A stretch of DNA of 64,000 bases from Stenotrophomonas sp. Marseille-Q4652 (GTDB lineage: Bacteria; Pseudomonadota; Gammaproteobacteria; Xanthomonadales; Xanthomonadaceae): contig NZ_CAKAKE010000001.1 in assembly GCF_916618915.1 (NCBI RefSeq), positions 1,116,001 to 1,180,000 of the forward strand, given 5' to 3'. The notes under the pieces are model-generated. The model was not told where the DNA came from, did no database searches, and saw nothing but the letters and a program-made list of their open reading frames with translations. Both the position numbers and the translations under genes were made by a program. Shown one piece after another: positions 1 through 64,000 of this stretch. Position 1 is the stretch's first letter. Each line of letters starts with the position of its first letter.

Positions 1-2
1 GC

Positions 3-161
3 GGCAATGTCGCCAGTGAAGATGTGGTGTATATGTTGCACGGAATGGGGATTGAGACTGGCGTCGACCTCCTGGCCCTGGCCGAAACCGGCCGGTGGCT
101 GGCAGGCCGCCTCGGCCGGGAAACGGGAAGCAGGACAGGAAGGGCATTGGCGCCTACATGA
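3..161 (+). CDS. mvaB: hydroxymethylglutaryl-CoA lyase, C-terminal end (partial)
   Basis: Only the last 52 codons are in the window; the gene begins upstream. The reading frame from position 3 contains EDVVYMLHGMGIETGVDL, the conserved C-terminal segment of HMG-CoA lyases (cleavage of HMG-CoA to acetoacetate and acetyl-CoA in leucine degradation). The catalytic GxGGCP loop lies before the window, so it cannot be checked. The stop TGA at 159-161 overlaps an ATG at 158 that opens the reading frame leading to the next signalling gene, which suggests co-transcription. Confidence 0.8.
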   Translation, partial: GNVASEDVVYMLHGMGIETGVDLLALAETGRWLAGRLGRETGSRTGRALAPT

Positions 162-328
162 GCACAGCCGACCAGCGCAACGACACGGATGCCGGTGACC
201 ACGTCACTGCCTAGCTTGATGCGCTGTCGGAGCTCGACCAGGCCCTCTCACATCCCCACCCGGCCAACCTGCACCGGCTGCTGCAGGCCGCACGCGATGC
301 CCTGCAGCAGGCCATCGACGACCGCCGC

Positions 329-2710
329 TTGGCGCAGCCGCGCTACGCCGCCCTGTTCGACGCCCTGCCCGACCCGGTCAGCATCCTCAGCGAGACCGGC
401 ATCGTCCTGGAGGTCAACCGGGCCGGCATCAGGGCCTATGGCCGCCCGCGCGAGGAGATCGTCGGCCAGCCGATCGAGCTGCTCAATCCCGACCTGCCCC
501 GCAACCACCTCGAGCCGGTCTGGGAAAAACTCAGCCACGGTGACACCTACGTCATCGAGGTCACCAACATGCGCGGCGACGGCAGCCGCTTCCCGGTGGA
601 GGTGCACTCGGCCGCGCTCGAGCTGGACGGCCAGCGCGGCATCGTGGCGATTGCCCGTGACCTGAGCTCACGCTGGCAGGCCGAGTCGCGCCACCGGCTG
701 CTGATGGAGTCCATCGACAAGGGCGTGCTGCTGTTCGACCGCGACATGAACGTGGTCTCGGCCAATCCGGCCGCGCACCGCATCCTCGGCATCGGCGACG
801 AGGCGACCCTGCGTCTGACTGGTGCGCCGGAGGAATGGACCATCGTCGACGAGCACGGCCGCGCGCTGCCGGTCGCGCAGTTGCCGGCAAGCCTCGCCCT
901 GGCGACCGGCCGCATCATCCGCAGTACCACCATCGGCATGTACCACCGCCCGCGTGGGCGGATGATCTGGATCTCGACCACCAACGTGCCGGTGTTCTCT
1001 CCCGGCCAGTCCACGCCGGACTTCGTGTTCGGGCTGTTCAGTGACATCACCGAGCTCAAGCGCGACAACGCCCTGTTCGACCGCGCGCAGTCGCTGGCGC
1101 ATATCGGCGGCTGGGAATGGGACCGCAGCCAGTCGCGGCTGTACCTGACCGGCGAGGCCCGCCGCATCCTGGGCCAGCACCATCCCATGGAATGCATGGA
1201 AGACCTGATGCAGTGCCTGGGCCGCGACGACGAGCTGCGCCTGCAGCAGGCCCTGCAGGAAGCGATCGAGCATCGCGCCTGCTTCGAGCTGGAAATGCAG
1301 GGCCACCGCAGCGACGGGCATGCGTTCTGGGTGCGGATGATCGGCGAAGTGGAAGCCGGTGACCTGGCCTCCACGCGCATCGCCGGCACCCTGCAGGACA
1401 TCACCGACCGCAAGCAGGCCGAGGAAACCCTGCGCATCCAGGCGCGTACCGATCCCCTGACCGGGATCATGAACCGCGATGCGGTACTGGGCGACCTGGC
1501 CACGCGCCTGGCCAACCCGACCCACGCCCAGGTCGCGGTGCTGTACATCGACCTGGACCGCTTCAAGACCGTCAACGACGTGCTTGGCCACAACGCCGGC
1601 GACGAACTGCTGGTCGAGGCTGCCCGCCGCATCGCCGCCGCGGTCGGCACCGAGGGCCTGATCGCCCGTTTCGGCGGCGACGAATTCCTCGTCGTGTGCG
1701 ATGCACGCGACCGCCCGCAGCGCCCGCAGCAGCTGGCCGAGGCGATCAATGGCAACTTCGCCCCGCCGTTCCGCTTCGGCAAGGAGGAGTTCTCGGTCAC
1801 CACCAGCATCGGCATCGCCCGCGCCCCGCAGGACGGCACCACGCCGCAGCAGCTGATCCAGAGCGGCGACGTGGCGATGTACGACTGCAAGCGCCGCACC
1901 CGCAACGGCTGGCAGTTGTTCTCGCCGGAGCTGGCGCAGCGCCAGCAGGACCGCCTGCAGATCGAGGGCCGGCTGCGCCGCGCGCTGGACACCAACGAGT
2001 TCCGGCTGGTCTACCAACCGCAGGTGGACCTGCGCCACGGCCGCGTGGTCGCTGCCGAGGCGCTGATCCGCTGGCAGAACGAGGAGCTCGGCGAGCTGCG
2101 CCCGGACCTTTTCATTTCCCACGCCGAAAGCACCGGCGACATCGTGCGCATCGGCGACTGGGTGCTGCGCGAGGCCTGCCGCCAGGTGCGGCAGTGGCTG
2201 GACCAGGGGCTGGGCGTGGTGCGCGTGGCGATCAACGTGTCCTACCGCCAGTTCACCGGCAACGACCTGGCGCGCAAGGTGCGCGCGGTGCTGGACGAGT
2301 TTGGCCTGCCGGGGACCGCGCTGGAACTGGAGTTCACCGAGCGGGTGCTGATCGAGGATGCACCGGCCACGCTGCAGACCTTCGCCGACCTGCGCGCGAT
2401 GGGCGTGATGCTGACCATCGACGATTTCGGCGAGGGCTACAGCGCACTGAACTACCTGCGCCGGCTGCCGATCCACGGACTCAAGCTCAGCCAGCTGTTC
2501 GTCTCCGGCGTGCCCGGCAACCGCTCGGACGTGGCGGTGTGCGAGGCGGTGTGCGGCATTGCCCGCAGCCTGGGCCTGGCGCTGGTGGCCGAGGGCGTGG
2601 AATCCGAGGCGCAGCGGCAGTTCCTGCTGGAACTGGGCGTGCCCGTCGGCCAGGGCTTCCTGTTCGCGCCTGGCCTGCCGGCCGACGAACTGGCGCGGCG
2701 GCTGGCCTGA
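329..2710 (+). CDS. PAS-PAS-PAS-GGDEF-EAL cyclic-di-GMP signalling protein, 5' end disrupted
   Basis: A cyclic-di-GMP turnover protein, probably cytoplasmic since no membrane segment is visible. Three PAS-like regions occupy roughly residues 1-370, followed by GGDEF (FGGDEF near residue 449) and EAL (EAL near 576, NVSYRQF, EFTE, DDFGEG near 697, EGVES, GQGF). The c-di-GMP inhibitory RxxD site just before GGDEF is absent (GTEG there). The EAL domain keeps the metal-binding E/N/E/D/D and the lysine, although the usual KID is KLS, so phosphodiesterase activity is plausible. The natural start is probably ATG 158 overlapping mvaB, but that frame meets TAG at 212-214. No ATG or GTG lies in frame between the TAG and TTG 329, the start used here. 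Either the gene is re-started at TTG or it is silenced or mis-sequenced. Confidence 0.85.
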   Translation: MAQPRYAALFDALPDPVSILSETGIVLEVNRAGIRAYGRPREEIVGQPIELLNPDLPRNHLEPVWEKLSHGDTYVIEVTNMRGDGSRFPVEVHSAALELDGQRGIVAIARDLSSRWQAESRHRLLMESIDKGVLLFDRDMNVVSANPAAHRILGIGDEATLRLTGAPEEWTIVDEHGRALPVAQLPASLALATGRIIRSTTIGMYHRPRGRMIWISTTNVPVFSPGQSTPDFVFGLFSDITELKRDNALFDRAQSLAHIGGWEWDRSQSRLYLTGEARRILGQHHPMECMEDLMQCLGRDDELRLQQALQEAIEHRACFELEMQGHRSDGHAFWVRMIGEVEAGDLASTRIAGTLQDITDRKQAEETLRIQARTDPLTGIMNRDAVLGDLATRLANPTHAQVAVLYIDLDRFKTVNDVLGHNAGDELLVEAARRIAAAVGTEGLIARFGGDEFLVVCDARDRPQRPQQLAEAINGNFAPPFRFGKEEFSVTTSIGIARAPQDGTTPQQLIQSGDVAMYDCKRRTRNGWQLFSPELAQRQQDRLQIEGRLRRALDTNEFRLVYQPQVDLRHGRVVAAEALIRWQNEELGELRPDLFISHAESTGDIVRIGDWVLREACRQVRQWLDQGLGVVRVAINVSYRQFTGNDLARKVRAVLDEFGLPGTALELEFTERVLIEDAPATLQTFADLRAMGVMLTIDDFGEGYSALNYLRRLPIHGLKLSQLFVSGVPGNRSDVAVCEAVCGIARSLGLALVAEGVESEAQRQFLLELGVPVGQGFLFAPGLPADELARRLA

Positions 2711-2779
2711 TCGCGCTGCCGCAGAGCGAAAGCCCGCTTCGGCTAGAATCGGCGGTTCTTCATCCCGCAGGATTGCCTG

Positions 2780-3550
2780 ATGCAGCTCGATACCGTCCGC
2801 GCCGTGATCACCGGCGGCGTCTCCGGCCTTGGACTGGCCGTGGCCCAGTACATCGTCGCCCATGGCGGCAAGGTCGCCCTGTTCGACCTCAATGACGATA
2901 AAGGTGCCGCCGCGGTGGCCGCGCTGGGCGAAGGCAATGCCCGCTACTTCAACACCAACGTCACCGACGAGGCCGGCGTGGTCGCCAGCCTCGCCGCCGC
3001 CCGCGAGTTCCTCGGCGGCCTGAACGTGGCCATGAACTGTGCCGGCATCCTCGGCGCCGGCCGCGTGCTGGGCAAGGAAGCGCCGATGCCGCTGGCCAAC
3101 TTCCAGACCACGGTGATGGTGAACCTGGTCGGCAGCTTCAACGTGGCCAAGGCCGCGGCCAACCTGATGCAGCACAACGAACCGGGCCAGGATGGCGAGC
3201 GCGGCGTGATCATCAACACCGCCAGCGTCGCGGCCTACGAAGGCCAGATCGGCCAGGCCGCCTACTCCGCCTCCAAGGGCGGCGTGGTCGGCATGACCCT
3301 GCCGATGGCGCGCGAACTGGCCCGTTTCGGCATCCGCGTGATGACCATCGCCCCGGGCGTGTTCTGGACGCCGATGGTCGACGGCATGCCCGAGTCGGTG
3401 CAGCAGTCGCTGGCCGCCTCGATCCCGTTCCCCTCGCGCCTGGGCAAGCCGGAGGACTTCGCGTCCCTGGTCGGCCACATCGTCGGCAACCCGTACCTCA
3501 ACGGCGAGACCATCCGCCTGGACGGCGCCACCCGGCTGGCTCCGAAGTAA
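2780..3550 (+). CDS. SDR family dehydrogenase, 3-hydroxyacyl-CoA dehydrogenase type 2-like
   Basis: A 256-residue short-chain dehydrogenase/reductase, full family length. TGGVSGLG (residues 11-18) is the NAD-binding glycine motif; INTASV and YSASK (Tyr/Lys near 162-166) supply the Ser-Tyr-Lys catalytic set, and APG follows the active site. The overall pattern (DLNDDKG after the nucleotide-binding strand, FWTPM after the APGV turn) resembles HSD10-type L-3-hydroxyacyl-CoA dehydrogenases of fatty acid and branched-chain amino acid breakdown, which would fit the neighbouring HMG-CoA lyase. The substrate is inferred. A TAGAAT -10-like box at 2744-2749 lies 30 bases before the ATG. Confidence 0.85.
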
Positions 3551-3557
3551 TCTTCCA

Positions 3558-3574
3558 GGGCGCCAGCGGCGCCC
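3558..3574 (+). terminator. hairpin after the SDR gene
   Basis: GGGCGCC, loop AGC, GGCGCCC: a perfect 7-bp stem ending 24 bases after the SDR stop, followed by a broken pyrimidine run (TTCCTCCCTTT). A weak terminator or attenuator, since the next gene starts at 3607. Confidence 0.5.
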
Positions 3575-3606
3575 TTCCTCCCTTTACCCACCAGCGACCC
3601 AATCGC

Positions 3607-4173
3607 ATGAAAGCCAGCGAAATCAAGAAAGGCAACGTCGTCGAGTTCAACAACGGCGTCTACCAGATCCGTGACATCGAGCGCTCCTCCCCGCAGGGCC
3701 GCGGCGGCAACGTCCGCTTCCGTTTCATCATGTACAGCGTGCCCGGTGGCACCAAGCTCGACGCCAGCTTCGATGCCGATGACCAGCTGACCGAAGTCGA
3801 GCTGCTGCGCCGCCAGTCCACCTTCTCGTACATGGACGGCACCGCGTTCGTGTTCATGGACGACGAGGACTACACCCCGTACACGCTGGATGCGGACGTG
3901 ATCGGCGATGACGCCGGCTACATCACCGAAGGCCTGGCCGGCATCTACGTGCAGGTGATCGACGAACAGCCGGTCGCCATCCAGCTGCCGCAGCACGTCA
4001 CCCTGGAAGTGGTCGAGACCCCGCCGGAACTGAAGGGCGGCACCGCGACCAAGCGTCCGAAGCCGGCCAAGCTCAACACCGGCATCGAGATCATGGTCCC
4101 GGAATACATCGCCAACGGCGAGAAGATCCTGGTCAACACCACCACCGGCGAGTTCGGCGGCCGCGCCGACTGA
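3607..4173 (+). CDS. yeiP: elongation factor P-like protein EfpL/YeiP
   Basis: 188 residues, the usual length. It starts with the KOW-like domain ([19 protein letters not shown]) and ends with the OB domains including EDYTPYTL and the final GRAD seen in the E. coli protein. The tip of the first domain reads SSPQGRGG, the EfpL form in which an arginine replaces the modifiable lysine of EF-P. EF-P paralogues bind between the ribosomal P and E sites and relieve stalling at polyproline and related motifs; this role is family knowledge. The gene stands alone between a hairpin and a strong terminator. Confidence 0.93.
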
Positions 4174-4194
4174 TCCGGCGGCAATCGCTATTAT

Positions 4195-4227
4195 CGACAA
4201 CGGCGCCTGTGGGGGCCGTTGTCGTTT
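4195..4227 (+). terminator. intrinsic terminator of yeiP
   Basis: A 10-bp perfect stem (CGACAACGGC / GCCGTTGTCG) with a 10-base loop, followed by TTT, 22 bases after the yeiP stop. It sits between convergent genes and may serve the minus-strand gene ending at 4241 as well. Confidence 0.8.
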
Positions 4228-4240
4228 CAAGATAAACCGC

Positions 4241-6019
4241 TCAATCCTGCCCGGCAGCCAGCTCGCGCACCCGCGCGCCCAGCCAGGCCACGCGCTCGCG
4301 GGCCTGCGCGACCTGCAACCGGTCGCGCGCCGGCAGCGCGTCCTCGCCGGCCTGCTGCAGCTGCCGCCAGTGCGCGCTGGCCGACTGGTTCCACCCCGCC
4401 AGGGTGGCCGGCACCGTCTCCAGTTCGGCGGGCTGCGGTATGCCGTAGCCATCCCCCCGGATGACGTTGCCCGGTGCGGACAATGCGCCGAGGTGACCAC
4501 TCCAGTCGCGTGCGTCCTCGCGCACCTGCGCCATCGCCGGGTCGCGGCGTGTCCATTGCCGCTTCAGCACGTCCGCCGCGCGCAGCTCGGCGCGCCTGAG
4601 CGCGGCGGTCTCCAGCACCAGCCACGCGGCAGCATGTTCGAGCGTGACGTCCGCCGGAACCTCCCCGCGGGTGGCGGCGTCGCTGTCCAGCCAGCGCTCC
4701 AGCGGCAGCGCCGGCAACTGCCCGGCCCCGCGCAGCATCGCATGCAGCTGCTGGTATTCGGCACGCGCCGATGGGAAATAACTGCCCTCGCGCTGCGCGG
4801 CATGCGCATCGTCATGCGCCGCCGGGTCGACCAGCCCATCCCTGGCCAGCACGCGCAGCACGCCGCGCGGGGTGGTCCGGCGGTAGTGGCGGCCGCGCTG
4901 CGGATCCAGGGCGAGGTCGAGCAGGCGACCGGTCTCGACCGCGCAGTTGTTGCCGACGAAGGTGTAGTCGCCGTCGTAGCTCCAGTGCGTGCGCGCCGCT
5001 GCCTCCAGCAGGCCGCCGATCTGTTTTCGGTCCAGCGCCAGTGGCCACGCGCGCAGGTCGCGCAGCTCGATGCGGTTGTATTCGTCGATGACCTGGTCCA
5101 GCGGCAGCATGAACAGCCGCGAGGGATAGCCGCCGGTCAGTCCGCGCCAGCTGGAAATCTGCACGTCGTCGACGAAGGCGCGGAAGGACAGCACCCGGTG
5201 GTGGGCCAGGTCCATGCGGCAGCGCGGACCGGGTTCGCGTCCGGGCGCGCAGACGACCAGGCGCAGCATGCTGTGGCCGAAACGGCTCATCGGTGGGCCG
5301 CCGCTGTCGGCCAGCAGGTAGTCCACGGCGTAGACCCGGGCCGGATCGAGGTCTTCCAGTGCCAGCGTGCCGGCCACGCTACCGGTGCCAAGCAGCGGCA
5401 GTCCACTGTCGCAGGGAGATCGCTCCAGCGGTGCCTGGCCCAGGGTGGACTCGAACCAGCGCGCCAGCGCCGGGCGGCGGCAGGCATAAGTCGGATCGAG
5501 CAGGTACCACTCGAGGTTCACCGCGAACGCTTCGGCCGGGCTGTGGCGTTCGTAGTCATCGGGACTGCGCAGGCGGTAGCGATTGACGCCGCCGATGCGG
5601 TCCCAGCCGGCGAGCCGGCGAAAACCCTGCTGCGCGGACCAGCCACCACCCTGACCGCGGTCGAAGGCATGGGCGATCTCGTGCAGCAGCGCCGCCAGTG
5701 CCGGGTCGTGCGGCGCATCCGGTGCCGGGGCATCCAGCAACCGCGTGGACAGGCGGAGTTCGCCGCGCCAATGGCGACCGGCGACATGTCTGGGAAGCTG
5801 TTCGTCGAAGACCACGCGCAGCGTGCGCGGGTCGGCCTGCCAGTCCGCTGGCAGGGCCGACACCGCCTGGCTGGCCACTGCTTCGGCACGCGACCGTGCA
5901 GCCGCCGGCAGATCGGCCAGCTGAAGGTCCAGTTCAACCGCGATGGCGGGCCGGGCCGCCAGCAGGCAAGCCAGCAGCAGCCCGCCCCACGCAGCGGCGC
6001 GGCGGGCGCCGGCAGGCAT
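4241..6019 (-). CDS. DUF4105-type periplasmic protein with an HExxH motif
   Basis: 592 residues with an N-terminal signal sequence (AAWGGLLLACLLAARPAIAVE). Near residue 110 is HEIAHAFDR, a zinc-protease-like HExxH in the N-terminal DUF7844-like part. The middle contains the DUF4105 core: FGHSMLRL with a conserved His, and later GNNCAVE with a conserved Cys, an NlpC/P60-like His/Cys arrangement. The function is not established; a role at the cell envelope is inferred. Its start overlaps the stop of the small upstream gene (TGATG), so the two are co-expressed. Confidence 0.75.
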   Translation of the reverse strand: MPAGARRAAAWGGLLLACLLAARPAIAVELDLQLADLPAAARSRAEAVASQAVSALPADWQADPRTLRVVFDEQLPRHVAGRHWRGELRLSTRLLDAPAPDAPHDPALAALLHEIAHAFDRGQGGGWSAQQGFRRLAGWDRIGGVNRYRLRSPDDYERHSPAEAFAVNLEWYLLDPTYACRRPALARWFESTLGQAPLERSPCDSGLPLLGTGSVAGTLALEDLDPARVYAVDYLLADSGGPPMSRFGHSMLRLVVCAPGREPGPRCRMDLAHHRVLSFRAFVDDVQISSWRGLTGGYPSRLFMLPLDQVIDEYNRIELRDLRAWPLALDRKQIGGLLEAAARTHWSYDGDYTFVGNNCAVETGRLLDLALDPQRGRHYRRTTPRGVLRVLARDGLVDPAAHDDAHAAQREGSYFPSARAEYQQLHAMLRGAGQLPALPLERWLDSDAATRGEVPADVTLEHAAAWLVLETAALRRAELRAADVLKRQWTRRDPAMAQVREDARDWSGHLGALSAPGNVIRGDGYGIPQPAELETVPATLAGWNQSASAHWRQLQQAGEDALPARDRLQVAQARERVAWLGARVRELAAGQD

Positions 6020-6330
6020 CAGCGTGCCAGGATGGCGCGGGCCAGCTCCAGGTCGCTGGCGTCGGTGGCAACGTTGCCCTGCTCGCGCAGGTGCAGCAGC
6101 GCGGCCTGCAGGCGCACGCCACGCACGGCGCCATTGGTTGCGACGAAGCCGGCGGCCTCCTCGCGGGCGGCGCGGACGATCTTGTCGTCACCGGAGCTGC
6201 TGCCGCTGGAGGCGGAGCTGCCATCGGAGGCGGAGTTGGCCGACGAACCGGCGGTTGTGCCGGCAAAGCTGGAGGCCAGCGCGGACAGCGGCAGGGCCAG
6301 GAGGGCGCACAGCAGGATCGAACGGGTCAT
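6019..6330 (-). CDS. small exported DUF2388 family protein
   Basis: 103 residues. A clear signal peptide (MTRSILLCALLALPLSALAS) is followed by a Ser/Gly-rich stretch and then the conserved block DDKIVRAAREEAAGFVATNG ending in LELARAILAR, typical of DUF2388 proteins of pseudomonads and xanthomonads. Function unknown; likely periplasmic. It is the first gene of a two-gene minus-strand unit with the DUF4105 protein. Confidence 0.75.
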   Translation of the reverse strand: MTRSILLCALLALPLSALASSFAGTTAGSSANSASDGSSASSGSSSGDDKIVRAAREEAAGFVATNGAVRGVRLQAALLHLREQGNVATDASDLELARAILAR

Positions 6331-6380
6331 TGCGGAAGCCAGACGACGTGAGGAAATCGTGAAGGTTAGCGTCCCGCGCC

Positions 6381-7769
6381 TCAGGCGTCGAACACCTTGC
6401 CCGGATTCAGCAAGCCACTGGGATCGAACGCACGTTTTACCCCCTGCATCAGGGCGATCTCGGCCCGGCTGCGGGTGCTCGACAGGTATGGCTTCTTGAC
6501 CAGGCCGATGCCGTGTTCGGCCGAGATGCTGCCGTCATAACGTGCCAGCACCTGGGCCAGCAGCTTGGTGACGTGCTCGCACTGGCCGACGAAATCGGCG
6601 TCAGAAGTGTCGTCGGGCTTGAGCACGTTGATGTGCAGGTTGCCGTCGCCGATGTGTCCGAACCACACCACCTCGAAATGTGGGTAGGCGTCGCCGATCA
6701 GCGACTGGGTCTGGGCCAAGAATGCCGGCATTGCCGAGATCCGCACCGACACGTCGTTCTTGTAAGGCTTGTGGCGGGCCACGGCCTCGGTGATGCCCTC
6801 GCGCAGCCGCCAGATCTGCTTCGCCTGCTCGACCGAGGCACTGATCACCCCGTCCAGCACCCAGCCCTGTTCGGCGCAGTGCTCGAACGCGGCCATCGCC
6901 GCGGCCTCGCCGGCCTCATCGCCGCTGGCGTACTCGGTGACCACGTAGTACGGATACGTCTGCTCGAACGGATAGTGGGCGCCGTGGGATGTGGTGTGCC
7001 TGACCGCAAGGTCGGTGAAGAACTCGAAGGCTTCCAGCTGCAGCCGCTCGCGGAACGCGGAGAACACCTGCATCAGCACCTCGAACGAGGGCAGCGCCAG
7101 CAGCATCACGTTGCTGGCCGGCGGCGGGTCCGTCAGCCGCACGGTCGCCTCGACGATCACGCCCAGCGTGCCTTCCGAGCCAACAATCAGCTGGCGGAAG
7201 TCATATCCGCTGGAATTCTTGATCAGCCCCTTGTTGAGCTCCAGCACTTCGCCATCGACGGTCACCACCTTCAGCCCGGCCACCCACTCGCGGGTGTTGC
7301 CGTAGCGGATCACGCGGATGCCGCCGGCGTTGGTGGCGATGTTGCCGCCGATCGTGCACGAACCGCGCGCGGCGAAGTCCACCGGGTAGATCAGGCCGTG
7401 CTCAAGCGCGGCGTTGTGCAGGGCCTCCAGCGGCATGCCGGCCTGCACGGTCAGGGTGCGGTCCACGGCATTGAAGTCCAGGGCCTTGTTCATCCGCTCC
7501 AGGCTCAGCACCAGCTCGCCATTGGCTGCTACCGCGCCACCGGACAGGCCGGTGCGGCCGCCGGAGGGCACCACCGCCACCTTCTGTGCGCTGGCCCAGC
7601 GCAGCACCGCCTGCACTTCCTCCACCGTCGCCGGCAGGGCGATTCCCAGCGGCGCCGGGGTCCAGCGCCGGGTCCAGTCGCGACCGTAATGCTCCAGGTC
7701 GGCGGGATCGGTCTTCAGGCGCAGGCCGGGGCAGGCTTGCAGCAGGGACTCCAGGCGCGGGTCGTTCAT
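6381..7769 (-). CDS. FAD-binding D-2-hydroxyacid dehydrogenase, probable D-2-hydroxyglutarate dehydrogenase
   Basis: 462 residues from ATG 7769 (MNDPRLESL); an upstream in-frame start at 7802 is less likely. The FAD-binding type 4 fold is shown by PSGGRTGLSGGA and GSCTIGGNIATNAGG near the N-terminus, and the C-terminal oxidase domain ends with SAEHGIGLVKK, the GlcD/D2HGDH/D-lactate dehydrogenase signature. Divergent pairing with serA supports D-2-hydroxyglutarate dehydrogenase: SerA can reduce 2-oxoglutarate to D-2-hydroxyglutarate and the partner reoxidises it, pulling serine synthesis forward (shown in Pseudomonas). Glycolate or D-lactate remain possible substrates. Confidence 0.85.
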   Translation of the reverse strand: MNDPRLESLLQACPGLRLKTDPADLEHYGRDWTRRWTPAPLGIALPATVEEVQAVLRWASAQKVAVVPSGGRTGLSGGAVAANGELVLSLERMNKALDFNAVDRTLTVQAGMPLEALHNAALEHGLIYPVDFAARGSCTIGGNIATNAGGIRVIRYGNTREWVAGLKVVTVDGEVLELNKGLIKNSSGYDFRQLIVGSEGTLGVIVEATVRLTDPPPASNVMLLALPSFEVLMQVFSAFRERLQLEAFEFFTDLAVRHTTSHGAHYPFEQTYPYYVVTEYASGDEAGEAAAMAAFEHCAEQGWVLDGVISASVEQAKQIWRLREGITEAVARHKPYKNDVSVRISAMPAFLAQTQSLIGDAYPHFEVVWFGHIGDGNLHINVLKPDDTSDADFVGQCEHVTKLLAQVLARYDGSISAEHGIGLVKKPYLSSTRSRAEIALMQGVKRAFDPSGLLNPGKVFDA

Positions 7770-7974
7770 GGGAGCGTTCGCTGGCAGCGTGAAAGCCAGC
7801 AAGCGTGCCAGCCGCGCCGCGGCGCGTCCAGCCTGCGTGGCCGGTACGCAGGCATCCCCGATCGCTGCAGATGAAACCTTTTGCCATCAAGGCGTTGCAG
7901 GGTTGCGCAGCGCACAAAAGGGCCGGCGCTTCTGGCATAGTGCGGTGCTTCCTCCTGTCGTTTTGCGTACCGCC

Positions 7975-9216
7975 ATGTCGCCGAAGAAGACCTCGTTCCC
8001 GAAACAGGACATCCGCGTTTTGTTGGTCGAGGGGGTCAGCCCGACGGCGGTGGAGACCTTCAAGGCGGCCGGCTACTCGCAGATCGAGCTGCACGCCAAG
8101 TCGCTGCCGGAAGACGAGCTCATCGCGCGCATCGCCGAGGCCCACATCATCGGCATCCGCTCGCGCACCCAGCTCAGCGCCGAGGTGCTGTCGCACGCCA
8201 AGCGCCTGATCGCGGTGGGCTGCTTCTGCATCGGCACCAACCAGGTGGACCTGGAAGCAGCCGAGCTGGCCGGCATCCCGGTATTCAACGCGCCCTACTC
8301 CAACACCCGCTCGGTGGCCGAACTGGTGATCGCCGAGACCATCATGCTGACCCGCGGCATCCCGCAGAAGAACGCGCAGTGCCACCGCGGCGGCTGGTCC
8401 AAGTCGGCCGCCGGCAGCCACGAGGTGCGCGGCAAGACGCTGGGCATCATCGGCTACGGCCACATCGGCACCCAGGTCGGCGTGATGGCCGAGGCGCTGG
8501 GCATGCATGTGATCTTCCACGACATCGAGACCAAGCTGTCGCTGGGCAACGCCCATCCGGCGGCGAGCCTGGATGACCTGCTGGCGCGCTCGGACGTCGT
8601 GACCCTGCACGTGCCGGAAACCCCGGCCACGCAGTGGATGATCGGCGCCGACCAGCTGGCGAGGATGAAGAAGGGCGCGCACCTGATCAATGCCGCGCGC
8701 GGCACCGTGGTCGACATCGATGCGCTGGACGCGGCGCTGCGCTCGGGCCACCTCGGCGGCGCGGCGGTGGACGTGTTCCCGGTCGAGCCCAAGGGCAACG
8801 ACGACCTGTTCGAAAGCCCCCTGACCGCGCACGACAACGTGATCCTGACCCCGCATGTCGGCGGTTCCACGCTGGAAGCGCAGGACAACATCGGCGTGGA
8901 AGTGGCGGCCAAGCTGGTGCGCTACAGCGACAACGGCAGCACCCTGTCGGCGGTGAACTTCCCCGAGGTCACCCTGCCCGAGCACGCCAACAGCCTGCGC
9001 CTGCTGCACATCCACCGCAACGTGCCGGGCGTGCTGTCCAGGGTCAACGAGATCTTCTCCCGCCACCACGTCAACATCGACGGCCAGTTCCTGCGCACCG
9101 ACCCGAAGGTCGGCTACGTGGTGATCGACATCACTGCCACCGAGCAGCAGGCAGCCCTGGTCAAGGAAGAACTGGCGGCAATCCCGGGCACGCTGCGTAC
9201 CCGCATCCTCTACTGA
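7975..9216 (+). CDS. serA: D-3-phosphoglycerate dehydrogenase
   Basis: 413 residues from ATG 7975, the length of the E. coli-type enzyme. First step of serine synthesis (3-phosphoglycerate to 3-phosphohydroxypyruvate). The NAD-binding motif GIIGYGHIG is near residue 160, the catalytic His region ILTPHVGGST near 300, and the C-terminus is an ACT domain (LRLLHIHRNVPGVLSRVNE), the site of L-serine feedback in this family. Nothing in the sequence suggests loss of regulation. Divergent from the FAD dehydrogenase gene across 205 bases that should hold both promoters. Confidence 0.95.
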   Translation: MSPKKTSFPKQDIRVLLVEGVSPTAVETFKAAGYSQIELHAKSLPEDELIARIAEAHIIGIRSRTQLSAEVLSHAKRLIAVGCFCIGTNQVDLEAAELAGIPVFNAPYSNTRSVAELVIAETIMLTRGIPQKNAQCHRGGWSKSAAGSHEVRGKTLGIIGYGHIGTQVGVMAEALGMHVIFHDIETKLSLGNAHPAASLDDLLARSDVVTLHVPETPATQWMIGADQLARMKKGAHLINAARGTVVDIDALDAALRSGHLGGAAVDVFPVEPKGNDDLFESPLTAHDNVILTPHVGGSTLEAQDNIGVEVAAKLVRYSDNGSTLSAVNFPEVTLPEHANSLRLLHIHRNVPGVLSRVNEIFSRHHVNIDGQFLRTDPKVGYVVIDITATEQQAALVKEELAAIPGTLRTRILY

Positions 9217-9234
9217 CCCTCTCCGCGGGGCGGA

Positions 9235-9789
9235 TCAGGCGCGGCCGGCGAGCCACTTGCCGGCCATGCGCCGCAGCGACCCGTCAGCCGCAGGGTCGGC
9301 GTGGATCCCGGCAACCGGCCGCCACGCCAGAGCCAGCGACTCGGCGCTGACCTTGAATCGTTCATCGGCACCGGCCCGCACCACGTAGCGGACGTCGTAA
9401 TGCCAGTGCCCGGCCACTTCGCCCCGTGCGGGGATCCAGTGCCGGTCCAGGTCGAAGATCGCCGCTGATCCCAGCGACAGGCCCGGCAGTCCCGATTCTT
9501 CTTCTGCTTCGCGCAACGCCACCGCGGCCAGGTCGGCATCGCCATCGGCATGTCCGCCCAGCTGCAGCCACCGGTCAAGCTTGCGGTGATGGGTCAACAG
9601 CACGCGCTGTCCGTCGCCGCTGACCAGCCAGGCGCTGCCGGTGAAATGGCCGGCCATGCGCTCGCGCACGAACGGATCGGCGCCGTCGTCGAGCAGCGCA
9701 AGGAATTCCTCCACGACACCGGCTTCGTGCGGCGAGCGCCGGCGGTAGTCATGCAGTTGCTGCTGTAGCGCAAAACGAAGGACGGCCAT
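9235..9789 (-). CDS. Nudix hydrolase
   Basis: 184 residues from ATG 9789. The Nudix box is at GGHADGDADL...REAEEESGL: the REUxEExGU half is intact, but the glutamate normally 8 residues before REU is alanine. WLQLGGHADG and HWHYDVRYV resemble the Nudix subgroup that follows phosphohydrolysis of small nucleotides. The substrate cannot be told. The gene is convergent with serA, 18 bases apart. Confidence 0.8.
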   Translation of the reverse strand: MAVLRFALQQQLHDYRRRSPHEAGVVEEFLALLDDGADPFVRERMAGHFTGSAWLVSGDGQRVLLTHHRKLDRWLQLGGHADGDADLAAVALREAEEESGLPGLSLGSAAIFDLDRHWIPARGEVAGHWHYDVRYVVRAGADERFKVSAESLALAWRPVAGIHADPAADGSLRRMAGKWLAGRA

Positions 9790-9963
9790 CGGACAATGCC
9801 AGGGAAAGCGGCCGACGATTATCGCGGCGATGTTGCATCCGCGCTTGTGGAGGCCGTCGGGCTTTGGCAAGGTAGGGCGATTGCATAACCCGCGCTGAAT
9901 GCGCACGTCCATCCGCCGTTCGTATGCCGTTCGGCGTTACCTAGAACCTGGGGAAGCTTGCGA

Positions 9964-11439
9964 ATGCTGAAGTCTTTGTTGAGGGTCAAGCCGGTGGAGC
10001 CTGCCGGTCACGTCGATGCGGGTGAACCGATAGAAGGCAGCCTGGACGGCGAAGCGACACTCAAGAGGACTCTCACCGCACGCCACCTGGTCCTGCTGGG
10101 CATGGGCGCGGTGATTGGCGCCGGCATCTTCGTGGTCACCGGCCAGGCCGCGGCCAACCACGCCGGCCCGGCGATCATGCTGTCCTTCGTGCTGGCCGGC
10201 CTGGCCTGTGCCTTCGCCGGCCTGTGCTACGCCGAGTTCGCGGCGATGCTGCCGGTCTCCGGCAGCGCTTACTCGTATGCCTACGCCACCCTCGGCGAGG
10301 GCATGGCCTGGTTCATCGGCTGGTGCCTGGTACTGGAATACCTGTTCGCCTCGTCCAGCGTGGCGGTGGGCTGGTCGGCGTACATGATCAGCTTCCTCAC
10401 AACGACGCTGCACCTGCCCTTCCCCGACGCGCTGACCGCCGCGCCGATCCTCTGGCAGGACGGCGAGTTCATCAGCTCCGGCAAGCTGTTCAACCTGCCG
10501 GCGGTACTGATCGTGCTGGCCATCGCCGGCCTGCTGTACGTCGGCGTGACCCAGTCCAGCTTCGTCAACGCGATCATCGTGGCGATCAAGGTCACGGTGA
10601 TCTGCCTGTTCGTCGGCTTCGGCGCGATGTACGTGGACCCGGCCAACTGGACCCCGTTCATCCCGGAGAACACCGGCACCTTCGGCGAGTTCGGCTGGAG
10701 CGGCGTGCTGCGCGCGGCCTCGATCGTGTTCTTTGCCTACATCGGCTTTGACGCGGTCTCCACCGCCGCCGGCGAGACCAAGGACCCGCAGCGCAACATG
10801 CCGATCGGCCTGCTTGGCTCGCTGGCGGTGTGCACGCTGATCTACATCGTGGTCTGCGCGGTGATGACCGGCCTGATGTCCTACACCTCGCTGGGCACCG
10901 ACAAGCCGGTGGCCACCGCGCTGCAGGCCTACGCGCAGCTGGGCTGGCTCAAGACCTGGGTGGAGATCGGCGCGATCGCCGGGCTGTCCTCGGTGATCCT
11001 GGTGATGATGATGGGCCAGACCCGCGTGGCCTACACCATCTCCCGCGACGGCCTGCTGCCGCCGGTGTTCGGCCGCGTGCATCCCAAGTTCCGTACCCCG
11101 CACCTGAGCACGATCGTGGTCGGGCTGATTGCCGCCACGCTGGCCGGCCTGGTGCCGTTGAGCGTGCTGGGTGAGCTGGTTGCCATGGGCACCCTGCTGG
11201 CCTTTGCCGCGGTGTGCATCGGCGTGCTGGTGCTGCGCCGCACCCGCCCGGACATGCACCGCGCCTTCCGCGTGCCTGCAGTGTGGTTCGTCGCACCGGC
11301 CGGCGCGCTGATCTGCCTGGGCCTGTTCGCGATGGCCTTTGCCGACCACTGGCAGGTGTTCGTGCTGTGGACCCTGCTGGGCCTGGTGATCTACTTCGGC
11401 TACGGCATCCGCCACAGCCGCCTGGCGCGCGGCGCCTGA
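9964..11439 (+). CDS. APC family amino acid permease, CAT-type (copy 1)
   Basis: 491 residues from ATG 9964, preceded by a GGGGA ribosome site. About 12 to 14 hydrophobic segments are visible. The first helix carries GAVIGAGIFVVTGQAA, the substrate-binding break of APC transporters, and IGFDAVSTAAGE is the conserved helix-6 region. An inner-membrane importer of amino acids, probably cationic by family. It is followed 55 bases later by a close paralogue, the two clearly arising by tandem duplication. Confidence 0.88.
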   Translation: MLKSLLRVKPVEPAGHVDAGEPIEGSLDGEATLKRTLTARHLVLLGMGAVIGAGIFVVTGQAAANHAGPAIMLSFVLAGLACAFAGLCYAEFAAMLPVSGSAYSYAYATLGEGMAWFIGWCLVLEYLFASSSVAVGWSAYMISFLTTTLHLPFPDALTAAPILWQDGEFISSGKLFNLPAVLIVLAIAGLLYVGVTQSSFVNAIIVAIKVTVICLFVGFGAMYVDPANWTPFIPENTGTFGEFGWSGVLRAASIVFFAYIGFDAVSTAAGETKDPQRNMPIGLLGSLAVCTLIYIVVCAVMTGLMSYTSLGTDKPVATALQAYAQLGWLKTWVEIGAIAGLSSVILVMMMGQTRVAYTISRDGLLPPVFGRVHPKFRTPHLSTIVVGLIAATLAGLVPLSVLGELVAMGTLLAFAAVCIGVLVLRRTRPDMHRAFRVPAVWFVAPAGALICLGLFAMAFADHWQVFVLWTLLGLVIYFGYGIRHSRLARGA

Positions 11440-11494
11440 GCCTGGGCGGGCCGCGCATGCGGCCCGTTCCGTCCCATCTTCCGGAATCGACTGC

Positions 11495-12940
11495 ATGCTC
11501 AAGCAACTGTGGGCCACCAAGCATCCACACGCCGCGCACGAGGAGGCCAACGGCCTCAGCCTGCGCCGCACCCTGGGCCCGTGGGGGCTGACCGCGCTGG
11601 GCATCGGCGCGGTGATCGGCGGCGGCATCTTCGTGATCACCGGCCAGGCCGCGGCCAACCATGCCGGCCCGGCGATCATGCTGTCCTTCGTGCTGGCGGC
11701 CATCTGCTGCGCGTTCTGCGCGCTGGCCTACGCCGAGTTCGCCTCAATGGTGCCGGTCTCCGGCAGCGCCTACACCTACACCTACGCCACCTTCGGCGAG
11801 CTGTCGGCCTGGTTCATCGGCTGGATGCTGGTGCTCGAGTACGGGGTTTCGGCGTCGGCGGTGGCGGTGAGCTGGACCGGCTACTTCCTCAGCCTGCTCG
11901 ACCAGTTCGACATCCACCTGCCCGCCGCCCTGGTCAGCGCACCGCTGGACGCACAGCTGCGTCCCACCGGCTCGATCGCCAACCTGCCGGCCGCCGCGCT
12001 GGTGCTGCTGCTTACCTGGCTGTGCTACGTCGGCATCCGCAAGTCCACCGCGATCAACATGGCGATGGTGGTGCTCAAGACCGGCTTGATCATCCTGGTG
12101 ATCTTCGCCGGCTGGAAGTACATCGATCCGGGCAACTGGACCCCGTTCATCCCGGAGAACGAAGGCCCGGGCAAGTACGGTTTCGACGGCGTGCTGCGGG
12201 GCGCGGCGATGGTGTTCTTCGCCTACATCGGCTTCGAGGCGGTGTCGGTGGCGGCGCAGGAATCGCACCGCCCGCAGCGCGACATGCCCATCGGCATGCT
12301 GCTGTCGCTGGTGATCTGCACCATCCTCTACATCGCCATGGCCGCGGTGATGACCGGCCTGGTGCCTTACACCCTGCTGGGCACCGATGAGCCGGTGGTG
12401 ACCGCGGTGGCGGCGCATCCGCAGCTGGGCTGGCTGCGCATCATCGTCGAGATCGGCGCGCTGATCGGCCTGTCCTCGGTGGTGCTGGTGATGGTCATCG
12501 GCCAGCCGCGCATCTTCATGATCATGGGCCGCGACGGCCTGCTGCCGCCGGTGTTCACCCGCATCCATCCCAAATACCGCACCCCGCACATCAATACGGT
12601 GATCACCGGCATCGGCATCGCGCTGCTGGCTGCGCTGTTCCCGCTGGACGTGCTGGGCGAGCTGACCTCGATGGGCACGCTGATCGCTTTCGCCGCGGTC
12701 TGCGCCGGCGTGCTGGTGCTGCGCTGCACCCGCCCGGAGCTGCCGCGTCCGTTCCGGATCCCCGCCGCGTGGCTGGTGTGCAGCCTGGGCGTGCTCAGCT
12801 GCCTGGCCCTGCTCAGCGCAATGACCCTGCACAACTGGATGCTGATGGGCGTGTGGACGGTGGCCGGCTTTGCCATCTATTTCCTGTACGGCTTCCGCAA
12901 CTCGCGCCTGCGTGCGGGCGTCGGCAACGACGCCGGCTGA
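11495..12940 (+). CDS. APC family amino acid permease, CAT-type (copy 2)
   Basis: 481 residues. Same architecture as the preceding gene, with near-identical stretches ([39 protein letters not shown]). Differences concentrate in loops and the N-terminus, so the copies have probably diverged in substrate or regulation. It reads in the same direction as copy 1 with no terminator seen between them. Confidence 0.88.
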
Positions 12941-12957
12941 CCAGTAGAATGGCGGGC

Positions 12958-13599
12958 ATGAATGCACCCGCCATCCTTCCCTACGACGAACAGCGCCTGC
13001 AGGTGCTGGCGCAACTGCTGATCGACAACATCCGCGAGCTGGCCCAGGCCGGCTGGACGCCAGCCACCAGCAGCAATTTCTCGCACCGGCTCGATGACCG
13101 GCACGCGGCGATCACCGTGTCCGGCCGCGACAAGGGCCGGCTGGTGGAGGACGACATCATGGTGGTGGACATGGACGGCCAGGCCGTCGGTCGTCCGCTG
13201 CGCCCATCGGCCGAAACCCTGCTGCACACCCGCCTGTACCGCCGCTTCCCGGAAGTGGGCTGCGTGCTGCATACCCATTCGCCGGTGCAGACCATCGCTT
13301 CGCGCCTGTACGCGCCGCAGGGCCATATCCGCCTGGAAGGCTACGAGCTGCTCAAGGCGCTGCACGGCAACAGCACCCATGAAACCGCCGTCGACCTGCC
13401 GGTGTTCGCCAACACCCAGGACATGAACGTGCTGTCCGACCAGGTGGATGCGCTGCTGGACCAGCAGTCGATGTGGGGCTACCTGATCGACGGCCACGGT
13501 CTGTACGCCTGGGGCCGCGACATGGCCGAAGCCCGTCGCCACCTGGAAGCGTTCGAGTTCCTGCTGCACTGCGAACTCGAACTGCGCAAGCTGCGCTGA
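12958..13599 (+). CDS. mtnB: methylthioribulose-1-phosphate dehydratase
   Basis: 213 residues, class II aldolase/adducin fold. [13 protein letters not shown] is the family N-terminal motif; the metal-binding histidines are in VLHTHSP and the later GHGLYAWG. It dehydrates methylthioribulose-1-phosphate in the methionine salvage pathway. mtnD and mtnC follow directly. ATG 12958 is chosen; a TAGAAT box at 12945-12950 sits so close that the transcript could be leaderless. An ATG at 12949 is in frame but overlaps that box. Confidence 0.92.
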
Positions 13600-13711
13600 A
13601 ACCACGCCCCCGCCGGCGCGCTGGCCCGAGGTGCTCCCGTTGCCGTACGTTGCCCCTGCAGTGGCAACTGCGCTGTACCCTTTCCCTCCCCCCACCGTCG
13701 AGGCCCCTGCC

Positions 13712-14278
13712 ATGAGCCGCCTGCGCATCTTCAACGACACCGCCCCCGACGCTCCGCTGCTGGACAGCCGCGACGGCGACGTCATCGCTGCCGAGCTGAA
13801 GAAGATCGGCGTGACCTTCGAGCGCTGGCAGGCCAAACATCCGGTCGCGCCGGGCGCCAGCCAGGAAGAGATCTTCGCCGCCTACCGCGAGGACATCGAC
13901 CGCCTGGTCGCACAGCACGGCTTCAAGAGCGTGGACGTGGCCTCGATCGGCCCGGACAACCCCAACCGCGAGGCAATGCGCCAGAAGTTCCTCGACGAAC
14001 ACTTCCACAAGGAAGACGAGGTGCGCTTCTTCGTCGCCGGCTCGGGCCTGTTCACCCTGCACGTGGACGACAAGGTCTACGAGGTGGAGTGCGTCAAGAA
14101 CGACCTGATCGCGGTCCCGGACGGCACCACCCACTGGTTCGACATGGGCCCGGAGCCGAGCTTCGCCGCGATCCGCTTCTTCACCGAGCCCGATGGCTGG
14201 GTCGGCCATTTCACCGGCACCGACATCGCGCAGAAGTTCCCCCGCTACGAACCCTCCCACCGCGGCGGGGAAGGCTGA
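13712..14278 (+). CDS. mtnD: acireductone dioxygenase
   Basis: 188 residues, a cupin. The metal ligands are visible in [12 protein letters not shown] (two His and Glu) and the distal His in GTTHWFDMG. With iron the family enzyme makes the methionine precursor ketoacid and formate; with nickel it makes CO and methylthiopropionate. Which metal is used here cannot be read from the sequence. A 112-base gap separates it from mtnB, and mtnC starts 3 bases after its stop. Confidence 0.95.
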
Positions 14279-14281
14279 TCC

Positions 14282-14983
14282 ATGACCCGACCGCTCGCGA
14301 TCCTGACCGACATCGAAGGCACCACCAGCAGCATCTCCTTCGTCAAGAACGTGCTGTTCCCGTACGCCCGCGCCGCCCTGCCCGGCTTCGTGCGCGAGCA
14401 CGGCCAGCAGCCGGCGGTGCGCCGGTGGCTGGACGCTGTGGCCACCGAGATCGCCGCCAGCGCCTGCCAGGACGAGGTGATCGTGGAAACGCTGCAGGGC
14501 TGGATCGACCAGGACCGCAAGCACACCGCGCTCAAGGCCCTGCAGGGCATGATCTGGGACGCCGGCTACCGCAACGGCGACTACACCGCGCACCTGTACC
14601 CGGAAGTGGCCGCCGCGCTGCGCGGCTGGCATGCCGCGGGCATCCCGCTGTACGTGTATTCGTCCGGCTCGGTGGCCGCGCAGAAGCTGTTCTTCGGCTT
14701 CAGTGACGCCGGCGACCTGACCGCGCTGTTCTCGGGCAACTTCGACACCGAGATCGGCGGCAAGCGCGAGGCCGCCAGTTACGCGCGCATCGCCCAGGCC
14801 ATCGGCACCGCGCCGCACCAGATCCTGTTCCTGTCCGACGTGGTCGAGGAACTGGATGCCGCCCGCGAGGCCGGCCTGCAGACGGTGCTGCTCGACCGCT
14901 TGGACGATTACCCAATGCCGCGCACCGGCGAGGCCGCCAATGGCCACACCCGGGCGGAGAACTTCGGCCAGATCACGCTCTGA
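14282..14983 (+). CDS. mtnC: enolase-phosphatase E1
   Basis: 233 residues of the HAD superfamily. The nucleophile motif is [10 protein letters not shown] (D for the phospho-enzyme), motif II is YVYSSGS, and motif III/IV is [12 protein letters not shown]. It converts diketomethylthiopentyl-1-phosphate to acireductone, feeding MtnD. It ends the mtnB-mtnD-mtnC unit and is followed by a strong terminator. mtnA and mtnK are not in the window. Confidence 0.95.
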
Positions 14984-15008
14984 GCCGCGTCCTGTAAAGC
15001 AACACCAC

Positions 15009-15032
15009 GACGGGCCTGCGGGCCCGTCTTTT
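15009..15032 (+). terminator. intrinsic terminator of the mtn unit
   Basis: GACGGGCC, loop TGCG, GGCCCGTC, then TTTTG: a perfect 8-bp GC-rich stem with a U-run, 25 bases after the mtnC stop. Confidence 0.85.
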
Positions 15033-15177
15033 GTTGGGCAGGCCATCACCTGGTTCCCACCCGGCGCGGACCAGACTTCCCGGCATCATCGCCACCGGTC
15101 GCTGCCATGCACGCGCTGAATCCAATTGCTGCTGTCGTCCCAGATCCGGGCACCGTACTGCCGCGCGGGGTGCAGCA

Positions 15178-15672
15178 ATGAGCCTGGGCGCGCAGATCAG
15201 CCAGGCACTGGCCACGGAGTTCGCGCTGCCGGAAGTGTCAACGGTCGTGACCATCGTCAGCCGCCTGCTGACCGCCTTCGTGCTGGGCGGCGCGCTGGGC
15301 CTGGAACGCGAGGCCAAGGGCCGGGCGGCCGGCCTGCGCACCCATATCCTGGTGTCGGTCGGTTCGGCACTGTTCGTGCTGGCGCCGCTGATGGCGGGCG
15401 CCTCGATGAACGACGCCACCCGCGTCATGCAGGGCATCGTCTCGGGCATCGGCTTCCTCGGCGCCGGCGCGATCCTCAAGCTGGACCGGACCGAGCGCGT
15501 GCAGGGGCTGACCACCGCCGCGGGCATCTGGCTGACCGCGGCCATCGGCATGGCCGCCGGCATGGGCATGGAGATGCTGGCGCTGGCGACCACCATCGCC
15601 GCCCTGCTGGTGGTCAGCGCACTGCCGCACGTCATGCCCGAAAGGCGCGACGACGCGGCCAGCGACCGCTGA
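15178..15672 (+). CDS. MgtC/SapB family membrane protein
   Basis: 164 residues from ATG 15178. Four hydrophobic segments with the MgtC N-terminal signature GGALGLEREAKGRAAGLRTH and the glycine-rich GIVSGIGFLGAGAI. MgtC proteins sit in the inner membrane and help survival under low magnesium by acting on ATP homeostasis; some relatives are of unknown role. The C-terminal cytosolic domain of the longer MgtC proteins is missing, as in the short SapB-like group. Confidence 0.85.
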   Translation: MSLGAQISQALATEFALPEVSTVVTIVSRLLTAFVLGGALGLEREAKGRAAGLRTHILVSVGSALFVLAPLMAGASMNDATRVMQGIVSGIGFLGAGAILKLDRTERVQGLTTAAGIWLTAAIGMAAGMGMEMLALATTIAALLVVSALPHVMPERRDDAASDR

Positions 15673-15675
15673 AGC

Positions 15676-16842
15676 TCAGTCCCCGTCGCCTGCGCGTCGC
15701 AGCACCAGCACGTCGATGCTCGACGGGACGCCCAGCCGCGCGGTGAAGCCGTCCCACTGCCCCGCCCCGCTACTGACGAAAAGCACCATGTCCTCGACCT
15801 GGTAGCGCCCGCGCACGTAGCCATCGTTGAACGGCGCCACCAGCCAGCGGTCCATGCCCAGGATGTGGCCGCCATGGGTGTGGCCGGAAAGCTGCAGGTC
15901 CACCGAGCCGCTGGCCGCGCTGGCCCGCGCCTGCCTGGGCTGGTGGGCGAGCAGCAGGTGGAAGTCGGCATCGGCCGCCTGGTGGTTGACTGCCGCCAGG
16001 TCCGGGGCCAGTCCCCCCCTTGCACCGCCGGGTCCGCCCTTCAGCGCGGCAAGGTCACCGATGCCGGACACCGCCAGCGTTCGCCCATTGACCTGCAGCC
16101 GCACGCTCTGGTTTTCCAGCACGCCCAGGCCCAGCTCGCGGAAGTGCTGCATCCAGCGCACGTAGCCGTGGTAGTACTCGTGGTTGCCCGCGGCCAGCCA
16201 CACGCCGTGCGGCGCCGACAGCCGCGCCAGGGCCGCCACGTGCGGCGCGCTGACGTCGACCTCGCCATCGACCATGTCGCCGGGCAGCACGATCAGGTCC
16301 GGACGTGCGGCCAGCACGTCGGCGACGATGCGCTCGGTGCGCCAGGCGCCCTTGGCCGGGCTGGCGTGGATGTCCGCCAGCACCGCCACGCGCAGCCCGT
16401 CCAGTTCCGCCGGCAGGCTGGCGACGACCAGCTCGCGCTCGTGCACGCGCGGCGGCTTGATCCCGTTCCAGATCGACAGCGTGGCAATGACCACGATCAC
16501 CGCGATTGCCCAGCGGTTGAAGCGCAGCCCGTGCCACAGACTGATGCCCAGGTCGCGGCGCCCGCACAACCGCGACAGCAGCCAGCCGGCCTCGCGCAGC
16601 AGCAGGAACACCAGCAGCAGCACGAAGCCGACCAGCAGCCAGCCGAACGCCAGTTGCAACCGGGCGATCACGGCATAGCCGAGCACGTCCATGCGCCAGA
16701 CCGCCGCGAAGGCCAGCGGCAACAGCGCCAGCAACGCGGTGAGTCCGACATGCCAGCGACGCTGGCGGCGGGACAGCGGATTGACGGGCCACCACAGCCA
16801 GACGGCCATCAGCGGCAGGATGAGGGAAACGATCAGCGACAT
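15676..16842 (-). CDS. membrane-anchored metallophosphoesterase (YkuE-like)
   Basis: 388 residues. Four N-terminal membrane segments (about residues 1-145) precede a calcineurin-like phosphoesterase domain with all metal motifs: LADIHAS, PGDMVDG, GNHEYYHG, AHQP and SGHTHGGH. The substrate is unknown; related proteins act on phospholipid head groups or UDP-diacylglucosamine. It ends 3 bases from the convergent MgtC-like gene. Confidence 0.85.
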   Translation of the reverse strand: MSLIVSLILPLMAVWLWWPVNPLSRRQRRWHVGLTALLALLPLAFAAVWRMDVLGYAVIARLQLAFGWLLVGFVLLLVFLLLREAGWLLSRLCGRRDLGISLWHGLRFNRWAIAVIVVIATLSIWNGIKPPRVHERELVVASLPAELDGLRVAVLADIHASPAKGAWRTERIVADVLAARPDLIVLPGDMVDGEVDVSAPHVAALARLSAPHGVWLAAGNHEYYHGYVRWMQHFRELGLGVLENQSVRLQVNGRTLAVSGIGDLAALKGGPGGARGGLAPDLAAVNHQAADADFHLLLAHQPRQARASAASGSVDLQLSGHTHGGHILGMDRWLVAPFNDGYVRGRYQVEDMVLFVSSGAGQWDGFTARLGVPSSIDVLVLRRAGDGD

Positions 16843-17018
16843 GTGGGATAAGCGCGGCCACGGATGGGCGGCCGTGCCGGAACAGGTTCAGACGGGGGCG
16901 GCCACTTTCGCATGCCGGCCGGCGACACCGGCTGGCATGGGTGGAACAGTACGTGCGGCGGGACTGGACAAGCCTTCACGGGACACAGGCACGCGTGCCG
17001 GTGCCCCGCGCAGGTGGA

Positions 17019-18836
17019 TCAGGCCTTCTGCGAGGCGATCCAGGCGTCGATCTTTTCTTCCAGCACATCCAGCGGCACCGAGCCGTCCTTGAGCACCTCG
17101 GCATGGAACTGGCGGATGTCGAAGCGCTCGCCCAGCTGCTGCTCGGCACGCCCACGCAGTTCCTTGATCTTCAGCTCGCCGGTCTTGTACGCCAGCGCCT
17201 GTCCCGGCCACGCGATGTAGCGCTCGGCCTCGGCGATGGCATCGGGCTCGCTCACCGAGGAGTTGGCGAACATGTAGTCCAGCACCTGCTGGCGGGTCCA
17301 GCCCTTGCTGTGCAGGCCGGTGTCGACCACCAGGCGCACCGCGCGCCACAGCTCGCCCTGCAGGCGGCCGAAGTAGCTGTACGGATCGGTGTACACGCCC
17401 AGGTCCTTGCCCAGGCTCTCGGCGTACAGGCCCCAGCCCTCGGCAAACGCGGTCTCGCCGCCGAAGCGGCGGAACGCCGGCACGCCTTCCAGTTCCTGCT
17501 GCAGGGCCAGCTGGAAGTGGTGGCCCGGGATGGCTTCATGCAGGAACAGATCCTCGGCATCCCAGGTCTTGCGCGTCGGCAGGTCGTAGGTGTTGACGTA
17601 GAAGATGCCCGGGCGGCTGCCGTCCTCGCTGGGGCTCATGTATTCGCCACCGGCCGCCGACTGCGCGCGGAACGCCTCGATCGGGCGGATCTCGAACGGC
17701 GACTTCGGCGTCAGCGAGAACAGTTCGGGGATGCGCTGGTTGATCCTGGCTTCCAGCCCGCGGTAGTGCGCCAGCAGCGCGTCCTCGTCCTTGAACTCGA
17801 ACTGCTTGTCGGTCTGCATGAACTTGAAGAAGTCCTGCAGCGAGCCCTTGAAGCCGACCTGCTCCATCACCTGGCGGATCTCACCGTGGATGCGGGCGAC
17901 CTCGTCCAGGCCGATCTGGTGGATCCGCTCGGGCGTCTGCTCGGTGGTGGTGCTCTGCCGCGCGGCGAATGCGTACCACGCCTTGCCGTCGGGCAGCGCG
18001 TCCAGGCCGACGCTGTCGCGGCAGGCCGGCAGGTACTCGCTGGCGATGAAGTCACGCTGCTTGCGGATCGCCGGCAGCAGCCTGCCGTCGATCAGCTCGC
18101 GATAGGCCTCGGTGAGCCGCTGCCTGTCCTCGGCGGAGAACTCCGCCGGCATCGCCTTGATGGGCCCCCAGAACTGGCTGTCCTCGGCCTTGCCGGCGAG
18201 GATCGCGTCCATCTGCGGCAGCACCTTCTCCATCACCACCTTCGGCTGCACCACGCCGGCCTTGATGCCCTCGCGCATGTTGGCGATGTCGGTGTCGATC
18301 AGCACCGGGATGCGCCCGGCACGCGCCAGCCAGTTCTCGTAGTCCTTGACCGTCTTGAACGGCTGCGCCACCTGGCCCGAGCCCAGCATCACCGCGTAGC
18401 TCACCAGGCTGCCCATCTGGTTGACCGGCATCATCCAGTCCGGGAATTTCTCCGCGTCCAGCGCGTTGCGCCGCTCGCGCACGAAGATGCGGTAGCTGAG
18501 CAGGTCCTGGCCCTGCAGGCCGTCCTCGCCGATCGCCTCGACCTTCTCAAGCCAGCGCTGGTTGAAGTCATGCATCTGCTGTCGGAACTCGGCCGAGCCG
18601 AAATCCGGCAACTGGTCGTTGTAGCGGTTGTCGCCCTGGAAGGTGGCCTGGATCGGGTTGAGCTTGAGCGTCTCTTCCCAGAAATCGGCATAGAGCGCGG
18701 TCAGCTGGCCCGCCTTGTCCGCCTGCTTGCTGCTGGCGGTTGTGGCACCACTGCCCTCCGGGGCGGACGGCGAACAGGCCACCAGGGCCGCAGCCAATGA
18801 AAGCGAAACAGCAAGGGCAATCGGGCGCATGCGCAT
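17019..18836 (-). CDS. DUF885 family lipoprotein, putative zinc peptidase
   Basis: 605 residues. The N-terminus is a lipoprotein signal ending in the lipobox LVAC (Cys about residue 21). DUF885 features are present, above all the HEAIPGHHFQ metal-binding motif near residue 430, together with FLHEAIPG and ETAFAEGWGLYAE. These proteins are predicted zinc-dependent peptidases; no substrate is known. Start ATG 18836; ATG 18830 is equally possible. Confidence 0.85.
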   Translation of the reverse strand: MRMRPIALAVSLSLAAALVACSPSAPEGSGATTASSKQADKAGQLTALYADFWEETLKLNPIQATFQGDNRYNDQLPDFGSAEFRQQMHDFNQRWLEKVEAIGEDGLQGQDLLSYRIFVRERRNALDAEKFPDWMMPVNQMGSLVSYAVMLGSGQVAQPFKTVKDYENWLARAGRIPVLIDTDIANMREGIKAGVVQPKVVMEKVLPQMDAILAGKAEDSQFWGPIKAMPAEFSAEDRQRLTEAYRELIDGRLLPAIRKQRDFIASEYLPACRDSVGLDALPDGKAWYAFAARQSTTTEQTPERIHQIGLDEVARIHGEIRQVMEQVGFKGSLQDFFKFMQTDKQFEFKDEDALLAHYRGLEARINQRIPELFSLTPKSPFEIRPIEAFRAQSAAGGEYMSPSEDGSRPGIFYVNTYDLPTRKTWDAEDLFLHEAIPGHHFQLALQQELEGVPAFRRFGGETAFAEGWGLYAESLGKDLGVYTDPYSYFGRLQGELWRAVRLVVDTGLHSKGWTRQQVLDYMFANSSVSEPDAIAEAERYIAWPGQALAYKTGELKIKELRGRAEQQLGERFDIRQFHAEVLKDGSVPLDVLEEKIDAWIASQKA

Positions 18837-19058
18837 GGGTCAGGTCCAACCGTCGGGATGATCGCCGCAGCGTCCACTTTCTCGCGGTACGGCGGCAACG
18901 GCCAAAGGTCACATGGCACTGCCCCCGGTGCCTGCGCCTGCCCAGTGGCCACGGCAGGCCGCATAATTGGCGCCCGCGCCGGCTCCCGGCCGCCCGCGTT
19001 CCCCCTTGTCTGGCCACCTGCCCTGCGCAGGCTGGCCCTTGCCATGCCTGCTTTCCGA

Positions 19059-20330
19059 ATGAATACATCACGCCGCCCGCTGGGCTTCTGGTCCGCCACC
19101 GCCCTGGTCGTGGGCAGCATGATCGGCTCGGGCACCTTCCTGCTGCCTGCCGCCCTGGCCCCGTACGGCGCGGCGTCGATCCTGGGCTGGGGCATTACCT
19201 TGTGCGGCGCGCTGCTGCTGGCCATCACCTTCGCCCAGCTGGCGCGGCGCTGGCCGCAGACCGGTGGCCCGTACGTCTTCGCGCGCAACGCCTTCGGCGA
19301 GCTGCCCGGCTTCGTCATCGCCTGGAGCTACTGGATCTCGATCTGGTGCGCGATTGCCGCCATTGCAGTGGCCTTTGCCGGCAGCGTGGGCGCGATCTTT
19401 CCGGCCCTGACCGCCACGCCGGTGCGCGCCGCCGGCTGCGCCCTGGTGGCGCTGTGGCTGTGCGCCGGGGTCAACCTGCTGGGCGTGCGCGAGGCCGGCC
19501 GCATGCAGTTGCTGACCACGGTGCTGAAGGTGGTGCCGTTGCTGCTGTTCGGCGGTGTGGCGCTGTGGTTTGTCGACACCAGCCACTACGTGCCGTTCAA
19601 CCGCAGCAGCGACAGCCTGCCCGCCGTCGCCAGCGCCACCGTCGCCCTGACCCTGTGGGCGATGATCGGACTGGAAGCGGCCACCGTGCCGGCCGAGGCC
19701 GTCGACGATGCGCCGCGTACCGTGTCCCGCGCCACCGTGGCCGGCACCGCGATTGCCGGCATCGCCACCATCCTGGCCTGCACCACGGTGATCGGCCTGC
19801 TGCCGGCCGACGTGCTGGAGAATTCCTCCGCGCCGATGGCCGATGCTGCTGCCTCACTGTGGGGGCCGACCTCGGGCACGCTGCTGGCGGTGGTGATGGC
19901 GATCTCCTGCCTGGGCGCGCTCAACGGCTGGATCCTGCTGTCGGCGCAACTGCCGATGGCCGCGGCACGTGACGGCGTGCTGCCGGCCGCCTTTGCCCGC
20001 CTCAACCCCCGTGGCACCCCGGCCTTCGGCGTGGTGGCCAGCAGCGTGCTGGCCACCGTGCTGGTGATCGCCAACTACAACCGCTCGCTGGTGCAGCTGT
20101 TCACCTTCTCGGTGCTGCTGTCCACCGCCGCCACCCTGTTGCCCTACGTCACCGGCGCGGCCGCGTGGGTGTGGCGTGGCACCGGCCTGACCACGCGTGT
20201 GCTGGCCGCCGGGGCGCTGGCCTACAGCCTGTATGCGGTGATCGGCGTTGGTGCCGAAGCGTTGCTGTGGGGTGCGGCGCTGGTGCTTGCCGGCCTGCCC
20301 ATTTATTTCTGGCTGCGCTGCCGACGCTGA
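19059..20330 (+). CDS. APC family amino acid permease, AdiC/PotE-like
   Basis: 423 residues from ATG 19059 (ATG 19044 is an alternative). Twelve hydrophobic segments. GSMIGSGTFLLPAAL is the helix-1 substrate motif and WAMIGLEAATVPAEAV the helix-6 region, closer to basic amino acid/polyamine antiporters than to the two CAT-type permeases at 9964-12940. Substrate unknown. A strong terminator follows. Confidence 0.85.
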   Translation: MNTSRRPLGFWSATALVVGSMIGSGTFLLPAALAPYGAASILGWGITLCGALLLAITFAQLARRWPQTGGPYVFARNAFGELPGFVIAWSYWISIWCAIAAIAVAFAGSVGAIFPALTATPVRAAGCALVALWLCAGVNLLGVREAGRMQLLTTVLKVVPLLLFGGVALWFVDTSHYVPFNRSSDSLPAVASATVALTLWAMIGLEAATVPAEAVDDAPRTVSRATVAGTAIAGIATILACTTVIGLLPADVLENSSAPMADAAASLWGPTSGTLLAVVMAISCLGALNGWILLSAQLPMAAARDGVLPAAFARLNPRGTPAFGVVASSVLATVLVIANYNRSLVQLFTFSVLLSTAATLLPYVTGAAAWVWRGTGLTTRVLAAGALAYSLYAVIGVGAEALLWGAALVLAGLPIYFWLRCRR

Positions 20331-20366
20331 TTTGTCTAGTCAAATCAGACACTTCGACAAACCCCC

Positions 20367-20391
20367 AACCCGGTCACAGGACCGGGTTTTT
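20367..20391 (+). terminator. intrinsic terminator after the APC permease
   Basis: AACCCGGTC, loop ACAG, GACCGGGTT followed by TTT. A 9-bp stem 36 bases after the stop. The rest of the gap to 20585 holds no gene and presumably the chemoreceptor promoter. Confidence 0.85.
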
Positions 20392-20585
20392 CGTATGCGA
20401 CTTTGGTAGGCAGGACCTAAATAAGCAATTGAGCGTGTCGATACCCCACTGCCCCCGACAGTGGCGTCCGCGCGCTCTCCCGTGGATGGATGCTGGCCGG
20501 GGATCCATTCCCCCCGACGGCCACAGTTGCGCATGAAGTGCAGTGCGGCCGACGGCCAGTTTCGCCCCCACCCCCCAGGTCAGTC

Positions 20586-22836
20586 ATGAACGAGTTCCTC
20601 CAACGCTTCACTGTCGGCAAGCGGATGTTTGCCGGCTTCGGCTTCCTGCTGGTGCTGATGGCCGCCATCGCCATAACGGCTGCATTCTCGTTGTCCACGC
20701 TGGAAGAGCACCTGCAGACCATCGCGGTCGAACGCACCACCAAGACCAAGCTGTCCAACGAGCTGTATGACGATGCCAACGAGCTGTACATCAGCCTGCA
20801 GGCCATCCTGCTGAGCGAGGACGAGGCGGGGCGCCAGGCGGCGCAGGATCACATCAAGCAGACACGCGCGAAGTTCGTCGCTTCCTACGACAAGCTCTCC
20901 GCCATGCCGGCGCGCGAGGAAGGCAAGAAGCTGGTGGCCGCCATCCAGGAGGCACGCCTGGCCGCCGCTCCGCTCAACGACGAGGTCGTCAACCTCGCCA
21001 TGGCCGGCCAGCGTGACGAGGCGGTCGCCTACCTCAACCAGAAGGCCGTCCCCGGCCTGCAGGCCTGGCGTAACGCCGTCACCGCCAACCTGGAGCGCGA
21101 GTCCAGGCAGATGCAGATCGCCTACGACGAGGCCCAGCAGGCCGCCTCGCGCGCCCGCACGATCCTGTTCGTGGTACTGGGCCTGGCCATCCTCATCGGC
21201 GTGTTCCTGGGGGCCACCTTCACCCGCAGCCTGACTGGCCCGCTGGGCCGTGCCGCCGCCGCCGCGCGTGAACTGGCTGCTGGCAAGCTCGATGGCGAGC
21301 GCCTGGTGGGTGGCGCCGACGAGGCGGGCGAAGTGCTGCGTGCCGTGCAGGCCACGCGCGAATCGCTGCAGACCCTGATCACGGGCTTGGAGGAAGTGGG
21401 TCGCGAGCACGACCGGGGCAATATTTCCGTGCGCATGGATGCCAGCAGATTGCAGGGCGAGTACCGCAATCTGAGCGAGATCATCAACAACCAGCTGGGC
21501 GAACACATCGGCACTGCCATGGCCGCCGGCCGCCTGGCGGCCGCCTATGCCCGCGGCGACCTGCGCGAGGACTTCCCGCGCGTGCCGGGCGAAAAGGCTG
21601 TGGTCATGAACGCGCTGGACAGCGTCAAGGCCAACCTGCTGGCACTGAGCCAGGAAATCGGCACGATCAGTCAGGCCGCGGTCCATGGTGATTTCAGCCT
21701 GCGCGGCGACGAGTCGCGCTTCGAGTACGGCTTCCGCGACATGGTGGTCAACCTCAACCAGCTGATGGCCACCGCCGACGGCAGCCTGCAGTCGCTGTCG
21801 CACCTGCTCAAGGCCATCGCCAGCGGCGACCTGACCACCCGCATGGAAGGCAACTACGACGGCGTGTTCGCCGACATGCGCGATGATGCCAACGCTACCG
21901 TGCGCAACCTGACGGCGATCATCGGCCGCATCCAGGAAGCTTCGGCCAGCATCAACAACTCGGCTTCGGAAATCGCCGAGGGCAATGCCGACCTGTCGCG
22001 CCGTACCGAGCAGCAGGCCGCCAACCTCGAGGAAACGGCCGCCTCGATGGAGGAACTGACCTCCACCGTGCGCCAGAACGCCGAACACGCACGCCAGGCC
22101 AACCAGCTGGCGATCGGTGCGGCCGACGTCGCCTCCACCGGTGGCGCCGTGGTCGGCCAGGTCGTGGAGACCATGACCGCGATCGAGGCCTCCTCGAAGA
22201 AGATCGCCGACATCATCTCGGTCATCGACGGCATCGCGTTCCAGACCAACATCCTGGCGCTCAACGCTGCCGTGGAAGCCGCCCGTGCCGGTGAGCAGGG
22301 CCGCGGTTTTGCCGTGGTTGCCTCGGAAGTGCGCACCCTGGCACAGCGTTCGGCCGGCGCCGCCAAGGAGATCAAGTCGCTGATCGATGATTCGGTGGAC
22401 AAGGTGGCCGATGGTTCGGCGCTGGTGCAGAAGGCCGGCTCGACCATGGCCGAGATCGTCAGCAGCGTGCAGCGCGTGACCAGCATCATGGCCGAGATCT
22501 CCGCGGCCTCGCAGGAGCAGACTGCCGGCATCGAGCAGGTCAGCCAGACCGTGGTGCAGATGGAACGAGACCACCCAGCAGAACGCCGCGCTGGTGGAAG
22601 AGGCCTCCGCCGCCGCCCGCTCGATGGAAGAGCAGGCCAACCAGCTGGTCGAGGCCGTCGCGGTGTTCCGCCTGGCGTCGGACGCGACGTCCGCCTTCGC
22701 CGCCCCGCGCCCGGCGGCGCGACCGGCTGCCCGCAGCGTTGCCGCTGCGCCGGCGCAACCTGCCCCGGTCCCGAAGGCTCGGGCGAAGGTCGAAGCCATT
22801 GCCTCGGCTGACGAGGGCGACTGGCAGGAGTTCTGA
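20586..22836 (+). pseudogene. methyl-accepting chemotaxis protein, frameshifted near the C-terminus
   Basis: A transmembrane chemoreceptor: a first membrane segment at about residues 13-36, a four-helix-bundle periplasmic domain, a second segment near 192-212, HAMP-like regions, then the coiled-coil signalling domain with the hairpin [20 protein letters not shown]. The frame from ATG 20586 goes astray at about 22564: [10 protein letters not shown] is read where chemoreceptors have [16 protein letters not shown]. Removing one A at 22564-22565 restores that sequence in the next frame, which ends at 22836 with EGDWQEF, an xWxxF-type tail that tethers CheR/CheB. As written, the protein runs to 22811 with an unrelated tail and no tether. 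Real mutation or sequence error. Confidence 0.85.
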
Positions 22837-22880
22837 GCCTGCATTACGGCCGGGAGATGTCTTCCCTGCCCGACTGACAG

Positions 22881-22916
22881 AAACGCCGGTCACCGCGAGG
22901 TAGCCGGCGTTTTTTG
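22881..22916 (+). terminator. intrinsic terminator of the chemoreceptor gene
   Basis: AAACGCCGG and CCGGCGTTT pair across a 14-base loop, followed by TTTT. It lies 44 bases after the restored stop. Confidence 0.8.
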
Positions 22917-22997
22917 TGCTCATACGCAGAACCCGAGTGCCGCAGCGGCCTCGGTGGGTTCAAAGGCCACTCACGCGCGACCACCCAGAATCGCGTG

Positions 22998-23774
22998 ATG
23001 CCACGCCCCGCTTCCCCACCCACCCTGGCCACCATCAACCGCGAGGCCTACATCTATTTTGGCGCCGGCGTCACCGTGGCCTGGCAACTGGCCAATCCCG
23101 GCGTCGGCCGCGGCGTGGCGCGCCACAGCCGCACGCTGGACCATCCGCTGCAACGCCTGCGCGCCACCATGTCATACGTGTACGCGGTGACGCTGGGTAC
23201 CGACGTGGATCGCGCCACCATTGCACGTCACGTCAACCACGCCCACCGTCCGGTGTCGGGTCCGGGGTACAACGCGTTCGACCAGGACCTGCAACTGTGG
23301 GTCGCCGCGACCCTGTATCGCGGCGCAGTGGATGTGTACGAGCTCTTCGTGGACCCGGTCCCGGCGCACGCTCGCGAGGGGCTGTACCGGGAAGGCTGGG
23401 CATTCGGCCGCAACCTGCAGGTACGCGACGCGCAATGGCCGGCCGACAGCGTGGGGTTTGACCGCTGGTGGCAGGCGCAGGAAGCCGGACTGACGGTGGA
23501 CGACGAGGTACGTGCCTATTTCCAGGCAGTGCTGCGCGGCGGTCAGGCGCCCTGGTACCTCAAACCCGCCCTGCCCCTGCAGCGATTCGTCACCCGGGGA
23601 TTGATGACGCCCCGCCTTCGCGAACTGTTCGGGCTGGCCTGGAGCACCCGTGACGAGCGCAACTGGCAGCGTTTCCGGCGCTGGGCACCACGCGTGTACT
23701 GGGCCATGCCGCATTGGCTGCGGCACTGGCCGGCGCGCCATTACCTGGCGCAACTGCGCAGGATGGCCACCTGA
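22998..23774 (+). CDS. MpaB-like oxygenase family protein (DUF2236)
   Basis: 258 residues from ATG 22998. INREAYIYFGAG, RTLDHPLQRLRATMSYVYAV and VNHAHRPV, with the histidines of the family, match the DUF2236/MpaB-type oxygenase fold, thought to bind haem or a similar cofactor as in latex-clearing protein relatives. The reaction is unknown. It stands alone between a terminator and a convergent gene. Confidence 0.75.
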   Translation: MPRPASPPTLATINREAYIYFGAGVTVAWQLANPGVGRGVARHSRTLDHPLQRLRATMSYVYAVTLGTDVDRATIARHVNHAHRPVSGPGYNAFDQDLQLWVAATLYRGAVDVYELFVDPVPAHAREGLYREGWAFGRNLQVRDAQWPADSVGFDRWWQAQEAGLTVDDEVRAYFQAVLRGGQAPWYLKPALPLQRFVTRGLMTPRLRELFGLAWSTRDERNWQRFRRWAPRVYWAMPHWLRHWPARHYLAQLRRMAT

Positions 23775-23796
23775 GCCATCCGTGCACCGGGGTGGA

Positions 23797-24486
23797 TCAG
23801 GCCTGCACGCCGAACAGTGAACCCACGGCCGTGGTCAGGCCCATCGCCAGCGCACCCCAGAACGCGACACGCAGCACGGACCTCATTACCGGCGCACCCC
23901 CGGTACGCGCGGCCACCGCGCCCAGAGCGGCGAGGAACAGCACCGAGCTGGCACCCACGCCCCACATCAGGCCACTGCCCGGCAGCACCAGCACCGCCAG
24001 CAGCGGCAGCATCGCGCCGGCCGAAAACGCCGCGGCAGAGGCGAGCGCGGCCTGCACCGGGTTGGCAGCCAGCACTTCGGAGATACCCAGCTCATCACGG
24101 CCATGCGCCGCCAGTGCGTCCCTGGCCATCAGCTGGGTGGCGACCTGCTCGGCCAGTGGCCGGTCCAGTCCGCGCTGCATGTAGATGCCGACCAGCTCCT
24201 CGTGTTCCTGCTCCGGGAACTCGGCCAGTTCCCTGCGTTCGCGCTCGAGGTCAGAGCGTTCGGTGTCGGCCTGCGAGCTGACCGACACGTATTCGCCGGC
24301 CGCCATCGACATCGCACCGGCCACCAGGCCGGCGATGCCGGCCAGCATCACCGCGCGGGTTCCGGTACCGGCTGCCGCCACGCCCAGCACCAGGCTGGCG
24401 GTGGAGACGATGCCATCGTTGGCGCCCAGCACGGCGGCACGCAGCCAGCCGGTGCGCTGGGTGCGGTGTCTTTCACTGTGTCGCAT
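23797..24486 (-). CDS. VIT1/CCC1 family metal transporter
   Basis: 229 residues from ATG 24486 (MRHSERHRTQR). The family signature GWLRAAVLGANDGIVSTASL is at the start; the acidic metal-binding loop ERERRELAEFPEQEHEEL lies between helices 2 and 3, and five membrane segments are visible. Family members move Fe(II) or Mn(II) out of the cytosol or into compartments; here efflux across the inner membrane is inferred. Confidence 0.88.
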   Translation of the reverse strand: MRHSERHRTQRTGWLRAAVLGANDGIVSTASLVLGVAAAGTGTRAVMLAGIAGLVAGAMSMAAGEYVSVSSQADTERSDLERERRELAEFPEQEHEELVGIYMQRGLDRPLAEQVATQLMARDALAAHGRDELGISEVLAANPVQAALASAAAFSAGAMLPLLAVLVLPGSGLMWGVGASSVLFLAALGAVAARTGGAPVMRSVLRVAFWGALAMGLTTAVGSLFGVQA

Positions 24487-24593
24487 CGGCTCCCCAGGGT
24501 TCAAAGAGGTCGCCGATAGCGTACGCCTTCCCGGTCGGGACGGCATGGATCACGCAAGGGGGCAGCGCCGCTGCAGCGCAACCCACCGGTGGA

Positions 24594-24812
24594 TCAGGCC
24601 TGCAGGGCCCTGACGATCTCGCGGACCGACAGCCCGAGCTCCAGCTGCAGGCGCACGTATTCGCGTTCCTTGCGCGAAAGGTTGCGGCCCAGCTCGATCC
24701 GCACGTCCTCCGCTTCGAGGATGCGCATGATGCGCGGCAGCGCGGAGCCGATCGCGTCCTGGCTGTAGCCGGCTTCGCGCAGCGCGGCGGTGATGAGGTC
24801 TTCGGTTTCCAT
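24594..24812 (-). CDS. small helical protein of unknown function
   Basis: 72 residues from ATG 24812 (METEDLITAALREAGYSQ). It is predicted all-helical, ending in GLSVREIVRALQA, which looks like the second half of a helix-turn-helix. Not recognised as a named family. It lies upstream of the VIT gene, 107 bases away, in the same direction. Confidence 0.5.
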   Translation of the reverse strand: METEDLITAALREAGYSQDAIGSALPRIMRILEAEDVRIELGRNLSRKEREYVRLQLELGLSVREIVRALQA

Positions 24813-24898
24813 GACACATCCGGGGGAGACAGGGCTGCATTGTGCGCCCTTCCGGACCCGGCAACCCTGAACTTTCCGCGTGCCCAATGCGGGCCAAC

Positions 24899-24924
24899 AA
24901 AAAAGGCAGGCCCGGAGGCCTGCC
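24899..24924 (-). terminator. intrinsic terminator of the Q/N-rich gene
   Basis: On the minus strand: GGCAGGCC, loop TCCG, GGCCTGCC, then TTTTTT. A textbook terminator, 26 bases after the stop of the gene at 24951. Confidence 0.88.
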
Positions 24925-24950
24925 CTTGTCGTGCGAGCAGTAGAGGAAAC

Positions 24951-25157
24951 TTATTCCTCTTCGTCGTTCATGCCGCCCTGCTGGCCCTGACCGCGCTGGT
25001 TCTGCTGCTGGCTCTGCTGGTCCTGCTGGTTCTGCTGGCGGTTCTGCTGGTTCTGGCCCTGGTTCTGGTCCTGCTGGTGCTGGCGCTGGCCCTGCTGGTC
25101 CTGCTGCCCCTGCTGGTCCTGACGATTGTTCTGGTTCTGCTGATTCTGGTTACCCAT
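24951..25157 (-). CDS. small Q/N-rich low-complexity protein
   Basis: 68 residues from ATG 25157, built almost wholly of Gln, Asn, Gly, Asp and Arg in QNQQ/QDQQ-like units, ending in MNDEEE. It has no hydrophobic core and no signal peptide; the composition is that of a disordered, hydrophilin- or prion-like protein. The codon pattern CAG/AAC and the strong terminator at its end argue that it is a real gene. Function unknown. In the other strand the repeat reads as a leucine-rich frame, which is a shadow. Confidence 0.6.
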   Translation of the reverse strand: MGNQNQQNQNNRQDQQGQQDQQGQRQHQQDQNQGQNQQNRQQNQQDQQSQQQNQRGQGQQGGMNDEEE

Positions 25158-25311
25158 CTTCGCTTCTCCATCCGGCAGCGGAATGCCGCCGGTTGAGGGA
25201 CATTCTGCGCATCGCCCCGTTAGCCACCCGTGCCAGATGCATCGCTGCCAGGTGAAAACCGCACACTCATGTTCGGCAGCCATGAATCCTTCAGCAGCCG
25301 GAGGCGGCCTT

Positions 25312-25342
25312 AAAAAAAACGGAGGCTCCGCAGAGCCTCCGT
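25312..25342 (-). terminator. intrinsic terminator of the M13 peptidase gene
   Basis: On the minus strand: ACGGAGGCTC, loop TGCG, GAGCCTCCGT, then a run of eight T. A 10-bp perfect stem directly after the stop at 25365. Confidence 0.9.
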
Positions 25343-25364
25343 CCGTGGCCAACCGGCTGGCCGG

Positions 25365-27488
25365 TTACCAGATACGCACGCGGTCTTCCGGCGCGACGTA
25401 CAGCGGGTCGTTGGCGGTCACGTTGAACGCTTCGTACCAGGCGTCGATGTTGCGCAGCGGGGCGAACGCACGGATGTGGCCCGGCGAGTGGGTGCCGTTG
25501 ACCAGCTGCTGGCGCAGGGCGTCATCACGCCACAGGGTGCGCCATACCTGCGCCCAGCCCATGAACAGGCGCTGCTCGCCGGTGAAGCCGTCGATCACCG
25601 GCGCCGGCTTGCCGCCCAGCGAGCGACGGTAGGCTTCCAGCGCGATGGTCAGGCCGCCGAGGTCGCCGATGTTCTCGCCCATCGCGACCTTGCCGTTGAT
25701 GTGCATGCCCGGCAGCTGCGGGAACTCGTAGGCCTCGTACTGCGCGCCCAGCTTGGCCGCCTGCACTTCGAACTTGGCCGCGTCATCTGCGGTCCACCAG
25801 TCACGCAGCACGCCGGCGCCATCGGACTTGCGGCCCTGGTCGTCGAAGCCGTGGATGATCTCGTGACCGATCACGCCACCGATGCCACCGTAGTTCACCG
25901 CCGGATCGGCGTCCGGATCGAAGAACGGCGGCTGCAGGATCGCGGCCGGGAACACGATCTCGTTCTTGACCGAGTTGTAGTAGGCATTGACCGTCTGCGG
26001 GGTCATGCCCCACTCGGCCTTGTCCACTTCCTTGCCGAGGCGGGCGCGGCGGTAATCCCATTCGAAGCGGCCGGCACGCAGGGCGTTGCCGAACACGTCG
26101 CCGTTGCGGATCTCCAGCGCGCTGTAGTCACGCCACTTTTCCGGGTGGCCGATCTTCAGGCCGAAGCCCTTGAGCTTGGCGTGGGCCTCGGCCTTGGTCG
26201 CCGGGCTCATCCACTCCAGCGCATCCAGGCGTGCGCCCATGGCGGCCTTCACGTTGGTCACCAGCGAATCCATCTTCGCCTTGGCGTCGGCCGGGAAGTA
26301 CGTCTTGACGTAGTCGCGGCCGATGGCCTCGCCCATGATGCGCTCGGCGTAGGCCACCGCGTTCTTCCAGCGCGGGCGCGGCTCCGGCTGGCCGGACATG
26401 AACTTCGCACGGAACTCGTAGTTGGTATCGACGAAGGCCTTGCTCAGCAGCGGCGCGGCTTCATCGGTGGTGTGGAAGGCCTGCCACGCCTGCAGCGTGG
26501 CGACGTCGGTGGCGCCGAACACCTTGGCCATCGCCGGGATGGCGCTGGCCTGGCGCAGCACCACGCGCTCGGCCTGGCCGACGCCGGCGGCATCGAAGAA
26601 CACGTCCCACGGGAACTGCGGCGCCTGCGCCTTCAGTTCGGCACGGGTCACCGGGTTGTAGGTCTTGTCGCGGTTGCGGCTCTCGGCGCGGGTCCAGTGG
26701 GCCTTGGCGATTTCGGTCTCTAACGCCATCACTTTGGCGGCGGCGTCAGCCGGCTTGTCCCAGCCGGCCATCCCCAGCAGTTGCTCGATGTAGGCGACAT
26801 AACGCTCGCGCTGCGGCGCGAACTTCTCGTCCAGGTACATCTGGCGGTCGCCCAGGCCCAGCCCGGACTGGCCCATGTACAACGTGTAGCGATCCGGATC
26901 GCGCTGGTCGTCGGACACCGACAGGCCGAACAGGCTGGCGCCCATGCTGCCGTGGTTGGCCCCCATCAGGCGCGCCATCGCGGTCCTGTCCTTGCCGGCC
27001 CGGATGGTAACCAGCAGCGGCTTGAGCGGCTCGATACCGGCCTTCTCCACGGCGGCCTCGTCGAGGAAGCCACGGTACAGCGCGGCGATCTTGGCGCCGT
27101 CGCCATCGGTGGCCGGGTTGCCCAGCGCATAGCCTTCCAGCTGCTGGTGGACGCGCACTTCGGACAGGTCGCGCAGCATCATGAAGGAGCCGAAGCTGGA
27201 CTTGTCCGACGGGATATCGGTGTTGCTCGCCCAGCTGCCGTTGACGTAGCCGAAGAAGTCCTCGCCCGGCTTGACCGAGGTGTCCATGCCAGCGGTATCG
27301 ATGCCCCAGCTGCCGTAGCGCTGCGTGGTGCCTGCGGCACCGGCGCCGGTGGAGCCGGCCTCGTCGGCGAACAGCACCTGGCTTGCGCACGCCTGGTCCA
27401 GGCACTCGTGGGACGGATGGGCAACAGCGGTGCCGGCCAGGCCAAGGGCCAGTACGGTGGCCGAGGTCAGCAGGGTCTTCTTCAACAT
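25365..27488 (-). CDS. M13 family metallopeptidase (neprilysin/PepO-like)
   Basis: 707 residues with a signal peptide (LLTSATVLALGLAGTAVA), so exported. The zinc site is HEIIHGFDD with the third ligand in GENIGDLGG; NAYYNSVKNEIVFPA is the conserved substrate-binding NAYY region and RVRIW is the M13 C-terminal end. It probably degrades peptides in the periplasm. Expressed alone, with a strong terminator downstream and the IS481 element inserted about 95 bases upstream of its start, where its promoter may be affected. Confidence 0.93.
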   Translation of the reverse strand: MLKKTLLTSATVLALGLAGTAVAHPSHECLDQACASQVLFADEAGSTGAGAAGTTQRYGSWGIDTAGMDTSVKPGEDFFGYVNGSWASNTDIPSDKSSFGSFMMLRDLSEVRVHQQLEGYALGNPATDGDGAKIAALYRGFLDEAAVEKAGIEPLKPLLVTIRAGKDRTAMARLMGANHGSMGASLFGLSVSDDQRDPDRYTLYMGQSGLGLGDRQMYLDEKFAPQRERYVAYIEQLLGMAGWDKPADAAAKVMALETEIAKAHWTRAESRNRDKTYNPVTRAELKAQAPQFPWDVFFDAAGVGQAERVVLRQASAIPAMAKVFGATDVATLQAWQAFHTTDEAAPLLSKAFVDTNYEFRAKFMSGQPEPRPRWKNAVAYAERIMGEAIGRDYVKTYFPADAKAKMDSLVTNVKAAMGARLDALEWMSPATKAEAHAKLKGFGLKIGHPEKWRDYSALEIRNGDVFGNALRAGRFEWDYRRARLGKEVDKAEWGMTPQTVNAYYNSVKNEIVFPAAILQPPFFDPDADPAVNYGGIGGVIGHEIIHGFDDQGRKSDGAGVLRDWWTADDAAKFEVQAAKLGAQYEAYEFPQLPGMHINGKVAMGENIGDLGGLTIALEAYRRSLGGKPAPVIDGFTGEQRLFMGWAQVWRTLWRDDALRQQLVNGTHSPGHIRAFAPLRNIDAWYEAFNVTANDPLYVAPEDRVRIW

Positions 27489-27576
27489 GGATGCTCCTGG
27501 TGGTTGGACGCGGCAGGCCGCGCAGTACTTCCCCCGACTTTAACCGCTGCCACGCCCGTACCCATGTGCTGGAAGG

Positions 27577-27582
27577 CCTAGC
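27577..27582. repeat. left target duplication of the IS481 element
   Basis: CCTAGC, repeated exactly at 28611-28616 on the other side of the element. The core CTAG is the known preferred target of IS481-group elements. Confidence 0.85.
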
Positions 27583-28528
27583 TGTGTAAACCCAGGACGT
27601 TGTTCAGTGGAAGCTGGATGCGGCTGATCGGGGGTTGGTAGCCAAGGCTGGCGTGCGGCCGGTGCCAGTTGTACTGGTGCAGCCAGCGAGGAAGAGCGTG
27701 CCGACGCTGCTCCGAGCTGTCGTAGGAGCGGGCATAGGCCCATTCGCGCAAAGCGGTCTGGACCAGGCGTTCGGCCTTGCCGTTGGTACGCGGGGTGTAG
27801 GGTCGCGTGCGCAGATGGCGCAGGCCCAAGCGGCGCAGGAGCCGGCGGAAGCGCCGGGACTTGTAGCAGGCACCGTTGTCGGTCATCACCCGGGTGAAGG
27901 TGACGCCCAGGCCGCGGTAGTAGCGCAGGGCTTGAAGCAGTGCGCGGCAGGCGCTGGATCCGCGCTCATCATCTTCGATGGTGCCGAAGGCGACTCGTGA
28001 GTGATCGTCGATGGCGAGGTGGACGAACTCCCAGCCTGCGCCATCGGAGGCGCCCTGGCGATCGCCCGTGACCCGATGGCCAGGGCGCCAGAAGCGACCC
28101 AGCATCTTGATATCAAGATGCAGCAGGTCCCCGGCCTGGTGATACTCGTAGCGATTGTCCGGGGGCGCAGGATCCAGCTCGGCCAACCGGTGCAGCCCGG
28201 CACGGCGCATCAGTCGGGCAATGGTGCTCAGGCCGACCGGCAGGGCCAATGCGCTCTGGCGGTAGGTCTCGCGTTGACGGCGCAGCGCGGTCACCTCGGC
28301 GGCCACCGATGGTGGGGTGGCATGCGGACAGCGGTGCGGGCGCGATGACCGGTCATCCAGGCCTGCCCAGCCTTCCTCGCGAAAGCGGCGCAGCCACTTG
28401 TAAGCGGTTCTGACGCTCACGCCCGCGGCATGCGCTGCCTCCTCGACCCGCAGGCCATGGTTGATCACTCGCTCCACAAGCAAGGCTCGACCGCGAGGCG
28501 TAAGACGGGCATGTTTATGCAGGTTCAT
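27578..28528 (-). CDS. IS481-family transposase
   Basis: 316 residues. N-terminal helix-turn-helix (VEEAAHAAGVSVRTAYKWLR), then an RNase H-like integrase core with the acidic triad in LDIKMLGRFW, MTDNGACYKS and NGKAERLVQ. The C-terminus PHASLGYQPPISR is typical. The last codons read through the terminal repeat, and the TAG stop at 27578-27580 lies outside the element, in the CTAG of the target duplication. Confidence 0.93.
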   Translation of the reverse strand: MNLHKHARLTPRGRALLVERVINHGLRVEEAAHAAGVSVRTAYKWLRRFREEGWAGLDDRSSRPHRCPHATPPSVAAEVTALRRQRETYRQSALALPVGLSTIARLMRRAGLHRLAELDPAPPDNRYEYHQAGDLLHLDIKMLGRFWRPGHRVTGDRQGASDGAGWEFVHLAIDDHSRVAFGTIEDDERGSSACRALLQALRYYRGLGVTFTRVMTDNGACYKSRRFRRLLRRLGLRHLRTRPYTPRTNGKAERLVQTALREWAYARSYDSSEQRRHALPRWLHQYNWHRPHASLGYQPPISRIQLPLNNVLGLHS

Positions 28529-28610
28529 CCGGGGCTCCTGGAGGGGTGGCTGATTCGCACCTCCAGTCTTCCGGGATCACCCCGGATGAACAACCTACTG
28601 AGAGATCACA
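27583..28610 (-). mobile_element. IS481-family insertion sequence, complete
   Basis: 1028 bases bounded by imperfect terminal inverted repeats of about 24 bp: TGTGTAAACCCAGGACGTTG at the left and, on the other strand, TGTGATCTCTCAGTAGGTTG at the right, both continuing TTCA. Each end starts with TGTG. It is flanked by 6-base direct repeats CCTAGC. One transposase gene fills it. The matching duplications and intact reading frame suggest a recent insertion between the M13 peptidase gene and the C13 peptidase gene, 49 bases upstream of the latter's start. Confidence 0.92.
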
Positions 28611-28616
28611 CCTAGC
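28611..28616. repeat. right target duplication of the IS481 element
   Basis: CCTAGC, identical to 27577-27582. Confidence 0.85.
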
Positions 28617-28659
28617 CGCGCGGCTGTACACCTTCCACCGGCTTGGGCACTCTTGCCGC

Positions 28660-29607
28660 ATGCACCACGCCACTTTCCTGCCCGGGCTGATCCGTCGGCT
28701 GCGCCCGCTCGCGCTGGCCGCCGTACTGCTTGGCGGGGTGATGCCGATCCAGGCTGGCAATGGTGAGCCCGCGGCCTGGAAGCCCACCACGCCGGCGCTG
28801 GACCGCAGCGAACGCGCACGCCTGGAAGCCGGCCTTGCCGCGCTGGCGCCGCAACGCCCCGGCCTGACGGACATGTATGTACTGGGCGTGGCCGGCGACG
28901 CCGCCGAGGACGTGTTCCGCAACGAAGTCGCCTACCTGCAGGACCTGTTCGGCCAGCGCATGGGCAGCCGTGGCCGCACGCTCGCACTGGTCAACCATCC
29001 CGAACGTACGGGCACGGCCGCCATCGCCACCTGGGAAAGCCTGGGCGAGGCGCTGGACGCACTGGGCCGCACGCTCGACCCCGACGAGGACGTGCTGTTC
29101 CTGTACATGACCAGCCACGGGCTGGAGGACAGCAGCTTCTACCTGCAGACCGCACCCGGCCAGGAAGACGTGATCACGCCGGAGGACCTGGCACAGCTGC
29201 TGGATGAAGCCGACATCGGCAACACGGTGATCGTGGTCTCGGCCTGTTATTCGGGCGGCTTCGTGCCGGTGCTGGCCTCGCCGCAACGGTTGGTGATCAC
29301 CGCCGCGCGCCACGATCGTCCATCGTTTGGTTGCGGCAATACCGACAGCGCGACCTGGTTCGGTCGCGCGTTCCTGGTCGAGGCGCTCAACCAGACCGCG
29401 GATTTCGTCGCCGCCTTCGAGCAGGCACGCAGCGAGGTCGCCCGCCGCGAGCAGGAACAGGGCGAGCTGCCTTCAGAGCCGCAGATCCATGCCGGTGAGG
29501 ACATCCTGCCGGTGCTGGCGCGGTGGCGCTCGACCCTGGCCGGGACGCCGCCGCTGCCCTACCCGTTCGAGCAAGTCCCGCCCGACGCTGCCGCCGCTCC
29601 GCCCTAG
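28660..29607 (+). CDS. exported C13-like cysteine peptidase
   Basis: 315 residues from ATG 28660. N-terminal signal sequence (LIRRLRPLALAAVLLGGVMP). Caspase/legumain-like fold: catalytic His in YMTSHGLED and catalytic Cys in VSACYSGGF, the pattern of the bacterial C13 family. The function in bacteria is not established. The IS481 element sits just 49 bases upstream, so the native promoter has probably been displaced. It overlaps the convergent hybrid kinase gene by 4 bases. Confidence 0.82.
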   Translation: MHHATFLPGLIRRLRPLALAAVLLGGVMPIQAGNGEPAAWKPTTPALDRSERARLEAGLAALAPQRPGLTDMYVLGVAGDAAEDVFRNEVAYLQDLFGQRMGSRGRTLALVNHPERTGTAAIATWESLGEALDALGRTLDPDEDVLFLYMTSHGLEDSSFYLQTAPGQEDVITPEDLAQLLDEADIGNTVIVVSACYSGGFVPVLASPQRLVITAARHDRPSFGCGNTDSATWFGRAFLVEALNQTADFVAAFEQARSEVARREQEQGELPSEPQIHAGEDILPVLARWRSTLAGTPPLPYPFEQVPPDAAAAPP

Positions 29608-31547
29608 CCGGCGCGTACTGGCTGGCGCCGGTCCAGGCTCTGGCGTACCGCGCGCAGCAGTTCGTTGAGGCTGAACGGCTTGGGCAGCATTTCCATGCCT
29701 TCGGCGAGGAACTCCTGACGGTTCTGCGCGTTCTCGGCGTAGCCGGTTATGAACAGCACCGGCATCTCGGGACGGCACTCGCGGATGCTGTCTGCCAGTT
29801 GCCGGCCGTTCATGCCGGGCAGGCCAACGTCGGTGAGCAGCAGGTCGAAATCACGTTCGCCGGCCGCATCCAGCGCGGCCGTGCCCTCGGAACAGGTGAA
29901 CACGTCATAGCCGGCCTCGACCAGTACTTCCTGGGCCATGGCGCGGACCATCTCGTTGTCGTCGACCAGCAGGATGCTCTCGGCGCCGCCCTCGGCGACT
30001 TCCTCTTCCGGCTCGGGCTCCGCTTGCACGGCCTCGCCACGCGGCAGCAGCAGCTCGACCGTGGTGCCGTCCCCGACCGCACTGCGGATGCGCGCGGCGC
30101 CACCGCTCTGGCGGGCAAAGCCGTAGGTCATCGACAGGCCCAGGCCGGTACCCTCGCCAATCGGCTTGGTGGTGAAGAACGGCTCGAAGACCTTGTCGAC
30201 GATGTCGGGCGGGATGCCCGGGCCATCGTCGCTGACCGACAACAGCACGTAATCGCCCGCGGCCACGTCACTGCCGCCTCCCACCGTCGCCGGACGCGCA
30301 GAAATGGTAATGCGGCCGACCCCCTTCATCGCGTCGCGCGCATTGAGCACGAGGTTCAGCACCACGTTTTCCAGCTGGTTGGCATCGGCCACCACCACCA
30401 GCCCCTCGCGCGGCATGTCGAACTCCAGCGCGATGTTCTCGCCGATGGTTCGGCCCAGCAGGTCGCTGAGCGAGGTGATCTGGGCACCGACGTCAAAGGC
30501 AGTGGTATCCAGCGACTGCTTGCGGGCGAAGGCGAGCATGCGCTGGGTCAGCGCCGCGGCGCGGTAGGCCGAGGTGGCCGCCATCTCGGCATAGCGCGGG
30601 ACGCGCTCGACGTTGCCGCTGCTCACCGCCACGCTGATCATGTCCAGCGCGCCGATGATGCCGGTCAACATGTTGTTGAAATCGTGGGCGATGCCGCCGG
30701 TGAGCTTGCCCAGCGCATCCATCTTCATCGCCTGCTGCAGCTCGGCCTCGGTGCGCTCGCGCTCGGCGATCTGTACCGCCAGCTCGGAGGTGGCCGAATC
30801 CAGCTGCTGCCTGTGCTCGCGCTCGCGCGCGTGCTGTTCGGTCTGGTCCTCGACGTAGAGCAGGCCCACGCCACGCTCCTTGTACGGGGTGACGCGCCAT
30901 TCGGTGATGCGCTCGCCGTTGGTGGTCTGCAACGAGAACATGCCGTTCCAGCTCCGGTCCTCGCGCAGCGCTTGCTGCAGCTCGACGGTGGACTGCTGAC
31001 CGAACAGCTCGCGCAGCGTGGTCACGCCGGCGACGGACATCAGCTTGCGGAACGCCGGGTTGGCGTCGCGCACTTCCAGGTTCTCGGACACCGCGGCGAT
31101 TGGCGCGCTGATGTTCTCGAAGATCTCGCGGAAGCGCGCTTCGTGGGTATGCAGTGCTTCCTCAGCCTTGCGCACGCGCAACAGGGTGCGCAGCGTGGCC
31201 AGCAGCACGTCATGGTCTACCGGATGGATCAGGTAGGCGTCGGCGCCGGCATTGAGGCCGGTGATCATGTCACCGGTGGCAATGGAAGCGGCCGAAACAT
31301 GCACCACCGGCAGCAGGCTGGTACGCGGGGACTCGCGCAGCTTGCGCACCAGGTCAAAGCCGCTCATGTCCGGCAGGTTGACGTCCAGGATAAGGGCGTC
31401 GTAGGCCTCGGTGGACAGGCGCTCCAGGCCCTCGCCGCCGGTGCCGGCCTCGTCTACCTGGAAACCATGGTGTTCCAGCACGCGGCGCACCGAGTAGCGG
31501 GTGGCGACATTGTCGTCCACCACCAGGATGCGACTAACTTCGGTCAT
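29604..31547 (-). CDS. hybrid sensor kinase: REC-PAS-HisKA-HATPase-REC
   Basis: 647 residues, soluble. An N-terminal receiver (ILVVDDN, phospho-acceptor Asp in [10 protein letters not shown], lysine replaced by His in the YLIHPVD loop), a PAS domain near 140-250, a histidine kinase ([11 protein letters not shown] as H-box, then [33 protein letters not shown]) and a C-terminal receiver ([28 protein letters not shown]). It is the last gene of the stressosome operon and overlaps the preceding kinase gene by 14 bases. It probably accepts and relays the stressosome signal, though no dedicated output regulator lies in the operon. Confidence 0.9.
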
Positions 31548-32397
31548 GCTCCGTCTCCGACTGCAACTTGATCGGCAGGGTCACGTGGAACTCCGACCCT
31601 TCCCCGACAACACTTTCCACCCCTACTTCCCCGCCCAGCAACTGGGCAAAACGCCGGCACAGCGCCAGGCCCAGTCCGGTCCCGCGCAGGCGCTTCTGGA
31701 GGGGCGAATCAACCTGGATGAAGTCCTCGAACAACGCGCCCAGCATGTGCTCGGGAATACCGATGCCGGTATCACGCACGCTGAAACGCACGTGGCCATC
31801 GCCTTCCGGACGCGCCGACACCCGCACATGGCCGCGCGGGGTGAACTTGAGCGCGTTGGAGATGAAGTTGCGCAGGATCTGCGCCAGCTTCTTGTCATCG
31901 GTGTACAGCATCGGCAGCGGGGGCGGATCCTCGAAGATCAGGTCCACGTTGCCGGCCCCCTCCACCAGCGGCCGGAACATGCCGCGCAGGGCCGAGAACA
32001 GGTCCATCAGGTCGAACCACCCCGGCGAGATCGAGATGCGGCCGGCCTCGATCTTGGCCAGGTCCAGCAGGTCGTCGACCATGTCGCGCAGCTCCATCGC
32101 GCCGGTACTGATGAAGCGCACCTGCTTGAGCTGTTCGTCATTGAGCTGGCCGTCCATGCCCTCTTCCAGCAGCCGGGTCATGCTCAGGATCGAGCCCAGC
32201 GGCGTACGGAACTCGTGGCTCATGTAGGACAGGAACCGGCTCTTGAGCTCGGAGACTTCCTTGAGCTGCTCTGCCTGCTGGTCAAGCTCGGCATACAGCG
32301 CCAGCACGCCCTGGTTGGTTTCCTCCAGCTCGGCGCGCAGCGCCTCGTTTTCCTCGCGCAACTGCTGCAGCTGCATGTCCGCGTCCAGCACGCTCAT
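31534..32397 (-). CDS. histidine kinase with N-terminal coiled coil
   Basis: 287 residues. An N-terminal coiled coil (residues 1-50) leads to HisKA with H-box FLSYMSHEFRTPLGSI and a HATPase domain (ILRNFISNALKFT, DTGIGIP, RGTGLGLAL). No sensor or membrane domain, so input must come from a partner, most simply the stressosome proteins encoded just upstream. Its start overlaps the phosphatase stop (ATGA). Confidence 0.9.
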   Translation of the reverse strand: MSVLDADMQLQQLREENEALRAELEETNQGVLALYAELDQQAEQLKEVSELKSRFLSYMSHEFRTPLGSILSMTRLLEEGMDGQLNDEQLKQVRFISTGAMELRDMVDDLLDLAKIEAGRISISPGWFDLMDLFSALRGMFRPLVEGAGNVDLIFEDPPPLPMLYTDDKKLAQILRNFISNALKFTPRGHVRVSARPEGDGHVRFSVRDTGIGIPEHMLGALFEDFIQVDSPLQKRLRGTGLGLALCRRFAQLLGGEVGVESVVGEGSEFHVTLPIKLQSETEHDRS

Positions 32398-33404
32398 TGC
32401 AATCCTCCCAGTCGCACCACCAGGACCCCGGTATCATCCCTGCCCCTGTCGAAATCTCGATGAAGCACCGCCGCTACCACCGCCGGATGGCGGAAGAACA
32501 GGCCGTCGTACTGCTCCAGGTTCCATCGGGTCTGCAGGCCGTCGCTGTGCATCACCAGCAGCATCCCCGGCATCACCTGGGACAGGAACGGCTGCATGCG
32601 ACGGTACTGGCCGCCCACGATCCCCGGATGCGACACCATGCCACGGGAAGGCACGCCCGGGCCATGCACCGAGGCGGAAATGTTGCCGATGCCGGCAAAC
32701 TGCGCCGCTCCGGTGCCCAGCTCGCACGAGAACACCGCCACCGCACCACCGCGGGTACGCGACATGCGCGCATGGATGCGCTCGATCATTTCATTGGGTG
32801 GCAGCGGCCCAGCCTCGGCTGCCGCGGCCGTGCCCAGGTCGGCGGCCTCGCTGGCCAGCAGACCATGGCCAAGTCCATCGATCAGGGTAACTGTCAGGCG
32901 TCGATCCTGCCAGTCCAGGTGCCAACCATCGCCGCAGGCGCTTTCATAGCGCATCGGCACCCGCAGGCCGCCGTAGGCCAGGTCGTCACTGCCAGCGTGG
33001 TCGGGGTAGATACGGGACAGCACCACGGCGCCGGAAGCGTCGGACCAGGCGTCGAACACGGCGCTCTGGCGCTGGATCGCGCCGAGGCCCTGACCCTGGC
33101 TGCCAGCCGTGGAAAAGCCATCGGGAAGGCAGCGCGGCAGCGAGAAGCCAGGACCGCGGTCCACGCCACAGATCTCCACGCCCTGGCTGCTGCGGCCATG
33201 CACCAGCGACAGCATCACCCGCCCGCCCTGGCCATGGCGCAGCACGTTGGTGGCGATCTCGGTCGCCACCAGCGCCACGCGCCCCCCATCCACCTCATCG
33301 AACCCGGCCCGTACCGCGATCTGCGTGGCCTCGCGGCGCACCTGGCCAACCTGAGACGACTCTTCTACGGGGATGATGCGGGTGACCTGACCTGTAAAAC
33401 TCAT
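32394..33404 (-). CDS. HATPase plus SpoIIE-type phosphatase, stressosome RsbX-like
   Basis: 336 residues from ATG 33404, which overlaps the RsbT stop; ATG 33410 is an alternative. The N-terminal third is an anti-sigma-type HATPase domain (ATEIATNVLRHG; GQGLGAI) and the C-terminal half is a PP2C/SpoIIE phosphatase (DGLGHGLLASEAA, MHSDGL, RDDTGVLVV). In the Bacillus stressosome RsbX dephosphorylates RsbR and RsbS and resets the complex. The extra HATPase domain suggests a second role, perhaps binding a STAS partner. Confidence 0.82.
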   Translation of the reverse strand: MSFTGQVTRIIPVEESSQVGQVRREATQIAVRAGFDEVDGGRVALVATEIATNVLRHGQGGRVMLSLVHGRSSQGVEICGVDRGPGFSLPRCLPDGFSTAGSQGQGLGAIQRQSAVFDAWSDASGAVVLSRIYPDHAGSDDLAYGGLRVPMRYESACGDGWHLDWQDRRLTVTLIDGLGHGLLASEAADLGTAAAAEAGPLPPNEMIERIHARMSRTRGGAVAVFSCELGTGAAQFAGIGNISASVHGPGVPSRGMVSHPGIVGGQYRRMQPFLSQVMPGMLLVMHSDGLQTRWNLEQYDGLFFRHPAVVAAVLHRDFDRGRDDTGVLVVRLGGLQ

Positions 33405-33799
33405 GCCCATTTGGTGATCGTCACCCGGGTACCGCGTCCGGGCCCGCTATCGAGCTCGAATGCATCCACCAGACGCCGCGAGCCGGACAGGCCCAGGCCC
33501 ATGCCCTTGCCCGAGGTCCAGCCATCGGTGAGCGCCTGGTCGATGTCCGGAATGCCCGGCCCCTGGTCCACGAAATCCAGGCGCACGCCCTTGCGGATGC
33601 CGTCGATCACCACGTCCCACTGCATGTGGCCGCCGCCGCCATAGACGACGGTATTGCGGGCCAGCTCGCTGGCCGCGGTGATCAGCTTGGTCTGGTCGAC
33701 AAGGCGCAGGCCGCAGGCGGCGGCTACCTGACGCGCGGCCTGGCGTGCGAGGACCACGTCCTGCTCGGTACGGATGGGCAACTGGCCGGAAGGATTCAT
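33401..33799 (-). CDS. rsbT: RsbT-like serine/threonine kinase
   Basis: 132 residues. GHKL-type ATP-binding fold with ASELARNTVVYGGGG (N-box) and FVDQGPGIPD (G1), then SGKGMGLGLSGSRRLVD. In stressosomes RsbT is held by RsbR/RsbS, phosphorylates them on stress and is then released to act on a partner. It overlaps rsbS by 4 bases and the downstream phosphatase gene by 4 bases. Confidence 0.88.
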   Translation of the reverse strand: MNPSGQLPIRTEQDVVLARQAARQVAAACGLRLVDQTKLITAASELARNTVVYGGGGHMQWDVVIDGIRKGVRLDFVDQGPGIPDIDQALTDGWTSGKGMGLGLSGSRRLVDAFELDSGPGRGTRVTITKWA

Positions 33800-34161
33800 C
33801 GGCGGTCGTCGCCCATCTCGCGCAGCAGTTTCATGCCGCGCTCCACGTTCAACGCGGTGCTTACCCCGGTCAGGTTGAGGCCCAGCTCGACCAGGGTGAT
33901 CGCCACGGCCGGCTGCATGCCCACCACCACCGTGCGCGCATCCATGATCGCCGCCAGCGAGGAGATCGTGGCGATCATGCGGCCGATGAAGGAGTCGACG
34001 ATATCCAGCGCGGAGATCTCGATCAGCACGCCCCGCGCCGAGGTGGCACGGATGCGTTCGGTGAGGTCGTCCTGCACGGTCAGTGCAAGCTGGTCATGCA
34101 TGTCCACCTGGATCGTGACCAGGAGGATGTCGCCCATCTGCAGGATCGGAATCCGTTCCAT
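33796..34161 (-). CDS. rsbS: RsbS-like STAS protein of the stressosome
   Basis: 121 residues, a single STAS domain. The segment ALDIVDSFIGRMIA aligns with the B. subtilis RsbS phosphorylation site (serine of IDSFIAK), and GMQPAVAITLVELG matches GIQPAVAITLIELG. The serine is retained, so phosphorylation by the adjacent RsbT-like kinase is expected. Confidence 0.9.
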   Translation of the reverse strand: MERIPILQMGDILLVTIQVDMHDQLALTVQDDLTERIRATSARGVLIEISALDIVDSFIGRMIATISSLAAIMDARTVVVGMQPAVAITLVELGLNLTGVSTALNVERGMKLLREMGDDRR

Positions 34162-34162
34162 G

Positions 34163-35005
34163 TCAGTCCGCCTTGGAGACGGTCAGGCCGACGCGCTTGA
34201 GGGCCAGGGCCAGTGCATCGGCCAGGTTGGCCTTGGTGACGATGCCCTGCAGGTCCAGGCCCAGGTGGACGATGGTCTGCGCGATCTGCGGGCGCACGCC
34301 GCTGATGATTGCATCGGCGCCCATCAGGCGGATCGCGGTGACGGTCTTGAGCAGGTGCTGGGCAACCAGCGTATCCACGGTCGGCACGCCGGTGATGTCG
34401 ATGATCGCGATTTCCGAGCCGGTCTCGACGATCCGCTGCAGCAGCGATTCCATCACCAGCTGGGTACGCTGCGAATCCAGCGTGCCGATCATCGGCAGCG
34501 CCAGCACGCCGTCCCACAGTTTCACCACCGGGGTGGAGAGCTCGAGCATCTCCTCCTGCTGGCGCGCGATCACTTCCTCGCGCGACTTCTGGAAGGCCTT
34601 GACCGTATGCAGGCCCAGCATGTCCAGAAGCTCGGAAACGGTCCAGGTTTCGGAAGCCAGTTCCTGCGGCGAGTCCTTGTAGCCCTGCTGGACCAGGTCG
34701 AACAGCGGACGCTTGAGCGAGAAGATGAAGATCGCGGTCTCGGCCGAGTTGAAGCCCTTGAGTACGCGCTCGCGCGACAGGTCTTCCAGGAAACGGCGCA
34801 TCTCTTCCCAGCCACGTCCTTCGAACTGGGCGGCATCCGTGGCGCCCACGGCGCCAAGGAACAGGGTCCAGAAATCACGGACCTGGGCCTCCAGCGAGAC
34901 GCCGGAAGTGCTGTGGCCGGACTGGGCCAGCTGGGCTTTCCAAGCGTCGAGGATTTCCGCCTGACGGGCGGTGATGAGATCTACCGTGCGTTGTTTCAGT
35001 GCCAT
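34163..35005 (-). CDS. rsbR: RsbR-like stressosome sensor, RsbRD N-domain plus STAS
   Basis: 280 residues. The N-terminal half (1-150) is a helical RsbRD-type sensory domain and the C-terminal half a STAS domain. The two regulatory threonines are present, in TGVPTVDT and RPQIAQT, matching T171 and T205 of B. subtilis RsbR. First gene of the six-gene stressosome operon; only 1 base separates it from rsbS. What the N-domain senses is not evident: no haem-binding globin motif was seen. Confidence 0.9.
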   Translation of the reverse strand: MALKQRTVDLITARQAEILDAWKAQLAQSGHSTSGVSLEAQVRDFWTLFLGAVGATDAAQFEGRGWEEMRRFLEDLSRERVLKGFNSAETAIFIFSLKRPLFDLVQQGYKDSPQELASETWTVSELLDMLGLHTVKAFQKSREEVIARQQEEMLELSTPVVKLWDGVLALPMIGTLDSQRTQLVMESLLQRIVETGSEIAIIDITGVPTVDTLVAQHLLKTVTAIRLMGADAIISGVRPQIAQTIVHLGLDLQGIVTKANLADALALALKRVGLTVSKAD

Positions 35006-35062
35006 TGAATGGATCCCATGGAAAGAGCGGCCGGGGCCGCTGGAATGTGAACTGTGCGCCGA

Positions 35063-35083
35063 GGGTATATGAATTCCATACCC
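35063..35083. promoter_or_regulatory. inverted repeat upstream of rsbR
   Basis: GGGTAT and ATACCC flank a 9-base spacer containing GAATTC, 58 bases upstream of the rsbR start and in an AT-richer patch. A candidate operator for the stressosome operon. The rest of 35006-35209 shows no gene. Confidence 0.4.
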
Positions 35084-35209
35084 CCGTCAGCAATGTGTAG
35101 AAGAGGTGCGAAGGGAGCAGAAGCCACATGAAAATGGCGTGAAAGGCAATCACGCGATGAAGTGTTCAGCTCCTGCAGAAGTAGCGGCGGGTGCGAAGCC
35201 GCTGACTAC

Positions 35210-36058
35210 CTACGCGCGTTCCCACTCAAGAGTCAGCCGCACCCTCATCCGCTGACCCGGGTGCAGGACATCCGGGCCGAGGTTGTAGGCATCCGGCGGA
35301 CCGGTCTGTGGCTCCACACAGATGGCATGGGCGGTGCCGTCATAGACCACCCAGTGGGTGCAATCCGAGATCATGCGCAGCAGATAGCCATCGCGCTCCA
35401 GGGCGGCGCCGTCGTGGCTGATGAAGCAGTCATCCCACGGCCGGGGGGCCGGGGCCACGGTCGGCCGCAGCGCAATGCCCTCGGCATCACGCGGATACAT
35501 CGCGCCTGGAGAAAACTGCAGCCGGGCCGGCTTGCGGAACCAGGGATGCCAACCCAGCACCACGGGCATGGACACGTGGCCGGCCTGTATCTCCAGCGTG
35601 AGGTGCAGGGACGAGTCCGCCAGCACGATCCGTTGCCGGGCGACGCCGCCAAAGGGCCAGCGGCTGTCGCATGGCAGCGGCAGCAGCAGCTCCGCACTGT
35701 CCTGCGTGCAGGACACCACCTGCCACGGCAGGACGAAGCCAATGCCGTGGATGGCGTGCCCGCCCAGGTTGGGCGGCAGCTGGTAACGGGTGCCAGCGAC
35801 GTCAAAACGGCCGGCGCGTACCCGCCCTGCCCACGGCACCATCGGATAGCAGCCCCAGGCGATCGCGCCCGGCCAGCCGTCATCCGGGCCGACCAGCCAC
35901 TTCTGTCCATCCACGCGGATCTGGGCAATGCGACCGCCAGTCTCGGGCGCAAGCTCGACCTCGAGCGCGCCACGCCGCAGGCGCAGCGTCCTGCCCGGCG
36001 GCAGCGGCGCCAGTGCGGCATCCTGCGGGAGTACGTGCTCAGCCACCGTAAGGGTCAA
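35210..36058 (-). CDS. aldose 1-epimerase family protein
   Basis: 282 residues. Galactose mutarotase-like fold: GGRIAQIRVDG, PMVPWAGRVRAGRF, HAIHGIGF (catalytic His) and LGWHPWF (second His), with a glutamate in CVEPQTGPPDAYN serving as base. It interconverts sugar anomers. It overlaps the end of the GH43 gene by 20 bases and is the last gene of the glycoside operon, so it likely acts on the released pentose or hexose. Confidence 0.88.
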   Translation of the reverse strand: MTLTVAEHVLPQDAALAPLPPGRTLRLRRGALEVELAPETGGRIAQIRVDGQKWLVGPDDGWPGAIAWGCYPMVPWAGRVRAGRFDVAGTRYQLPPNLGGHAIHGIGFVLPWQVVSCTQDSAELLLPLPCDSRWPFGGVARQRIVLADSSLHLTLEIQAGHVSMPVVLGWHPWFRKPARLQFSPGAMYPRDAEGIALRPTVAPAPRPWDDCFISHDGAALERDGYLLRMISDCTHWVVYDGTAHAICVEPQTGPPDAYNLGPDVLHPGQRMRVRLTLEWERA

Positions 36059-37076
36059 TGGTGCGGATGCTGCCGTCGGCCTCGTGGTGCAGCTCGGTGC
36101 ACTTGATCGAACGCAGGTGGGTGGCCCCGCCCGACTGCAGGCTGTCGTGATAGAACAGGTACCAGCGCCCGTCGACCTCGCAGATCGAATGGTGCGTGGT
36201 CCAGCCCACCACCGGCTTGAGGATCACGCCCCCGTAGGTGAACGGCCCGTACGGGTTGTCGCCCACCGCGTAACACAGCAGGTGGGTGTCGCCGGTGGAA
36301 TACGAGAAGTAGTAGCGGCCACCGTGACGGTGCAGCCACGGCCCCTCGAAGTAGCGCCGCGCGTGGTCACCGGCACGCAAGGGCTGGCCCTGCTCGTCCA
36401 GGATCACCACCGCGCGGGTCGGCTCGGCGAGTGCGGTCATCCCGGCATCGAGCCGGGCCACGCGCGCGCCGAGCGCCGGCTCGTCGTCGCCGGGTTCGGC
36501 ATGGGTGGCGGCATGGACATTGTCTCGGTAGTGCTGCAGTTGCCCGCCCCAGATCCCACCGAAGTACAGGTAGTGCGCGCCGTCCGCGTCCTCGAATACC
36601 GCCGGGTCGATCGAATAGGTGCCGGCGATGGGCTCGGGTTCGGCAACGAACGGGCCCTCGGGGCGATCGCCGCTGGCCACGCCGATGCGGAACAGACCGT
36701 CCGCGCACTTGGCCGGAAAGTACAGGTAGTAACGGCCGTCGCGCCGCGCCGCATCCGGTGCCCACATCTGTTGCGCGGCCCACGGTACGTCGCGCAGGTG
36801 CAGGGCCAGGCCACAGTCGGTGGCCGGACCGTCCGGCGAATCCAGGCGCAGGACGTGTTAGTCCTCCATCACGAAGTGCCCACCGTCATCATCGAACGCC
36901 GTGCCCCCATCGATGTCGTGCGAGCAGTAGATGTAGAGCCGCCCGTCGAACACGTGCGCGGAGGGATCGGCGGTGTAGATCGAGGTCAGCAGCGGCCTGG
37001 AGATGGCGCACGCGGCAAGGCGCTGCAGTTGCTCGTCCTGCAGCGACGGCCCCTGGTTGATCATGTGGTCGGTCAT
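36039..37076 (-). pseudogene. GH43 family glycoside hydrolase, interrupted by an in-frame stop
   Basis: From ATG 37076 the frame runs 72 codons (SIYTADPSAHVFDGRLYIYC, with the catalytic base Asp in ADPSAH) to a TAA at 36858-36860, then continues in the same frame: HVLRLDSPDG, WAAQQMWAPDA, SIDPAVFED and EGPWLH (catalytic acid Glu), ending at 36039. The context MED-stop-HVLRLDS matches MEDYHVL in related enzymes, so TAC has become TAA. The intact enzyme would be about 345 residues, an arabinofuranosidase/xylosidase type. An internal re-start at ATG 36767 would lack the catalytic base. It overlaps the upstream symporter by 4 bases (ATGA). Confidence 0.85.
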
Positions 37077-38629
37077 GGCCGTGCCTCCTGCTGCGACACT
37101 GACGCGCCGCGCCGGCGCTGGTTGAGCTCGCGCTCGATGCGGACCTCCAGGCGGTGGTCGATCTCGTAGGCGAACAGCAGGCCCACCGCGACCAGGAAGG
37201 GAATCGAGCGGTACACGCTCACGGTCATGCGGATGCCGTCGACCGCCACCTGTGGCTGCGTGGACGCGCCAGCCTGGTAGCCGTAATGGGCGAGGATGCC
37301 GGCGACCAGCGCGCCACCGACACTCAGGCCGATCTTCAGGCCGCACAGCATCGCCGAGAAGATGATGGCCGTGGCACGGCGGTGGTTCTTCCACTCCGAG
37401 TAGTCGGCCACGTCGGCGATCATCGCCCACAGCAGCGGGATGGTGATGCCGTAGCAGAAGCCGTGGGCCATGAAGGCCAGGAACACCGGCACGATGGCGG
37501 TCGGCGCGAACAGGTAGAACGCCAGCAGGAACACCGTGGGGACCAGCAGCGCGGCGCCGAACACATCGCGCTTGCCGAAGCGCTGGGCCAGCCGGCGCGA
37601 GAAACCGATGCCGATGATCATGCAGATGATGCCGCTGCCATTGAACAGCCTGACGGCCGAGGTGGCCGGATCTTCCGGCCACTGGAAGCCAGCCAGTCCG
37701 ACGCGGGTCAAACCGGCGTTGAGCGCGGCGATCACGCCGTTGAAGCCGGAGTCCCGCAGGAAGCCGGCCAGCGCCGCTTCGTCGAGGTAGTACTGGAAGT
37801 AGTAGATGTAGGTGCCGCCCTTGAGCGCCAGGGTGACGAACACCAGCACGGTCAGCGCCAGCATCAGCTGCCAGGGTCGGTTGCGGGCCAGGTCGGAGAG
37901 GTCCTGCATGACCCCGCCGGACTGTTCGACCGTGGGCACCACGCGCTCGCGGGTGGTGGTGAAAGTGATCAGGAAGAACACGGTGCCGACGATGGCGAAC
38001 ACCGTCATCACGTTCTCGAAGCCGCGCACGCGGTCGCCATCGCCCAGTATCAGCACCAACGGCATCAGCAGCACCTGGATGATGAACTGGGCGATCATCA
38101 CCGCCACGAAGCGGTAGGCCGACAGTCTGTTGCGCTGGTCCATGCTGCCGGTGAGCACGCCGCTCAGCGCCGAATACGGCAGGTTGTTGGCCGCATACAC
38201 CATCACCAGCAGGCTGTAGGTGGTCAGCGCGTAGATCACCTTGCCGCGCTCGCCCAGGTCAGGGGTGCTGAAGGCCAGCAGCGACAGCACGCCGAACGGC
38301 ACCGCCGTCCACAGGATCCACGGTCGGAACTTGCCCCAGCGGCTGCGGGTGCGGTCGGCGAGCACGCCAATGACCGGGGTGAACACGAGGGCGGCGCACA
38401 GGCCGACCACAAAGATGATCGTCGCCGCCGGCAGCCGGTAGACATCGGTATAGAAGAACGCCAGATAGGTGATCAGCGTCTGGAAGATCAGGTTCGCGGC
38501 CAGGTCACCGAGGCTGTAACCCAGCTTCTCGCTGACGGAAAGGCGCTGCTCGGTGCCGGACATCGGGACTTCCCCTTCGGTGGCGTTTGCACGCGGCCAC
38601 GGGGCCGGTGCGGTCGTCGTTTCGCTCAT
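37073..38629 (-). CDS. GPH-type sugar:cation symporter (MFS)
   Basis: 518 residues with 12 membrane segments. Glycoside-pentoside-hexuronide family features: EKLGYSLGDLAANLIFQ at the start, GVLADRTRSRWGKFRPW in the first cytoplasmic loop, and MIADVADYSEWKNHRRATA in the later loop. It imports small glycosides with Na+ or H+. Overlapping ATGA junctions with the GH3 and GH43 genes place it in one operon for xylo- or arabino-oligosaccharide use. It is intact although both hydrolases next to it are damaged. Confidence 0.9.
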   Translation of the reverse strand: MSETTTAPAPWPRANATEGEVPMSGTEQRLSVSEKLGYSLGDLAANLIFQTLITYLAFFYTDVYRLPAATIIFVVGLCAALVFTPVIGVLADRTRSRWGKFRPWILWTAVPFGVLSLLAFSTPDLGERGKVIYALTTYSLLVMVYAANNLPYSALSGVLTGSMDQRNRLSAYRFVAVMIAQFIIQVLLMPLVLILGDGDRVRGFENVMTVFAIVGTVFFLITFTTTRERVVPTVEQSGGVMQDLSDLARNRPWQLMLALTVLVFVTLALKGGTYIYYFQYYLDEAALAGFLRDSGFNGVIAALNAGLTRVGLAGFQWPEDPATSAVRLFNGSGIICMIIGIGFSRRLAQRFGKRDVFGAALLVPTVFLLAFYLFAPTAIVPVFLAFMAHGFCYGITIPLLWAMIADVADYSEWKNHRRATAIIFSAMLCGLKIGLSVGGALVAGILAHYGYQAGASTQPQVAVDGIRMTVSVYRSIPFLVAVGLLFAYEIDHRLEVRIERELNQRRRGASVSQQEARP

Positions 38630-41121
38630 CGTGCCTTCTCCACACGCAGTCGGGTACGGGCGCGGACGTCGGCGCTGGATGCGCCGACCTGCACTTCGTA
38701 ATCGCCTGACGCCACCACGTAGGCCTGGGCGGCCTCGTCGTAATGGCGCAGGTCGCGGTCCACATCGATGGTGAAGGCCACGGTGCGGCGCTCATCGGGC
38801 TGCAGGTGCACTCGCTGTATGCCGCGAAGCTCCTTCAGCGCCCTGCCCTGCGCGGCCTGCAGCGGTCGCACGTAGAGCTGTACGACCTCGTCACCGGCGC
38901 GTTGGCCACTGTTGGCCACCTCCACCTGCACCTGCACGCGGCCATCGGCATGCACGCGGGGGGCATCCACGCGCAGGCCGCGGTAATCGAAGCGGGTGTA
39001 GGACAAGCCATGGCCGAACGGATACAGCGGCCTGCCCTGGAAGTAGCGGTAGGTGCGGCCGTCCATCGCGTAGTCGTCGAAGGCCGGCAGTTGCTCGTCG
39101 GCGCGGTAGAACGTCACCGGCAGGCGTCCTGCCGGATTGGTCTGGCCAAACAGCGCCTCGCCCACCGCGGTGCCGCCCTGCTGACCGGGATAGCACGCCA
39201 TCAGGATCGCCGGCAGGTGCTGGTCGGCCCAGTCCACCGCCAGCGCCGAGCCGCCGGTGAGCACCAGCACCACCGGCTTGCCGATGGCCTGCAGCGCTTC
39301 CAGCAACGAGCGCTGGGTGGCGGGCAGGCGCAGGTCGGTGCGGTCCCCGCCGGCAAAGCCAGGATAGTTGACCGTCATCTCCTCGCCTTCGACATCGCCG
39401 GTCAGCCCGCCGGCGAACACCACCACGTCGGCATTGCGCGCGGCCTCCAGCGCCTCCTCGAACGGCGACCGGGCGCCGGGTTTGTCCCAGGCCAGGCGCA
39501 CGGCGGCATCGCGTTCGCCGTCGTAGTACTCCAGTCGCAGGTCGTAAGCGCGGCCGGCCTCCAGGTCCAGCTCCACGCTGTCGGCGCGCATGCGGTCGGC
39601 CTTGCTCCAGTGGTCGAGCACGCGCCTGCCATCGACATACAGGCGGAAACCATCGTCAGCCGCGGCCTCCAGCCGGTAGCGACCGGATACCGGCGGCATC
39701 CGCTGGCCGGTCCAGCGGATGCTGAAGTGATCGTTCGGTACGCCCTGCCCCGGACCGGCCTCGCCGCGCGCCATCAGGTTGTCGGTGGGCGAGCCTCGGT
39801 CCCAGCGGAAGCCGATTTGCGCATCGGTGCGCACCAGCTTTGGCTTGCCGGCCAGGTCGGGGTTGTCGAAGTGTTCGCCGCGCAGCCCCCGCTCGGGTGA
39901 ATCGACCGAAGGACGCAGGTAGGTGGCCTCGATCAGCGGCGTGGCCGTCGGGTCATCACGGCCTTCGACCAGGTCCACGCCACGCGCATAGGTGACTTCC
40001 ACCGACGGTGCAGCCTTGCGGATACCGGCCAGGATCGTCACCGGCGCGGCCGGCGTGCCGAAGTAGTTGCCCAGCAGGGCCATGGTGTCGTCGGCGGTGG
40101 GGCCAACCACGGCGATGCGCCGGGTGTCGGCCGGCAACGGCAGGATGCCGTCGTTCTTCAGCAGTACCAGCGATTCGCGCGCGGCCTTCAGCGCCAGCGC
40201 GTCATGGGCGGGCGCCTGGTTGGCCGAGTACGGGATGCTGGCCCAGCGCACGCGCTCGGGCGGGTCGAACATGCCCAGGCGCATGCGCGCGGTGAACAGG
40301 CGGGTGACCGCATCATCCATTTCCGCCTCGCTGATCAATCCCTGCTTCACAGCGGCCGGCAGGGTCTCGTATTCCTGCCCGCATTCCAGCTCGGTGCCGT
40401 TCTTCACCGCCAGCGCCGCCGCTTCCTCGCGGGTGGCGGTGATCCTGTGGTGCTTCCAGATGTCGACGATGGCCCAGCAGTCCGAGACCACGTAACCCTT
40501 GAAGCCCCAGTCGCGGCGCAGCACGTCGCGCAGCAGGAACTGCCTGGCGCTGGCCGATTCGCCGTAGACGCGGTTGTAGGCGCCCATCACCGCATTGACC
40601 TCGCCCTCCTTCACCAGCGCCTCGAACGCGGGCAGGTAGGTGTCGTACAGATCGCGCCGACCCGGCTTCGCATCGAAGTGATGGCGGTCGGCCTCCGGTC
40701 CGCTGTGTACGGCAAAGTGCTTGGCGGTCGCATCGAGCTTGCGGTAGGTCGGGTCATCGCCCTGCAGCCCGCGCACGAAGGCCACGCCCATGCGCGCGGT
40801 CAGGCAGGGGGCCTCGCCGTAGGTTTCCTGCCCGCGGCCCCAGCGCGGATCGCGGAAGATGTTGATGTTCGGCGACCAGAAGGTCAGGCCCTGGTAGCGG
40901 CCGCGCGCGTGCCCGCGGGCGAACTGGTGGTGCTTGGCGCGGGCCTCGTCGCTGATCGCGCTGGCCACCTCGCCCATCAGCGGCACGTCGAAGGTTGCGG
41001 CCAGGCCGATGGCCTGCGGGAATACCGTGGCCTGGCCGGCCCGGGCCACACAGGCAAGCGGCGGCACATGGCCGTCGAGGCTTCCAAGGCAGCCAGGGCG
41101 GACAGACCTGCCCGGCTCCAA
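38626..41121 (-). pseudogene. GH3 beta-glycosidase with PA14 insert, N-terminus lost
   Basis: Recognisable GH3 sequence begins abruptly at VARAGQATVFPQAIG (codon at 41047-41049) and runs to the stop at 38626: SPNINIFRDPRWGRGQETYG, the nucleophile region GYVVSDCWAI, a PA14 domain in the middle (FDNPDL...DGFRLYVDG) and a fibronectin-like C-terminus. Family members start with a signal peptide and about 80-100 residues, including an NEALHG motif, before this point; none of that is present. Upstream is unrelated sequence and an in-frame TGA right before the TTG at 41121. The signal peptide and first barrel strand are therefore missing and the protein is probably inactive. First gene of the glycoside operon. 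Confidence 0.82.
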
Positions 41122-41233
41122 TCTTCAGGAAAACCCTTTCTTAAGAGGCGGGACAGCGTCCGGAGACCGAGGGAGACGCAATCCCTCGCCCTGCCAGGCC
41201 GCCCGTCCAGTACGGACGGGACGGGCCGGAGGA

Positions 41234-42766
41234 TCAGGGACCGGCATGCTGCAGCGCATAACGGGTCTGCGCACCTGCCTGGCCGCTGTCCAGCCGGGCG
41301 CGCACTTCGACCACGTGCTCGCCCACTTCCAGCGTGGTCGGCAGCGCGCCGCGCCAAAGATGCGAGGACGGGCTGGCCTCCGGCGAGCGGTCATAGCCAC
41401 GCAGCACAGCGCTGGTGTCATCGGCCACGTTCTGCGCCAGCAGCCACGGATCGGGACGCAGCACCTTCTTCATCGGCGTCCACGGGCCACCGTCGACACG
41501 GAATTCGACCTCGGTGTCCTCGTGGCCCATGAACACATTGGCGTATACGCCCCATGCCGGATAGGCACCGCGCCGCAGTACCCTCGGCGCATGCAGGCGC
41601 ATCTGCTCGCTGGCCTCGCCACGGGCGACCCGGTATTCCAGCATGTAGCGGCCGTCGGCCTGCACGGTGAGCAGGCCATGACCGTTGGGCGTGCCGTCGC
41701 TCATCGTGGTGTCCGGGATGCCCTGGGCATCCTTGACGCCGGACCAGAACGCGCCGCAGGCCGCACCGACGTTGTATTCGTGCAGCCGCCCCTCGCCCTT
41801 CCAGCCGGCGGCCACATCGTGGAAGACGTGCTGCTGCTGGTGGGTGTGGGCGCTGAGCACCAGCCGCTTCGGGAAGCGCGCCAGCAGGTCGAACAGGCGC
41901 TGGCGATCGGCTGGGCGGAACGACGGATCGAACAGCGGCATGTGCACGCCGATCACGACCAGCCGCGAGTCGTCCAGCCCGCCCAGGTACTGCTCGAGGA
42001 AGGTGAACTGTTCCTCGCGCAGGCCGGCGACGTAGGCCGGCTTCGTGCCGGGCCGGGCGATCACGTCGTCCAGGCCAATGAACACCATCTGCCGTTCTTC
42101 CCAGGCATAGGTGTCCGGGCCGAGATGGCGGTGGTAGCTGCGCAGCGAGTCGGCATCACTGGTGGCATCCACGTCCATGTCGTGGTTGCCGGGCACGTGC
42201 AGCCATGGCACGCCCAGCGACGTGGTCGCCGCCACCAGCGCGGGGTACAGCGACGGATCGTCGTTGGTGATGTCACCCAAGGTCATGCCCAGCTGGGCGC
42301 CGTGCCGGCCACGCAAGGGTTCGATGATGTCGCGGCGGAAGTAATCGACGTCCAGCTGCGAGGCGGTCTGGCTGTCGGCCATCACCAGTGCCTTCAGCGT
42401 CTGCGGCGCCCTGGGCTCGGGCACCAGCGCAAACGCGCGGCAGGCACCGGCTGCATCCGTATCTGCCTGCCCTGCCTGCCGCCAGATGTCCGGCAGGCCA
42501 TCGGCGCGGGCCGCTGCGCGGTAGCCGGCCGGCTTGACCACGGTGACCATCGCCGCCTCGCCCGGCAGCTGGAAGCGGCCCTCTCTATCGGTCACCACTA
42601 CCTGCGTGCCATCGCTGACGCGGATTCCGGCCAGCCCGCGCTCGCCGGCATCACGGCGGCCATTGCCGTTGCGGTCCTCGAACACGCTGCCCTGCTGGCA
42701 GGGCGAAGCGACGGCAACGACAGGGGCGATGGCCAGCAGCAACGCGGCCAGCAGCGGTGTACGCAT
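41234..42766 (-). CDS. secreted calcineurin-like phosphoesterase
   Basis: 510 residues from ATG 42766. Signal peptide (LLAALLLAIAPVVAVAS), an N-terminal SdrD-like beta domain (GSVFEDRNGNGRRDAGE), then a metallophosphoesterase domain with MADSQT, LGDITND, VPGNHDMDVD, GVHMPLF and SAHTHQQQH, and a C-terminal beta domain. Substrate unknown. Transcribed in the same direction as the GH3 remnant, with 112 bases between them. Confidence 0.85.
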   Translation of the reverse strand: MRTPLLAALLLAIAPVVAVASPCQQGSVFEDRNGNGRRDAGERGLAGIRVSDGTQVVVTDREGRFQLPGEAAMVTVVKPAGYRAAARADGLPDIWRQAGQADTDAAGACRAFALVPEPRAPQTLKALVMADSQTASQLDVDYFRRDIIEPLRGRHGAQLGMTLGDITNDDPSLYPALVAATTSLGVPWLHVPGNHDMDVDATSDADSLRSYHRHLGPDTYAWEERQMVFIGLDDVIARPGTKPAYVAGLREEQFTFLEQYLGGLDDSRLVVIGVHMPLFDPSFRPADRQRLFDLLARFPKRLVLSAHTHQQQHVFHDVAAGWKGEGRLHEYNVGAACGAFWSGVKDAQGIPDTTMSDGTPNGHGLLTVQADGRYMLEYRVARGEASEQMRLHAPRVLRRGAYPAWGVYANVFMGHEDTEVEFRVDGGPWTPMKKVLRPDPWLLAQNVADDTSAVLRGYDRSPEASPSSHLWRGALPTTLEVGEHVVEVRARLDSGQAGAQTRYALQHAGP

Positions 42767-42874
42767 GGGCAACTCCAGCAGTAACGAACGCGGCATTATC
42801 GCCCGTAACCTTCACTGGTTCCCCGCAGCGGCATCCGGCGCGATAATCCGCCTGTCATCCAGTGGATCCGGGCA

Positions 42875-43513
42875 ATGGGCGAGTGTTGTGGCTGCAGCAA
42901 GGGCGTGGACGTGGCGGCGCTGGAGGCGCGGCAGAAGCGCGTGCTGAAGGCGGTGCTGGCGATCAACGTCGCCAGCTTCGCGCTGATGGCGCTGGCCGCC
43001 TGGCATGGCGGCTCCTCCTCGCTGCTGTCCGGCAGTCTGGACAGCCTCGGCGATGCGCTGACCTATGCGATCAGCCTGGCGGTGGTCGGCGCCAGCACCA
43101 GGGCCAAGGCCCGCGTGGCCCTGCTCAAGGGCGTGCTGATCATGGCTGCGGCGCTGTGCGTTGCCGTGCAGATCGGCTGGCGCCTGGCCCACCCGGGCAC
43201 GCCGCTGTTCGAGACGATGGGGATCGCCGCCCTGCTCAATCTGGGCGCCAACCTGGTCTGCCTGTGGCTGCTGACGCCTTACCGCAGCGGCGACGTCAAC
43301 CTGGCCTCGGCCTGGGAATGCTCGCGCAACGACATCTTCGAAGGCTGTGCCGTGCTGCTGGCAGCCGTGGCGGTGTGGATCTTCGGTGCGGGCTGGCCGG
43401 ACCTGCTGATTGCCTCGGCCCTGCTGGTGCTGTTCCTGCGCTCGGCCCTGCGCGTGCTGCGCATGGCCTGGCGCGAACTGAAGGCCGCCCCGCGGGCAGC
43501 TGCCTCCGCCTGA
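42875..43513 (+). CDS. cation diffusion facilitator-like transporter
   Basis: 212 residues, five or six membrane segments. The N-terminus has a Cys pair (CCGCS) and the segment LSGSLDSLGDALTYAISL matches the CDF helix-2 metal site (D-x3-D), with NDIFEG as the helix-5 counterpart. It lacks the usual C-terminal cytoplasmic domain, as in short CDF-like proteins. A divalent cation exporter is inferred. Convergent with hisIE. Confidence 0.8.
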   Translation: MGECCGCSKGVDVAALEARQKRVLKAVLAINVASFALMALAAWHGGSSSLLSGSLDSLGDALTYAISLAVVGASTRAKARVALLKGVLIMAAALCVAVQIGWRLAHPGTPLFETMGIAALLNLGANLVCLWLLTPYRSGDVNLASAWECSRNDIFEGCAVLLAAVAVWIFGAGWPDLLIASALLVLFLRSALRVLRMAWRELKAAPRAAASA

Positions 43514-43547
43514 CGCGGGCACCGGCAAGGCCGGCGCCCTGCCCCGC

Positions 43548-44192
43548 TCAGCGGCGCGACTTCTCCGCTGCCTTGGCATGCCGTTCTTCCAGCACCGCCA
43601 CCGCGTCGGCCAGCGACAGCCCGCGGGCACGCAGCAGCACGATCAGGTGGAACAGCAGGTCGGCCGATTCGCCCAGCAGTTCCTCGTCGCGCTGCACGAC
43701 GCCGGCCAGCGCGGTCTCCACGCCCTCCTCGCCCACCTTCTGCGCGATACGGCGAATTCCCTTCTCGAACAGGCTGGTGGTGTAGCTGTTGATCGGGCGG
43801 TCGTGCTCGCGCTGCTTCACCAGCGCATCCAGTTCGCCAAGGAAGTTGCCCGGCACCTCGCCGAAGCAGCTGTTGCTGCCGGTATGGCAGGTCGGGCCAT
43901 GCGGATAGGCGGTGACCAGCAGGGTGTCGCGGTCGCAATCGAGCTTGATGTCGACCACGTCCAGGCGGTTGCCCGAGCTTTCGCCCTTGGTCCACAGGCG
44001 CTGCTTGCTGCGGCTGTAGAAGGTGACCCTGCCGCTGCGACGGGTCTCGGCCAGCGCCTCGGCATTCATGTAGCCGAGCATCAGCACGCGCAGCGTGCCG
44101 GCGTCCTGCACGATCACCGGCAGCAGGCCATCACCCTTGGCCCAGTCGGGAGACAACATCGGGTCCACCGGACCGAACACTTCAAAGGACAT
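43548..44192 (-). CDS. hisIE: bifunctional phosphoribosyl-AMP cyclohydrolase / phosphoribosyl-ATP pyrophosphatase
   Basis: 214 residues from ATG 44192. The HisI part comes first ([32 protein letters not shown], with metal Cys in CDRDTLLV and HTGSNSCF), then the HisE part ([25 protein letters not shown]). Steps 2 and 3 of histidine synthesis. Last gene of the his operon, overlapping hisF by 11 bases. Confidence 0.96.
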
Positions 44193-44958
44193 CACGAACC
44201 TCGATCTGTTGCGTACGCAGGAACTGCTTGAGTTCCGGAATGGGAATGGCGCCGGAGTGGAACACGCTGGCAGCCAGCGCGCCGTCCACGTCGGCCTGGT
44301 CGAACACATTGGCGAAGTGGACCATCTCGCCGGCACCGCCCGAGGCAATCAGCGGCACCTTGCACAGCGAACGGGCCGCGCGCAGCTGGGCGATGTCGTA
44401 GCCACGACGCACCCCGTCGTTGTCCATGCAGTTGAGCACGATTTCGCCGGCACCGCGCTGCTGCACTTCCACCACCCAGTCCAGGGTGCGGCGGGCCTCG
44501 CTGCGGGTCTTGGCCGGATCGCCGGTGAACGAGCGCACGTGCCAGTGGCCGTCCTCCTCCTTCACCGAATCGATGCCGACCACCACGCACTGGCGGCCGA
44601 AGGCCTCGGCCAGCTCGCTGATCAGCGCCGGGCGCTGCAGTGCCGGGGTGTTGATCGAGATCTTGTCCGCACCGGCATGCAGGATGTCACGCGCGGTCTC
44701 CACGTCCTTGATGCCGCCGGCCACGCAGAACGGGATGTCGATCAGGCGGGCGACGCGCTCGATCCAGCTGCGGTCCACGCTGCGCCCTTCCGGGCTGGCG
44801 GTGATGTCGTAGAACACCAGCTCGTCGGCACCGTTGTCGCGGTAGCGCAGCGCCAGCTCGACGATGTCGCCCATGTCGACGTGGTCGCGGAACTTGACGC
44901 CCTTGACCACGCGGCCTTCGCGCACGTCCAGGCAGGGAATGATGCGGCGGCTCAGCAT
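44182..44958 (-). CDS. hisF: imidazole glycerol phosphate synthase, cyclase subunit
   Basis: 258 residues from ATG 44958. TIM barrel beginning [15 protein letters not shown] with the catalytic Asp, later [14 protein letters not shown] carrying the second Asp. It uses ammonia from HisH to form imidazole glycerol phosphate and AICAR. Overlaps hisA by 7 bases. Confidence 0.97.
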
Positions 44959-45686
44959 GCCAGTGCCTCCGTCAGCTGCAGGCGCCCTTCGAGCAGGGCC
45001 TTGCCGAGCACCGCGCCGCCACAGCCTGCGGCCTTGGCGGCGGCCACATCGGCCAGATCGCGCACGCCGCCGGAGGCTTGTACCGCGACGCCCGGCAACA
45101 GCGCGACCAGATGTTTGTAGAGATCGATGTTCGGCCCGGACAGCATGCCGTCGCGGGCGATGTCGGTGCACAACAGGTGCTTCATCCCGGCCTGCGCATA
45201 GCGGGTGGCCAGCTCGTCAAGGGTGACATCTCCGGTCTCGGTCCAGCCATGCACCGGCAGGTGCCACACACCGTCCTCGCCCTGGCGGGTATCCAGTGCG
45301 ATGGTGATGCGCTCGGCACCGAACTCGGCCAGCCAGCCGATGACGGTGTCCGGATCGCGTACCGCGACCGAACCGACCACCACGCGCGAGGCGCCGGCGG
45401 ACAGGATCGCGGCCACGTCATCGCGGCAGCGCACGCCACCGCCGGTCTGGATCTTCAGGCCGGTCTGCGCGCTGATCGCACCCAGCGTTCCGGCCAGGGT
45501 GTAACCGCCCGCCTTGGCGGCGTCCAGGTCGACCAGGTGCATCCAGGTCGCACCGGCATCGGCGAAGCCCTGCGCGCGTGGCAACACGTCGTCACCGTAG
45601 GTGGTCTGCTGGTTGTAGTCGCCCTGGACCAGGCGCACGACCGCGCCGTTGCGGATGTCCAGCGCGGGGTAAACGGTGAAACTCAT
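44952..45686 (-). CDS. hisA: ProFAR isomerase
   Basis: 244 residues. TIM barrel starting [12 protein letters not shown] with catalytic Asp, [10 protein letters not shown] phosphate loop and [14 protein letters not shown] with the second Asp. The fourth step of histidine synthesis. Overlaps hisH by 4 bases. Confidence 0.97.
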
Positions 45687-46297
45687 GAGAAATCCATCGC
45701 AAGGAAGTTGCGCAGCAGGCGGTCACCGGCGGCGGCCGAGCGTTCGGGGTGGAACTGCGCGCCGCAGTAATGTCCGCGCTGGACGATGGCGGTGAACAGG
45801 CCACCGTGGTGGCAGGCCGCCACCGTGTCGCTGGTCACCGGCGCGGCGTAGCTGTGCACGAAATAGGCCGAGGACCCAGCCGGAATGCCGTCCAGCAGCG
45901 GCGACTCGCGCAGCGCCAGCAGCTTGTTCCAGCCCATATGCGGCACGCGGATGCCCACCGCAGGATGCAGGTGGCGCACGACGCCGGGCAGCAGGCCCAG
46001 TGCATCGACATTGCCTTCCTCGCTGGCCTCGAACAGCAGCTGCATGCCCAGGCAGATGCCCAGCAGCGGCTTGTCCAGCGCACGCAGCGGCTCGACCAGG
46101 CCCTGGCGGGTCAGCCGGCCCATGCCTTCGGCCGCGGCACCCACGCCGGGCAGGATCACCCGGTCGACGTTCTCCAGCTCCCCGGCCCCGCGCACCAGGC
46201 GCACGTCCACGCCGATCCGCTCCAGCGCATAGCGCACCGAGCCGAGGTTGGCGCCACCGGCATCAACCAGGCCGACAATCTGTTTGCCGTCGCTCAC
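45683..46297 (-). CDS. hisH: imidazole glycerol phosphate synthase, glutaminase subunit
   Basis: 204 residues, class I glutamine amidotransferase. Nucleophile Cys in [12 protein letters not shown], catalytic His/Glu in QFHPERS. Partner of HisF. Overlaps hisB by 4 bases. Confidence 0.97.
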
Positions 46298-47367
46298 AAC
46301 GCCCCCTTGGTGGAAGGCAGATCAGTGCCGGCACGGGCGATGGACTGGCGCAGCGCGCGTGCAAACGCCTTGAAGCCGGCTTCGATCTTGTGGTGGTCAT
46401 TGTCCCCTTCCACCGTGAGGTGGAGGTTCATTCCCGATGCGTCGCACAACGAACGCCAGAAGTGTTCAACCAGCTCGGTCGGCAGGTCACCCACCTTCTC
46501 GCGCTTGAAATCGGTCCTGAAGACCAGGTACGGGCGACCCGAGAAATCCAGCGCGCACGAGGCCCGGGTCTCGTCCATTGGCAGGGTGAAGCCGTAGCGG
46601 CCGATGCCGCGCTTGTCGCCCAGTGCCTCACGCAGGGCCTGGCCCAGGGCCAGGGCGGTGTCTTCGACAGTGTGGTGCTCGTCGATATGCAGGTCCCCCT
46701 TGGCCACCACGTCCAGCGCAAAACCGCCGTGGCGGGCGATCTGCTCGAGCATGTGGTCAAAGAACGGCAGGCCGGTATCGAAGCGGCACGGGCCGGTCGC
46801 ATCCAGATCCACGGCAATGCGGATCTGCGTTTCCTTGGTATTGCGCTGGACCACCGCGCGGCGCGGCGCATCGGCCAGTTCGTGGGCGATGCCGTCCCAG
46901 TCCCACTCACCGCCGAATTCGTCGGTCTTGAGCTGGAAGGCGCGGATCTTCATGTTGTCGGCGAACTGCACATCTGTCGGGCGGTCGCCGACCATGGCAC
47001 TGCGCGGCCAGTCGATGCTGCGGTCCTGCAGGTAGCCGACCATCATGCCGATGCCCGGCTTGCGGTTGGCGCTGGCGTCGGCCGGGAAGCTCGGGTCGAT
47101 CAGCACGTCGCGGAACGTGATGCCCTGGCTTTCGAACACCTGCATCATCAGCTTGTGCGGACCGTCGAAGCTCTCCTGCGGATAGGCCGGGGTGCCCAGG
47201 CCATCCTGGTTGGAGACGATGACGAACTGCCAGCCGGCGTCACGCAGCTTGATCAGCGCCGGGATGACGTTGCGCACGAAGCGCAGCTTCTCGAACGCAT
47301 CGATCTGGTAGTCGGTCGGTTCCTCGATCAGGGTACCGTCGCGGTCGATGAACAGGATCGGGGTCAT
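46294..47367 (-). CDS. hisB: bifunctional histidinol-phosphatase / imidazoleglycerol-phosphate dehydratase
   Basis: 357 residues. The N-terminal HAD phosphatase domain ([30 protein letters not shown]) is fused to IGPD ([47 protein letters not shown]), as in enterobacteria and xanthomonads. Overlaps hisC by 4 bases. Confidence 0.97.
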
Positions 47368-48446
47368 GCAGTGGCCTTCAGGGCGGAGAGCGTGGCGATC
47401 ACGCAGTCATTCTGTTCGGGAGTACCCAAGGTGATGCGCAGGGCATCGCCCAGCTGCGGCGCGGCGCGCTGGTCACGGACCACGATGCCTGCCGCCAGCA
47501 GCGCCTGGAAGGCAGCCTCGGCATTCGCGAAGCGGACCAGCACGAAGTTGGCGTCCGAAGCGTACACCCGGCTCACGACCGGCAGCGCGGCTAGCGCATC
47601 CTGCAGCCGGGCACGTTCAGCACGCACCTCGGCCACACGGTTGGCGGTCAGTGCCAGCGCCTCAGGCGTCAGGCCGGCCAGTGCCAGCGCACTGCACGGG
47701 GCCGGGATCGGGTACGGCGCCTGCACCTTGCGCAGCAGCGCGACCAGGCCGGCATCGGCGACCAGCGTGCCGATGCGCGCCGCGGCCAGGCCATGGGCCT
47801 TGGACAGCGTGCGCAGCACGGCGATGTTGGCGTACTGGCCCATCAGCGTGACCGCGGACGGCTCATCGGCAAACTCGCCATAGGCCTCGTCAACGACGAC
47901 CAGCGCGCGCCCGGCCAGCGCTTGCGCCACGCGCACGACGTCGGCCAGCGGCACGCTCCTGCCGCCCGGATTGGACGGCGAGCACAGGAACACCAGCTTG
48001 GCGTTGCCCTCGATGGCCGCAGTGATCACCGCCTCGATGTCCGGCACCAGACCGGCCTCGGTATCGAGCAGCGGCACCTCGATCGGCTTTGCCCCCTGCA
48101 GACGCGCGGAAACGGCGTACATGCCGAACACCGGCGGGGTGAACAGCACGCCATCGCGGCCGGGTTCGCACAGCGTGCGCACCAGCAGGTCGATGGCCTC
48201 GTCGCTGCCGCGACCGACCAGCACCTGTTCCGGCTGCGCGCCATACAAGGTGGCCAGTGCCTGCACCAGCGCCGGCGGCTGCGGCTCTGGATAACGGCGG
48301 CAACTGCCGTCGGCATCCCCGGGGTTGGCCCAGGCCGATTCGTTGGCGTTGAGCCAGACATCCCCGCTCAGCTTGGCGGTACGCGCCGAGGAATAGCCGC
48401 CGAAACCGGCAAGGTCCTCGCGCACCAGCGAAAGCACGTCGCTCAC
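47364..48446 (-). CDS. hisC: histidinol-phosphate aminotransferase
   Basis: 360 residues from a GTG start at 48446 that overlaps the hisD stop (GTGA). PLP enzyme: [37 protein letters not shown], and the PLP lysine in [11 protein letters not shown]. The next ATG is far inside, so GTG is needed to keep the conserved N-terminus. Confidence 0.96.
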
Positions 48447-49738
48447 GGCTGTACTCCCAGGCGCAGCGCGACCGCGTTGGCGTGTGCGCCCAGACCTTCG
48501 GCGCGGGCCAGGGTCAGCGCGCACGGGCCGATCGCGGCCATGCCTTGCGCCGTGGCCGACTGCACCGAGATCTGGTTCTGGAAGCTGGCCACGCTGACGC
48601 CCGACCAGGCACGCGCGGCACCGGCGGTCGGTAGCACGTGGTTGGTGCCCGAGCAGTAGTCGCCCAGCGCCTCGGGGGTGTAATCGCCGAGGAACATCGA
48701 ACCGGCGGCCTCGACCTGGTCGAGCCAGTTCTGCGGCTGGCGCAGGGCCAGGATCAGGTGCTCGGGCGCGTAGCGGTTGGAGATCGCGAAGGCTTCCTCC
48801 AGCGCCTCGACCTGGATCAGGCGCGAGGCGGCCAGCGCCTTGCGCGCTATGTCGGCACGCGCCAGCACTGCGACCTGCTTTTCGACCTCGTCGGCGACGG
48901 CGGCAATCAGGTCGTCGCTGTCCGACAGCAGCAGCACCTGCGAATCCGGGCCGTGCTCGGCCTGCGACAGCAGGTCGGCGGCGACAAACGCGGGATTGGC
49001 GCCGGCATCGGCGATCACCAGCACTTCGGACGGGCCGGCCGGCATGTCGATGGCCACCGCACCGTCCTGGGCCACCTGCTGCTTGGCCTCGGTGACGAAG
49101 GAATTGCCTGGCCCGAACAGCTTGTCGCTGGCCGGCACGCTTTCGGTGCCGTAGGCCATCGCCGCGATCGCCTGGGCGCCGCCGAGCTTGAACACGCGCT
49201 GCACGCCGGTCAGGCGCGCGGCCACCAGCACCGCCGGGTCGGCGCTGCCATCCTTGCGCGGCGGCGTGCACAGCACGACCTGGCGACAGCCGGCAAGCTG
49301 GGCGGGAACGCCAAGCATCATCGCGGTCGAGGGCAACGGCGCGCTGCCGGCCGGCACGTACAGGCCGACGCGGCCGATCGGACGGATCACCTTGCCGCAG
49401 TTCACGCCCGGCGCGGTCTGCACCGAATACGGCTGGGCCATGCCGGCCTGGTGGTAGGTACGGATGCGCGCAATCGCCTCCACCAGGGCCTGACGCAGTT
49501 CCGGCGACACCGCCGCTTCGGCGGCAGCGAATTCCTCCTCGCTGACTTCGAAGCTTTCCGGCGACACGCCATCGAAACGCTGGGTGATTGCACGTAGGGC
49601 GGCATCGCCGCCGGCGCGTACTTCGGCAATCAGGTCGGCCACGGCCTGGCGGGTCTGCGCGGCCACGGTCTGCACCGGGCGGGTCAGCGCGGCGGCCTGC
49701 TCATCCGGGGAAAGTTGGTTCCAGATCAGGGTGTTCAT
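48443..49738 (-). CDS. hisD: histidinol dehydrogenase
   Basis: 431 residues from ATG 49738 ([11 protein letters not shown]). [54 protein letters not shown] and the C-terminal APEHL and GTNHVLPT motifs with zinc ligands. It oxidises histidinol to histidine with two NAD. Overlaps hisG by 4 bases. Confidence 0.97.
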
Positions 49739-50646
49739 GCCAGCGACTTCTCCACGGCCAGCACCATCAGGCCCGAAGCCCCGGCGCGCTCGATCTCTTC
49801 CAGCTGCTGCCAGCTCAGGCCGGTCCCGCACATGGCCTGCAGGCGCAGGGAATCAGCGCCGCCGGGCAGGCGCACCACGTCGGCGCTGGCCGGCAGCAGC
49901 GCGGTGATCGCCGGCAGCCTGTCCTCGGCGGCGTTGAACATCAGCAGCTTCTGCTCGCGGGTGGCGTTGATGCCGTCCAGGCGGCGCAGCAGCATCGCCA
50001 TCAGGTTGGCACGGCTGTCGTTGAGCTCGCGTACCGGACCGGCCAGCACCGCGGTCGATTCCATCAGCACTTCCACCGGCTTGAGCTGGTTGGCGCGCAG
50101 GGTCGCACCGGAGGACACCAGGTCGGCGATCAGGTCGGCCGTGCCCAGGCGCGGGGCGATTTCCACCGAACCGGACAGCTCGACCACGTCGGCGGCGATG
50201 CCTCGCTCGGCCAGCCAGGCGGTGAGGATGGCCGGGTAGCTGGTGGCAATGCGCTTGCCCTGCAGCATTTCCACGCCGGTCCACTCCCACTCCTCGGGAA
50301 TGCCGAGCATGAGCCGGCACTCACCGAAGCCCAGTTCGCGCAGCGGGCGGTAGGCATCGGGCAGGCCGATCTGGCGACGCGCCTTGGCCTGCTCGTCGAG
50401 CTCGTTGAAGCCGACGATGCCGAGGTCGCAAACGCCATCGGCGATAAGGCCGGGGATGTCGTCATCGCGCACCAGCAGCAGGTCCACCGGCAACGATTCA
50501 CCGAAGCAGAACAGCTTGTCGCGCGATTCGCGCCAGCTCAGCCCGCAGGCGGTCAGCAGGGCACGGGCCGGGTCGGCCAGGCGGCCCTTCTTCTGGATGG
50601 CAATGCGGAGGCGATCACGCGCCGGCGCGGCAGGGGTCGGGGACAT
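49735..50646 (-). CDS. hisG: ATP phosphoribosyltransferase
   Basis: 303 residues, the long HisG form with a C-terminal regulatory domain. [20 protein letters not shown] at the start, [10 protein letters not shown], and [21 protein letters not shown] as the PRPP-binding loop. First committed step of histidine synthesis; the long form is feedback-inhibited by histidine. It starts 24 bases after the regulator gene. Confidence 0.97.
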
Positions 50647-50670
50647 GGGAACTCTCTGAAGAAAAAGGAT

Positions 50671-50982
50671 TCAGCGCGCGGGAAGGCGTTCGATGGCCAC
50701 GGCATAGCCGCCATGACCGGACTCCAGGGTGCGCGCCACGCGGCCGGTGGTGGTCACGCTGACCCCGGTGCGTTGATGGATGTCGCGATACGGCACGCCG
50801 TCGAGCAGCAACGGCACCACCCGCCAGCGGTCGACCATCGCTTCCAGCTCGGCCGGGGTGCACAGGTCGCGCAGGAACGCGATGCGTTCCTCGTCGGACA
50901 CCAGCGTTCCGAGTGCCTGCACCAGGGGCAGCAGGGCTTCATCGGTCAGGCGCGGCAGGGGGGAAAGCGGACGGGGTTTCAT
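50671..50982 (-). CDS. TrpR/YerC-family repressor, probable histidine operon regulator
   Basis: 103 residues from ATG 50982. TrpR-like helical fold: LTDEALLPLVQALGTL, DEERIAFLRDLCTPAELEA, VPYRDIHQRTGVSVTTTGRV (the helix-turn-helix) and GHGGYAVAIE. It heads the his operon, so it probably represses the operon and itself when histidine or a derivative is plentiful, as predicted for YerC/HisR-type proteins. The ligand is inferred. Confidence 0.85.
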   Translation of the reverse strand: MKPRPLSPLPRLTDEALLPLVQALGTLVSDEERIAFLRDLCTPAELEAMVDRWRVVPLLLDGVPYRDIHQRTGVSVTTTGRVARTLESGHGGYAVAIERLPAR

Positions 50983-50989
50983 GCGTATC

Positions 50990-51013
50990 AATGTAATAGC
51001 GTGCTGTTACATT
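50990..51013. promoter_or_regulatory. inverted-repeat operator upstream of the his regulator
   Basis: AATGTAA and TTACATT, perfect 7-bp arms with a 10-base spacer, centred about 20 bases before the regulator's ATG. The position would block transcription start or translation initiation. It is the obvious candidate site for the TrpR-like protein. The remainder of 50983-51221 has no gene. Confidence 0.6.
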
Positions 51014-51221
51014 ACGCCGCGATGCAGCAATCGTCAATCGCCGCGGGGCTTCCCGGGACCGGGATTCAGCCGGCAGCGGGTCCGCGCGCTCCGGCGCTTG
51101 CTGATTGGGGTCAATGTCGCCGGCACCACAGGACTGGAATACTCGGCTTGCGTGGCGGGAGCCCATGCCCGCTGGTGCCGGGCAAGCCCGCCCCCACCGG
51201 CAACTTCCACTGGAGACAGCG

Positions 51222-51323
51222 ATGAGCAGCATCGGCGCACCCCTTTTCCATCCGTTCCCGCCCCAGTCGGGGAACTGGCCGCTGGCCTGCCTGCCCGCTG
51301 CCGCTGCCATCAAGGCCGGCTGA
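51222..51323 (+). CDS. 33-residue leader-like peptide overlapping the PRPP-synthetase-like gene
   Basis: ATG 51222 follows a GGAGA ribosome site and encodes MSSIGAPLFHPFPPQSGNWP and 13 more residues; its TGA overlaps the ATG of the next gene as TGATG, the usual sign of coupled translation. It is proline-rich with no recognised domain. It could be a regulatory leader or simply a ribosome-loading ORF. Confidence 0.4.
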   Translation: MSSIGAPLFHPFPPQSGNWPLACLPAAAAIKAG

Positions 51324-52201
51324 TGCAGCGCCTGATTCTCGCCGTCCCCGGCAACGAGACGTTCGCCGCGCAGCTGGTCGCAGCCACCGGTGCCGGGCAC
51401 GGCCGTATCGAGGCCCGCCGCTTCCCCGATGGGGAGCATTACGTGCGCCTGCACGCCGACGTCGCCGGCAAGGTGGTCGACCTGGTCTGCACCCTCGCCC
51501 GCCCGGACGGGAACCTCACCACCCTGCTGTTCGCCGCCGACTGCGCGCGCGAACTTGGCGCGGCCGAAGTCAACCTGGTCGCACCGTACCTGGCCTACAT
51601 GCGCCAGGACATCCGCTTCCAGCCCGGCGAGGCCGTCACCTCGCGAACCTTCGCACCCTGCTCTCGGCCCACTTCGATGCGCTGCTGACCGCCGACCCGC
51701 ACCTGCACCGGCATCCGACGCTGGCGGCGATCTACACGATCCCGACCACGACCCTGCATGCCGCCCCGCTGCTGGCCGGGTGGATCGATGCCAACGTCCC
51801 GCGGCCATTGATCGTGGGCCCGGACGAGGAGAGCGAGCAGTGGGCCGGTGCCATCGCCGCCCACATCGGCGCCCCGCACACGGTCCTGCGCAAGGTCCGC
51901 AGTGGCGACCGCGACGTGGCCATCGCGCTGCCCGACTTGCGCCACTTCCGCGACCGCACCCCGGTGGTGGTCGACGACATCGCCTCCTCCGGCCGCACCC
52001 TGCTGGTGGCGGGCCGCCAGCTGATCGAACAGGGCCTGCCCACGCCCGAATGCGTGGTCGTCCACGCCCTGCTCGATGGCGAGGCACACGCGGAGCTTCT
52101 GCGGGTGTTCAGCCGGTTCACCTCCACCGATTCGGTGCCGCACCCGAGCAACCGCATCGCGCTGGCGCCACTGTTCGCCCGCGCTCCGCTCGAGGGCCAG
52201 C
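51323..52201 (+). pseudogene. ribose-phosphate pyrophosphokinase-like gene, frameshifted and truncated by IS3
   Basis: The frame from ATG 51323 (QRLILAVPGNETFAAQL, RRFPDGEHYVRL, APYLAYMRQDIRFQPGEA) is PRPP-synthetase-like. At about 51654 one base is missing: SRTF is followed by an off-frame tail, while the next frame continues ATLLSAHFDALLT, the ATP/PRPP region VVVDDIASSGRTL and HPSNRIALAPLF. The end is cut at the IS3 left repeat (52202), so the last few residues are replaced. It is a shorter PRPP-synthetase relative, not the housekeeping Prs; its true substrate is unknown. Confidence 0.82.
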
Positions 52202-52264
52202 GGGGTTCACCCCCGTTTTCACGGACACTTGCAAGAAGGCCGATCCAGGCCATGAGGAGTGTTC

Positions 52265-52552
52265 ATGTCGAAGCGAAGGAAGTTCAGCGCCGAGTTCAAG
52301 CGCGGCGCGGTTGAGCAGGCCAGCCAGCCGTGTGTGAGCTGTGCCCAGGTGGCCCGGGAGCTGGGGATCCGCGACACCCTGCTGACCCGCTGTAAGCGGG
52401 AGGCGCAGAGCCAGGGCAACACCTCCTTCGGCGGCACCGGCACGCCGCGGGACGAGGAACTGGCCCGGCTGAAGCGCGAGTTGGCCCGGATCAAGAAGGA
52501 ACGGGATTTTTTGCGAGAAGCGGCGACGTTCTTTGCCAAGGGATCATCCTGA
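52265..52552 (+). CDS. IS3-family transposase OrfA
   Basis: 95 residues from ATG 52265, with GAGGAGT upstream. HTH protein: [36 protein letters not shown], and a C-terminal leucine zipper ([20 protein letters not shown]). It binds the element's ends and multimerises with the OrfAB product. Confidence 0.9.
52507..52513 (+). promoter_or_regulatory. programmed -1 frameshift site of the IS3 element
   Basis: TTTTTTG within the orfA codons GAT TTT TTG. Slipping back one base here leads without stops into orfB (FARSGDVL...), which lies in the -1 frame. This is the normal route to the OrfAB transposase in IS3 elements. Confidence 0.65.
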
Positions 52553-52560
52553 GGTATCAG

Positions 52561-53421
52561 GTGATCGAACGTTGCCGCGACGAGTTTCCGGTTCGACTGA
52601 TGTGCCGTTGCCTGCGGGTGTCGGCCAGCGGTTACTACGACTGGAGCAAGCGCTTGCCCAGCGCCCGACAGCGCGACAACCAGCGCTTGGCCGTGCGCAT
52701 CCGCGAGATGCACGAAGACAGCCGGGGCACTCTGGGCGCCGGGCGCATGCACGAAGACCTGGCCGACCAAGGCGAGAGCGCCAGCTTGAACCGGGTGGCG
52801 CGCCTGATGGCGGTCGAGGGCCTGCAGGGGTGGCCGCGTCCCAAGCGGCGTGGCCAGCGCGGCCAGCCGGCGCTGACGCCCCCGGGCGTGCGCAACCTGC
52901 TGGAGCGAGACTTCACCGCGCTGGAGCCGGAGACCAAGTGGGTCACCGACATCACCGAGATCAAGACCGGCCAAGGCAAGCTGTATCTGTGCATCGTGCT
53001 GGATTTGTTCGACCAGCGGGTGGTCGGCTGGTCGATGCATTACCGGCAGGACCGGCACATGGTGATCCGGGCGGTGCAGATGGCGGTCTGGCAGCGGCAA
53101 GGCAGCGGCCCGGTGATCCTGCATTCCGATCGCGGCAGTCAATTTCGAAGCGGCGACTACCAGCGGTATCTGGCGGCCAACGGTCTGGTGTGTTCGATGA
53201 GCGCGGTGGGTCACTGCGGCGACAACGCCGCCTGCGAAGGGTTCTTCGGAATGCTCAAGCGCGAACGCGTCTACCGCATGACGTACCCGACACTCGATGC
53301 GGCAAGGACTGATGTGTTCGAATACGTCGAGCGGTTCCACAACCCAAGGATGCGGCGACGGGTCGCCAGGCACGATCGGAAGTTCCAAGCTCTTTCACAA
53401 CCGTCCGTGATTTCGGGGTAG
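52561..53421 (+). CDS. IS3-family transposase OrfB
   Basis: 286 residues; the catalytic part. DDE residues are in [20 protein letters not shown] and [11 protein letters not shown]. The C-terminal [17 protein letters not shown] replaces the NxxRRHSxLG motif, as in one common IS3 subgroup of xanthomonads. The element appears intact. GTG 52561 is nominal, since it is probably translated as an OrfAB fusion. Confidence 0.92.
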
Positions 53422-53427
53422 AACCCC

Positions 53428-53742
53428 TTTGGTGCTGTACGAACCCGATCATCGACCCAGCCCAAGTCCTTGAATCCGGGTGTCGCCTTAACGCGTGACA
53501 CTTGCGTTTAGCTTGAGAGCCAACCGCAGCCCGGCATTCGGGCCTTTGCAGGTTTCCAACTAGCAAAGCATTCCAGTTCGACTGGAGCTGCCTGTGCGCC
53601 TTTCTCGGGAGCTACCCCAGAATGCTGCTGGAGGTCGGCCACGCACAGGCCGCCCCTTTGATTTCCTGTTAAATCATGCCTGATCGTGTTAAATCCAGTA
53701 AAATCTCCTTCTTGTACACAAGACTGCTACGAATCCATTGCC
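53428..53742. other. 315-base gap between IS3 and the BREX operon
   Basis: No convincing gene on either strand. The first 200 bases look like non-coding or remnant sequence; the last 100 carry the direct repeats and the presumed promoter of the BREX operon. A short inverted repeat CTTGT-AC-ACAAG lies at 53711-53722, just before the first start codon. Confidence 0.5.
53667..53705 (+). repeat. direct repeats in the BREX promoter region
   Basis: TGTTAAATC at 53667-53675 and again at 53687-53695, exactly 20 bases apart, followed by GTAAAATC at 53698-53705. Spacing of about two helical turns fits tandem operator half-sites; the last copy may also serve as the -10 box. They lie 38-76 bases upstream of the HTH gene. 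Confidence 0.5.
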
Positions 53743-53952
53743 ATGTCCGACCGTTGGCTGAGCGTCGAAGAAATCACCGAACACCTCGGGGTCAGCAAGG
53801 ACACCGTCTACGCCTGGATCGCCAAGCGCAACATGCCCGCCCATAAAGTGGGGAGGCTCTGGAAATTCCAGAAAGCGGAAGTCGACGCCTGGGTCAAGGC
53901 CGGCGGAGCCAGCGACAGTGACGATGCCCGGCAGGAGCGCGATGATGGTTGA
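53743..53952 (+). CDS. excisionase-type helix-turn-helix regulator of the BREX operon
   Basis: 69 residues from ATG 53743 (an upstream GTG at 53686 would add 19 unlikely residues). WLSVEEITEHLGVSKDTVYA is the HTH, followed by a wing (KVGRLWKFQKAEVDAWV), as in MerR/excisionase-like HTH_17 proteins. Its gene overlaps brxA by about 10 bases, so it is part of the operon and probably controls it through the repeats just upstream. Confidence 0.8.
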   Translation: MSDRWLSVEEITEHLGVSKDTVYAWIAKRNMPAHKVGRLWKFQKAEVDAWVKAGGASDSDDARQERDDG

Positions 53953-54556
53953 GCGCTACCGCCTATCTTTCACCACAGGCGGTCTGTTCCTGCTCGAAGC
54001 CCCGGCGATTGCAGCGCACTACCTGACCACACAGGACTGGGAACAAACACGTTCGCATGTGCGTAGCGGGAACGTGCTGCAGGTCAGGACGGCTACCGCG
54101 TCCACCCGCATCAGCAAAGAGTTGATCGCGCGTCTTGAACTACTCGACTTTGAAGAGTTGGAAGTCCTAATCGACTCCAACTTGCGAGACCGCGCCTATC
54201 TGCTCTGGGTCGCTGCCTGCCGGCGCTACGCCTTTGTCCGTGACTTTGCCAGGGAAGTACTGCGGGAGAACCTTCTCGTTCTGCGACGTCAGTTGAGCGC
54301 GGCCGACTACGAGGCTTTCGTCAGCGCCAAAGCACTCTGGCATGACGAACTGGACGAATTGGCACCGTCCACCCAACGCAAGCTTAGGCAGAACCTGTTT
54401 CGCATGTTGCGCGAGGCTGAATTGGTCTCCGAGCAATTGCTGATCCAGCCAACGGTACTGACTCCACAGCTCGCTCTGCTGCTGGCTCGGCGGGGTGTCG
54501 ATGAGCTTCTGGTGTTCCCGGCAAGTGACCAAGAGATCAAGAGGTGGCTGAAATGA
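53945..54556 (+). CDS. brxA: BREX protein BrxA
   Basis: 203 residues from ATG 53945 (ATG 53942 is also possible). DUF1819 family: YRLSFTTGGLFLLEAPAIAA, SNLRDRAYLLWVAACRRYAF, FAREVLRENLL. BrxA is a small helical DNA-binding protein of type 1 BREX with a NusB-like fold; its exact role in defence is not settled. It overlaps the HTH gene and brxB. Confidence 0.9.
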   Translation: MVERYRLSFTTGGLFLLEAPAIAAHYLTTQDWEQTRSHVRSGNVLQVRTATASTRISKELIARLELLDFEELEVLIDSNLRDRAYLLWVAACRRYAFVRDFAREVLRENLLVLRRQLSAADYEAFVSAKALWHDELDELAPSTQRKLRQNLFRMLREAELVSEQLLIQPTVLTPQLALLLARRGVDELLVFPASDQEIKRWLK

Positions 54557-55209
54557 TCCAGAAGATCAGCCAGCAGCCGCTGGCAAAACGCTTCGACCAT
54601 TTGCGCGAGGTCATTGCCAGTCCTCGATTCCTGCAAATGCGAGGGTTGAACAACGACCTGCCCTTTTACATCTGCGAGTTCAAGGCATCAGAGGCCTTCG
54701 AGATCCAGCGCATGCGTCGCCAGTTGGTCAACACATTGGCAGGCCTGCAGGTGGAATGCCTGCAGGGCCGGGGCGTCAAGGTACTGGAGATCAACCTCTA
54801 CGACCTGACCATCGACATGCTCAAGGCGCGTGAAGGCAGCAGTGAGGGCAGCAATCTGTGGGATGAGATTCTTGCTGCCGAGCCGGAGGTCGAGAAAGAA
54901 GCCTTGCAAGAGCTGTTGCAGAACGTCATGGACATCAAGGGGCATCTGATCCCGCAGATCGGCGAGCGACTGGCGCAAAGTGACTACGACGTGCTGTTCC
55001 TCAGCGGGGTCGGTGAAGTCTTCCCCTATATCCGCTCGCACAACGTGCTGAACAACCTGCAGAGCACTGCCAAGGAGAAGCCCACCGTGATGTTCTTTCC
55101 GGGGGAGTACCGCCACTCGCTGGAACAAGGGGCGTCCCTGGAGTTGTTCGGGCTGCTGCACGACGACAAGTACTACCGCGCATTCAATATTTTCGACATC
55201 CAGGCGTGA
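54553..55209 (+). CDS. brxB: BREX protein BrxB
   Basis: 218 residues from ATG 54553, which overlaps the brxA stop (ATGA). DUF1788 family: SPRFLQMRGLNNDLPFYICE, VLEINLYDLTIDML, VLFLSGVGEVFPYIRSHNVL and MFFPGEYRHSLEQGASLEL. Essential for BREX defence in studied systems; biochemical role unknown. Confidence 0.92.
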   Translation: MIQKISQQPLAKRFDHLREVIASPRFLQMRGLNNDLPFYICEFKASEAFEIQRMRRQLVNTLAGLQVECLQGRGVKVLEINLYDLTIDMLKAREGSSEGSNLWDEILAAEPEVEKEALQELLQNVMDIKGHLIPQIGERLAQSDYDVLFLSGVGEVFPYIRSHNVLNNLQSTAKEKPTVMFFPGEYRHSLEQGASLELFGLLHDDKYYRAFNIFDIQA

Positions 55210-55220
55210 GGAAACACCCG

Positions 55221-58200
55221 ATGGAACTCAAAGGCATTTTCAAGCGCCCGGTCAGCCGCCCGATCGAAGGCGTCATCAAGGCAGACGATGAGGCCAGCCT
55301 GTACACCGAGCTCAGCGAGTACGTGCTGACCGACGAAGTCGCCAAGCGCCTCGAACACTTTCTCGATGCCTACACTGACTATCAGGTTGCCAACGGCGTG
55401 TGGGTATCTGGCTTCTTCGGCTCGGGCAAGTCGCATCTGCTGAAAATGCTGGCCTTGCTGCTGGAAAACCGTGAGGTCGGCGGCAGCACTGCACTGGATC
55501 TGTTTCTGCCCAAGATCCCTCAGGACGATGAACTGCTGCGCGCCAAGCTGAAGCAGGCCGTCGCCATTCCATCCAAAAGCATTCTGTTCAACATCGACCA
55601 GAAGGCCGACATCATCAGCAAGACCCAAGTCGATGCGCTGCTGTCGGTGTTCGTCAAGGTGTTCAACGAAACCTGCGGCTACTACGGCAAGCAGGGCTAC
55701 ATCGCGCAGTTCGAGCGCGACCTGGACGGGCGTAGCCAGTTCCAAGCGTTCAAGGCGGCCTACCAGGACCTGGCCAACAAGCCGTGGGAACGCGGCCGGG
55801 AACAGGCGTTGCTTGAATCCGGCAACATCACCAAAGCCTACGCTGAGGTCACCGGCGAAGACGCCGCGCATGCCAAGGGCATCCTGGACAAGTACCGCAG
55901 CCAGTACAGCGTGTCCATTGAGGATTTCGGCAATCAGGTCAAGGCCTGGCTCGACCAGCAACCGGCCGACTTCCGCCTGAACTTCTTCGTTGACGAAGTC
56001 GGGCAGTACATCGCCGACAACACCAAGCTCATGACCAACCTGCAGACGGTGGCCGAAAGCCTGGCCACCAAATGCCAAGGCCGCGCCTGGATCATCGTCA
56101 CCGCCCAGGAGGACATGACCGACGTGCTGGGCGACATGAGCAAGCAGCAAAGCAACGACTTTTCCAGAATCCAGGCCCGCTTTGCCAACCGGCTCAAACT
56201 CACCAGTGCCGATGTGGCCGAGGTGATCCAGAAGCGCTTGCTGGCCAAAAACGATGACGGTCGCCAACTGCTGCAGGGCGTGTATGCGCAGCAGGCCAAC
56301 AACTTCAAGACTCTGTTCGAGTTTGCCGATGGCGGCCAGCGCTATCAGAACTTCCGCGATGAAGAGCACTTCATCTACGCCTATCCCTTCGTTCCCTACC
56401 AATTCCCGCTGTTCCAGGCCGCCATTCGCGGGCTGTCGCTGCACAACGGCTTCGAAGGTAAGGCCAACTCAGTCGGCGAGCGCTCCATGCTTGGCGTCTT
56501 TCGCGATGTCGCCATGGCGATCGAGAACGAATCGGTCGGTCAGTTGGCCACTTTCGACCGCATGTTCGGGGGTATCCGCAGTGCACTGAAAGGCGGCATC
56601 CAGAGCGCCATCAACGTAGCCGAACGCAACCTCAACGACGCATACGCCGTGCGCGTCCTCAAGGCGCTGTTCCTGGTCAAGTACGTCAAGGAGTTCAAGG
56701 CCACACCGCGCAACCTGAGCGTGCTGATGCTGGAACGCTTTGGCGAGGACATTCCCGCCCAACACAAGAAGCTCGAAGCGGCGCTCAATCTGCTGGAGCA
56801 GCAGACCTACATTCAGCGCAATGGTGATGTCTATGAATACCTGACCGACGAAGAAAAAGACGTCGAACAGGAAATCAAGAACACCGACATCGAGAACGCC
56901 GACCTGGCCAAGGAGCTGGAGAAGCTGCTGTTCGATGGCGTCATCAAGCAGCGCAAGATCCGCCACAGCCACGGGCAGGACTATCCTTATACCCGCAAGC
57001 TCGACGATCGTGTGCTCAGCCGCGAGCATGAACTTGCCATCCATGTCATCTCGCCGCTGACCGACGGCTTTGACGATTCCGAAGGATTCCTCACGCAGCA
57101 ACGCATGCAAAGCATGGGGCGCGATGAGTTGCGGGTGGTCCTGCCGGCCGATGCGCGCTTCATGCAAGACCTGGCCATGCACAAGCGCACCGAGAAATAC
57201 ATCCGCCAGAACAGCAATACCCAGCAAGAAACCGTCAAACGCATTCTCGACGCCAAGGGCTCCCAGAACACCGAGCGCCTGAACGATCTGCAGGTTCGCG
57301 CGCGTGTGCTGCTGGGCAAAGCCAGGCTCATCATCAACGCGTCAGACGTGGACGTTGGCGGCGAAGATGGCCAGATCCGCGTGCTCAAGGGCTTCGAGCA
57401 ACTGGTGCAGACCGCATACCCCAACCTGCGCATGTTGCGCGACGACGTGGTATTTGCTGAAGCCGACATCGGCAAACACCTGCGCACAGCCAAGGACGGC
57501 TTGCTGGCCAACGATGCTGCCAGTCTGACCGAGCCGGAGCAGGAGCTGCTGGCCTTCATCCAGAGCAATGCCCGTGGCGGCGTGCGCACTACGGTCAAGA
57601 GCTTGCTTGAGCGCTTCGAGCGCAAGAATTACGGCTGGTATCACGCCGCCATCCTGTGCAACCTGGCCCTGTTGTGCGCCCGCGGCAAGGTCGAGGTCCG
57701 GCAGGACAGCAATCCGCTTGACGGCGATGCGCTGGAGCGCCGCTTGCTTAATACCCATGCCCATCCTTCGCTGGTGCTCGAGCCGCAGGTCGAGTTCAGT
57801 GCCTCGCAGCTGCGCACGCTCAAGGAGTTCTACGCTGAGTTCTTCGATCAGCCCGCCGCCGGCAACGAAGCCCGGGCACTGGCCCGTGAAACCGTCGATG
57901 CACTGAAAACGCTGGAAACCGAATTGAGCGCGCTGCACGGGCAAAAAGCGCAATACCCCTTCCTGAGCGCATTGGCGCCGGTGCTGACCACCTTGAAGGA
58001 CATGGCCAGCAAAAACCCGAACTGGTTCCTTACGGATCTGGCCCGGGCCGAAGATGCACTGCTGGACACCAAGGAGAACATCATCGACCCGCTGCGGCGC
58101 TTCATGCGCAGCCCGCAGAAATCCATCTACGACCAGGCACGCCAGCTGGTTGCCGAGCAGGAAGACAACTTCGCCTACGTTGGCGCAACCGAAGTCGATG

Positions 58201-58766
58201 CGGTGCGCGGTTTGCTGGATGATAAAAGTCCCTGGCAAGGCAACCGCCTGCAGCAGCTCAAGCCGCAGTTGGACGCCCTGCAGCACGCCATTGACCAGCA
58301 GCTCGCGCAGGAGAAGACGCAAGCCAGCGAGCGCCTCTTGGAGCTGGAACAGCGCCTGCAAGACGCGGCGGAATTCGGCCAGCTGAACCCGACTGACCGC
58401 ACGCGGCTCATCCAGCCCTTCGGTGACGCTCGGCAAAGCATCCAGGTCCACAAGCGCATCGCCATGATCCGCGATCAACTGCGCCGGTTTGAAGACGAGG
58501 ACTACCCCCGGCTGCTGCTGCAACTGGAACAATTGGCCCGGCCAGCACCGTCCGGTGCTGCGCCAGAACCCGCATCACCCGGCCCAGACGGCGAGGCTCC
58601 CCCGCCCGTACAAGCACCCGAACCCAAGCTGGTGGCGGCACGCACCATCAAGGTCAGCTATGCCAAGCCGTGGCTGGCTTCGGAGGCCGAGCTGGACGAC
58701 TACCTGCGAAAGCAGCGCGAAGCCTGGCTGAAGGAAATCCAGGCCGGCAATCGGGTACAGATCTGA
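55221..58766 (+). CDS. brxC: BREX ATPase BrxC (PglY-like)
   Basis: 1181 residues from ATG 55221 (MELKGIFKRPVSRPIEGVIK matches the BrxC N-terminus better than the GTG at 55206). Walker A GFFGSGKSH at residues 64-72 and a Walker B-like FFVDEVGQYI near 255. A long helical C-terminal region includes heptad-like stretches around residues 1020-1110 and a Pro/Ala-rich linker near 1115-1140. BrxC is a large AAA-type ATPase needed for both methylation and phage exclusion in BREX. Length is typical. Confidence 0.95.
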   Translation: MELKGIFKRPVSRPIEGVIKADDEASLYTELSEYVLTDEVAKRLEHFLDAYTDYQVANGVWVSGFFGSGKSHLLKMLALLLENREVGGSTALDLFLPKIPQDDELLRAKLKQAVAIPSKSILFNIDQKADIISKTQVDALLSVFVKVFNETCGYYGKQGYIAQFERDLDGRSQFQAFKAAYQDLANKPWERGREQALLESGNITKAYAEVTGEDAAHAKGILDKYRSQYSVSIEDFGNQVKAWLDQQPADFRLNFFVDEVGQYIADNTKLMTNLQTVAESLATKCQGRAWIIVTAQEDMTDVLGDMSKQQSNDFSRIQARFANRLKLTSADVAEVIQKRLLAKNDDGRQLLQGVYAQQANNFKTLFEFADGGQRYQNFRDEEHFIYAYPFVPYQFPLFQAAIRGLSLHNGFEGKANSVGERSMLGVFRDVAMAIENESVGQLATFDRMFGGIRSALKGGIQSAINVAERNLNDAYAVRVLKALFLVKYVKEFKATPRNLSVLMLERFGEDIPAQHKKLEAALNLLEQQTYIQRNGDVYEYLTDEEKDVEQEIKNTDIENADLAKELEKLLFDGVIKQRKIRHSHGQDYPYTRKLDDRVLSREHELAIHVISPLTDGFDDSEGFLTQQRMQSMGRDELRVVLPADARFMQDLAMHKRTEKYIRQNSNTQQETVKRILDAKGSQNTERLNDLQVRARVLLGKARLIINASDVDVGGEDGQIRVLKGFEQLVQTAYPNLRMLRDDVVFAEADIGKHLRTAKDGLLANDAASLTEPEQELLAFIQSNARGGVRTTVKSLLERFERKNYGWYHAAILCNLALLCARGKVEVRQDSNPLDGDALERRLLNTHAHPSLVLEPQVEFSASQLRTLKEFYAEFFDQPAAGNEARALARETVDALKTLETELSALHGQKAQYPFLSALAPVLTTLKDMASKNPNWFLTDLARAEDALLDTKENIIDPLRRFMRSPQKSIYDQARQLVAEQEDNFAYVGATEVDAVRGLLDDKSPWQGNRLQQLKPQLDALQHAIDQQLAQEKTQASERLLELEQRLQDAAEFGQLNPTDRTRLIQPFGDARQSIQVHKRIAMIRDQLRRFEDEDYPRLLLQLEQLARPAPSGAAPEPASPGPDGEAPPPVQAPEPKLVAARTIKVSYAKPWLASEAELDDYLRKQREAWLKEIQAGNRVQI

Positions 58767-58785
58767 GACAAAGGGAGACAGCGAC

Positions 58786-59646
58786 ATGGCCAACGAAGTC
58801 ATCCAGCGCATGCAGAACCATCTGGATGCATTGGTGCAGGGGATGCCCGGTGAGAACATCGAGTTCTGGTACGCCCGCGACCTGCAGCAACCCCTGGACT
58901 ATGCCCGCTGGGAGAACTTCATGACCGCCATCCGGCGGGCCATGGAGGCTTGTGAATCAACGGGTTACAGCGTGGACGACCATTTTCGTGGCGTCACGAA
59001 AATGGTCCCTCTTGGCAGCGGTGCCGAGCGCCCGGTCGACGACTTCATGCTCACCCGCTACGCCTGCTACCTGGTAGCCATGAACGGCGACCCCCGCAAG
59101 GAAGCCATTGCGTTCGCCCAGAGCTACTTCGCCACCCAGACCCGCAAGCAGGAGCTGATCGAGGAGCGCATGCGTCTGCAGGCTCGCCTGGATGCCCGCG
59201 ACCGCCTGCGCGAATCGGAAAAAGCCCTATCCCAGAACATCTACGAACGGGGCGTGGACGATGCCGGCTTCGGTCGCATTCGCTCCAAGGGCGATACCGC
59301 CCTGTTCGGCGGCAACAGCACCCAGAAGATGAAAGACCGCCTGGGAGTTGCCCCGGCCCGGCCGCTGGCGGACTTCCTGCCAACCCTCACCATCGCGGCC
59401 AAGAACCTGGCCACGGAGATGACCAACCACAACGTGCAACAGGCGAATCTGCAAGGCGAAACCCGCATCACCGACGAACACGTGCAGAACAACCTCAGCG
59501 TGCGCGGCATGCTTGGCCAGCGCGGCATCCAACCGGAGCACCTGCCGGCAGAAGAGGACATCAAGAAGCTGGAGCGACGGGTGAAGGCCGACGAAAAGAA
59601 ACTCGAAAAACGCTCGAGCAAGCTGCCCGGCAAGAAGGCCGATTGA
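58786..59646 (+). CDS. dinD: DinD-family protein embedded in the BREX operon
   Basis: 286 residues. It aligns with E. coli DNA-damage-inducible protein D: ARWENFMTAIRRAMEACEST, DDHFRGVTKMVPLGSGAERP, RYACYLVAMNGDPRKEAIAF, YFATQTRKQEL, then a charged C-terminal helix. DinD inhibits RecA filament function in E. coli. It is not one of the six core BREX genes; its place between brxC and pglX, 19 bases after one and overlapping the other (TGATG), means it is co-expressed with them. A role in sensing or limiting damage is inferred. Confidence 0.88.
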   Translation: MANEVIQRMQNHLDALVQGMPGENIEFWYARDLQQPLDYARWENFMTAIRRAMEACESTGYSVDDHFRGVTKMVPLGSGAERPVDDFMLTRYACYLVAMNGDPRKEAIAFAQSYFATQTRKQELIEERMRLQARLDARDRLRESEKALSQNIYERGVDDAGFGRIRSKGDTALFGGNSTQKMKDRLGVAPARPLADFLPTLTIAAKNLATEMTNHNVQQANLQGETRITDEHVQNNLSVRGMLGQRGIQPEHLPAEEDIKKLERRVKADEKKLEKRSSKLPGKKAD

Positions 59647-61457
59647 TGGACACCAGCAAACTCAAGAAATTCGCCCAGTTCGCCCGCCGCACCTTGCGCG
59701 AGCAGGTCAGTGCCAAGCTGGCCCTGGTGCTGTCGCCCAATAGCGCAGCCCGGCGCGAAAACCCGCAAGCCGTGAAGAAGCTGGAAGAAGCCATTGTGCA
59801 AAGCGATGGCCAGGATCCGGTCATCGAGCGCGTGGCCTACACCTGGTTCAACCGCTTCTGCGCCCTGCGTTTCATGGATGTGAACCGCTACACGCGCATT
59901 GGCGTGGTGTCGCCCGCTGAAGGCCAGTTTCAGCCGGAGATCCTGCTCGAAGCCAAGATGGGCCACTTCGACGAAGACATGGTGCCACCCAAGGTACAGC
60001 AGAAAATCGCCGATCTGCTGGCGGGCCGCACGCCCAGCCATGACGGCCAGGGCGAGGCTTACCGCCTGCTGGTGGTCGCCGCCTGTAATGCCTGGCATCA
60101 GGCCATGCCCTTCCTGTTCCAGCGCATCGACGATTACACCGAGCTGTTGATGCCCGACGACCTGCTCTCGGGTAACGCCATCCTGGCCTACACCCGCGAG
60201 GCCATGACGCCGGATGCCTGCAAAAGCGTGGAAGTCATCGGCTGGCTGTACCAGTTCTACATTTCGGAGAAGAAGGACGCCGTCTTCGAAGGGCTGAAGA
60301 AGAACCAGAAGATCACCCCGGACAACATCCCGGCGGCCACCCAGCTCTTCACCCCGCACTGGATCGTGCGCTATCTGGTGGATAACTCACTAGGCCGCCT
60401 GTGGCTGCTCAACCGCCCGGCATCAAAGCTGGCTGAGCAAATGGTGTACTACATTCCACCGGAAAAGCCCGAGACCGATTTCCTCCGCATCAACGGCCCG
60501 CAGGACATCAAGGTCTGCGACCCGGCCTGCGGCTCGGGCCACATGCTCACCTACGCCTTCGACCTGCTCTACGCCATGTACGAAGAGGACGGCGTCGACC
60601 CGGCGCAGATCCCGGAGCTGATCCTTACCCACAACCTGTTCGGCATCGAGCTGGACGAACGCGCGGGCGAACTGGCCGCTTTTGCGCTCAGCATGAAGGC
60701 ACGCGCCCGCCAGCGGCGCTTTTTCAACAAGCGCATCAAGCCCAATATCTGCGTGCTGGAAAAGGTCAAGTTCGAGCGTGACGAGCTGGACGAGTACATG
60801 GGCCACACCGGCCGCGACCTGTTCACCCACGAGCTGCGCGAAACCCTGCAACAGTTCGGCGAGGCCGATAACTTCGGCTCGCTGATCCGGCCCCGGTTGG
60901 CCAGCGCGGCCGATGCACTGGCGACGCTGCAAGCTCAGGACATGGGCGGCAACCTGTTCCTGGCGGAAACCCACCGCAAGGTGCTGACCGTACTGCGTAT
61001 GGCCGAGTACCTGAGCCCGCGCTATCACGTGGTCGTCGCCAACCCGCCGTACATGGGCAGCAAGGGCATGAATGGGCGGTTGAGCGCGTGGGCCAAGGAG
61101 AACTACCCCAACAGCAAGTCTGACCTGTTTGCGATGTTCATCGAGCGCAACCTGGACATGGCATTGCCGGGGGGCGCAGTGGCGATGATCACCATGCAAA
61201 GCTGGATGTTCCTGTCATCGTTCGAAGCTTTGCGCGGCCGCATCCTCAACCAGAACACCATTCTTTCCATGGCACACCTGGGCGCGCGGGCCTTCGACAG
61301 TATCGGTGGCGAAGTCGTTTCCACCACGGCGTTCGTGCTGGAGAACGCACACAAGCCGGACTATCGGGGCGCGTATCTGCGACTGGTGGATGGCAATTCG
61401 GAAGCGGAGAAGATGGAAATGCTGACCAAGGCGATTGAACAAGGAAGGACGAAATGA
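59646..61457 (+). CDS. pglX: PglX (BrxX) N-terminal half: adenine methyltransferase core
   Basis: 603 residues, about half of a normal PglX (about 1200). It begins like full-length PglX (LKKFAQFARRTLREQVSAKL) and has both methyltransferase motifs: the SAM-binding DPACGSGHML at about 292 and the catalytic NPPYMG at about 466. It ends with RLVDGNSEAEKMEML, which in intact PglX is followed within a few residues by the YRAS.DFKKIPG.PIAYW block. Here that block is absent; the frame stops as TKAIEQGRTK, and the TGA overlaps the start of the ATPase gene (ATGA). The missing half resumes at 63364. PglX methylates host DNA at a non-palindromic site and is needed for phage exclusion. Confidence 0.93.
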   Translation: MDTSKLKKFAQFARRTLREQVSAKLALVLSPNSAARRENPQAVKKLEEAIVQSDGQDPVIERVAYTWFNRFCALRFMDVNRYTRIGVVSPAEGQFQPEILLEAKMGHFDEDMVPPKVQQKIADLLAGRTPSHDGQGEAYRLLVVAACNAWHQAMPFLFQRIDDYTELLMPDDLLSGNAILAYTREAMTPDACKSVEVIGWLYQFYISEKKDAVFEGLKKNQKITPDNIPAATQLFTPHWIVRYLVDNSLGRLWLLNRPASKLAEQMVYYIPPEKPETDFLRINGPQDIKVCDPACGSGHMLTYAFDLLYAMYEEDGVDPAQIPELILTHNLFGIELDERAGELAAFALSMKARARQRRFFNKRIKPNICVLEKVKFERDELDEYMGHTGRDLFTHELRETLQQFGEADNFGSLIRPRLASAADALATLQAQDMGGNLFLAETHRKVLTVLRMAEYLSPRYHVVVANPPYMGSKGMNGRLSAWAKENYPNSKSDLFAMFIERNLDMALPGGAVAMITMQSWMFLSSFEALRGRILNQNTILSMAHLGARAFDSIGGEVVSTTAFVLENAHKPDYRGAYLRLVDGNSEAEKMEMLTKAIEQGRTK

Positions 61458-62599
61458 TCAGCAAGCTGCACCTCAAAAATTTCATCGCCTTCACCGACCT
61501 GAGCATTGACTTCTCGCCAGGCATCAACATCGTCATCGGCGAGAACGGTACTGGCAAAACCCAACTGCTCAAGGCCATTCTGGCGCTAAGTGGGCCGGAG
61601 GCCCGTGGGGAACATGCTGATGAGCAGCTCGCCCGCAAGCTGTGCCGGCTCTATCACCCGCTGAGTGATCAAGTTGGCGAACTGCGCCGCGCTGGCGAAC
61701 GCGGCGAGGCCATGCTGAGCGTCACCTTTGCATCCGGTCATGAAATCACCGCCCAGTTCAGCGGCGCCGCCACGGTGGTCAAAGTCAGCACCAACGCACA
61801 AGGTGAGGCTTCTCCCGCCATCTTCATTCCGACCAAAGAGGTGTTGTCACTGGTGCGCGGCCTCACGGCCGAACAGCCCCATCTGCCCACCATCGAACGC
61901 ATCTTTGACGACGGCTATCTGGATCTGGCCAACCAGTTGGCCAAAGAAGGCACATCCGACCTGGACGCTAAAGTTCAACTCGATCCACGCTTTGCCAGCA
62001 TCGTGCCTCGTCTGACCAATCTGATTGACGGGCAATACCGGCTGGAAAACGGCCGCTTCGTCTTCGAGGCTGGCCGCTACGTGGAGAAGGACGCCGCCAC
62101 GCGCAGCAAAGCCCAGCACGCGCAGATGTACCAGGACAGCACCGAATGGAGATTCATGCCCAGCAGCAAGCAGCACCTGTCCAGCGGCATGACGGCCGAG
62201 GGCTTCCGAAAAATTGGCGTGCTTCAGCGCCTCCTCAGCAATGGCAGTCTTAACCCCGGCATCACTGGTCCACTGCTGTGGGATGAGCCCGAATCCAACC
62301 TCAACCCCAAGCTGATGAAGGATCTGGTGCAGGTGCTACTGGAACTGGCTCGCAACGGCCAGCAGATCATCCTTGCTACTCATGACTATGTACTGCTCAA
62401 GTGGTTTGACCTGTTGATGGACAAGGGCAAAGGGGATCAAGTGCGATTCTTCAGCCTTTATCGCGACTCCTCCACAAGAGACGTAAAAGCATCAACGACT
62501 GACGATTATCTTCACATTACTCCCAACCCCATTGATGACACTTTCGGCTATCTCATCAATCAGGAGATCGAGAATGACATGGGGGATCTTGGGAAATGA
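61454..62599 (+). CDS. AAA/ABC-like ATPase inserted between the pglX halves
   Basis: 381 residues, RecF/SMC-like head of the AAA_15/AAA_21 group seen in OLD- and PARIS-type defence proteins. Walker A GENGTGKTQ (residues 29-37), signature-like HLSSGMT (about 241), Walker B LLWDEPESNLNP (about 275) and switch histidine in ATHDYVLL (about 310). It carries no nuclease or Toprim domain of its own, so it likely works with the next gene, whose ATG overlaps its TGA. It overlaps the pglX N-half the same way. No close family name can be given. Confidence 0.88.
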   Translation: MISKLHLKNFIAFTDLSIDFSPGINIVIGENGTGKTQLLKAILALSGPEARGEHADEQLARKLCRLYHPLSDQVGELRRAGERGEAMLSVTFASGHEITAQFSGAATVVKVSTNAQGEASPAIFIPTKEVLSLVRGLTAEQPHLPTIERIFDDGYLDLANQLAKEGTSDLDAKVQLDPRFASIVPRLTNLIDGQYRLENGRFVFEAGRYVEKDAATRSKAQHAQMYQDSTEWRFMPSSKQHLSSGMTAEGFRKIGVLQRLLSNGSLNPGITGPLLWDEPESNLNPKLMKDLVQVLLELARNGQQIILATHDYVLLKWFDLLMDKGKGDQVRFFSLYRDSSTRDVKASTTDDYLHITPNPIDDTFGYLINQEIENDMGDLGK

Positions 62600-63150
62600 A
62601 GGTCGTTGTTGCCGATGGATTTGAGTTTCGCTTCTCTGATGCGATAGATGCCTATGTATTCGACGAGAAGGATAGCAGTAAGCCTACATTCCACGGTGCA
62701 CCGATGAAGGGTGTCGATATCGTCGCAGAATTCGATGAGGCATACGTTTACGTCGAAATAAAGGACTATGACGATCCGTCTGCGTATGACGTGGCGAAGG
62801 CCGCGAATGATGATGAGCGCCAGGGACGCCAGGACAGTTTTAAGTGGCTTAAAGGCTACCTGAAATACAAATTCAGGGATTCGCATCTTTATCGTTATGC
62901 CGAAGGGAAAGTCGATAAGCCTGTCCATTACATCTGCGTCCTGACATTCGACAATGCCCTAAATAGCAGGATGCTCAATGAGCTAAAGCGCGAGCTCCCC
63001 GTCGGGAAAAAACCTAGGCGCTGGACTCAAGCGCTGGCGAAAAGTTGTCAAGTGGTGAATCTGGAAAAGTGGAACGAAGTATTCCCAAAGTGGCCTGCGA
63101 GTCGCGTCATGCCAGCCGCACCTATACCAGAGGAGGCTGGATATGCTTGA
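62596..63150 (+). CDS. PD-(D/E)xK-like nuclease candidate, partner of the ATPase
   Basis: 184 residues, not recognised as a named family. Residues 39-60 read GVDIVAEFDEAYVYVEIKDY: Asp41 followed by a strand and Glu54-x-Lys56, the spacing and pattern of a PD-(D/E)xK nuclease core (D, then ExK on the next strand). LKGYLKYKFRDSH and VHYICVLTFDN may supply later core strands. The gene is clearly AT-richer than its neighbours. Its start overlaps the ATPase stop by ATGA. A nuclease effector controlled by the ATPase is the working reading; the motif could also be an inactive relic. Confidence 0.6.
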   Translation: MKVVVADGFEFRFSDAIDAYVFDEKDSSKPTFHGAPMKGVDIVAEFDEAYVYVEIKDYDDPSAYDVAKAANDDERQGRQDSFKWLKGYLKYKFRDSHLYRYAEGKVDKPVHYICVLTFDNALNSRMLNELKRELPVGKKPRRWTQALAKSCQVVNLEKWNEVFPKWPASRVMPAAPIPEEAGYA

Positions 63151-63367
63151 TTACATCAGTGGTTTGTTCAGGGGGAGTTGGACGCGCGATGCGCTGAGCA
63201 TCAAGGGCGGCGTCACCGACCATTGTGTGATCGGCGAGATCGACGTGAAGGCGCTGCGCCAGTTCCAGAGTGGCTACCGCTCGCGGGACAAGCCATTCAA
63301 GCCGGTGCCGGATGGATTCGAAATTGATGTTGGCCGCAAAGTGTTGCCGGCGGGAGAAGCAGAATGA
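63143..63367 (+). CDS. 74-residue protein of unknown function between the pglX halves
   Basis: ATG 63143 overlaps the stop of the preceding gene by 8 bases and follows an AGGAGG ribosome site at 63131-63136, a strong sign that it is translated. Sequence: GLFRGSWTRDALSIKGGVTD, a central HCVIGEIDVKALRQFQSG and a basic middle; no domain recognised. Its TGA overlaps the ATG of the pglX C-half (ATGA). Its GC content is higher than that of the genes on either side. It could be an adaptor, immunity factor or coupling ORF. Confidence 0.6.
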   Translation: MLDYISGLFRGSWTRDALSIKGGVTDHCVIGEIDVKALRQFQSGYRSRDKPFKPVPDGFEIDVGRKVLPAGEAE

Positions 63368-64000
63368 GCAGAAATCAGAACAGCAGCCGTGAGCAGGGGG
63401 TGGAGAAGTATTTCTATCGAGCTTCAGCTGTTGATTTTAAGAAAATTCCGTCCAATCCAATTGCTTATTGGGCAAGAGAAGGAATCCTTGAGTCATTTGA
63501 TAAAGACAAACTGATTGAAGATGTCGCTCAAGTAAAGATTGGAATGGGCACCGGGCGAAATGCGATATTTGTTAGAAACTGGTGGGAGGTAGGTCAAAAT
63601 TTGATCGACTTCTCTTTGACTGATGTCACGCAATTGGAAGGCAGCAAGGCGCGATATTTTCCTTACAACAAAGGGGGGGACTTTAGGCTTTGGTATGGAA
63701 ATCAGCAACACGTGCTCTGGTTTGATTCTGCTGGTCGCAACTACATGGATACCATGTCCGGGCACAGAGAGAATGGCGGATGGAGTCATTACTTTAGACA
63801 AGGATTGACGTGGTCATTCATCAGTTCATCTAAATTTGGAATTCGCTTCCTTCCAACGGGTTTTGCTTTTGATGTTGCAGGCTCCACACTTTTTCTTGAT
63901 GCAAGAGATATTAAATATGTCCTTGGTTTCCTGTCTTCAGTGGTTTGCTTTGAAGTGCTCGCACTTCTTAATCCAACGCTAAATTATCAAGCTGGAAATT
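63364..64000 (+). CDS. PglX C-terminal half: target-recognition region (partial, runs off the window)
   Basis: 212 codons visible, open at 64000. After a 12-residue start (MSRNQNSSREQG) it reads YFYRASAVDFKKIPSNPIAYW, then GMGTGRNAIFVRNWWE, YFPYNKGGDFRLWYGN, LTWSFISSSKFGIRFLPTGF and ALLNPTLNYQAGN: the start of the target-recognition half of PglX. It contains no methyltransferase motif of its own. As a separate protein it should dock on the N-half, as HsdS docks on HsdM. The DNA here is AT-rich against the 59.6-61.4 kb part, hinting at a different recent origin of the specificity part. Confidence 0.9.
   Translation, partial: MSRNQNSSREQGVEKYFYRASAVDFKKIPSNPIAYWAREGILESFDKDKLIEDVAQVKIGMGTGRNAIFVRNWWEVGQNLIDFSLTDVTQLEGSKARYFPYNKGGDFRLWYGNQQHVLWFDSAGRNYMDTMSGHRENGGWSHYFRQGLTWSFISSSKFGIRFLPTGFAFDVAGSTLFLDARDIKYVLGFLSSVVCFEVLALLNPTLNYQAGN

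Follow-up and report, generated by a model that had tools for sequence, protein, structure and literature searches.

BREX was reportedly defined by Goldfarb in 2015, and its type 1 systems in E. coli HS, Salmonella and Acinetobacter share the gene order brxA-brxB-brxC-pglX-pglZ-brxL, with PglX (or BrxX) made as one chain. In type I restriction–modification, methylation and sequence recognition are placed on separate polypeptides. Purified one-chain BREX methyltransferases bind but do not modify their own site in vitro (PMC12707154). Accessory genes have also been described around these systems: in Rakesh and Krishnan 2026 (PMC12839542), pairs of an OLD-ABC ATPase and a PD-(D/E)XK protein, Schlafen proteins and other nucleases adjoin or lie within BREX core loci, and section 35 of that work argues for their retention as backup effectors that answer phage counter-defence. 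In StySA, an ATPase/DUF4435 pair lies between pglX and pglZ (PMC9009780).

The window, that is, the whole stretch of 64,000 nt analysed, together with the sequence that follows it in the same genome, carries brxA, brxB, brxC, pglX, pglZ and brxL in the same order and in one operon, the gene set of a type 1 BREX, but here pglX is made of two genes with cargo between them. The features are as follows, with coordinates given as positions in the window; those beyond 64000 are window-equivalent and come from the same genome.

53918..54556, + strand: brxA, 212 aa, GTG start as called (Pfam BrxA, E 1.2e-45)
54544..55209, + strand: brxB, 221 aa (Pfam BrxB, E 2.7e-38)
55206..58766, + strand: brxC, 1186 aa (PADLOC BrxC PDLC02479, E 0)
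58786..59646, + strand: DinD-family gene between brxC and pglX-N, 286 aa (NCBIfam NF008573, E 6.5e-109; PADLOC PDC-S13, E 2.3e-116)
59646..61457, + strand: pglX-N, N-terminal helical region and adenine-methyltransferase domain (DPACGSG, NPPY), 604 aa (PADLOC PDLC02525, a 607-position model, E 8.8e-273)
61454..62599, + strand: HEC-02A, OLD/RecF-like ABC ATPase, 381 aa (PADLOC PDLC04213, E 4.4e-106; Pfam AAA_15/AAA_21)
62596..63150, + strand: HEC-02B, PD-(D/E)xK-like nuclease, 184 aa (PADLOC PDLC04229, E 2e-64)
63143..63367, + strand: 74-aa ORF, leftover 3' end of a DRT1 (RT-nitrilase) gene (PADLOC PDLC03780, positions 849–903 of 907, E 2.3e-17)
63364..65133 (in the window to 64000), + strand: pglX-C, target-recognition domain, spacer, wHTH and coiled coil, 589 aa (PADLOC PDLC02516, E 8.9e-209)

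As the preliminary description had it, pglX is present as two ORFs, the second starting at 63364, and stop/start overlaps of 4, 4, 8 and 4 bases join the five-gene run from pglX-N to pglX-C. The two ORFs encode 604 and 589 aa. The N-half does stop at 61457, but it does not end after DGNSEAEK, since 14 more residues follow (MEMLTKAIEQGRTK); its start is the ATG at 59646, with an in-frame TTG upstream at 59643. The sequence past 64000 shows a complete C-half of 589 aa, so the idea of a truncation beyond that point was rejected, and downstream of it pglZ (835 aa) and then brxL (692 aa), both intact. A hisS-like ORF, named by eye, follows brxL on the opposite strand. No sigma-70-like site was found in 61200–63500, compared with a shuffle mean of 1.4, which argues weakly against an internal cassette promoter.

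The two halves together cover the one-chain model: PglX-N spans positions 1–648 of NF033452 and aligned to residues 73–637 of E. coli BrxX (9ewz), and PglX-C spans positions 644–1209 and aligned to residues 642–1215 of Salmonella PglX (8c45). In E. coli BrxX numbering, the break point lies between residues 637 and 646; it adjoins the hinge reported for Salmonella PglX at residues 654–659. Lying 1.9 kb apart, the halves do not form the single chain of ~1200 aa, a trait that is usual but arguably not defining for type 1 BREX, and the window was filed as a variant. The methyltransferase motifs and the target-recognition region are intact, with 74 of 75 conserved PglX residues kept in the N-half and 49 of 49 in the C-half. 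PglX-C, which has no Pfam match, was identified as PglX by PADLOC and NCBIfam, and the predicted structure of the stand-alone protein matches the PglX C-lobe (8c45/9ewz), its residues 1–34 being mostly disordered when it is modelled alone; the domain names used for it are taken from section 17 of PMC12839542. The likeness to HsdM/HsdS of type I systems lies in the separate methylation and recognition polypeptides and in an exchangeable target-recognition domain. However, the C-half corresponds to the PglX C-lobe and not to HsdS, BREX genes stand in place of HsdR, and no HsdR match was found among the eleven operon proteins scanned, so the HsdS and HsdR of a type I system are not what is found here.

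A genome search for separated pglX halves revealed both of them in 15 loci, one of them archaeal (the window and 14 others, made up of 12 genome-contig loci and two further genomes), and cargo lies between the halves in all 15. The break is always in the same linker, between the methyltransferase and the target-recognition region, so that the split and its recurrence in one linker are established at the level of sequence. The halves are ~1.5–5 kb apart, and the intervening ORFs include HEC-02A/B (HEC presumably standing for 'Hma-embedded candidate'), DRT1, SIR2-HerA, Shedu, PARIS-like, Schlafen, DUF1016 and Fic genes. The preliminary description knew of no BREX with such a layout. This stands for the inside of a split pglX, as no description of a split pglX with cargo was found in the literature searched (partial texts, without supplements or figures), and the main text of PMC12839542, whose figures and supplements may differ, has no word that starts with 'split', 'interrupt', 'fission', 'SIR2' or 'reverse transcriptase'. 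It does not stand for cargo beside BREX core genes, since the same kinds of module were already in print in that source, and what differs in the window is their position inside pglX.

We consider it likely that the locus encodes a functional BREX-1 methyltransferase of two subunits and that its split site serves as a recurrent slot for defence genes, the cargo being a probable backup effector. We infer that the halves assemble, that they methylate, that their translation is coupled and that the cargo has a backup role. PglX-N, with its helical domain and SAM-binding adenine methyltransferase, and PglX-C would assemble on the BREX complex, in a division of labour resembling that of HsdM and HsdS. 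A break would be tolerated in the linker between the two PglX lobes, and accessory defence genes would thereby have gained a slot within pglX. The cargo would share the operon's transcript and be coupled through the stop/start overlaps, so that ribosomes finishing the last cargo gene would probably go on to translate PglX-C. In the window, the slot would hold the HEC-02 pair, an OLD-ABC ATPase and a PD-(D/E)xK-like nuclease probably acting as a backup effector once BREX has been overcome, and, after the pair, a scar left by the loss of a DRT1 gene. If this is true, the locus provides a BREX methyltransferase that occurs naturally as two subunits and is broken beside the PglX hinge; the two-lobe model could then be tested directly, and the split enzyme would be an alternative construct for the in-vitro modification problem of the one-chain enzymes (PMC12707154). 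Entire defence modules (HEC-02, DRT1, SIR2-HerA, Shedu, PARIS-like, Schlafen) would also collect at the split site, a specific and searchable spot within a gene that itself serves defence. Where NCBI has named stand-alone C-halves, they are nearly always simply PglX among the relatives listed, and split systems may therefore be miscounted and their cargo overlooked.

The window's HEC-02A and HEC-02B lie side by side and both match the PADLOC HEC-02 definition, but the pair is nested in pglX, and in the fetched loci this HEC-02B subtype is otherwise found beside other HEC-02A types; the term 'HEC' is absent from the PADLOC 2021 main text. HEC-02B has a lower GC content (0.50), and its D41, E54 and K56 are invariant in 34 of 34 sequences, providing the D..ExK catalytic residues of a predicted nuclease; a PDB sequence search with it gave no match at E <= 1. 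Of the nested three-gene cassette initially described, the ATPase and nuclease-like genes hold, but the third member does not: the 74-aa ORF was rejected as a cassette gene and is a DRT1 3' remnant, given its PADLOC match and the 80% identity (209/260) of window DNA 63154–63413 to the DRT1 end and pglX-C start of the locus L008. The full DRT1 protein (RT and nitrilase, ~1000 aa) is absent from the window, where only its last ~66 residues persist, and full-length DRT1 genes are found in L008, L009, L012, L031 and L102. By eye, the remnant bears a Shine-Dalgarno-like GGGAGA ahead of the pglX-C start.

A serious possibility, although we lean against it, is that the split works and the cargo is a mere passenger, independent of BREX, in a neutral slot where genes are trapped by recombination between the conserved pglX arms. 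This is compatible with a two-subunit enzyme and contests the role of the cargo only. In its favour, the cargo varies widely, even from one close relative to another: L008 and L011 have N-halves 94% identical, but their HEC-02A proteins are 61% identical, and one carries DRT1 and the other SIR2-HerA. In addition, the same cargo families occur elsewhere around BREX core genes, and the extra gene pair of StySA makes no contribution to modification (PMC9009780); that pair is PARIS-like by family and embedded in a BREX whose pglX is whole, whereas in L101 a PARIS-like pair and a Schlafen gene sit between the PglX halves. Against it, no split locus is free of cargo (0/15), and in 12 of 15 loci (all but L006 of Massilia pinisoli, L014, and L102 of Marinobacterium sediminicola) the last cargo stop and the C start share 4 or 8 bases. 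The published argument for the retention of backup effectors (PMC12839542) also speaks against a passenger. At the other end of the cargo, the N-half's stop and the following start share 4 bases in 13 of 15; for all these overlaps, start codons were chosen as the nearest to the stop. Turnover of the cargo between conserved arms is established: in the window's clade, cargo and target-recognition domain form a single variable block with these arms on either side, while in intact loci the two are separate, the intact-pair control being the 14 closest of 61 pairs. An extension of the two-subunit reading can be offered tentatively, although we hold it doubtful: a split at the methyltransferase/target-recognition border would make BREX a modular platform, in which a single double crossover between the homology arms could swap backup weapon and specificity as one block, and coupled translation would make the specificity subunit depend on the effectors.

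It is improbable that only one half matters, either with PglX-N methylating alone or with PglX-C as a separate DNA-binding regulator or decoy. The halves are indeed separate genes with different rates of change, but they keep the same order and strand in all 15 loci (which were selected for having both, so that only order and strand are informative), and the core residues of both the methyltransferase and the target-recognition domain are retained, 73–75 of 75 in N and 48–49 of 49 in C per locus. Constraint on both halves is likewise established by dN/dS values of 0.06–0.12 for N and 0.145–0.256 for C, obtained from 10 hand-chosen pairs of the 36 in the clade, few and related, with dS above 1 in 4/10 N and 8/10 C comparisons.

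Recurrence and this constraint led us to reject a broken gene, that is, a one-off insertion of the cassette into the pglX of this strain with both pieces decaying, which we regard as very improbable. It is true that uninterrupted pglX is commoner: of 80 genome-contig loci, 61 are uninterrupted at the junction, 12 have both halves, 3 are unjudgeable and 4 have a C-half with cargo ahead of it, close to or at the end of the contig, although 12–16/80 is no prevalence, since these loci are the top-ranking ones among at least 585 relatives found with a split query. The split is also the minority form in the non-own genomes with a readable junction (2/17), and the 74-aa scar and the low-GC segments show a rearranged locus. 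However, the same linker is broken in 15 loci from 4 to 6 separate tree lineages, nearly all conserved residues are kept, and dN/dS is well under 1. Moreover, the C-halves have their own start codons and leaders, most of 14 contexts showing, by eye, a purine-rich run ahead of the start, and their database relatives are 560–610 aa long in 119 and 103 of two lists of best 120, from a search that excludes full-length PglX by size. All nine members of the window's N-half clade in the sample are split, uninterrupted pglX being commoner among more distant relatives, so the refuting case foreseen earlier (uninterrupted relatives, a one-off insertion, a truncated C-half) did not materialize, and the sequence evidence of recurrence, conserved residues, low dN/dS and mostly conserved coupling favours the maintained operon with a two-part PglX that had been proposed.

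On the N-half tree, the split needs 6 changes, which may include re-fusions, and split loci formed one clade in 0/200 bootstraps under a mixture model, with 45 of 102 rows (all 15 split and 30 intact ones chosen by hand). This agrees with a first tree of 102 rows under a simple model, which also gave 6 changes and a long-branch warning; well-supported branches force 4 changes on the mixture-model tree and 5 on the first. Dropped before tree building were L036 and L104 (split-like, N incomplete), 9 intact rows with a short N, and loci without a usable N (including L007, L010, L042, L043 and L062) or with a short C match; L005, L119 and the short duplicates L001, L003, L004, L087, L094 and L096 were removed by hand. 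Finally, production of one chain after all, whether by intein-like splicing, by bypassing or by trans-splicing, would fit a break in the linker between lobes, but it is hardly credible given the intervening ~1.5–5 kb with other ORFs, the C-halves' own starts and a Pfam scan of both halves that showed no intein family at E <= 0.01.

Among 23 viral-contig loci, no clear split pglX was found. Tandem copies explain why L111, L114 and L119 had been picked out as candidates; L113 has such copies as well, and in L127 the frame is broken. The 8 phage records lie outside the split count, as do the two plasmid records examined of 255: in L103 pglX is intact, and in L104 it is cut short beside Tn3, in two frames.

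The type 1 BREX operon straddles the end of the window, and its remainder was read from the same genome's sequence past 64000, giving the following order.

Genes of the BREX operon
brxA, brxB, brxC and a DinD-family gene: start of the gene order, ahead of pglX-N (family searches)
pglX-N: methyltransferase half of PglX, 604 aa from a TTG, with an ATG at 59646
HEC-02A: ATPase, 381 aa, directly after pglX-N
HEC-02B: nuclease-like protein, 62596-63150, 184 aa, after the ATPase
74-aa ORF: between the nuclease-like gene and pglX-C
pglX-C: target-recognition half of PglX, 589 aa, complete
pglZ: 835 aa, after pglX-C
brxL: 692 aa, after pglZ
hisS-like ORF: other strand, beyond brxL (named by eye)

The preliminary description had proposed that pglX exists here as two genes, and this was borne out by the ORFs and by family models. 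The five genes from pglX-N through pglX-C overlap by 4, 4, 8 and 4 bases. The NCBIfam BREX-1 PglX model (1210 positions) matches pglX-N over 1-648 and pglX-C over 644-1209, so that the two halves together cover one full PglX, and two PADLOC models for PglX, 607 and 593 positions long, fit them over 1-593 and 18-593. The intactness of the C-half, pglZ and brxL, for which an extension past 64000 had been proposed as a check, was likewise confirmed. The idea of a three-gene cassette held for the ATPase and the nuclease-like gene, but the region of the 74-aa ORF proved to be a DNA remnant (63154-63413) of a gene for DRT1, an RT-nitrilase defence protein. The DinD (DNA-damage-inducible D) family gene between brxC and pglX-N (58786-59646, PADLOC candidate PDC-S13) overlaps the start of pglX-N by 1 base.

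The split is more than the one-off insertion that had been considered. When the best 80 of at least 585 loci matching pglX-C in genome_contigs were taken, the junction between the methyltransferase and recognition parts was uninterrupted in 61 and split with both halves visible in 12, while four further loci (L007, L010, L036 and L043) carried a C-half after cargo at or near a contig edge and three (L042, L062 and L076) had no judgeable junction. Together with the window, L101 (genome G868) and L102 (G1042), this makes 15 loci with both halves, one of them (L085) in a Methanolobus archaeon. Samples of other genomes gave 15 intact and two split readable junctions, plus two fragmentary matches (G451, G904), and 78 genomes around G868 added none. 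The best 120 relatives of each of two divergent C-halves included 119 and 103 proteins of 560-610 aa, of which 95 and 86 start with M and show the FYRAS..IP block in their first 28 residues; because this search excluded proteins over 1.75 times the query length, it indicates that stand-alone C-halves are numerous, not that they outnumber the one-chain form. We regard the split locus, with high confidence for its anatomy, as a genuine type 1 BREX variant that recurs.

The position of the break is constant. In all 15 loci the N-half ends in the linker that in intact PglX typically reads EAIKNPxCGW up to the junction, and the C-half bears its own short leader ahead of the block that follows the junction (in L011 and L015, placed from a tblastn match starting at residue 1). 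Aligned to one-chain proteins of known structure, the break falls between residues 637 and 646 in E. coli BrxX (9ewz) and between 638 and 642 in Salmonella PglX (8c45). Passages of the structural reports place the inter-domain hinge of the Salmonella protein at 654-659 (PMC11341690) and divide the E. coli model at 660/661 into an upper and a lower jaw (PMC11842806). The break therefore lies some 10-20 residues before the hinge, and the methyltransferase and recognition lobes become separate chains.

Both halves are maintained. An alignment of 87 intact rows has 75 columns in the N-half and 49 in the C-half that are conserved in 97% of the rows or more; split loci retain 73-75 and 48-49 of these, respectively. 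Within the window's clade (10 of 36 pairs), dN/dS was 0.06-0.12 for N and 0.145-0.256 for C, values that are rough because dS exceeded 1 in 4/10 N and 8/10 C comparisons and the pairs are related; cargo genes gave 0.07-0.27, bar one HEC-02A pair saturated in dS. Modelled alone, the C-half folds as a PglX C-lobe (pLDDT 81, pTM 0.58; Foldseek match to 8c45, E 5e-37), with residues 1-34 mostly below pLDDT 50. A two-subunit PglX enzyme has good but indirect support. The two chains would assemble into a working PglX, and PglX-C would depend on coupled translation.

What lies between the halves has turned over, as listed below. The ATPase/nuclease pair, for which a search had been suggested, was indeed found there in six other loci.

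Cargo between the pglX halves
L006, L014: HEC-02A/B alone
Window: HEC-02A/B and DRT1 stump
L008: HEC-02A/B and DRT1
L011, L013, L015: HEC-02A/B, SIR2 and HerA
L009: AAA ATPase, 189-aa ORF and DRT1
L012: Shedu and DRT1
L031, L102: DRT1 alone
L085: Schlafen alone
L047: Schlafen and DUF1016/YhcG
L052: Schlafen and Fic
L101: Schlafen and PARIS-like AriA/AriB pair
L036 (Halomonas sp. PR-M31; outside the 15, as a contig edge cuts its N-half): UvrD-like helicase and DUF2290, 637-3503

The cargo lies on the pglX strand, although ORF picking also gave one 69-aa minus-strand ORF in L047. Between pglX-N and the gene that follows it there is a 4-base stop/start overlap in 13/15 loci (L009 being scored by its HEC-02A stump) and a 3-base gap in L047 and L052. 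For pglX-C, the start codon closest to the cargo stop was used, and the two overlap by 4 or 8 bases in 12/15 (exceptions: L006, L014 and L102). Besides the DRT1 remnant of the window, HEC-02A stumps are found at the opposite junction in L009 (4965 on) and L012 (5576-5743); outer ends of lost cargo appear to be kept where they bear the start/stop overlaps with pglX. The HEC-02A/B pair itself looks mosaic, since nine loci with uninterrupted junctions carry HEC-02Bs 60-78% identical to the window's next to HEC-02As that reach only 38-47%, whereas against L006 HEC-02A is 80% and HEC-02B 39% identical, the window's HEC-02A being of the split-clade type. HEC-02 would probably serve as a backup effector.

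Of the 63 intact loci with a readable brxC-pglX gap, 26 have HEC-02A/B in it, and in intact loci Shedu, Schlafen, DUF1016 or DRT1 can occupy the pglX-pglZ interval. The gap between brxC and pglX is longer than 800 bases in 33/63 intact loci versus 2/14 split ones (the window, with DinD, and L047; L102 left out), a contrast that does not amount to 14 independent cases because nine of the 14 form one clade. In effect, split loci have their cargo relocated inside pglX.

DNA similarity within the window's clade defines two arms around a variable block. It extends past the pglX-N end in 36/36 pairs (and, in the four inspected whole, also back across brxC), stops a median of 262 bases beyond the pglX-N stop (range 91-3855), and restarts 704-747 bases into pglX-C in 35/36, just past the target-recognition domain. 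Cargo-sharing pairs match within the block too (L011/L013, 4529 of 5625 bases). In the exceptional pair, L011/L015, the recognition region (first 240 aa) is 95% identical versus 82% over the remainder of C and 88% over the N-half, which suggests, from sequence, that the specificity part alone was transferred; in the other nine of the ten pairs used for dN/dS it is 38-48% identical versus 76-91% for the rest. The recognition part of the window's pglX-C has a GC content of 0.44, versus 0.61 for its remainder and for pglX-N. Among the 14 closest of 61 intact pairs, 13 lose similarity within pglX, at the recognition domain, and several show a further, separate break before or after pglX. On the boldest reading, the data allow a joint exchange of effector and specificity.

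The split label requires six changes on the N-half tree (102 rows) and again six on a mixture-model tree of 45 rows (bootstrap 5%-95% range 6-6), where split loci formed one clade in 0% of 200 bootstrap trees and well-supported branches force four changes; gains and re-fusions are indistinguishable among them. The window's clade (nine rows, all split, support 100/99) comprises Pseudomonas, Halopseudomonas, Massilia, Rugamonas, Acidovorax, Zoogloea and the window. The split could have arisen by tandem pglX duplication, one copy then shedding its C part and the other its N part, or alternatively by insertion into the linker; two tandem complete pglX genes at the BREX loci L111, L113 and L114 (IMG/VR viral contigs) are a possible intermediate.

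Split pglX is not described in the text passages considered of PMC12839542, PMC9009780, PMC11341690, PMC11842806, PMC8565338, PMC12629846, PMC12458937, PMC10609329, PMC4752239 and PMC12205998. The first reports OLD-ABC/PD-(D/E)XK pairs as well as Schlafen and further nucleases next to or inside BREX core loci, its main text using none of the terms split, interrupt-, fission, SIR2 or reverse transcriptase, and the second an ATPase/DUF4435 pair between pglX and pglZ.

Immediately upstream of the operon, an IS3-like transposase ORF pair (52259-53421) and, between it and brxA, a small excisionase-type helix-turn-helix ORF (53686-53952) were recognized by eye from translations rather than by family search. 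A ribose-phosphate pyrophosphokinase-like sequence (51300-52320), also read by eye, runs in two frames, ending near 51688 and restarting near 51808, and may be a frameshifted gene.
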